Below are positions 1 through 33,603 of a stretch of DNA of 33,603 nt, one piece after another (position 1 is the stretch's first letter; each line of letters opens with the position of its first letter). The stretch covers positions 1-33,603 of the forward strand of contig JAAWPF010000003.1 of the NCBI GenBank assembly GCA_022799835.1, given 5' to 3'. The position numbers were made by a program, and so were the translations under genes. The DNA is from Lawsonibacter sp. GTDB lineage: Bacteria; Bacillota; Clostridia; Oscillospirales; Oscillospiraceae. Under the pieces are notes generated by a model, which made no database searches, was not told where the DNA came from, and saw nothing but the letters and a program-made list of their open reading frames with translations.

Positions 1-1139
1 ACCGCCGCCCGGCTCTCCCGGATGCGGGCGTTGTACTGCCGGCGGTAGAACAGGGCGGTGAGCTCCTCGTTCACCACCGCCACAAAGTCGGGGAAGTGGA
101 TGCACCGGTCGGCAAAGTGCCGGGGGAAGTCCGCCGCCTGTGCCCGGCCCCGCTCCACCATGGCGGGAGTGGCGTCGTTCAGGGCGTTGAAGGTGGTGTT
201 GTAGTCCGCTTTCCAGCACCGGTCCCGGAGGGTGCACCCCCTGCACTGCCGCCCCGCCGCCCGGTCAAAGACAGTGGCCACGTCGTTATCGTTGTCCGGC
301 GTCCGAAAGGCGGAGCGGAGAGACTCGCACAAGGTCCGGAAGGCCTTGGCAGTCTGCTCCAGCTTCTGCCGGACCAGGCGCTGGGCCCGGGGGTCGGCGG
401 CGGCCTCGGGGAAGGCCCCCAGCCCCAGCCAGCCCAGAAACTGGTCCGGAAACCGCAGGCAGATTGCGCAGGCCCCCACCGCCGCTATGCCCAGCACGGG
501 GATGCCGAACAGATCCAGCGGGGCAACGGCCGTTAGACAGGCGCAGGTCAGGGCCAGCGGCCCCACCCGCCGGGCGGCGTCAGAGGGTCCGCCCCCCCTT
601 CGTCCGGTCATGGGGGCCAGTGTCCCCCGGAAGGCCCAGGCGGCGGCGGCGGTCAGGGCAATCTCCAGGGCGAAATAGAGGCCGTCCATCCCCTTCCAGC
701 CCGTCTGGCCACGGACGATAAAGCCGGTCAACGCGTTCAGCGTCCCGGCCACCAGGGGCATGGCCCAGGGCCGGCGCAGCAGTTTCCAGTCGTAGAAGGC
801 GAAGTGGACGGCAAAAGTCAGAACGGCGGCGGAGGAGTACCGCAGACCGGCGGACAACTCCATAGTCATCATGGAACCGAAGCAGACCCCTACCAGCGCC
901 GCCCCGCCGTACAGCCCGGAGCCCGACGCCGCCACAAAGGCCAGTCCGAAGGGGGCGTTCTCACCCAGGATCATCGCCCCCGCCAGTACCGCCCCCAGCA
1001 GCAGATGAATGCCCACCTCCGCCAGTACCGCCAGGACGGAAGCGGTGTCCTTTGCCCGGGGCGCCGCTTTCGGCTTTTGGGCCTGCTTTTCCTTTGGGCG
1101 CAGAGCGTTCAGCTTGCTGTAAATGGTCTTGGCTGTCAT
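1..1139 (-). CDS. spoIIE: Stage II sporulation protein E (SpoIIE)-like, N-terminal membrane region and start of central region; partial, C-terminus beyond left edge
   Basis: Read by hand on the minus strand from ATG at 1139 (MTAKTIYSKLNALRPKEKQ...), open to the window edge; several hydrophobic segments then a Cys-rich CRQCRGCTLRDRCWKADYNTTFNALNDA motif typical of SpoIIE. Absent from the ORF track because it is truncated. Confidence 0.85.
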   Translation of the reverse strand, partial: MTAKTIYSKLNALRPKEKQAQKPKAAPRAKDTASVLAVLAEVGIHLLLGAVLAGAMILGENAPFGLAFVAASGSGLYGGAALVGVCFGSMMTMELSAGLRYSSAAVLTFAVHFAFYDWKLLRRPWAMPLVAGTLNALTGFIVRGQTGWKGMDGLYFALEIALTAAAAWAFRGTLAPMTGRRGGGPSDAARRVGPLALTCACLTAVAPLDLFGIPVLGIAAVGACAICLRFPDQFLGWLGLGAFPEAAADPRAQRLVRQKLEQTAKAFRTLCESLRSAFRTPDNDNDVATVFDRAAGRQCRGCTLRDRCWKADYNTTFNALNDATPAMVERGRAQAADFPRHFADRCIHFPDFVAVVNEELTALFYRRQYNARIRESRAA

Positions 1140-1172
1140 GCCGGTCTCCTCCTCGGTGTAGGTTGGAGCCCC

Positions 1173-1206
1173 ATTATATTCCAGTTTCTGGAAAATATGC
1201 GTCGAA
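1173..1206 (-). promoter_or_regulatory. Candidate spoIIE promoter with TATAAT -10 and a Spo0A-box-like TTCGACG near -35
   Basis: Minus strand reads TTTCGACGCATA-TTTTCCAGAAACTGGAA-TATAAT; TTCGACG matches 6/7 of the reverse 0A box TTCGACA; the spacer holds the TTCCAG/CTGGAA dyad. Confidence 0.35.
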
Positions 1207-1233
1207 AGAGGGTTGTCCCATATAACTTTAGGC

Positions 1234-1262
1234 TTGTATTTTTCAGGGAAATCGAATACAAT
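1234..1262 (+). promoter_or_regulatory. Candidate sigma-A-type promoter for the Asp23/DAK2 operon
   Basis: TTGTAT, 17-bp spacer, TACAAT about 57 bp upstream of the ATG at 1319. Confidence 0.4.
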
Positions 1263-1318
1263 ATAAAATGTATATGAATGAGTTCCCCTATCCACTATGG
1301 AAAGGAAGGTATTTTCCC

Positions 1319-1666
1319 ATGAAACTGGAAACTGAGCTGGGTGAGATCCGCATCAGCAGCGACGTATTCACCACAGTCACCGGCAGCGCCGCTACCAACT
1401 GCTTCGGCGTAAAGGGCATGGCGGTGCGCTCCGCTACCGACGGTCTGGTCCACCTGCTGAAGCGGGAGTCCATGGCCAAGGGGGTCAAGGTGTATTACAA
1501 TGAGGACAGCACCGTCTCCATTGAGCTGCACATCATCGTGGAGAACGGGGTCAATCTGATGGCGGTCTGCCGGTCCATCATGAGTGAGGTGCGCTATGTG
1601 GTCAGCAAGACCACCGGGGTGGAGGTCGCCTCGGTGGACGTGTGCGTGGACTCCATGCGCTTCTGA
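1319..1666 (+). CDS. Asp23/Gls24 family envelope stress response protein (YloU-like)
   Basis: ORF 1268..1666 trimmed to ATG 1319 (MKLETELGEIRISSDVFTTVTG...); sits directly upstream of a DAK2 protein as in the yloU-yloV arrangement. Confidence 0.8.
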   Translation: MKLETELGEIRISSDVFTTVTGSAATNCFGVKGMAVRSATDGLVHLLKRESMAKGVKVYYNEDSTVSIELHIIVENGVNLMAVCRSIMSEVRYVVSKTTGVEVASVDVCVDSMRF

Positions 1667-1684
1667 TTATTCGCAGAAAGGAAT

Positions 1685-3376
1685 ATGCCGACTATGGTAA
1701 AGATGATTGACGCGGCGGTCTTTCAGCGGATGATGATCCACGCCCACGCCGCCATCAACGCCCAGAAGCAGCCCATCAACGATTTAAATGTCTTTCCCGT
1801 CCCCGACGGGGACACTGGCACCAATATGACCCTGACCATCGGGGCCGCCGCCGCCGAGATGCGCAAAAAGCAGTATGACACGGTAGGTCAAGCCGCCGGG
1901 GGCACCGCCTCCGCCCTGCTCCGGGGGGCCCGGGGCAACTCGGGGGTCATTCTTTCCCTGCTGTTCCGGGGGTTCTCCAAGGCCGTCAAGGAGAAAGAGA
2001 CCATGGACGGCCGGGACCTGGCCATCGCCCTGGACTTCGGCGTGGCCGCGGCTTACAAGGCCGTGATGAAGCCCGCCGAGGGCACCATTCTCACCGTCTC
2101 CCGTCTGGCTGCCGCCCGGGCCGCTGGACACGCCCGGGAGGACGACAGCTTTGAGGGGGTGCTGGAGGCCGCCATCCAGGAGGGCCAGGAGGCGCTGGCT
2201 CACACCATCGACCAGAACCCGGTGCTGAAAAAGGCGGGCGTGGTGGACGCCGGCGGCAAGGGCTTTCTGGTCATCCTTCAGGGGATGCTGGACGAGGTCC
2301 GGGGCCTGCCCATGCCCGAGACCGGGGAGGACGGTTCCGCCCCCAACGACAAGGCCGACTTCGAGGCGGTCAACGTGGAGGACATCACCTTTGCCTTTGA
2401 CACGGTGTTCATTGTGCGCAAGTTCAAGGAGGACACCGACCTGGAGCCTTTCCGGGCCTACCTCAACTCCATCGGCGACAGCCTGGTGATTGGCGAGGAC
2501 GATGAGGCCTTCAAGGTCCATGTCCACACCAACACCCCTGGCAGCGCCCTGAACGAGGCCCAGAAGTACGGTGTGCTGGAGCTGGCCAAGATTGAGAACA
2601 TGCGCACCCAGGCGGAGGATCTGGCCGCCGGCAGGCATGTCCAGAGCACCGATGACCTGGAGGCCGTCGAGGCTGAACTGGAACACGCCGCCGCCCCGGT
2701 CCATGCCGTGCCCGAGAAGAAGTTCGGTTATGTAGCGGTGTGCGCCGGAGCCGGGCTGGAGGCTGTATTCAAGGACTTGGGGGCAGACGCCCTGGTGGGG
2801 GGCGGCCAGACCATGAACCCCTCCACCCAGGATATTTTGAAGGCCATCGACGCCACCCCGGCGGAGATTGTCTATGTCCTGCCCAACAACAAGAACATTA
2901 TCATGGCGGCCCAGCAGACCGTCCCCCTGTGTGAGGACAAAAAGGTGATTGTCCTGCCCACCAGGACAGTGCCCCAGGGCATCTCCGCCATGCTGTGCGC
3001 CGACCCGGACGCTGACGAGGCGGACAATACCGTCGCCATGACCGAGGGCTTCGCCCATGTCCGCACCAGCGAGATCACCTACGCCGCCCGGGACTCCGAC
3101 TTCGACGGCTTCGCCATCCACCAGGGGGACTATCTGGCCCTGACAGAGCACCAGCTCTTCGGCACCGACCGGGATCTGTCCGCCATCCTGGAGCGGCTGG
3201 CCAAGTCCGACAGCCACCAGAGCGCGGAGTTTATCTCCATTTTCTACGGGGCGGATGTCACCGAGGAGCAGGCCCGGGAGGCGGAAAAAATCTTCACCGC
3301 CGCCTGCCCCAGCGCCGAGGTCACCCTCCTGGCGGGCGGTCAGCCGGTATACTACTATATGATCTCTGCGGAGTAG
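1685..3376 (+). CDS. DAK2 domain-containing protein (YloV/FakA-like fatty acid kinase family)
   Basis: 563 aa; N-terminal NDLNVFPVPDGDTGTNM and GARGNSGVILSLLFRGF DAK2 motifs; DegV-like C-terminal region. Confidence 0.9.
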   Translation: MPTMVKMIDAAVFQRMMIHAHAAINAQKQPINDLNVFPVPDGDTGTNMTLTIGAAAAEMRKKQYDTVGQAAGGTASALLRGARGNSGVILSLLFRGFSKAVKEKETMDGRDLAIALDFGVAAAYKAVMKPAEGTILTVSRLAAARAAGHAREDDSFEGVLEAAIQEGQEALAHTIDQNPVLKKAGVVDAGGKGFLVILQGMLDEVRGLPMPETGEDGSAPNDKADFEAVNVEDITFAFDTVFIVRKFKEDTDLEPFRAYLNSIGDSLVIGEDDEAFKVHVHTNTPGSALNEAQKYGVLELAKIENMRTQAEDLAAGRHVQSTDDLEAVEAELEHAAAPVHAVPEKKFGYVAVCAGAGLEAVFKDLGADALVGGGQTMNPSTQDILKAIDATPAEIVYVLPNNKNIIMAAQQTVPLCEDKKVIVLPTRTVPQGISAMLCADPDADEADNTVAMTEGFAHVRTSEITYAARDSDFDGFAIHQGDYLALTEHQLFGTDRDLSAILERLAKSDSHQSAEFISIFYGADVTEEQAREAEKIFTAACPSAEVTLLAGGQPVYYYMISAE

Positions 3377-3380
3377 GGCG

Positions 3381-3821
3381 ATGAGCACGCTGGAAGATGT
3401 ACAGGGGCTCTATGAGGCCTATCAGGATCAGGCCCGCGCTCTGGAGCGGGCCAGCAAGCCCTGGGAGAGGCTGTTCGGCCTGGTGGGCGGCCCCCAATCC
3501 CATCCCTGCCACGAGCAGTTCATCCAGAGCCTGGAGCAGACCCTTCGGGCCGCGGCGGACCGGCCGCTGCCCGCCGTGGAGGCTGCCGCGCTGCTGGATT
3601 ATATCTATTTCCCAGCCCCCGACCGCCGGAGGAGCCAGGACTCCAGCTGCTGGATGCGGGTTGCGGTCCATGGACTGACCCTGGACCTGATCCCGCTGCT
3701 GCGTCCGGAGGATGCCCGGGCGCTGCGCGGCCGCTACCAGGGGGACTACCCCCGCCGGAGCCGGCTGCCCGTCCAGGAAAAGGTGCTTGACGCTCTGAAG
3801 CGCCGGGGAGAGAATCTTTAA
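3381..3821 (+). CDS. Hypothetical protein
   Basis: 146-aa ORF 4 bp after the DAK2 gene, same strand, followed by a terminator. Confidence 0.6.
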   Translation: MSTLEDVQGLYEAYQDQARALERASKPWERLFGLVGGPQSHPCHEQFIQSLEQTLRAAADRPLPAVEAAALLDYIYFPAPDRRRSQDSSCWMRVAVHGLTLDLIPLLRPEDARALRGRYQGDYPRRSRLPVQEKVLDALKRRGENL

Positions 3822-3838
3822 TTATGCAGGTATACGCA

Positions 3839-3880
3839 AAAAGACTGGAGCCTCACAGATGTGAGGCTCCAGTCTTTTGA
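3839..3880. terminator. Bidirectional Rho-independent terminator
   Basis: AAGACTGGAGCCTCAC-AGAT-GTGAGGCTCCAGTCTT perfect stem with A run upstream and T run downstream, between convergent genes. Confidence 0.9.
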
Positions 3881-3923
3881 AAGGAAGAAATCGGCCGGGG
3901 CAGCCGAAGGAATCAATATCCGC

Positions 3924-5111
3924 TCAGACCACAGGCTTTCCCGCCTGATAGACGGCCACCAGGTTCCGGGTAAAGGCCCGCAGGTCCTCATAGGGGTTGG
4001 CGTCCAGCAGCAGGGCGTCGGCCCGGCGGCCCACCTCCAGACAGCCGATGGAGTCCTCGCCCAGCACCTGGGCGGCGGTGAGGGTGGCGGACTTCACCAC
4101 ATCCTCCCGGCTCATGCCGTACTCCTCCATATACAGCATCTCCTGGAAAGCGGCGGGGTGGGGGCCGAAGTTGGGAGAACCGCCGTCGGTGCCCAAGGCG
4201 ATACGCACGCCCATCTTGCAGGCCCGGGCGAAGGTGTCTCTCTGGTGCTCCACCACCTTCTGGGATTTGGCCACTGTCTGCTCCGGGATAACTCCGTGGC
4301 TGTCGGCCAGAATCTTGTAGATAGCCAGGGTGGGGATCAACGTCAGGCCCTTGTCCTTCATCATCTGCAGGTACTCGTCCGGGATGTCGGCGCCGTGCTC
4401 GATGGTGTCGATGCCGGCCTTGATGCACTCGATGATGCCCTCCCGGGACAGGGCGTGGGCGGCCACCTTCATGTGCAGCCGGTGGGCCTCGCTGACGATC
4501 AGCCGCAGCTGCTCCTGAGAGTACATGCTGGGACCAACCTCCTCCAGGCCGGCCGCGCCACCGGTGGCCATGATTTTGATCCACTGGCAGCGGATGCCCT
4601 TCTCGGTCAGGAGCATCTTCTTCTCTCGGATGGCTCGGATGAGCTCGCCGTCGGTGTCGGCGATGGTGCCCACAGCGGGGACATGGCCATAGGTGGCCTG
4701 GATGGCCGCACCGCAGGGAATCACCGCGGCCCCCTGTACATAGCCCTTGTTGATGGCATAGGCGATATCCACGGCGCAGTCCTGGGCGGACGCCACCTCG
4801 CGGATAGCGGTGACTCCCGCCCGCAGGCACTGGCCGGCGTGGTTGACTCCCCGCAGGAAAGCCTGATAGACCCCCTCGCGGTTGTCCAGCCCCACCGGAT
4901 CGGGGGAGCCGTCCCACGTGATATGTACATGCATATCAATAACACCGGGGGCGAGATACTTTCCCGCTCCCTCCACCACCTGGGCTCCGGGGGCATCCAG
5001 TTTCTCCCCAATGGCGGCGATAACGCCGTCCCGGCTCAGAACGTCCACGTTCGACCGGATCTCATTCTGCCGCACATCAACCAGATTGACAGATTTCCAA
5101 AGCATATCCAT
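3924..5111 (-). CDS. Amidohydrolase family protein (imidazolonepropionase-like)
   Basis: 395 aa; APGVIDMHVHITWDG metal-binding HxH motif, AHALSREGI, IEHGADIP, ALGTDGGSPNFG. Confidence 0.85.
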   Translation of the reverse strand: MDMLWKSVNLVDVRQNEIRSNVDVLSRDGVIAAIGEKLDAPGAQVVEGAGKYLAPGVIDMHVHITWDGSPDPVGLDNREGVYQAFLRGVNHAGQCLRAGVTAIREVASAQDCAVDIAYAINKGYVQGAAVIPCGAAIQATYGHVPAVGTIADTDGELIRAIREKKMLLTEKGIRCQWIKIMATGGAAGLEEVGPSMYSQEQLRLIVSEAHRLHMKVAAHALSREGIIECIKAGIDTIEHGADIPDEYLQMMKDKGLTLIPTLAIYKILADSHGVIPEQTVAKSQKVVEHQRDTFARACKMGVRIALGTDGGSPNFGPHPAAFQEMLYMEEYGMSREDVVKSATLTAAQVLGEDSIGCLEVGRRADALLLDANPYEDLRAFTRNLVAVYQAGKPVV

Positions 5112-5388
5112 ACTGCTCCTCCATTCCGGGCCTGTTCCCCAGACCCGAGCGCCTAAAGCCCCTTATCAATGGCAGTTTTCCCGACGAAAACGCACAATGA
5201 GACTTTTCGTATGATATTATAAAGCAATCTAAAACTATTTGCATTGTATAATCAGTCCAAGAACGCCGAATAAATTTTATCAAAATTTACAACAAAACAG
5301 CCCTTCTCTTATGGTATGATAAGGGTGGAAGTTTATAACATTATGGGTATTTTTTCCTCACTTCCAGCCAGAATCGGGGGGTTGAGCC

Positions 5389-6933
5389 ATGAAATTATCT
5401 ACTGTGCTTGCCGCAATTTCAGCGGACCATATCCGGCAGACCAGCCTGCCCGGAGCTGACGTCCAGCTCTATCAGGCCTGCTTTCTGACCTCCACCTCCT
5501 CCGCCTTCACCGCCAGCACGCTGTATGTCGCGCCGACCTCCGTCTATCTGGCCCTGCCCTGCCATCAGGCCCCCTCTCTCTTTCTGCTCATCCCCGATGG
5601 GGTGGAAATACCGGAGGAGGAATATCCACCCTTCTATATCCTGCTCGCCCCCGAGGTAGACGCCAACCAGCTGTTTTGCCAGATGCTGTCCCTGCTCCAC
5701 ACAGAGAGCACAGTGACTGAGGCGAAGCTGGCCATCAGCCGCGCCCTTTTCGACCGGGTGACCATCCCCAGCCTCATTGAAATCGCCGGGACCCTGCTGG
5801 GCAATCCGGTGCTGCTCCAGGACTCCACCACAAAGCTGCTGGCCCGCTCCCAGACAGAACAAATCCCCTTTGACCAGGACGAGGTGCTCAGCTGCGTGGT
5901 GCGCCAGGGCTTTGTCAGCGCCGACCTGTTCCAAAAATATGACTACGCCGACGTGCTCCGGGCCATTGAGCACAGCCCCCAGGCCTTTCTGCTCTCCTCC
6001 CCCAAGAAATGCGACCGCATCCTCCGCCGGCTGGTGGTCAACCGCCAGTATTTCGGCTGGGTGTGCTCCATCGCCTGCGCCAAGCCCTTCCTGCAGGGCG
6101 ATCTGGAAATCGTCGACTTTCTGTCCGACGCGCTGACCATGCTGCTGGAGCGGGAGGACGTGCTCCCCGTCTCCAGCCAGGCCGAGCGGCTGCTCACCAG
6201 CCTGCTCTCCGCCCACCGCTACACCGAGGAGAGCTTCAAAAAGCAGGCCGAGGGCTTCGGCTGGAAGCTGCGGGACAACTACTTCCTGGTGATGCTGGCC
6301 TTCTCCCGCCAGGAGGAGGACGCCTCCCGGACCATGATGGCCTATCAGAATCACCTGTCCCTCCTGCTCCCGGGAATGAAGTCCTTCCTGCGGCACGAAA
6401 GGCTGGTACTCTTTTTCGACAGCGCCAGCCAGAAGCGGGTGGAGGAGAGCCTGACCGCCTTTGCCCAGCGCTGCCGCCTTGTCGGAAGTTTCAGCCGCCC
6501 CTTCTCCCGCATTCTGGACTTCCCCCGGTACTACCGGCAGGCGGAGGCCACCATCGAAATCGGCCTGCACCTGAATCGGACGGGGCCGCTGTTTCGCTTT
6601 GAGGAGCTCTCCCTGTACTACATGGTCCGCCAAATCCACAGCCTGGATCCCGGCGATCTGCGGGACTGCTGTATAGATGAGCTGATCGGCATGTTCCGCT
6701 ACGACCGGCGCAGCGACACCAGCTTCGCGCTCTCCCTGCGGGTCTATCTGGAAACCCACAATCTGGGCGCCGCCGCCCAGCAGCTCCACATCCACCGCAA
6801 CACCATGCTCTACCGGGTGGAAAAATTTTCCGAACTCACTGGCCTGGATTTAGGGAGCTGGTCGGTCCGCCTTCGCCTGATGATCGGCTTCATCATTCTG
6901 GATTTATATCCGGAATTGCTGGAAGAGGAATGA
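5389..6933 (+). CDS. PucR-family transcriptional regulator (C-terminal PucR HTH)
   Basis: 514 aa; C-terminal LRVYLETHNLGAAAQQLHIHRNTMLYRVEKFSELTGLDL matches PucR/CdaR HTH family. Confidence 0.85.
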   Translation: MKLSTVLAAISADHIRQTSLPGADVQLYQACFLTSTSSAFTASTLYVAPTSVYLALPCHQAPSLFLLIPDGVEIPEEEYPPFYILLAPEVDANQLFCQMLSLLHTESTVTEAKLAISRALFDRVTIPSLIEIAGTLLGNPVLLQDSTTKLLARSQTEQIPFDQDEVLSCVVRQGFVSADLFQKYDYADVLRAIEHSPQAFLLSSPKKCDRILRRLVVNRQYFGWVCSIACAKPFLQGDLEIVDFLSDALTMLLEREDVLPVSSQAERLLTSLLSAHRYTEESFKKQAEGFGWKLRDNYFLVMLAFSRQEEDASRTMMAYQNHLSLLLPGMKSFLRHERLVLFFDSASQKRVEESLTAFAQRCRLVGSFSRPFSRILDFPRYYRQAEATIEIGLHLNRTGPLFRFEELSLYYMVRQIHSLDPGDLRDCCIDELIGMFRYDRRSDTSFALSLRVYLETHNLGAAAQQLHIHRNTMLYRVEKFSELTGLDLGSWSVRLRLMIGFIILDLYPELLEEE

Positions 6934-7036
6934 TTTTGCATATTAGCGCCCTTAAAAATGCAAGACACCCATCTCACATCCGAACCTTTCTCCCCCAGGT
7001 ATATTTGCCTTATTTCCGATATTCAAATGAAACCAC

Positions 7037-7065
7037 TTGACAAAATCGTTGAAGCCGTGTATATT
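7037..7065 (+). promoter_or_regulatory. Strong sigma-A-type promoter for the LarA-like/Tct operon
   Basis: TTGACA, 17 bp, TATATT. Confidence 0.7.
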
Positions 7066-7144
7066 GAAACAACCCCGTGTGTTAATTTTGCCGAACCATG
7101 TCCAATACTTATTCACTTTTACAATGCCAGAAGGGAGAGCCAAA

Positions 7145-8416
7145 ATGTCAGAAATCAGCAAAATGCTGCAGGAATACCGGATTCCAAAAGTCACGAAAGT
7201 ACGGCAGACCTTCAATCAGGATGTGCTGGAGGACCTGGAGGGCGTGCTGCGCGGCGGTCTGGAAGAGACCTGCGCGCCCATCTCCCCCGGCGCCCGCATT
7301 GCCATCACCTGCGGAAGCCGAGGCATTGACCAGTACGCCGCCATCATCAAGACTGTGGTGCGGTACGTCAAAGACAAGGGAGGAAATCCCTTCCTGGTTC
7401 CCGCTATGGGCAGCCACGGCGGCGCCACCGCCGCCGGCCAGGAGGAGGTCCTCCGCCGCTACGGGATCACCGAGGAGTCCGTGGGCGCCCCGGTGGTCTC
7501 CTCCATGGAGGTCGTCCAGATCGGCACCACCAACAAGGGCCTGCCCGTGTACATCGACAAAAACGCCTATGAGGCCGACGGGATCATCCTGGTCAACCGG
7601 GTCAAGCCCCACACCTCCTTCCGCGGGAAGTATGAGAGCGGCCTGGTGAAGATGCTGGCCATCGGCCTGGCCAAGCAGAAGGGAGCGGAGATGACCCACT
7701 TCCTGCGCTTTGAGAACATGGCAGAGAACATTGTCGCTGTGGGCACCATCGGCCTGGAGACGCTGAACATCCTGTGCGGCGTGTGCACCATCGAAAACGG
7801 TTATAACCATGTGGCGGAGCTCCATGTCCTGCGCAGGGACGAGATCCTGGACAAGGAGCCCGGTTATCTGCAGGCCGCCTGGAAGCGGATGCCCCGCATC
7901 GCCCTGGACACCATCGACGTGCTGGTGGTCAGCGAGATCGGCAAGGAGATCAGCGGCTGCGGCATGGACACCAACATCATCGGCCGCTACCACACCCGCG
8001 CCGCCTCCGGCGGACCGGAGACCATCAAGCTGGGTGTCCTCAACGTGACAGAGAAGTCGGAGGGCAACGCCAACGGCATGGGTCTGGCCGACTTTATGCC
8101 CCGCCATATGTATGACGCTGTTGACTTTGAGGCCAGCTACATCAATACCCTCACCTCAACGGAGCCCAACAGCACCCGGATTCCCATGGTCCTGGCCAAT
8201 GATAAAGAAGTATTCCAGGCCTGTATCAAGCTGTGCGGGCAGGTGGACCCGGCAAATATCCGTATGGTTATTATCCGCAGTACCAAATATCTGGATGAGG
8301 TGTATATGTCAAAAGCTGCGGTGGAGGCAGCCGTAATGCCCGTGGAACCAATGAGCGGGTATCAGGATGTTCCCTTCGATGAAGACGGAAACCTGGTGCT
8401 GTTCTCCGGGCATTAA
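7145..8416 (+). CDS. Lactate racemase N-domain (LarA/DUF2088)-like protein
   Basis: ORF 7037..8416 trimmed to ATG 7145 with SD GAAGGGAG; VPAMGSHGGATAAGQEEVL and NRVKPHTSFRGKYESGLVKMLAIGLAKQKGAE motifs typical of DUF2088 homologues. Confidence 0.75.
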   Translation: MSEISKMLQEYRIPKVTKVRQTFNQDVLEDLEGVLRGGLEETCAPISPGARIAITCGSRGIDQYAAIIKTVVRYVKDKGGNPFLVPAMGSHGGATAAGQEEVLRRYGITEESVGAPVVSSMEVVQIGTTNKGLPVYIDKNAYEADGIILVNRVKPHTSFRGKYESGLVKMLAIGLAKQKGAEMTHFLRFENMAENIVAVGTIGLETLNILCGVCTIENGYNHVAELHVLRRDEILDKEPGYLQAAWKRMPRIALDTIDVLVVSEIGKEISGCGMDTNIIGRYHTRAASGGPETIKLGVLNVTEKSEGNANGMGLADFMPRHMYDAVDFEASYINTLTSTEPNSTRIPMVLANDKEVFQACIKLCGQVDPANIRMVIIRSTKYLDEVYMSKAAVEAAVMPVEPMSGYQDVPFDEDGNLVLFSGH

Positions 8417-8529
8417 ATTCTCCGCCCGCAGTTTTAGAACAAGGGAAGGAGGAAGCGTCCTAATCAGACGAAAAACAGATTGGAAAACGTATCATTGTAC
8501 CTAGTTGATTAAGGAGGGATAAGCTCTAT

Positions 8530-8976
8530 ATGGAAAGAACAAGATTACAAGATCTTGTAATTGGCTTAGTTGTATTGGGCGTCGGCATCTTCGGCATTGT
8601 AAATGCCCTTAGCATGCCCGAGGGAACCAAGCCCTATACACTGGTGGTCACAATTATCTTCACAGCTCTTGGCGCGCTGCTGACAGGGCGCTCCATATAC
8701 TACCGCAAAACCCCCAGCCACGACTCCAACGTGGTCCATGCCAAGGAAATGCTGAACCCCATGGTCGCTTTTCTTATGGTGCTGGCCTACGTGCTTCTGC
8801 TGAATGTGGTGGGCTTCTTTGTCACCAGCGCGCTGTTCATGTTTATCATGATGGCCTGGATGGGCTACAAAAAGATCTGGGTCATGCTTCTGACCATCGC
8901 GCTTATGCTGGGCTTCATATATGCGCTCTTTGTCTGGCAGCTCCATGTTATGCTCCCCAGCGGGTTCCTGTTTTGA
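8530..8976 (+). CDS. Tripartite tricarboxylate transporter TctB family protein
   Basis: 148 aa, four hydrophobic segments, immediately upstream of TctA; SD AAGGAGG. Confidence 0.85.
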   Translation: MERTRLQDLVIGLVVLGVGIFGIVNALSMPEGTKPYTLVVTIIFTALGALLTGRSIYYRKTPSHDSNVVHAKEMLNPMVAFLMVLAYVLLLNVVGFFVTSALFMFIMMAWMGYKKIWVMLLTIALMLGFIYALFVWQLHVMLPSGFLF

Positions 8977-8992
8977 GAGAGGGGGATAAGAA

Positions 8993-10525
8993 ATGGAAGC
9001 TTTAATAAGCAGTTTTGTCAACCTGTTTGCCCCTGATACGCTGATCGCCTTGATGGTCGGCGTGTGCGGCGGCATGGTAATCGGCGCCCTGCCCGGGCTG
9101 AGCGCTACTATGGGTATCGCCCTTTTGATTCCTGTGACCTACGGTATGAACCCCGCAGCCGCGCTGACCATGCTGGCGGCCATCTACACCTCCGCCATCT
9201 ATGGCGGCTCAATCTCCGCTATTCTGATTCACACCCCCGGCACCCCCAGTTCAGCCGCCACCTGTCTGGACGGCTACCCCATGACCCAGAAGGGCGAGGC
9301 GCTTCACGCCATTGGCCTGTCCACCGTCTCGTCCTGTATCGGCGGCTTCCTCAGCGCCATCGCGCTGCTGATTATCGCCCCGCTGCTGGCCAAGGTCTCC
9401 CTGGCCTTCAGTTCCTCAGAGTATTTCCTCATCGCCATCTTTGGCCTGACCCTGATTGCCAGCCTGGCGGGTAAATCCGTGATCAAGGGCCTGATTGCCG
9501 GCGCCATCGGTCTGATGGCCGGCCTGATTGGTATGTCCCCCGACGCTTACGCCCGGTTCACCTTCAAAATGCCCGCGCTGCTGGGCGGCATCTCCCTGAT
9601 TCCGGCAATGATCGGCCTGTTCTCTATCTCCCAGGTCATGATCCAGGCGGAAGAGCGGGGCCTGGGCCACTCCACCGTGAAGGAGGAAGCCAAGATCCAG
9701 GGCCATTTCCTGCCCCCCCTGAAGGAGTTCCTGGGCCTGCTGCCCCTGATTCTGAAGTGCTCTGTTGTGGGTATCTTGGTAGGCATCCTCCCCGGCGCGG
9801 GCGGTGATATCGCCTCCTGGGTAGGCCTGAATATGGCCAAGGGCAGCTCCAAGACCCCCCAGCTCTTCGGTACCGGCCATCCCGAGGGCATCGCCGCCCC
9901 CGAGGCAGCCAACAACGCCGTCACCGGCGGCGCCCTGATCCCCCTGCTGACCCTGGGTATTCCGGGCAGCTCTACCGCGGCGGTGCTGCTGGGCGGCCTG
10001 ACTATCCACGGCCTCCAGCCTGGCTATCAGCTCTTTGACAAGTATGCCGACGTCACCTATGCCGTAATTCTGGGCTTCCTGGCGGCCAACATCATCATGG
10101 GCCTGGTAGGCTGGGCTGTGGGCCGCTACGTGGTCAAGGTCTCCAAGGTGCCCCTGCCCCTGCTCATCCCCTGCATCACCGTGTTCTCCATCCTAGGCTC
10201 CTACGCGGCCAGCCAGAACATGACTGACGTCTATGTGGCGGTCGTGTTCGGTATGATCGGCTATCTGATGCGCAAGTACGGCGTGCCCCCCGCACCTGTG
10301 GTGCTGGGCCTGATTTTGGGCCCCATGGCGGACAACCACTTCTATCAGGCCAGCCGCATGGCTAACGGCGTGCCCCTGGTGAACTACATGCTCAGCCGCC
10401 CCATCAGTGTGGGCATTATGGTCCTCATCGTGCTGGCCCTGTTCGCTCCGGTCATCTCCAAGGTGATCGCCAAGAAGTACCAGGCCAAGTTTGGCGATGT
10501 GGGCGAGTCCGCCGAGGATGTGTAA
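8993..10525 (+). CDS. Tripartite tricarboxylate transporter permease (TctA)
   Basis: 510 aa; GALPGLSATMGIALLIPVTYGMNPAAALTMLAAIYTSAIYGGSISAILIHTPGTPSSAAT is a TctA hallmark. Confidence 0.95.
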   Translation: MEALISSFVNLFAPDTLIALMVGVCGGMVIGALPGLSATMGIALLIPVTYGMNPAAALTMLAAIYTSAIYGGSISAILIHTPGTPSSAATCLDGYPMTQKGEALHAIGLSTVSSCIGGFLSAIALLIIAPLLAKVSLAFSSSEYFLIAIFGLTLIASLAGKSVIKGLIAGAIGLMAGLIGMSPDAYARFTFKMPALLGGISLIPAMIGLFSISQVMIQAEERGLGHSTVKEEAKIQGHFLPPLKEFLGLLPLILKCSVVGILVGILPGAGGDIASWVGLNMAKGSSKTPQLFGTGHPEGIAAPEAANNAVTGGALIPLLTLGIPGSSTAAVLLGGLTIHGLQPGYQLFDKYADVTYAVILGFLAANIIMGLVGWAVGRYVVKVSKVPLPLLIPCITVFSILGSYAASQNMTDVYVAVVFGMIGYLMRKYGVPPAPVVLGLILGPMADNHFYQASRMANGVPLVNYMLSRPISVGIMVLIVLALFAPVISKVIAKKYQAKFGDVGESAEDV

Positions 10526-10614
10526 TCCCCGCTCAGCTTATAACGGAGATGGGGCCTCCGGTCCCGCCGTGTTATAAGGAACCTATCCACAATACATTTA
10601 TGGAGGTAAGCGTA

Positions 10615-11682
10615 ATGAAAATGAAGCGAATTCTGGCTGTCGCCCTCAGTGCCTGCATGGCTCTGACCATGTTGGCCTCCTGCGGCAACAACGGCAAGCA
10701 GCCCAACAGCGGCAACAATAGCAACACTTCCGCCAACAACAGCACCCAGCAGCCTGGCTCCGCCAGCACCCCCAAGACCATCGACTGGCCCAAGCAGGGC
10801 ATCAGCATCATCTGCCCCTTTAAGGCAGGCGGCGGCATGGATCTGTCCACCCGTCTGACCGCCAAGTACCTGGAGAAGTATCTGGGCGTCACCGTCACCG
10901 TCAACAACGTGGAGGGCGGCAACTCCTGGACCGGCTGGACCCAGGTAGCTCAGGCCAAGGGCGACGGCTATACTTTGGGCTTCGCCAACTACCCCGCTCA
11001 GGTCGCTGGCTACCTGAACCCCTCCGCCGGCATCCCCTTCACCTATAAGGACTTCGCCAGCATCGCCAACGTGGTCTCTGACCCTAACATCCTGGTTGTC
11101 TCCGCCAACCACAGCGACATCCAGACCGCTCAGGAGTTTATAGAGTACGCCAAGAACAACAGTATCGTTCTGGGTACCGGCGGCGGCGCCGGCTGCGATG
11201 ACGACGTGACCATCGCCAAGATCAACGACCAGCTGGGCCTGTCCATTGAGTCCGGCCGCAATGCCTCCACTGCCGAGTCCAAGGCCGCCATGCTGGGCGG
11301 ACACATCGCCGGCGTTATCGCCAACGTGTCCGAGTACTATGGCCTGGTGGACTCCACCGGCGACGACGCCATCCGCATCCTGTGCATCTTCTCCGACAAG
11401 CGCAACGACTTCCTTCCCGATGTCCCCACCTGGACCGAGTGCGGCTACGACGAGATCATCGGCGGCTCTGACCGCGGTCTGATCGGCCCTGCCAACCTGG
11501 ATCCCGACGTGAAGGCTCTGCTGATCGACACTTTGAAGCAGATTGAGCAGGACCCCGACTTCCAGGCTGACGCTGTCACCCAGGGTATGAGCATCGGCAT
11601 GAAGTACGGCGATGACTTCGAGGCATTCATCGCTGACACCGAGGCTACCATGACCGAGATGAAGCCCCTGTTCGGCTGGTAA
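10615..11682 (+). CDS. Tripartite tricarboxylate transporter substrate-binding lipoprotein (TctC/Bug family)
   Basis: ATG 10615 with upstream GGAGG; lipobox LTMLASCGN; IICPFKAGGGMDLSTRLTAKYLEKYLGVTVTVNNVEGG; third gene of the tct set. Confidence 0.92.
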   Translation: MKMKRILAVALSACMALTMLASCGNNGKQPNSGNNSNTSANNSTQQPGSASTPKTIDWPKQGISIICPFKAGGGMDLSTRLTAKYLEKYLGVTVTVNNVEGGNSWTGWTQVAQAKGDGYTLGFANYPAQVAGYLNPSAGIPFTYKDFASIANVVSDPNILVVSANHSDIQTAQEFIEYAKNNSIVLGTGGGAGCDDDVTIAKINDQLGLSIESGRNASTAESKAAMLGGHIAGVIANVSEYYGLVDSTGDDAIRILCIFSDKRNDFLPDVPTWTECGYDEIIGGSDRGLIGPANLDPDVKALLIDTLKQIEQDPDFQADAVTQGMSIGMKYGDDFEAFIADTEATMTEMKPLFGW

Positions 11683-11705
11683 TTCAAAATCCCTGTCAAA
11701 CACTT

Positions 11706-11742
11706 TTGGGAGTTCCGGAATATTCCCGGAACTCCCTTTTTA
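11706..11742 (+). terminator. Rho-independent terminator after tctC-like gene
   Basis: GGGAGTTCCGGaatattCCCGGAACTCCCTTTTT. Confidence 0.9.
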
Positions 11743-11863
11743 TTCGTAAAACTGTGCAGATTGCTTGAAAAGCAGAGTCCTGCATGGTATAATTGCGGCA
11801 GAGTTTCTATTACTGCGGCGCAAAGCCGGGAGAGGAGCGACAATCTTGCTTCGGAGAAGTCTT

Positions 11864-12115
11864 ATGATTAACCCCGCGGACTCAGTGGCAATGGTGCTGG
11901 AGGACGCCAAAAAGGGCGACACCATCCAGACGCCTGGGGGGGAAATCACCCTGCTGGAGGACATTGAGTTTGCCCACAAGGTCAGCCTTGTGGAGCTGGC
12001 GGAGGGACAGCCCGTCATCAAGTACGGGGAAGAAATCGGTTATATGCTGTGCCCCGCGCCCGCGGGGACGTGGATTCATGACCACAACATGGGCTGTGAA
12101 CGGGGGAAGAAATAA
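11864..12115 (+). CDS. UxaA family hydrolase, small (SAF-domain) subunit
   Basis: MINPADSVAMVLEDAKKGDTI...VSLVELAEGQPVIKYGEEIGYMLCPAPAGTWIHDHNM, typical altronate dehydratase/SuyA-like SAF domain; stop immediately abuts the large-subunit start. Confidence 0.85.
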   Translation: MINPADSVAMVLEDAKKGDTIQTPGGEITLLEDIEFAHKVSLVELAEGQPVIKYGEEIGYMLCPAPAGTWIHDHNMGCERGKK

Positions 12116-13348
12116 ATGGAACAGACTTTTATGGGTTATCGCCGGCCTGACGGGTCGGTGGGCGTGCGCAACCATCTGATTATCATTCCGTCTGTGTTCT
12201 GCGCCAATACAACGGTGGAAAAAATCGCGGCCCAGGTCCCTGGCGCCATCCCCATGCCCCACGCGGTGGGCTGCGCCCAGGTGGGCATGGACCTGGAGCT
12301 GACCGCCCGGACCCTCACCGCCATGGCCTGCCACCCCAACGTGGGCGCCGCGGTGGTAGTCAGCCTGGGCTGTGAGCGCTTCGACCCCCAGGAGATGGTG
12401 GAGGCGGCCAAGGCCATCGGCAAACCGCTGCACCTGTTTGTCATTCAGGAGGAGGGGGGCACCACCAGGACCATCGAAAAGGCCTCGGCCTGTGCCCGCC
12501 AGCTTCAGAAGGAGCTGGACCGGATGGAGCGGACCCCCTGCCCCGTTTCCGAGCTGTTCATCGCCACAAAGTGCGGCGGCACCGACGCTACCAGCGGCCT
12601 GGCCGCCAACCCGGCGGTGGGCAGTATGGTGGACGCGGTGGTAGCAGCCGGCGGCAGCGCCATCCTCTCTGAGTGCAACGAGCTGCTGGGCACCGAGGAC
12701 CTGCTGGCCAAGCGGGCGGTGAACAAGGAAGTGGCAGACAAGATCTACGATGCCATCTACGGCATTGAGGACCTGCTGCGCAGCGGCCTGGACCCCACCC
12801 TCCCCGACAAGCGCAACCATCTGATCTCTCGCGGCAATTTCGCCGGCGGCGTGAGCAGCATTGTGGAGAAGGCTCTGGGGGGCGTCCACAAGTCGGGTAC
12901 CTCCCCCATTGTGGATGTCATCGAATATGCGGCGCCCCCCCAGCCAGGGAAGAGGGGGCTGTTCCTGATGAACTACGAGAGCCACGACGGCGAGGTGGTT
13001 ACCGGCGAGATCGGCTGCGGCGCCCAGATGGTGGCCTTTACCACCGGGCGGGGCAACCCCACCGGCCACCCCATCGCGCCCATTATTAAGATTACCGGCA
13101 ACCCCCAGACCTACCAGCACATGGAAGAGAACTTCGACTTTGACGCCAGCCCCATCATCACCCAAGGCAAGACCATTGAGGAGATGGGCCAGGCCCTGCT
13201 GGACCTGGTGGTCCGGGTGGCCAGCGGGGAGCTGACCTCCGCGGAGCGCCTCGGCGGCCGTGAGCTGTTCTGTGTGGGCCGCCGCCACGGCTGCCGGCGC
13301 AAGAGCCGAGAGGAGCTGCGGGCCGGCCACGACTGCTGCGGGTTCTGA
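12116..13348 (+). CDS. UxaA family hydrolase, large subunit (altronate dehydratase/SuyB-like)
   Basis: 410 aa; GYRRPDGSVGVRNHLIIIP, VVSLGCERFD, KCGGTDATSGLAANPAVG motifs. Confidence 0.9.
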   Translation: MEQTFMGYRRPDGSVGVRNHLIIIPSVFCANTTVEKIAAQVPGAIPMPHAVGCAQVGMDLELTARTLTAMACHPNVGAAVVVSLGCERFDPQEMVEAAKAIGKPLHLFVIQEEGGTTRTIEKASACARQLQKELDRMERTPCPVSELFIATKCGGTDATSGLAANPAVGSMVDAVVAAGGSAILSECNELLGTEDLLAKRAVNKEVADKIYDAIYGIEDLLRSGLDPTLPDKRNHLISRGNFAGGVSSIVEKALGGVHKSGTSPIVDVIEYAAPPQPGKRGLFLMNYESHDGEVVTGEIGCGAQMVAFTTGRGNPTGHPIAPIIKITGNPQTYQHMEENFDFDASPIITQGKTIEEMGQALLDLVVRVASGELTSAERLGGRELFCVGRRHGCRRKSREELRAGHDCCGF

Positions 13349-13407
13349 CCGACCGCTCCCAGAACCGGGGAACCCCAGTCATACTCAAAACAGAGAGGTT
13401 TGTCCCC

Positions 13408-13944
13408 ATGAAATTTCTGAACAAGACCATCTACAACCGGAAGGCCCTGGAAAAGCTGAACCTGACCGTCAACTGGGCTCTTACCGGCCGCTCCAAGCCG
13501 CTGATTCGGGTGCTGGGCATGATGATCCCCCTGGCCATCTTTGGAAGCGGTCTCTACCTCTTTCGGGAACACGGGATGATCCCCATTGCCGTGGCCGAGC
13601 TGGCGCTGGGTACATTTTTACTGCTGTGGATGCCTTTCTACCACCGGTTTCAGGCCTGGGCCGCCTCCAAGCTGATGCTGAAGGGGAACCCGGAGTATAC
13701 CCTGGACTTCAATGAGAAGGGGTATACTGTCTCCAGCACCACGGCCTATGGCGCCGCCACCGACCGCGCCGACTACAGCACCCTTTGGAAGCTGTGTGAG
13801 ACCCGGGAGTATTTTATTCTCCTTCTAAATAAGCACACCGGATATATCATGGACAAGGACGGCTTTGTCCAGGGCAGCGCCGGGGAGTTCCGCCAATTCC
13901 TGGCCGGGGAGACGGGACTGGCATTTCAGTATTTCGACCTTTGA
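13408..13944 (+). CDS. YcxB-like membrane protein
   Basis: 178 aa; two adjacent hydrophobic segments then a soluble C-terminal region, resembling YcxB-like proteins. Confidence 0.55.
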   Translation: MKFLNKTIYNRKALEKLNLTVNWALTGRSKPLIRVLGMMIPLAIFGSGLYLFREHGMIPIAVAELALGTFLLLWMPFYHRFQAWAASKLMLKGNPEYTLDFNEKGYTVSSTTAYGAATDRADYSTLWKLCETREYFILLLNKHTGYIMDKDGFVQGSAGEFRQFLAGETGLAFQYFDL

Positions 13945-14897
13945 CCGAGCGGCTGCTGACCCGCCGGAATGGCCTGGTCCCGCCGGGCGGTTCCGGCGTA
14001 GTAGAGACGAATCTCCTCCATCAGCTGCTGGGCCAGGGGGGAGAGGTAAGCATTTGTTTTATAGAGCAGGGACAGCGGCAGGGCCAGCTCGGGCACCTGT
14101 AAATCAAAGGAGGTCAGGTTCTCCCCCAGGTCGTCCTGGAGGCCGGTCTCAATCATAAAGCAGAACCCCGTCCCGGCCGCCGCCAAGCGCAGGGCGGTAC
14201 GGTTGTTTGTGGTGTTCAGCTTGTTGGGGAAAGCCAGCTTGTTCTTCTCCAAAAAGTTGTCGATGTGCCGCCCCACCGTCAGATTGGGGTCCAGGGCCAG
14301 ATAGCGCTCGTGCTCCAGAAGGTGCAGGTCAATGGGCTGCCCTCTCTCGATGCTGCGGGTAAACTCCCGGGCGAGTGGATGCTCCCGGCGGAGCATGAGA
14401 AAGATGCGCTCTTCCATAACCGTCTCGCTGACGATCCCCTTGGGGATGCCCATGGGGCTGGTATTCATAACGGCAAAGTCCACCTTGCCATCCTCCAGCC
14501 GGGTAATCAGCTCGCTGACAGGAAACTCGTGCAGGTTGATCTGGGCGGTAGGGTTCTGTGCCAGAAACTCCGGCAGCAGCTGAGGCATGAGGATGGAGCC
14601 CCGCCAGGTGCCGATCCCCACGTCCACGCTCTGCAGGCGGTCGCTGTTCAGGTCCTCCAGCAGCTGCTGGTACATGAAGGAGGTACTCTCCAGATACCGC
14701 TGATAGATCCGCCCGGCATTGGTGAGGACCAGCGGCGTCTGGGAGCGGTCAAACAGGGGTCCCCCCAGCTCCTGCTCCAATTTTGAGAGGTGCTGGCTCA
14801 GGCTGGACTGGGTGATAAACAGCTTCTCCGCCGCCCGGGTGATATTCCGCTCCCTGGCGATGGTCAAAAAATAGGATGGATTCCGATTGATAAACAT
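13926..14897 (-). CDS. LysR family transcriptional regulator
   Basis: Trimmed to ATG 14897 with SD GAGGGGGG; MFINRNPSYFLTIARERNITRAAEKLFITQSSLSQHLSKLEQELG winged HTH. Confidence 0.92.
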   Translation of the reverse strand: MFINRNPSYFLTIARERNITRAAEKLFITQSSLSQHLSKLEQELGGPLFDRSQTPLVLTNAGRIYQRYLESTSFMYQQLLEDLNSDRLQSVDVGIGTWRGSILMPQLLPEFLAQNPTAQINLHEFPVSELITRLEDGKVDFAVMNTSPMGIPKGIVSETVMEERIFLMLRREHPLAREFTRSIERGQPIDLHLLEHERYLALDPNLTVGRHIDNFLEKNKLAFPNKLNTTNNRTALRLAAAGTGFCFMIETGLQDDLGENLTSFDLQVPELALPLSLLYKTNAYLSPLAQQLMEEIRLYYAGTARRDQAIPAGQQPLGQRSKY

Positions 14898-14993
14898 GGC
14901 GCGTCCCCCCTCGATATCCTTTTCAGTATACCACAGGCCTGTCCCCCGCCGCAATACGCAGCGGGGGACAATTTCAAATCAGCGCCCCAATTC

Positions 14994-15018
14994 CATTAGT
15001 TCACACTAATGATATAAT
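14994..15018 (+). promoter_or_regulatory. LysR-type operator overlapping a divergent promoter
   Basis: CATTAGT-TCAC-ACTAATG perfect dyad followed by TATAAT (15013-15018), upstream of the dehydrogenase gene and divergent from lysR. Confidence 0.6.
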
Positions 15019-15113
15019 GGGCAATTTGGACCTTTACAGGCCGATTCAATTATGGTAATCTAATGGCACAAGGGAAAAATCTCACCAAACCATTTCTGAG
15101 AGGAGAAGTAGTG

Positions 15114-16049
15114 ATGGCAAATATTTTGATTACCGAAAAGATGGACCCCGTTGGGCCCACCATGCTGGAGGAAGCCGGCCATCGGGTGGTGCAGGCCGAC
15201 CGGGATATGGACATCATCCGCCGGGAACTGCCCCAAACCGATGTGATCGTGGTGCGCATTGTGGACCTGACGCCGGAGCTGCTGTCCCAGGCCAAACAGC
15301 TGAAGCTCATCAGCAAGCACGGGGTAGGCGTGGACAACATCGACATGGAGTGGTGCAAGGCAAACCATGTGGCCGTCACCATAACCCCTGGGGCTAACAG
15401 TCAGGCGGTGGCGGAACACGCCCTGGCCATGATGATGACCCTGGCCAAGCATATGATCCCCGTGTCCAGCGACTACCGGGACAAGGGCTTCTCCGCCAAA
15501 AACAGCCCCCCCAGCATGGAGATGTGGGGAAAGACCCTGGGTATCATTGGCTGCGGGCGCATCGGCAGTCTGCTGGCCAAGATGACCGCTTTCGGCTTTG
15601 GCATGAAGGTCTTGGCCTATGACCCCTACCTCACCGCCGCCCCCGAGGGGGTAGAGCTGACCGCCGACCGGGACCGGGTGTTCCAGGAGGCCGACTTCCT
15701 CTCCCTCCACCCCGTCCTCAATGACGAGACCCGGAACTGTGTGGGAGAGCGGGAGCTGAGCCTGATGAAGCCCACCGCTTACCTTATTAACTGCGGCCGG
15801 GGCCCACTGGTGGACGAGCCCGCTCTCATCCGGGCACTGGAGGCGGGCGCTATCGCCGGGGCCGGCCTGGATGTGACAGCGAAGGAGCCCTGCGAGCCTG
15901 ACAGCCCCCTGTTCCAAATGCGTAATGTTATTTTGACCCCCCATTTTGCGGCCACGACCCTGGAGGCCGCCGCGGCCTGCTCCCGCATCGCCGCTGAGAA
16001 TGTGCTGGATATCCTGGCCGGAAAACGGCCGGCGGGCCAGCTTGTGTAA
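15114..16049 (+). CDS. D-2-hydroxyacid dehydrogenase (phosphoglycerate dehydrogenase-like)
   Basis: Trimmed to ATG 15114; LGIIGCGRIGSLLAKMTAFGFGMKVLAYDPY Rossmann motif, INCGRGPLVDEPAL, LDVTAKEPCEPDSPL. Confidence 0.92.
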   Translation: MANILITEKMDPVGPTMLEEAGHRVVQADRDMDIIRRELPQTDVIVVRIVDLTPELLSQAKQLKLISKHGVGVDNIDMEWCKANHVAVTITPGANSQAVAEHALAMMMTLAKHMIPVSSDYRDKGFSAKNSPPSMEMWGKTLGIIGCGRIGSLLAKMTAFGFGMKVLAYDPYLTAAPEGVELTADRDRVFQEADFLSLHPVLNDETRNCVGERELSLMKPTAYLINCGRGPLVDEPALIRALEAGAIAGAGLDVTAKEPCEPDSPLFQMRNVILTPHFAATTLEAAAACSRIAAENVLDILAGKRPAGQLV

Positions 16050-16079
16050 CATGTGATACATATTTAAGGAGGAATTATT

Positions 16080-17006
16080 ATGCGTCTGGCAACCATCAAA
16101 TTAAACGGCGCCGAGACCGCCGGCATCGTCACTTCCAAGGGCATCCTGCCCATCGCCTCTCTGAACGCGGCCAAGGGTACCGGCTGGAAAACCGATATGA
16201 TGTCCCTCATTCAAGCCGGGGAGATTCCCGCTATGACCGAGTGGTACAATGCCGGCGGCAAGGCCGAGCTGGAGGGGATGGCCGGCCTGGTCCCCAGCGA
16301 GGATGTGGTCTACGCCCCCCTGTACCGCAGCCCCAAGCGTATTTTCGGTATCGGCCTGAACTATGTGGACCACGCCGGCGATATCGGCTCCGCCGCCCCT
16401 ACCGGCTTTCCAGGCAGCTTCTTCAAGATGGCCGACACCCTGATCGGCCCCGGGGATGAGATCCGCCTGCCCAAGCTGAAGGAGGCCCAAAAGACCACCG
16501 CTGAGGCGGAGCTGGGCGTCATCATGGGCAAGGACTGCCGGGATGTATCTGAGGAGAACTGGCAGGACGCCATTGTGGGCTACACCACCATTCTGGACAT
16601 GACCGAGGAGTCCATCCTCAAGGGCAACGACTTTGTCAGCGGCAACCCCCGGTATCTTTGCATTGTGAAGAACTTCCCCACCTTCTTCTCCTTCGGCCCC
16701 CAGCTGGTTACCCCCGACGAGGTGCCCGACGTGCTCAAGCTGGAGGTCCAGTCGGTCCACAACGGGGAGGTCTACGCCAAGAATATCGTGGCCAATATGA
16801 CCCACCGCCCCGCCCGGCTGGTCTCCCTTCACAGCAGCATCCAGGGCTGGTACGCCGGCGACATTCTTTCCACCGGCACCCCCCGGGCTTTCCACATCCA
16901 GGACGGCGATATGGCCGAATGCCGCATCGTAGGCCCTGACGGTTTCGAGATGGCCCCCCTGGTCAACCCGGTCGTGGACTTGAAAAAGCACCCTGAGAAG
17001 GAGTAA
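16080..17006 (+). CDS. Fumarylacetoacetate hydrolase (FAH) family protein
   Basis: 308 aa; FGIGLNYVDHAGDIG, AEAELGVIMGKDCRDVS, GYTTILDMTEES, GDILSTGTPRAF; SD TAAGGAGG. Confidence 0.92.
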   Translation: MRLATIKLNGAETAGIVTSKGILPIASLNAAKGTGWKTDMMSLIQAGEIPAMTEWYNAGGKAELEGMAGLVPSEDVVYAPLYRSPKRIFGIGLNYVDHAGDIGSAAPTGFPGSFFKMADTLIGPGDEIRLPKLKEAQKTTAEAELGVIMGKDCRDVSEENWQDAIVGYTTILDMTEESILKGNDFVSGNPRYLCIVKNFPTFFSFGPQLVTPDEVPDVLKLEVQSVHNGEVYAKNIVANMTHRPARLVSLHSSIQGWYAGDILSTGTPRAFHIQDGDMAECRIVGPDGFEMAPLVNPVVDLKKHPEKE

Positions 17007-17062
17007 ATATCCGCGGGCCCCAAGGCGGCCCCTGCATCATATTTAAGATTGGAGAGATTATC

Positions 17063-17917
17063 ATGAAAGCTACATTCGTTCTGACCCCCGCCGAAGCCCG
17101 CCGCCTCATCGCCAAGGCCGTCATTCAGACCCCTGAGTTCCAGAAGGCCTGGAAGGACGCCTATGTCCTGCTGGCCGGAGGCACCACCAACGCCTTCATC
17201 GCCCAGGAGCTGGGCTACGACGTGGAGCCCGGTTTGTGCACTGTGGGCAACAGCACGGACGGAATGCTGTGCGTCACCGAGCCCTCCAGCCGCAAGGGCT
17301 TCCCCAACGCCTTTTACAAGGGCCAGCCTGTGGACAAGAAGATAGACGAGGCCCTCCAGGACTACCACACTGACACCGTGATTATCAAGGGAGCCAACGC
17401 TTTTGACCAGGACGGCCACGTAGGTGTCATCACCTCCGGCTTTAATGGCGGCACGGTTCCCAACTTCATCGGCTACATGACCAGCAAGGGGTTAAAGTGG
17501 ATCTGCCCCGTGGGCTATGAGAAGATGGTACCCAGCGTCCCCGCCGCCAGCCGGGCCCTGGGCGGCGCCAGCCATATCGACATCTCTATGGGCGCCGACC
17601 CCGGCCTGTACTGCCTGTCCGGCGCCGACATTCTCACCGAGGTAGAGGCCATCCGGATGATGTTCCGCTGCGAGGCCAAGGTGGTGTGCGCCGGCGGCAT
17701 CGGCGGCAACGAGGGTGCTCACTACTGGGCGGTAGACGGCGAGGAGGCCGATGTCAAGGCCCTGGTGGACTTCCTGGAGCAGAACATCAAAGGCGAGCCC
17801 CCCGTCAAGGGCAACAAGGGCAACTGCGCAAACTGCCGCTATCCCGGCTGCAAGTACAACGGCCTGAAGCCCGAGGAGCTGCCCGCCTGGATGAAGAAGC
17901 GCGGGATTGAACGGTAA
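17063..17917 (+). CDS. Conserved protein of unknown function with C-terminal CxxCxxxxC cluster
   Basis: 284 aa, SD GGAGAG; LAGGTTNAFIAQELG near the N-terminus; C-terminal NKGNCANCRYPGCKYNGLKPEELPAWMKKRG. Confidence 0.75.
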   Translation: MKATFVLTPAEARRLIAKAVIQTPEFQKAWKDAYVLLAGGTTNAFIAQELGYDVEPGLCTVGNSTDGMLCVTEPSSRKGFPNAFYKGQPVDKKIDEALQDYHTDTVIIKGANAFDQDGHVGVITSGFNGGTVPNFIGYMTSKGLKWICPVGYEKMVPSVPAASRALGGASHIDISMGADPGLYCLSGADILTEVEAIRMMFRCEAKVVCAGGIGGNEGAHYWAVDGEEADVKALVDFLEQNIKGEPPVKGNKGNCANCRYPGCKYNGLKPEELPAWMKKRGIER

Positions 17918-17918
17918 C

Positions 17919-18481
17919 GTGAATATCAGTTTCATTGGCCTGGGCGCCATGGGTGGCGGCATGGCCATGAATCTGGCGCGGGCGGCCGGGAGGCGGTCTT
18001 TTCCCGGGCCAGGCCCATCCTGGAGCACATGGGCACCACCGTCCTCTATATGGGCGGCTATGGTGCCGGACAGCTGACCAAGATGATTAACAACTGCGCG
18101 CTGAATATCTGTGCCGCCTCCTTCTGTGAGCTGATGCCTTTGGGTGTCAAGCTGGGCCTGGACCCGGAGAAGCTGGGTGAGGTGCTGATGACAGCCTCCG
18201 GCTCCAGCTACGCCTCCCGGCTGCTGATTCCGGAGATATTGAAGGGCAGCTTTTCCCACGGCTTCTCCCTGGAGCGAGCTTATAAAGACATGACCAGTAT
18301 GCTGGCGGTGACCGGAACCTACGCCGTGCCCCTGCCCACCCTCTCCGGAGCCATGCAGACCTATCAGCTGGCGCTGCGGAAGGGCTATGGCGGGGACTAC
18401 AAGGGCGCTATGATCCGCTTTTACGAGGAGCTGCTGGGGGTGACCTGCCGCAGCACAAATCAAAACCACCGGTCCTTCTAA
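17919..18481 (+). pseudogene. NAD(P)-dependent beta-hydroxyacid dehydrogenase (HIBADH/2-hydroxy-3-oxopropionate reductase family) with out-of-frame internal deletion
   Basis: GTG 17919 encodes VNISFIGLGAMGGGMAMNLARAA (Rossmann start). After about 17985 a different frame reads GGREAVFSRARPILEHMGTTVLYMGGYGAGQLTKMINNCAL..., the family C-terminal half. The intervening region is absent. Confidence 0.8.
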
Positions 18482-18500
18482 TACAAGGCCGGTGGTTTTC
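18461..18500. terminator. Rho-independent terminator between convergent units
   Basis: AAAACCACCGG...CCGGTGGTTTT symmetric stem. Confidence 0.8.
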
Positions 18501-18503
18501 TGT

Positions 18504-19559
18504 CTATCCAATTCTCCGCCGCATCTGCTCCGGGTTATCTGAAAAGCTGATTGCCGATTCCGCCGCGATCTCCCTCGCTCTGTAGAGCGCCAGCAGGGAC
18601 TGATCCATTGTTATCATGCCCTCCGCGCCTCCGGCGGCAATCGCGTTGTCAATCTGATAGGTTTTATTGTCCCGAATCAGGCTTCGGATTGCATTGTTTA
18701 CCCGCATAATTTCAAAGGCGGGCACCAAGTCCCCTTTGACGCCGGGCACCAGCTGCTGGGATACAACCGTGTGCAGCACCATGCTCAGCTGCGCCCTCAC
18801 CTGCTCCTGCTGGCCGCTGGGGAAGGTGTCCACAATGCGGTCGATGGTGTTGACCGCCCCCTTGGTGTGCAGCGTGGCAATGAGCAGGTGGCCCGTCTCA
18901 GCCGCCGTCATGGCGGTGTGGATGGTCTCCTGATCCCGCATCTCCCCCAGCAGGATCACATCGGGCGCCTGCCGCAGACAGGCCCGCAGAGCCGAGGGAT
19001 AGTCTATGGTATCAATGGCGATCTCCCGCTGGCTTACAATGCTCCGCCGGTTTCGGTGAAGGTATTCGATGGGGTCCTCCAGGGTGATGATGTGGCACTC
19101 CCGCATCCGGTTAATCCGGTCAATGATACAGGCCTGGGTAGTGGATTTTCCGCTGCCCGCTGTGCCGGTGACCAAAATCATACCGTGGGATATGTCCGCC
19201 AGGGCTATGACCTGATCTGGGATCTTCAGGTCACGCCAGTGGGGGATATCGAAGGCGACCACCCGGATCACCATGGCCATTGATCCCCGCTGCCGGTAGA
19301 CATTGACCCGGAATCGGGCCAGTCCGGCCGCCGAGAAGGAGAAATCGTCATCCCCCTCCTCGTAATAGCGGTCCATGGGGCGGTTCGCGGCGGCATAGGC
19401 CTCCCGGACCAGGGTCTCCGCCTCTCTGGGCATCACGCGCTCAGCGCTCAGGGGAATCAGTCGATTCTCCCGCTTGGCGCACACCGACCCGCCGGCCACC
19501 ACAAACAGGTCGGAGGCCTGGTCGGCCACAGCCTGCTTCAAATATTCGATCAGTCCCAT
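18504..19559 (-). CDS. pilT: Type IV pilus twitching motility ATPase PilT-like
   Basis: Trimmed to ATG 19559; Walker A GTAGSGKST, ITLEDPIEYLH, LGEMRDQETIHTAMTAAETGHLLIATLHT. Confidence 0.92.
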   Translation of the reverse strand: MGLIEYLKQAVADQASDLFVVAGGSVCAKRENRLIPLSAERVMPREAETLVREAYAAANRPMDRYYEEGDDDFSFSAAGLARFRVNVYRQRGSMAMVIRVVAFDIPHWRDLKIPDQVIALADISHGMILVTGTAGSGKSTTQACIIDRINRMRECHIITLEDPIEYLHRNRRSIVSQREIAIDTIDYPSALRACLRQAPDVILLGEMRDQETIHTAMTAAETGHLLIATLHTKGAVNTIDRIVDTFPSGQQEQVRAQLSMVLHTVVSQQLVPGVKGDLVPAFEIMRVNNAIRSLIRDNKTYQIDNAIAAGGAEGMITMDQSLLALYRAREIAAESAISFSDNPEQMRRRIG

Positions 19560-19572
19560 ACCGGACCCTCCT

Positions 19573-19995
19573 TTAATATACCACACCGTCCCACAGCTCC
19601 AGCTCCTCGCTCGCCTCCCACTCCTGGGAGGGCATGGCCTGCCAGCGCAGCACGTTCCAGCTCCCGTCTCCGCCAATATACACCAGCGCCTGGAGCTGCT
19701 GGGTCTCTGAGATGGGACAGGCGTATTGGGCGTAGCTCCCATCGCTGCCGTAGAACGCTACCCCTTCGGGCCGCTCTCCCCGCCGCAGCCGAGCCAGAAT
19801 CTCCTGGGCCTGACAGTCGGCGGCGTAGTAATCGGCCACTGCCTGAGCCGTGGCGTCAGCCAGCCGGACATCGGCCTGTACGGTGGTCAGGCTCAGCAGG
19901 GCGAATATGGTCAGGCAGAGCACCGCGAACACCACCAGCAGGGACACGCCCCCCACCGCCGGCGGGGAGAAGCGCTCCCGATTCTCAGTCCGCAC
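19573..19995 (-). CDS. Small single-TM pilus-assembly/pseudopilin-like protein
   Basis: 140 aa, N-terminal hydrophobic segment (VGGVSLLVVFAVLCLTIFALLSLTTVQ), within T4P-like gene string. Confidence 0.6.
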   Translation of the reverse strand: MRTENRERFSPPAVGGVSLLVVFAVLCLTIFALLSLTTVQADVRLADATAQAVADYYAADCQAQEILARLRRGERPEGVAFYGSDGSYAQYACPISETQQLQALVYIGGDGSWNVLRWQAMPSQEWEASEELELWDGVVY

Positions 19996-20437
19996 CGCCG
20001 CTCACCTCCTGCTGCCAGGCCACCTCAAGCTCAAAGATTACCTTCGGCTCCTGGCCCACATGGTAACCCGTCACCACATATACCTTCGCTTTCCAAAGGC
20101 CGGGAACCTCTGTGGGCACGCCTCCGGACTCCAGGCGGTACACACCCTCCTCCACCGGGTTCCAGTCCTCGTCAAACTCCTGAAACAGCAGCCCCTGATA
20201 ACACTGATAGCCCAGTTTTTCCGCCGCTTTCACCTGAGCATTTCCCATATCTCCCCCAAAATGGCGGAGGGTCTCAGCGGCGTTCTGGCACAGGGTAACC
20301 GCCCGGTCCCGGACCTCGCTGTCCTTGGACAGGCCGTCTGACTTCACAAAGGCCTGTAAACACAGCGCCGCCGCCAGGGCGAACACCAGCAGCATCACCA
20401 TCTGCTCCATTAAAATAAGGGGTGGCTTATGCTTCAT
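19985..20437 (-). CDS. Small single-TM pseudopilin-like protein
   Basis: 150 aa; ILMEQMVMLLVFALAAALCLQAFV N-terminal helix; overlaps neighbours by 4-11 nt. Confidence 0.6.
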   Translation of the reverse strand: MKHKPPLILMEQMVMLLVFALAAALCLQAFVKSDGLSKDSEVRDRAVTLCQNAAETLRHFGGDMGNAQVKAAEKLGYQCYQGLLFQEFDEDWNPVEEGVYRLESGGVPTEVPGLWKAKVYVVTGYHVGQEPKVIFELEVAWQQEVSGGAD

Positions 20438-20913
20438 CCCGCCGCCCCCTCTCCACCGCGCGGCTTGAGGTACAACCTGTCCGTTCCGCCCGCGCCAGTT
20501 GTGATCTCCACGGTCAGCAGCCCGCCGTCCATGGCAAACGACAGGCCTCCCACCTCCATGATACGCTCTCCGTCCTCTGGGTCCAGCGCTATCCCCTCGC
20601 CGGAGTACAGTTCCATCAAATATCCGTCATACCAGTAAACTCTCGTCACATACCCGCCGCTGGTCAAGGTCAGCGCCTCGGTCTGGCCGAATGGCTCCAC
20701 CGTCACGCCCCCCCGGACGTCCCCCTGATGCACACGGGAGGTAATGTACTGCGCGCAGATTCGCCGCTCATAGGACTCCCGGTCCCGCTGCGTCAGCCGC
20801 TGATAGGCCCCCGCGCCCGTGAGCAATACGCCCAGCACACAGGCGGCGAACACACCAAACAGCAGCAGCATCAGCAGCCCATCCATATGGTGTTGACTGG
20901 CTTGTCTTCTCAT
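20434..20913 (-). CDS. Small single-TM protein, possibly DUF4860-like
   Basis: 159 aa; MDGLLMLLLFGVFAACVLGVLLTGAGAYQRL; ATGA-type 4-nt overlaps on both sides. The family name is from memory and unverified. Confidence 0.6.
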   Translation of the reverse strand: MRRQASQHHMDGLLMLLLFGVFAACVLGVLLTGAGAYQRLTQRDRESYERRICAQYITSRVHQGDVRGGVTVEPFGQTEALTLTSGGYVTRVYWYDGYLMELYSGEGIALDPEDGERIMEVGGLSFAMDGGLLTVEITTGAGGTDRLYLKPRGGEGAAG

Positions 20914-21233
20914 GGCAGGTTCTCCAGCACAGTAATGTCCGGCATCAGGTTCTCCGCGATGGCGGTGTAGTGGACCGTATAGCGCTTCTCATCGATTTGG
21001 ATTCCATAGTGTTTTGTCAAATAGTCCAGGCTGGAGGGGTAGGCCCCCTCCGTGGAGTAGCAGGCCACGCACCCGCGCCGCAGCGCCTCCTCCAGCTGGC
21101 GCAGGCTCTTATCGGAGTGTCCGCTGTCCAGATTGTCCACAGCCAGGGCAAAACACAAAAACACCCCCACCGCCAGCGCAAGGGGCAGCAGGCATCGAAG
21201 CATATTTATCCAACCGTTTTTTCTCCGTCCCAT
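20910..21233 (-). CDS. Small single-TM pseudopilin-like protein
   Basis: 107 aa; N-terminal hydrophobic helix then LRRGCVACYSTEGAYPSSLDYLTKHYGI, a pseudopilin-like globular start. Confidence 0.6.
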   Translation of the reverse strand: MGRRKNGWINMLRCLLPLALAVGVFLCFALAVDNLDSGHSDKSLRQLEEALRRGCVACYSTEGAYPSSLDYLTKHYGIQIDEKRYTVHYTAIAENLMPDITVLENLP

Positions 21234-21237
21234 CGCT

Positions 21238-22266
21238 TCACCCGATTGCCGCCATGATATTCATCAGCGGCAGCATCACTGACAGCAAGATCAGCCCCAC
21301 CAGCACCGAGCACACCAGTACCAGCGCCGGCTCCACCGCGCCCACCAGGGCGTCCAGGGCGGCATCGCCCTCCTCACTCAGGTCCTGGGCAATCTTTTCC
21401 ATAGAGGAATCCCCCGCGCCGCTGCGCTCGCCCAGCTCCAGCAGTCGGCACTGGCGTGCGGGCAGCAGGCCGCTGAGCCGCAGGGCAACGCCCAGGCTCT
21501 CCCCGTTTTCCAGCCGGGATTGGCAGCTCTGGCAGCGCTTTCGCGCGCCTCCCTCCATCAGATTGGCGGAGAGGGCCACCGCCTCCTCCACAGGCAGGCC
21601 GCTGGCCATGCCCATGGCCATGCCCTGGGCCAGCTTGGCATTATTCAGCTTTCGGGCGATCCCCCGGTCACCCCGGACAGCCCGCCAAAGTCTGGTCACA
21701 GCCGCCCGCAAAGGGGGAAGCACACTGAGCAGCATCCCCAGAACAACTGCCGCGCCCAGCACGATAAACAGCACTGGCATAATCTCCTCCAGGCGCTGCC
21801 CAAGGGCAAGGAGCCATGCCGCCGCCCCGGTGAGCTGCCCGCCCAGGGAGGCGTATACATCGTCAAAAATGGGCAGCACCTTGACCAGCAGCACTCCGAT
21901 GACCAACAGCATCAGTGCCAGCATCACCATCGGATACATAACCGCGCCGCGGACACGCCGGCTCAGCCGAGCCCGCTCCTCGTAGTACCAGGACAGGGCG
22001 CCCAAAGCCTCCTCCGTCCGCCCTGTCCGCTCCCCGACCTCGACCAAGCCGCTGACATAGACAGGGAAGCTCTTGCTCTCCCGCAGCGCGGCGGACAGGG
22101 AGGCCCCCTCATCCACCTGCTTGGCAAGGGAGGTCAGCAGCTTTTTCTGCACCCCGTCCTCTGACAGCAGGGACAGCGCGTCCGATGTACCCACCCCCGC
22201 ATGAAACAGCAGGGACAGTTCCAGGCATAAGCTGGCAATTTCTCTGTTGGAAATCTTATGTCTCAT
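21238..22266 (-). CDS. pilC: Type II secretion system F / PilC family protein
   Basis: Trimmed to ATG 22266; two T2SSF repeats (SLLFHAGVGTSDALSLLSED..., QGMAMGMASGLPVEEAVALSANLM...LLELGERSGAGDSSMEKIAQ) and TM segments. Confidence 0.9.
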   Translation of the reverse strand: MRHKISNREIASLCLELSLLFHAGVGTSDALSLLSEDGVQKKLLTSLAKQVDEGASLSAALRESKSFPVYVSGLVEVGERTGRTEEALGALSWYYEERARLSRRVRGAVMYPMVMLALMLLVIGVLLVKVLPIFDDVYASLGGQLTGAAAWLLALGQRLEEIMPVLFIVLGAAVVLGMLLSVLPPLRAAVTRLWRAVRGDRGIARKLNNAKLAQGMAMGMASGLPVEEAVALSANLMEGGARKRCQSCQSRLENGESLGVALRLSGLLPARQCRLLELGERSGAGDSSMEKIAQDLSEEGDAALDALVGAVEPALVLVCSVLVGLILLSVMLPLMNIMAAIG

Positions 22267-22292
22267 AAAAGCTCCCAGAAACAATATCAATC

Positions 22293-22324
22293 TTTGCGGG
22301 GCTGCAGGCCGGCAGCCCCGCAAA
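22293..22324 (-). other. Strong GC-rich intergenic hairpin without a clear U-tract
   Basis: TTTGCGGGGCTGC-6 nt-GCAGCCCCGCAAA, 13-bp perfect stem just after the transglutaminase stop. Confidence 0.8.
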
Positions 22325-22331
22325 AGAAAAA

Positions 22332-23426
22332 TCAATAGAGGTAGCGCACGGTATAATTTTTCCCGTTGCCAATATAGTCCATGATGGCCTGACTGCTGTT
22401 GCCCGAGGAAGCGAAGGTGGGGTCCATCCTCTGCCAGACTGTGCCGTCAAAATAGATGATGCTGTCAATCCAGCCTGTCTGCTCAGTCCAGACACTGACC
22501 CAGGCATGATAGACGCTGCCGGCATAGCCCACCACCAGCTTGCAGGGGACCCCCTGGCTGCGGAGCATCCCCGCCATCAGAGCGGCATAGTCGAAGCAGA
22601 TGCCCTTGTTGTCGGCCAGGACCTTGTCCAGGTCGGGCAGATAGCCGCTCTGCACCGTCGCGGCCTTGGCGGTGTCATAGCTCAAATTGCCCACCACATA
22701 GTTGTAAACAGCCCCCACTTTGTCCAGAGGGTTGCTGAGATTCTGTGTCAGCTCCTTGGCCTTGGCGATGGTCTTGGCGGCCCCCTCATAGTTGACATAC
22801 TGGTTGGGCCGCAGGAAGGGAGCGAACTCGTCCTTCAGCGTCACCTCAAATGCGGCGGAGGCCAGTACAGCGTATTTCTTTCCTGTTGTGTTCTGCAGGG
22901 CCGTCACCTTATAGCTGCCGTTGCCATCGGACAGGGGATAGGTCGTCCAGCTGCCGGTGGGCAGGTCGTAGGTGTAGGTCGTGGTGGGTCCGGTCACCTG
23001 CACCCGCAGCCGCTTGCTGCTGCTGCCGGGAAACCGAACCATGACATAGCCGTCCTGGATATTGGAGTAATCGATCTCAGCGCCGCCGCCGGTTTTCACC
23101 GATGTGCCCGAAGCGGCCGGCATCAGCATGGTGGACACGGCCGGCGGGGCAGAGGTCAGCGGCACCAGGTCCTCCTCCAAATGGGTCCCGTCAATGGGGA
23201 CCTGGTCAATAAAGGCAGGCCCGGCGGCCTCCCCGCTTCCGCTGCTCTCCGGCGCGGAGGTATCTCCCTCGCTGCTGGCAGGGGGTTCCGCCGCCTGGCT
23301 GGAGGAGGCGGGCTGTCTGCCGCCTGTGCTGACAGGGCCAAAAGCGTCCTCATCCGCAACAGCCTGCATACAGCCCGTCAGCACACAGGCCATCAGCAGC
23401 AGGGGGATCAATTTTTTCAGTTTCAT
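22332..23426 (-). CDS. Transglutaminase-like domain lipoprotein
   Basis: Trimmed to ATG 23426; lipobox LLMACVLTGCMQ; catalytic triad context KGICFDYAALMAGML, VYHAWVSVW, RMDPTFA. Confidence 0.88.
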   Translation of the reverse strand: MKLKKLIPLLLMACVLTGCMQAVADEDAFGPVSTGGRQPASSSQAAEPPASSEGDTSAPESSGSGEAAGPAFIDQVPIDGTHLEEDLVPLTSAPPAVSTMLMPAASGTSVKTGGGAEIDYSNIQDGYVMVRFPGSSSKRLRVQVTGPTTTYTYDLPTGSWTTYPLSDGNGSYKVTALQNTTGKKYAVLASAAFEVTLKDEFAPFLRPNQYVNYEGAAKTIAKAKELTQNLSNPLDKVGAVYNYVVGNLSYDTAKAATVQSGYLPDLDKVLADNKGICFDYAALMAGMLRSQGVPCKLVVGYAGSVYHAWVSVWTEQTGWIDSIIYFDGTVWQRMDPTFASSGNSSQAIMDYIGNGKNYTVRYLY

Positions 23427-23486
23427 GGCAGCCTCCTTTTGTGAGCAAACCAAAGTTATCCGTCATTCCGTCTCAGCGCCCGCGTC

Positions 23487-24119
23487 TCAGGCCTGGGTCT
23501 GCTCCTCCTGGACACAGCGCACGGTGAAGCGCTGCCGTCCGCCAATGGTACAGGTAAACAGGGTCAGGTCGTAGCCGCCGTAGCCGTTGGCCTCCAGCAT
23601 ATCCCGGGTCTGATTGGGCCTCAGCTGCTCCATGGCGGCCACGGAGTAGGTGAACACATTGCCCGCCATGTCGGTGAACCGGACCATATCACCCACATTC
23701 AGATTTACCAGCTGGCCGAAGTGCCGCTTGTAGTTATGTGCGGCGATAATCATATTATTTAAATAGGCCGACCCGTTATAGCGGCAGGGGGCGATCTTTA
23801 AATTGGGGTAGCTCCACTCGTTTAGAACGGGCAGCTCCAGGTCCAGGGCCGGGATGCTGATGGTGCCGACATAGTAGTTTCCGTCAATCTCCGTCACTGG
23901 CATCTCCACCCGGGGGTCGATCTGATAGGCGGGGATAACTCCTTCCGGAAGGTCCGTTTCGCTCGTTTCGTCGATTTTCATTGTCAGCGCCTGGAATGCC
24001 GCTCCCGCGCTGGCGCCGGCCCGGCCGTCCTCCCACATGTTGTAGGCGGTCAGACCACCTGCGCCCAGCAGCAGCAGCAGTCCCAGGGCCATACAGATCA
24101 GTCCGTCTCTATTCCTCAT
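23487..24119 (-). CDS. Sortase (probably class B/D-like)
   Basis: YVGTISIPALDLELPVLNEWSYPNLKIAPCRYNG, IIAAHNYKRHFG (His), LTLFTCTIGGRQRFTVRC (Cys, Arg). Confidence 0.85.
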   Translation of the reverse strand: MRNRDGLICMALGLLLLLGAGGLTAYNMWEDGRAGASAGAAFQALTMKIDETSETDLPEGVIPAYQIDPRVEMPVTEIDGNYYVGTISIPALDLELPVLNEWSYPNLKIAPCRYNGSAYLNNMIIAAHNYKRHFGQLVNLNVGDMVRFTDMAGNVFTYSVAAMEQLRPNQTRDMLEANGYGGYDLTLFTCTIGGRQRFTVRCVQEEQTQA

Positions 24120-25287
24120 CCTGCGCCCCCCTGTGCTTCACCCAGCCAATCAGGAACAGGAACAGCCCGCCGACGGCCAGCAGGGGCACCGGCCACCACA
24201 GCTGCCCGGTTTGGGGCAGATCCGCCAAGGGCACGTCCGGGTCGTCCAGCTCGATGATCTCATAGGGGTCGCCCGGGGTTTTAGGCGGCGGTCCCAGGGG
24301 CACATCCGGGTCGTCGATGTCAATGGGAGGCGTGGGAATATCCGGCGGGTCATCAGGCGTATTATCATCCGGATCTTTCGGATCATCCGGACGGGTATTC
24401 GTAATCTTATAATTTTTACCGTTATTTGTGGAGACGCTCACCTGATACCCGCTGACCCCCACCTCTCTCACGGTCCACTCGCTTTTAGCGTCCAGGTCAG
24501 TCCAAATGTGGCTCCAGCCGTTTTCCTGGCTCAGGGTCACCGTCTCATGCAGCTTGCCGTTGCCCCACAGCTCCACCTGAATGCTGGCCGGATGGTCGCT
24601 GAGCGGTCTCCCGGCCTCGTCCAGCCAGACTTTGCTCACACTCACCGAGGTCGGCTTAGGTTTCTCCGGGGGCGGGCCGGGGTCGGGTCCGGGTGTATCC
24701 GATTCAGCAGTGACTTTCTCCCTGAAATTTGCGTATACATCTGTGAGCCAAGTGTATGCTTCGCCCGCTTCCATCCAGTTAGGCAGGCAGACCAGACGGG
24801 GTTCGGTGGTATAGGTTGTTCTCTCCGCCTTGTCATAATAGGTTTTCTGAGGTTTTATCAGATAGAGACCCGGGGGCAGATCGCTGAACTTGACAACTGC
24901 CTTTCCGCCGTCAAGCTGGGTTTTCCCCTCCCTGACCGGTTCGATTCCGCTGCCCGGCAGCTCCGAGTTCAGCGTCGTCGCCAGAGTTTTCCACTCCCCG
25001 GCTGTCGCTTTAGGCTCCAGGTCCTGGTTCAGTTTTTTCAAAATAGTCTCAAACCCGCCAATCGCGGTGTAGTTCACATCCGAATCCACGCTGGCAACCT
25101 GATAGAGCTCTACCGGCAATCCGCCGCAGGGGAACTCCAACGTCAAGGAGCAAATCGTGTCCAGCGGAAGTTTTTTTGTCGGGGCATTACCGTTCGCCGC
25201 CAAAACTGTCTGGGTCAGTCCGGAGATACATATCAACAGACACAGGCCCCACGAAACGGTTCCGCGCAGATATGTTTTCAGTCTCAT
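24109..25287 (-). CDS. Cna B-type domain LPXTG (LPQTG) surface protein, putative minor pilin
   Basis: Signal peptide; Cna_B domain VSVSKVWLDEAGRPLSDHPASIQVELWGNGKLHETVTLSQENGWSHIWTDL; C-terminal LPQTGQLWWPVPLLAVGGLFLFLIGWVKHRG. Confidence 0.88.
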   Translation of the reverse strand: MRLKTYLRGTVSWGLCLLICISGLTQTVLAANGNAPTKKLPLDTICSLTLEFPCGGLPVELYQVASVDSDVNYTAIGGFETILKKLNQDLEPKATAGEWKTLATTLNSELPGSGIEPVREGKTQLDGGKAVVKFSDLPPGLYLIKPQKTYYDKAERTTYTTEPRLVCLPNWMEAGEAYTWLTDVYANFREKVTAESDTPGPDPGPPPEKPKPTSVSVSKVWLDEAGRPLSDHPASIQVELWGNGKLHETVTLSQENGWSHIWTDLDAKSEWTVREVGVSGYQVSVSTNNGKNYKITNTRPDDPKDPDDNTPDDPPDIPTPPIDIDDPDVPLGPPPKTPGDPYEIIELDDPDVPLADLPQTGQLWWPVPLLAVGGLFLFLIGWVKHRGAQDEE

Positions 25288-25326
25288 ATGCCCGCCTGCC
25301 TTTCCACGCCCAGCGCGTCAAGCGGC

Positions 25327-26193
25327 TCAGGGCGTTATATTCTTCTGAAAGCTCTTCTTTAATTTTTCTTTCTTTTTCTTCTTTTTTCCACCGGGGTTGA
25401 CAATCAGCCACACCGCCAGCAGGAAGAGCAACGGGGCGGCCAACACAGGGGCCACCAGCATGGGGTCGACGCGTATCGCGTCGGAGGTAATTCGGGCCGA
25501 GCCCGAACTGGGATTCTCAATTCGAGTTCCCCGCACCAGCAGCCGGTGGCTGTTGATGCCGTAAGGGGTACAGGTCACCAGGGTACAGTAGTCCTGACCC
25601 TGTACAATGCCCAGCTCGCTCATCTCCTCCGGGAGGACAATGCGAATCTGGTTCACCTCATAGGTGAGTGTCTCGTTCAAAATTTGCAGCTGGAAGTAGT
25701 CGCCCTCGGCCAGCTGGTCCAGGTCGGTGAACAGCTTGGCGCTGGGCAGGCCGCGGTGGCCGGACAGCACGCAGTGGCTGGACACGCCGCCCACCGGGAG
25801 GGAGCTGCTCTCGATATGCCCCACCGCCACCTGGAGGACGGCATCGTCCGTGCCGTGGTAGATGGGCAGGGTGCAGTTGATTTTTGGGATATCAATATAG
25901 CCCATGATGCCGTCGCCGGCCATATTCAGCTGGCCGCGGTAGTCCTCCCACTCCTGCTCTGACAGCAGATAGGGTGTGGACCGCCCTGACATCCTCTCGT
26001 TATAGGCACAGGCATTCATCCAGATTTGCTCGTAATCGACGGCGGACAGTTCCGCCACCGCCTCGGCATAGTTGGAAATGGCCCGTGATTGATGAAAGGA
26101 GTTCCAATAATCGCTTGCTGTGGGGTACAGCAGCAGGGCGACCCCCGCCAGCAGTACTCCTATCAGCAATACGGTAGAAAGATGCTTCTTCAT
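25327..26193 (-). CDS. Class C (pilin-polymerising) sortase
   Basis: YPTASDYWNSFHQSRAI, DIPKINCTLPIYHGTDDAVLQVAVGHIESSSLPVGG, VLSGHRGLP (His), TLVTCTPYGINSHRLLVRG (Cys, Arg), C-terminal TM. Track start 26202 is a TTG; ATG at 26193. Confidence 0.92.
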   Translation of the reverse strand: MKKHLSTVLLIGVLLAGVALLLYPTASDYWNSFHQSRAISNYAEAVAELSAVDYEQIWMNACAYNERMSGRSTPYLLSEQEWEDYRGQLNMAGDGIMGYIDIPKINCTLPIYHGTDDAVLQVAVGHIESSSLPVGGVSSHCVLSGHRGLPSAKLFTDLDQLAEGDYFQLQILNETLTYEVNQIRIVLPEEMSELGIVQGQDYCTLVTCTPYGINSHRLLVRGTRIENPSSGSARITSDAIRVDPMLVAPVLAAPLLFLLAVWLIVNPGGKKKKKKEKLKKSFQKNITP

Positions 26194-26204
26194 CTGCTTC
26201 AAGT

Positions 26205-26243
26205 CCCCCGCCGCGCCGCGGCCTTACCGCGGCGCGGCGGGGG
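26205..26243 (-). other. Perfect 17-bp GC-only stem between major pilin and sortase genes
   Basis: CCCCCGCCGCGCCGCGG-CCTTA-CCGCGGCGCGGCGGGGG. Confidence 0.9.
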
Positions 26244-26282
26244 CGCGGATCCTTTATTTACGGTCTTGCTGTTGTTTGTGTC

Positions 26283-27914
26283 TTACTCGTCGTCAGCACT
26301 GCCCACACGGCGCTTGGTAACCAGAAGGACTACCGCGCCAATGGCCAGCGCGCCGCCGGCAATGTAGAAAATGGTGGTGCCGATGCCGCCGGTCTCGGGC
26401 AGCCGGGTGCCCTGCAGGTTCTCGATCTTGGCATAGCCGGCATCGTCGAAATAGTCGTTCTCAATATGAAGGGTCAGCTTGCCGGCCTCCTTGCCTTCAG
26501 TGGGAGTGGTCGAGGCATTAATGACAATCTTCACAGGCTTGCCGCCATTGATGGGGTTGTAGTTAGCGGGGGCAGTTTCGACCATCCAATAGGTCCCAGC
26601 CTCCAGGCCTTTCACGTTATGGGTAACAGTGCCATCTGTAGCTTTATTCTCCGTCAGCACTATACCAGCAGCGCCAGCAATCAGATTGCCGTTTTCATCA
26701 ACCTGATCCTCAGGATACAGAGTGAACACCGCGCCCTCCAGCGGATCTCCGTCGCCGTTGACCTTGTCGATTTTCAGCTCCAGCTCAAAGACCTTGGCGT
26801 TGTCCTCGTCAACGATACCGCCGCCGTTAATTTCCAGGCCGACCTTGTTGTTGTTGGTATCGTTGCTGTTAGCCCCGGTATTGGTCGTCTCATTGCCGGT
26901 GAAACTGGCCTTATAGATCACTTCGATATAGTCGCGGCCCTCAATATTGTCGATATTCTCCACATGAGGAATATCAATGTGGAACGTGCAATCATCACTC
27001 GGATCTGTACTAATCGTATAATCTTGGCCCTGACCCAGCTCTCTGAGCAAAGTTCCATCGCTCTTATAGGCTTTAACAGCTTCAATTTCTTCATAGCCCA
27101 GGCCGGCACCCTGGGTATCGTGCAGGGTGATATTGTAGCCGTTTCCTATCCCGCCGTTCTCCACGCCTGACTTATAGGCATCAAAGTTATCGGGCAGGGT
27201 AACCGTCAGCTTAAACCGAATGCCTTCCCCGGCCTGTTCAGCGCTGTAAATCTCGCCGTCGGACCACTCATCGTCAGAAGTGGGGTCCCAGACCTCCTTT
27301 TTGACTGTGCTCTTGCCTTCCTTGGGCTTGATTGTGGTATCCGCGCCGGCAGTCAGCAGCATATAGGTGGTGAGAGAACCCGCTTCATCCTTAATGGCGA
27401 AGTAGCCGGTCAGAGGATTGTCAATACTATCACCTGTCTCATTGTTCAGACTGACAGTACGGGTGATTGCGCCGCTGTCGATAATCGCCATGGCCAGCTT
27501 CTCATTCGCCGTAATCCGGTCCTCCCGGCTGCTTTGGGGATAGGCGTTGATGATGAGGTCAGCCACCGCTCGGGCGCCTTCTGCGCTTCCGAGGTCCGCG
27601 GGCTTGCTCTCCGCGTTAAAAGTAGCGCCAGTGGCATCCAGAGCCACCAGGGCGTTCCAAAGCGCCTCCTTATCTGTTACCGAGGGGCCCCAGTCCAGAG
27701 TAGCCAGGTTAAGGCTGGTAGCGTCCGAACCCGCGGCCTTGAAAATCTGATAGGCGGTGAAGGTGTGCCCCTGACCGCTGGTGGTCAGTTTGATCTGGGT
27801 GGGCTGCGGCGGGTTATCGCTGCCGCTCCCCTGGGAAGCCATAGCGGGAGCAACCATTCCCAGCGCCAAAACCAGCGCCAGAAGGGAGGCCCCCAGTTTC
27901 TTCAAATTTTTCAT
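26283..27914 (-). CDS. SpaH/EbpB-type LPXTG major pilin (isopeptide-forming)
   Basis: 543 aa; signal peptide; TAYQIFKA, E-box-like GTYWMVETAPANYN, C-terminal LPETGGIGTTIFYIAGGALAIGAVVLLVTKRR; SD GAAAGGAG. Confidence 0.92.
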   Translation of the reverse strand: MKNLKKLGASLLALVLALGMVAPAMASQGSGSDNPPQPTQIKLTTSGQGHTFTAYQIFKAAGSDATSLNLATLDWGPSVTDKEALWNALVALDATGATFNAESKPADLGSAEGARAVADLIINAYPQSSREDRITANEKLAMAIIDSGAITRTVSLNNETGDSIDNPLTGYFAIKDEAGSLTTYMLLTAGADTTIKPKEGKSTVKKEVWDPTSDDEWSDGEIYSAEQAGEGIRFKLTVTLPDNFDAYKSGVENGGIGNGYNITLHDTQGAGLGYEEIEAVKAYKSDGTLLRELGQGQDYTISTDPSDDCTFHIDIPHVENIDNIEGRDYIEVIYKASFTGNETTNTGANSNDTNNNKVGLEINGGGIVDEDNAKVFELELKIDKVNGDGDPLEGAVFTLYPEDQVDENGNLIAGAAGIVLTENKATDGTVTHNVKGLEAGTYWMVETAPANYNPINGGKPVKIVINASTTPTEGKEAGKLTLHIENDYFDDAGYAKIENLQGTRLPETGGIGTTIFYIAGGALAIGAVVLLVTKRRVGSADDE

Positions 27915-27968
27915 ATCCTATTCTCCTTTCGATTTCTCATGTTTTGAGGGGTAATCCTGTTTGGGGCA

Positions 27969-30900
27969 TTACGTCTCATCCTTCGCCCCCCCTCTGTGGG
28001 TTCGCTTTTTATACCACAGGCAGCCCGCCGCCATAATCAGCAGCGTCCCCGCCCAAGCATACAGATTGACGCCTGGCCCACCGGTTTCAGGCAGCTCGTA
28101 GCGGTAATAGTTGGTACAAATGACATTCGACTGGCCGGTGCTCATGCCGCCGGTACACCGTATATCCTTGACGCGGTCCTTGCCCTCCACCGAGTAGGTC
28201 ACCTGGAAGTCCGTCCTCTGGCCGACCTCCTCAATGGTAAATGTCACACGCTTTGGCAGGCCGCGTATCTCGATATACTCGCCATGCTTCAGTTTTATCT
28301 CCGCCGTCTTGGGCGCCACCGAGTTTTCGCTTTGATTGCCCGCAATTTGTCCCAACAGCTCCTTGCTCTCCTCGGGGGCCTCCGCACCCTTGCTATACTT
28401 ATAGATGTCATAGGTGTCGGCAGTGTTGAACAGAGAGAGCCGGAAGGTGTACTCCTCACCGTAATCCGAATCCAGGCTGCTGTCCACCACTTTTTCCAGG
28501 CGCAGGTAGTTATCCCCGGGATTGGCCTCTGTGTAAGAGGGGACACTGATCATATTGGGCAGAGTAAACTGCATCCAGCAGGTGGAGCCGGAGGCGCCGC
28601 GCTCGGTGTAGTAGAAGTCCAAGAGGAAGGATTTTTCCTCGTGTCCCTCCTTACCGCCGGGAATATAGTCCCACAAGTCCACATATTCACCCACAGAGCT
28701 GTGAACACCGCCAATGTCACATACCATGCGGCCATCCAGGAATACCCACATGTCGTCATCGCCATAGAAGTAATACTCCAGCGGGCCAACGTAGCCCTCC
28801 GGGAGGGTAAACTGAACGGTAAAGTGCATTCCGAAATAGGCGTTGTGGTCCTCTCCGTCATCGCTATCCGGAAGCGTATTGTCCGTATCGTTGAACTTCG
28901 GCTTGCTTTCACCTCCAAAATGCGGGTCCGTATTGGTAACAGTATCCATTGGCCAGAAATTATTGGAGATTATCCACTTGGTCTTATTCCAGTTTTGTCT
29001 CATAAGACTGAAGCTCTCCAGATTCGACTCACTCATCACTCCGCTCACCGCAGTCAGGGTATAGGTGTCGCCGCTGCGGTCAAATACCAGATTCTGGTCG
29101 TTATAAACCGTTCTGCCCGGAACCGTTCCGTTCCCAAACAGGTTTGGCGCGTCCACATCCGCGCTGAACATCAGTTTGCCGCCAATGACCTGGCTGGTCA
29201 GGCCAAAGGTGCAGTCACCAAAGCTGCCCTTGCCCGCTTGTATAGTGTTATTGGTCCCATTGGACATATTCAGGTTGTTGCCGTTCCATTGTTCTGTTTC
29301 CAGCCCCATTTTCGTTTGACCGTTACCAAACGCAAGCTTCGCGCCGCTGCCCTTATAGTTTCCAGTATCATTGATCCCATGTTTTACTGTGTTTACGGGG
29401 CTTTTCCCATCATTGGGGCCGTTGGTAATGTCATAGTCGAAGAATGTGGCGCTATAATTGGCCCTATTTCCAGTCGCCCGGTAAATCAGCCGAATTTGAG
29501 TCCCTTCCGCAATACCGACGGTGTGCTCATCGACAGCATCCAAGGAGTTGGTATATTTCAAGCCGTCAAAATAGGGGTCCAGCGACACAGGGCTGTTCAT
29601 AATCGGCTCTTCCGGGTAAAGCTGTACCGCTCCGTCTGGCTGTGTGACTCTGACTTGGGCCAGAGAGTAGTGGATGCCGCCGCCGTCATCAAACTTATCC
29701 ACCACATCGCTGAGATCCTTCGTGGTCATCCCGTCGCCGTTGCCCGCCATGGTATCGTACTGCTGTGGGGCATCCCGATAAATCTGAGTTTCTTCCAGCT
29801 GAAATACTACCTTTCGGCTGGTTCGATCCAGCATCAGCCGCATTTGTTGGGTGTTGAGCGTCCCGTTCTGCGGCAGGACCGGCGCTGTCCTGTTATTCCC
29901 GGCCGCGCTGGTGTCAATGAAATCCAGCTCGACATATCTGTCTGTTCCGTCTACACCTGTTTCGTTTTCAAGAACGGGCCGGTTCAGCAGGGCGTAATAC
30001 TCCACGGTGTAATTGGGGAACTGTCCGGCCTGGGCCGCAAACGCCACCCCGCGCGCCCGGGGCGAGACCTGGAACAGCATAGAGACAGGGCCAGCCACCG
30101 CGGTTTCATTCACCACCACGGAGCTCAGCTCGGTCGTCCCATTCTCAGGCGCCTCACTGGAGAACGCGCCCAACATGATCTCGGGAGCCGCAGTTTTCTC
30201 TGATTCTTCTCCGCTGTCGATGTCGACATCATTGTCAATCGCCATGGTATCCGCTTCCTTATTCACCAGCGCGTCTACCAGTTCTTCGCTGAAGACCACC
30301 TCGGCCTCGATCTTGCACTGGGACAGATCGACCTCCCGCCCGTCGCTGGAAGTGACGGAGAATGCCAGCACCGACAGGATCATCTGCTCCGCACCAGACT
30401 TCGGGACAGAGGCGGCAATCTCCTGATACTCCTGGCTGTCCTGATCCGGCTCAGTCACCTGGAAATTGATCTGTACTGACCTCTCCGGCTGAACGGCGGC
30501 CTCTGGCCCCTCAGCGGCCTCCTCTGGCCCCTCTGTCTGGCTGTCCTCCCCTGACTGGACAGGGGCTTGCACCAAAGGAATCTCAATCTCTCCGCTGGTC
30601 ACGCTTGTTTTGTCAGCATCAGCACTGTTGCCGGCGTCCGGTTCTGCCATGTCTGTGCTGTCTGGCGCCGCGGAGGCATCTGTACGGTCTGGCGGCTGGG
30701 AGCTATCCGCACTGCCGCCGTCACTGATGTCTGATTCATCAGCCGGTCCTTCCGGCTGATGCCCCATTCCGCTGTCCTGGAACAGCGGAGCGCTGTCCTC
30801 TCCAATCAGTGTGGCGGGACCTGTAACATGGAAAATCACGTGGAATGCCTCAGACTCATATTCAAAATAATCATCCAGCTCTACCGCAGCCGGTTCCTTC

Positions 30901-32516
30901 GGTTCCTCCGGGTTCTCCGGTTCCCCCGGAATCTCCTGCTTCTCCTCCAGGCAGACCAGACTGTGGATGTGTTCCGGCAGCGTGCAGCGCAGCTCACCGC
31001 TCTCAAAATAGCACTCATCCGTGTGGATGTGTTCATTTTGTCCGCAGAAGTAAAGATTCTCCTCCTTGGGAACAATATCCATATAGCACTCTTCCGCATG
31101 GACGTGCTCCTCTATTCCGCACGAAAGCACCGCAGCCTCCACCGGTTCCCCCTCGGGGGTAAAGAAACACTCATCGGTGTGCTGATGGAGAACAATCTCC
31201 GGCTTTCCGCAGGTCAGTATCATCTCCTCGACCTCACCGGTCTCCTCATCATAGATGTACTCGTAGCAATTATCTGTGTGGGTATGGAGGACCAGCTCCT
31301 CCCGCTGGCAGGCCAGCAGCTCGGTGAACTCATAGCACTCATCAGTATGGATATGGCCGCTTTCCCGCTCCTCCTCCTGACAGCGCAGCTCTTTTGTCCA
31401 CTCATAGCAGCTGTCGCTGTGAATATGACCCTGTTCCTCCTCTTCGCAGATGAGGATTTTCTCCTCCGGATAACACGCGTCGGTATGGGTGTGGCCTTGT
31501 TCCCCCTCTTCACAGACGAGGGTCCGCTTCTCCGGGTAGCAGGCGTCGGTGTGGGTGTGGCTCCCGCCCTCCTCCTGCGTACAGGTGAGTACCTTTTCCG
31601 CAGGGTAACAGGCATCGGAGTGGGTATGGCCGCCCCCCTCTTTCTGACCGCAGGTGAGGACCTCCTCTGTCTCCACCGTATAGCAGGAGCCGGAGTGGCT
31701 GTGGCCGGCCTCGATCACATTCCCCTCCTCATCCAGCACGTCGCTGCTCTCCGGCTGGCCGCAGGTGAGGACCTCTCTTGTCTCTTCCGTGTAGCAGGCG
31801 TCGGTGTGGGTATGGCCCTCCGTCTCCGCCTTGCCGCAGGTGGGCGATGTACCCTGCTCCGTTGTATAACAGGCGTCGGTGTGGGTGTGGCCCTCCGTCT
31901 CCTGGCCGCAGGCGGGGGTATCGCCGCGCTCCACCCGATAACAGGCGTCGGTATGGGTGTGGCCGTTCCCCTCCTTCTGGCCGCAGGCGGGCGATGTGCT
32001 CTTCTCCACTGTATAGCAGGCGTCGGTGTGGACGTGGCCGCTCGCGGCCTCCTGGCCGCAGACCAGCTCTTCGCTCCGCGTATAGGTATAGCAGGACGGT
32101 CCATGGGTATGGCCCAGACTCTGGCGCTCCTCACAAATCAGCTCCCGATGTTCCCGATAACAGTCGCTGCTGTGGATATGGAGTTCCCGCTCAGGAAGCG
32201 GGCAAATCAGCTTGCCCGTCATGTCATAGCATCTGGAATCGTGGGTATGGATCACAATTTCTCCATCCTGCCCCACAGTGCAGATCAGCTCCGGCTGGGG
32301 AGCGACCATCTCCACTGTCCAACAGGCTTCCGTATGTTCATGTGCTTCCTTTCCACACAACAATTTATTAGACTGTGTAACCGCGGGAATAATCAACGCG
32401 TAAGCAGTGGCGAACACAACGACAACCGCCAGACAGCGCAAAACCACCGCCCTGCGCCGGTTCTGCTGTCTGGTTGTCAGATAATACTGCACCCGCATTG
32501 CCAAGTTCCGCCTCAT
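27969..32516 (-). CDS. Large LPXTG-anchored surface protein / putative pilus-tip adhesin with Cys-His repeats and fibro-slime-like domain
   Basis: 1515 aa from ATG 32516 (SD AAGGAGGG; track start 32537); N-terminal TM/signal, about 470-aa Cys/His repeat region, acidic linker, fibro-slime-like region (PEGYVGPLEYYFYGDDDMWVFLDGRMVCDIGGVH), LPETGGPGVNLYAWAGTLLIMAAGCLWYKKR. Confidence 0.9.
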   Translation of the reverse strand: MRRNLAMRVQYYLTTRQQNRRRAVVLRCLAVVVVFATAYALIIPAVTQSNKLLCGKEAHEHTEACWTVEMVAPQPELICTVGQDGEIVIHTHDSRCYDMTGKLICPLPERELHIHSSDCYREHRELICEERQSLGHTHGPSCYTYTRSEELVCGQEAASGHVHTDACYTVEKSTSPACGQKEGNGHTHTDACYRVERGDTPACGQETEGHTHTDACYTTEQGTSPTCGKAETEGHTHTDACYTEETREVLTCGQPESSDVLDEEGNVIEAGHSHSGSCYTVETEEVLTCGQKEGGGHTHSDACYPAEKVLTCTQEEGGSHTHTDACYPEKRTLVCEEGEQGHTHTDACYPEEKILICEEEEQGHIHSDSCYEWTKELRCQEEERESGHIHTDECYEFTELLACQREELVLHTHTDNCYEYIYDEETGEVEEMILTCGKPEIVLHQHTDECFFTPEGEPVEAAVLSCGIEEHVHAEECYMDIVPKEENLYFCGQNEHIHTDECYFESGELRCTLPEHIHSLVCLEEKQEIPGEPENPEEPKEPAAVELDDYFEYESEAFHVIFHVTGPATLIGEDSAPLFQDSGMGHQPEGPADESDISDGGSADSSQPPDRTDASAAPDSTDMAEPDAGNSADADKTSVTSGEIEIPLVQAPVQSGEDSQTEGPEEAAEGPEAAVQPERSVQINFQVTEPDQDSQEYQEIAASVPKSGAEQMILSVLAFSVTSSDGREVDLSQCKIEAEVVFSEELVDALVNKEADTMAIDNDVDIDSGEESEKTAAPEIMLGAFSSEAPENGTTELSSVVVNETAVAGPVSMLFQVSPRARGVAFAAQAGQFPNYTVEYYALLNRPVLENETGVDGTDRYVELDFIDTSAAGNNRTAPVLPQNGTLNTQQMRLMLDRTSRKVVFQLEETQIYRDAPQQYDTMAGNGDGMTTKDLSDVVDKFDDGGGIHYSLAQVRVTQPDGAVQLYPEEPIMNSPVSLDPYFDGLKYTNSLDAVDEHTVGIAEGTQIRLIYRATGNRANYSATFFDYDITNGPNDGKSPVNTVKHGINDTGNYKGSGAKLAFGNGQTKMGLETEQWNGNNLNMSNGTNNTIQAGKGSFGDCTFGLTSQVIGGKLMFSADVDAPNLFGNGTVPGRTVYNDQNLVFDRSGDTYTLTAVSGVMSESNLESFSLMRQNWNKTKWIISNNFWPMDTVTNTDPHFGGESKPKFNDTDNTLPDSDDGEDHNAYFGMHFTVQFTLPEGYVGPLEYYFYGDDDMWVFLDGRMVCDIGGVHSSVGEYVDLWDYIPGGKEGHEEKSFLLDFYYTERGASGSTCWMQFTLPNMISVPSYTEANPGDNYLRLEKVVDSSLDSDYGEEYTFRLSLFNTADTYDIYKYSKGAEAPEESKELLGQIAGNQSENSVAPKTAEIKLKHGEYIEIRGLPKRVTFTIEEVGQRTDFQVTYSVEGKDRVKDIRCTGGMSTGQSNVICTNYYRYELPETGGPGVNLYAWAGTLLIMAAGCLWYKKRTHRGGAKDET
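30951..32357 (-). repeat. Coding array of 19 HxHx3C modules, nearly all with a preceding Cys
   Basis: Counted by eye in the translation: HEHTEACW, HTHDSRCY, HIHSSDCY, HTHGPSCY, HVHTDACY, HTHTDACY (several), HSHSGSCY, HTHSDACY, ... HIHSLVC; spacers typically xCGQxxxxG. Confidence 0.9.
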
Positions 32517-32564
32517 GCGCCGCTTCCCTCCTTTCATAAAGGATCAAATCATGATTGTTAAAGT

Positions 32565-33158
32565 CTACAGAATCCCCATCACGTTCAGGGGCCAGGCCCG
32601 GAATAGCAGCCTGCCGACGATCTGCTCATGGGCGATGCAGCCCAGCACAGAATTGCGGGAATCCAATGATACGCTTCGGTGGTCCCCCATCACAAAGATC
32701 CTGGACTCCGGGACCTGATAGGGGAGTGTGATATCGCAGTTTCCAAAGGCCTTCTCTGTCAGGTAGGGCTCATACAGCTCCCGGTCGTTGACAAACACTG
32801 TGCCCTCTTCGTTGATGTTGACCCAGTCTCCCGGGCCGGCTATTACGCGCTTCACCAGAATTTTGTTGTCGTAGTAGAAGGCAATCACGTCTCCCGTCTG
32901 GAAATCGGACCCCTTCAGGGCAACCACCACGTCTCCTCCCGTCAGGGTGGGGGTCATGGAGTTTCCGCTGATCTGGAGCACCGGCACCCACAGCGTAGCC
33001 ACCAGCACAGCGGCCGCCGCCACGGTAATCAGGGCGTAAATCGTGTTGCGCATTACACGGCGAAACCGCCAGCGGTATTTCTCCCGCCCCAGCTCCGCCT
33101 CCAGCTGCTCAATGGAGGGGATCTCCAGAGGTTTGCGCTCTTTATTCTTCTTTTTCAT
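32565..33158 (-). CDS. lepB: Signal peptidase I
   Basis: Trimmed to ATG 33158; SGNSMTPTL (Ser), ILVKRVIAGPGDWV (Lys), VMGDHRSVSLDSR. Confidence 0.92.
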   Translation of the reverse strand: MKKKNKERKPLEIPSIEQLEAELGREKYRWRFRRVMRNTIYALITVAAAAVLVATLWVPVLQISGNSMTPTLTGGDVVVALKGSDFQTGDVIAFYYDNKILVKRVIAGPGDWVNINEEGTVFVNDRELYEPYLTEKAFGNCDITLPYQVPESRIFVMGDHRSVSLDSRNSVLGCIAHEQIVGRLLFRAWPLNVMGIL

Positions 33159-33171
33159 GCGGTCTCCATTC

Positions 33172-33603
33172 CTAATCATGTTGCCAGCCGAAAAAGAGAG
33201 TTGTCTTTCCGTTCTCTTTCTTCTTTTTCACTCGGAAAGGCAGCTTGCTCTGGCTGGACGCCTCCCGCTTTTCAGAACGGCGCTCCGGCGCGGCCGGACG
33301 GCGCCTCGGCTCCTGACCCAATCCGGGCTCCTCCGGGGGGTACTGCCTGGGTCGGGCCGGCGGCTCCGGGGCACTATAGCGCCCTGACTCCGGCGGTCTG
33401 GACCGGGGCGGCTCCGGGGCGTAGGCCCCGTCGTCCTGGAAGTCCCACTCGGCTTGAGGCTCCTCCGGGGGGTACTGCCTGGACCGGGTCGGCGGCTCCG
33501 GGGCCCTATAGCGCCCTGGCTCCGGCGGTCTGGACCGGGGCGGCTCCGGGGCGTAGGCCCCGTCGTCCTGGAAGTCCCACTCGGCTTGAGGCTCCTCCGG
33601 GGG
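33172..33603 (-). CDS. Partial proline-rich repeat protein of unknown function (N-terminus beyond right edge)
   Basis: Open in frame from 33603 to TAG 33174-33172, not in ORF track because truncated; reads PPEEPQAEWDFQDDGAYAPEPPRSRPPEPGRYRAPEPPTRSRQY... ending VKKKKENGKTTLFFGWQHD. Confidence 0.65.
   Translation of the reverse strand, partial: PPEEPQAEWDFQDDGAYAPEPPRSRPPEPGRYRAPEPPTRSRQYPPEEPQAEWDFQDDGAYAPEPPRSRPPESGRYSAPEPPARPRQYPPEEPGLGQEPRRRPAAPERRSEKREASSQSKLPFRVKKKKENGKTTLFFGWQHD
33326..33603 (-). repeat. 132-bp tandem direct repeat (44 codons), two full copies plus a partial third
   Basis: GGCTCCTCCGGGGGG recurs at 33326 and 33458 and its start again at 33590, spacing exactly 132 bp, with near-identical intervening sequence. 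Confidence 0.92.

Follow-up and report, generated by a model that had tools for sequence, protein, structure and literature searches.

A 1522-aa LPXTG surface protein of Lawsonibacter sp. carries, close behind its signal segment, an array of 19 tandem C-x(n)-HxH-x3-C modules, which is probably a mobile N-terminal metal-binding bead domain on tip-type subunits of the sortase pili of gut anaerobes. The array lies at 30951..32357 on the minus strand of the window, that is, the whole stretch of 33,603 nucleotides that was analysed, and it covers aa 61-529 of the ORF. The sequence-only reading had placed nineteen such modules in an LPXTG protein, and exactly this was found. Precisely these limits enclose 19 exact H-x-H-x3-C motifs, and a single Cys precedes each of them; the protein ends in LPETG.

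The 469 residues of the array hold 38 Cys and 39 His, and they are strongly acidic (101 Asp/Glu against 26 Lys/Arg). The pattern C-x(4,20)-HxHx3C gives 34 overlapping matches (19 modules) in the array, as against a mean of 0.3 and a maximum of 6 in 2000 shuffles of it. Chance or low complexity as the origin of the array is ruled out by these shuffles together with the conservation of the modules. A simple DNA repeat is ruled out as well, since the modules have a mean protein identity of about 45% and DNA-level tandem repeats are seen in short stretches only. These are, therefore, old modules that have been under selection. The aromatic residue that was thought to close each module (C-[Y/F/W]) is present in 18 of the 19; the last module reads C-L. 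Across the homologous proteins, Cys makes up 8.2% of the arrays as compared to 0.49% of the remainder of the same proteins, and no HxHx3C was found in that remainder.

About 920 modules from about 100 homologous proteins, mainly of gut Clostridia with some from Coriobacteria, were compared. A module measures roughly 23 residues. The array regions were found first by HxHx3C, so modules with several losses at once could escape, and in anchored tests of single losses (the other three residues as anchors, two main loop lengths), H1 was kept in 665 of 668 modules, H2 in 665 of 666 and C2 in 665 of 673. Of 921 modules, 30 lack C1 and 789 have exactly one Cys ahead of HxH. Poor conservation of the Cys and His positions across homologues had been named among the observations that would together refute the metal or disulfide role; it was not seen, as H1, H2 and C2 each persist in more than 98% of modules, and about 97% have C1. 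Cys/His swaps, which are common in zinc fingers, were looked for at the ligand positions of the homologous modules and none was found. The flanking residues are less strict: Tyr, Phe or Trp follows C2 in about 75-87% of modules, and Gly follows C1 in about 54-59%.

The loop from C1 to H1 is mostly either 4 or 7 residues long. Among arrays with at least five modules, the 4-residue loop is found in 84% of the first, 70% of the last and 11% of the middle modules. In the window, module 1 (32322..32357, minus strand, aa 61-72) and modules 17-19 (30951..31121, minus strand, aa 473-529) are such short-loop caps, C-x4-HxH-x3-C, and modules 2-16 (31122..32321, minus strand) mostly follow C-x6..8-HxH-x3-C. 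Window modules 1-3, together with most of 13-19, match the end modules of the arrays at three other loci (L033, L004 and L034) in the same order, while the centre stays unpaired; central modules 5-12 are the section whose copy number varies between homologues. The short-loop ends, and the ordered pairing of the ends around an unpaired centre, thus indicate cap modules with an expandable middle. Across the carriers, arrays range from 2 to 24 modules.

The array-bearing protein, P0001 (27969..32537, minus strand), probably starts at its second ATG (aa 8, nt 32516), because AGGAGG overlies the first codons. Its signal/transmembrane segment, of the YALILPAIT type and ending VVVFATAYALIIPAVTQS, lies directly before the array (32379..32450, minus strand), an arrangement shared by 100 of 101 homologous ORFs. 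The array is followed by an acidic linker and a long stretch that matches no family, and then by a fibro-slime domain (TIGR02148; 28566..28847, minus strand, aa 1231-1324; E 2.5e-16, 59.9 bits against a curated cut-off of 45), DUF7601 (PF24547; 28173..28505, minus strand, aa 1345-1455) and, with the membrane anchor, the LPETG sorting motif (28080..28094, minus strand, aa 1482-1486). PMC12617251 lists DUF7601 among the families in which intramolecular isopeptide bonds are predicted. P0001 has both ends expected of a pilus subunit: the N-terminal signal segment, and a C-terminal LPXTG, membrane segment and positive tail.

The place of the array behind the signal is fixed. Homologous ORFs with a start number 101, and in nearly all of them the first HxHx3C is situated about 15 residues past the hydrophobic signal segment (range 8-41); the exception is L109, where it lies about 480 residues in. 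When proteins with a YALILPAIT-type signal were collected from the fetched DNA, 35 of 36 bore the array immediately after it under a strict test; the remaining one (L061) has the array too, its first module carrying an insertion of two residues. The array, therefore, travels with this signal. The bodies that follow are mutually unrelated and adhesin-like, and include fibro-slime, SpaA/Cna_B/DUF5979, VWA, collagen-binding, ricin lectin, LRR and CHAP types.

On the minus strand of the window, the genes run in the order signal peptidase I, P0001, SpaA-fold LPETG pilin, sortase, Cna_B LPQTG protein and second sortase, and look like a sortase-pilus operon with the array protein as its large first subunit. 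The signal peptidase I gene (S26; 32565..33179, minus strand; E 5.8e-32, with SGNSMTP and VKRV) is directly upstream of the array gene. The SpaA-fold pilin (26283..27914, minus strand) is the likely backbone; a simple pattern search gave no pilin motif in it, and an E-box-like YWMVETAPANY is visible in its sequence. The sortase that follows (25327..26202, minus strand) is class C-like, with TLVTC and a C-terminal membrane segment. Next are the Cna_B LPQTG protein, a likely ancillary pilin (24109..25287, minus strand), and the second sortase, with TLFTC (23487..24119, minus strand). The cluster thus holds a pilin-polymerising sortase and a backbone pilin, as is expected around a sortase-assembled pilus subunit.

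The same arrangement recurs elsewhere. Among the 75 of 79 named public-genome loci that have enough upstream sequence, 43 have a related signal peptidase gene as the immediate upstream neighbour of the array gene, and the two mostly overlap or lie no more than 60 bases apart. In the full set of 79, 39 loci have a sortase C relative near the array gene and 38 have a pilin there; many contigs are too short for this to be judged. It had been suggested that the modules are presented on the cell surface or at a pilus tip; the LPXTG end and the recurring order of signal peptidase, array protein, pilin and sortase lend support to this.

The surroundings of the operon also deserve a mention. Directly downstream of the pilus genes, after the second sortase, are a transglutaminase-like lipoprotein gene and then T2SSF, DUF4860 and T2SSE, a Tad/type II-like cluster (18504-23453, minus strand); a transglutaminase is also seen downstream of the pilus genes in L033 and L034. 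Upstream of the signal peptidase gene, a minus-strand ORF cut by the window edge (33172-33603) ends in a Pro/Glu-rich tail with 132-bp tandem repeats (33326-33603) that are 96% alike. The same upstream place is held in L033, L034 and L048 by a coiled-coil protein with a variable tail (TDKELQKLGRR.LLQLLLDQA in L033 and L048), and the pilus operon may have this ORF as its conserved first gene. Farther away, at 8530-11682 on the plus strand, the window has a complete tripartite tricarboxylate transporter (TctB, TctA, TctC) with adjoining genes for altronate/galactarate dehydratase and 2-hydroxyacid dehydrogenase, which belong to ordinary sugar-acid catabolism.

Among genomes of the same family, 29 of 201 are carriers; samples taken from the class and from the phylum gave 11 carriers in 291 and 4 in 349, the window's own genome being included in each count. 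The named loci belong to Oscillospiraceae, Lachnospiraceae, other Clostridia and Coriobacteria, and their sources are largely gut, rumen or faecal. The closest relative is Colidextribacter sp. OB.20 (L033), whose array has 21 modules; the best segment shows 64% and the signal peptidase 93%. The suggestion that similar strings occur in surface proteins of other gut Firmicutes proved sound, homologous carriers being present in gut Clostridia. The further idea that such arrays always belong to LPXTG or pilus proteins holds for the larger part only. An LPxTG-type end is present in 43 of 55 complete carriers longer than 700 aa, and four more show, by eye, LPESG, LPAAG or LPEAG variants; a minority of carriers, mainly from rumen and deer gut, have no anchor (CHAP and other domains), and some are without both LPXTG and pilus genes. 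In six rumen or deer-gut loci (L035, L036, L038, L039, L050 and L078), the proteins are secreted and have up to 21 modules, with no LPXTG end or signal peptidase neighbour detected; that of L036 ends in a CHAP domain (peptidoglycan hydrolase-like). A phage origin was considered and dropped. The sole 'phage' match, MT835974.1 (L128), is an unverified GenBank record named 'Bacteriophage sp.' from human faeces, and looks like mislabelled bacterial DNA; it bears the same bacterial operon of signal peptidase, array protein, pilin and sortase. No array relatives were found in viral contigs or in plasmids.

Searches by sequence in Pfam, NCBIfam and PDB returned no known domain for the module, and full-text literature searches found no paper naming the motif or the array. 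An AlphaFold model of six window modules was of low confidence (pLDDT 62). For three perfectly regular modules of a relative (L013), pLDDT was 71 overall and reached 96 in a block from the end of module 1 to the start of module 2; in this model, a short helical turn holds C2, with the same turn pattern in every module. No fold relatives of either model were found in the PDB.

A mechanism that would accommodate these observations can be outlined. Each module may bind one metal ion, most likely Zn2+, the usual metal of Cys2His2 sites, through its Cys-His-His-Cys set, and the bound metal would fold a bead that otherwise has no core. Nineteen such beads in line would form an acidic, protease-resistant rod. 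The co-encoded signal peptidase would cut the signal segment, and the sortase would join the C-terminus of P0001 to the pilus shaft. From known pilus biology, the array would therefore be left as the free N-terminus and the outermost segment of the fibre, where it could extend or present the tip, or it could form multivalent, possibly metal-bridged, contacts.

Two roles had been proposed for the regular Cys and His spacing, serial metal binding and a disulfide-staple rod. The near-invariance of all four residues over the roughly 920 modules is what a CHHC site would predict and lends the metal its support. A predicted metal site is favoured because C, H, H and C are conserved together, and a disulfide alone needs no histidines. 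In a disulfide-stapled rod, an intramodule Cys-Cys bond would close each module and the histidines would have some other purpose. The two Cys per module in the 789 counted above suit such a rod, as does its extracellular location, and disulfide-bearing pilins do exist in Actinobacteria (PMC3485203, which also cites work on the exclusion of Cys from exported Gram-positive proteins). However, HxH is conserved as well as C2, which a staple would not require, and the machinery for making disulfides is scarce. In a survey of 21 carrier genomes, 19 of them counted as at least 90% complete, VKOR was found in 0 of 21, Thioredoxin_4 over the cut-off in 0 of 21 and DSBA-family proteins in 2 of 21. Since VKOR, DsbA and the DsbA-like Thioredoxin_4 are almost absent from the carriers, and the hosts are gut anaerobes, the stapled rod seems unlikely. 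The sequences favour metal-held thiolates over disulfides, though they do not amount to proof. Several results weigh against the metal-binding tip array: Cys/His swaps are missing, the six-module model is of low confidence, neither model resembles a PDB fold, no metal-transport or metal-sensing gene adjoins the array gene, and some carriers have neither LPXTG nor pilus genes.

Metal binding might also serve storage, the array acting as a metallothionein-like sponge for Zn, Ni or Cu that captures the metal at the surface, so that it can be taken up or detoxified. Many tandem sites, the strong acidity and a variable copy number would all be in keeping with a sponge; but no metal-transport, metal-sensing or other metal-regulatory gene was found beside the array gene in the window, the carriers are adhesin-like, and the position-specific caps and the positional orthology of the end modules look architectural. 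We regard storage as quite unlikely. The fixed signal-proximal place could, instead, come from a function in export, or from the shuffling of domains, and not from one at the tip. In an export or assembly element, signal and array would together set the timing of secretion or of processing by signal peptidase, and metal binding would fold this unit outside the membrane as a ratchet. The near-complete association of the YALILPAIT-type signal with the array, the fixed distance between the two and the adjoining signal peptidase gene point this way, whereas up to 24 modules are far beyond what the processing of a signal needs and many carriers have no such neighbour, which makes an export element improbable.

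The preferred reading, a metal-binding bead array on tip-type pilus subunits, can be extended more tentatively. Extracellular, metal-pinned CHHC bead rods with short-loop caps and an expandable centre would be an undescribed family that forms the outermost segment of sortase pili in gut Clostridia and Coriobacteria, and tip shape and adhesion would be dependent on a metal, zinc or another, and also on the sulfide or redox conditions of the gut. We hold this wider proposal to be possible, somewhat short of an even chance. If it is true, common gut anaerobes have a different, metal-based way of building an extracellular fibre, and gut zinc and sulfide are tied to colonisation.

Among known systems, the closest are the sortase-assembled (SpaA/Fim-type) pili of Gram-positive bacteria, with which the window shares a signal segment, an LPXTG end, and an operon that combines a class C-like sortase with a backbone pilin, as well as isopeptide-type domains (DUF7601, SpaA, Cna_B). 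In Firmicutes, Cys is generally kept out of exported proteins, pilins are usually Cys-poor and pili are stabilised by isopeptide bonds; we know of no described tip pilin with an N-terminal Cys/His repeat array. The body of P0001 scores above the curated cut-off for fibro-slime proteins (TIGR02148), but the array lies outside that family and is also found on bodies without that domain. As a short tandem bead with two Cys and two His, the module resembles Cys2His2 zinc fingers and CHHC/CCHC zinc knuckles. It differs from the classical C2H2 finger (C-x2-4-C-x12-H-x3-5-H) in being secreted and in its order and spacing, C-x4/7-H-x-H-x3-C; no convincing zinc-finger match was found in PDB or Pfam, and no zinc-finger profile matched the window fragment. 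Metallothioneins are small, with about 30% Cys in CxC/CxxC and thiolate clusters, unlike the array, which has 8% Cys, one Cys pair per module and equal His. PCYCGC (PF13798) matched 7 of 60 array fragments weakly (best E 3.6e-5), possibly as an effect of composition, and was set aside as a weak lead for the module family as most fragments were unmatched. PCYCGC lipoproteins are likewise Cys-rich and surface-exposed, and the gene of one adjoins that of an Fe3+ binding protein (PMC13068155), but they have a seven-Cys pattern of their own. What is new here, besides the lack of a named family in the searched libraries, is the operon link to the signal peptidase, the constant position of the array after a single signal type, the layout of caps and centre and the near-absolute conservation of the ligands. 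Sortase pili are a known kind of system; those with an N-terminal bead array seem to be a so far undescribed variant.
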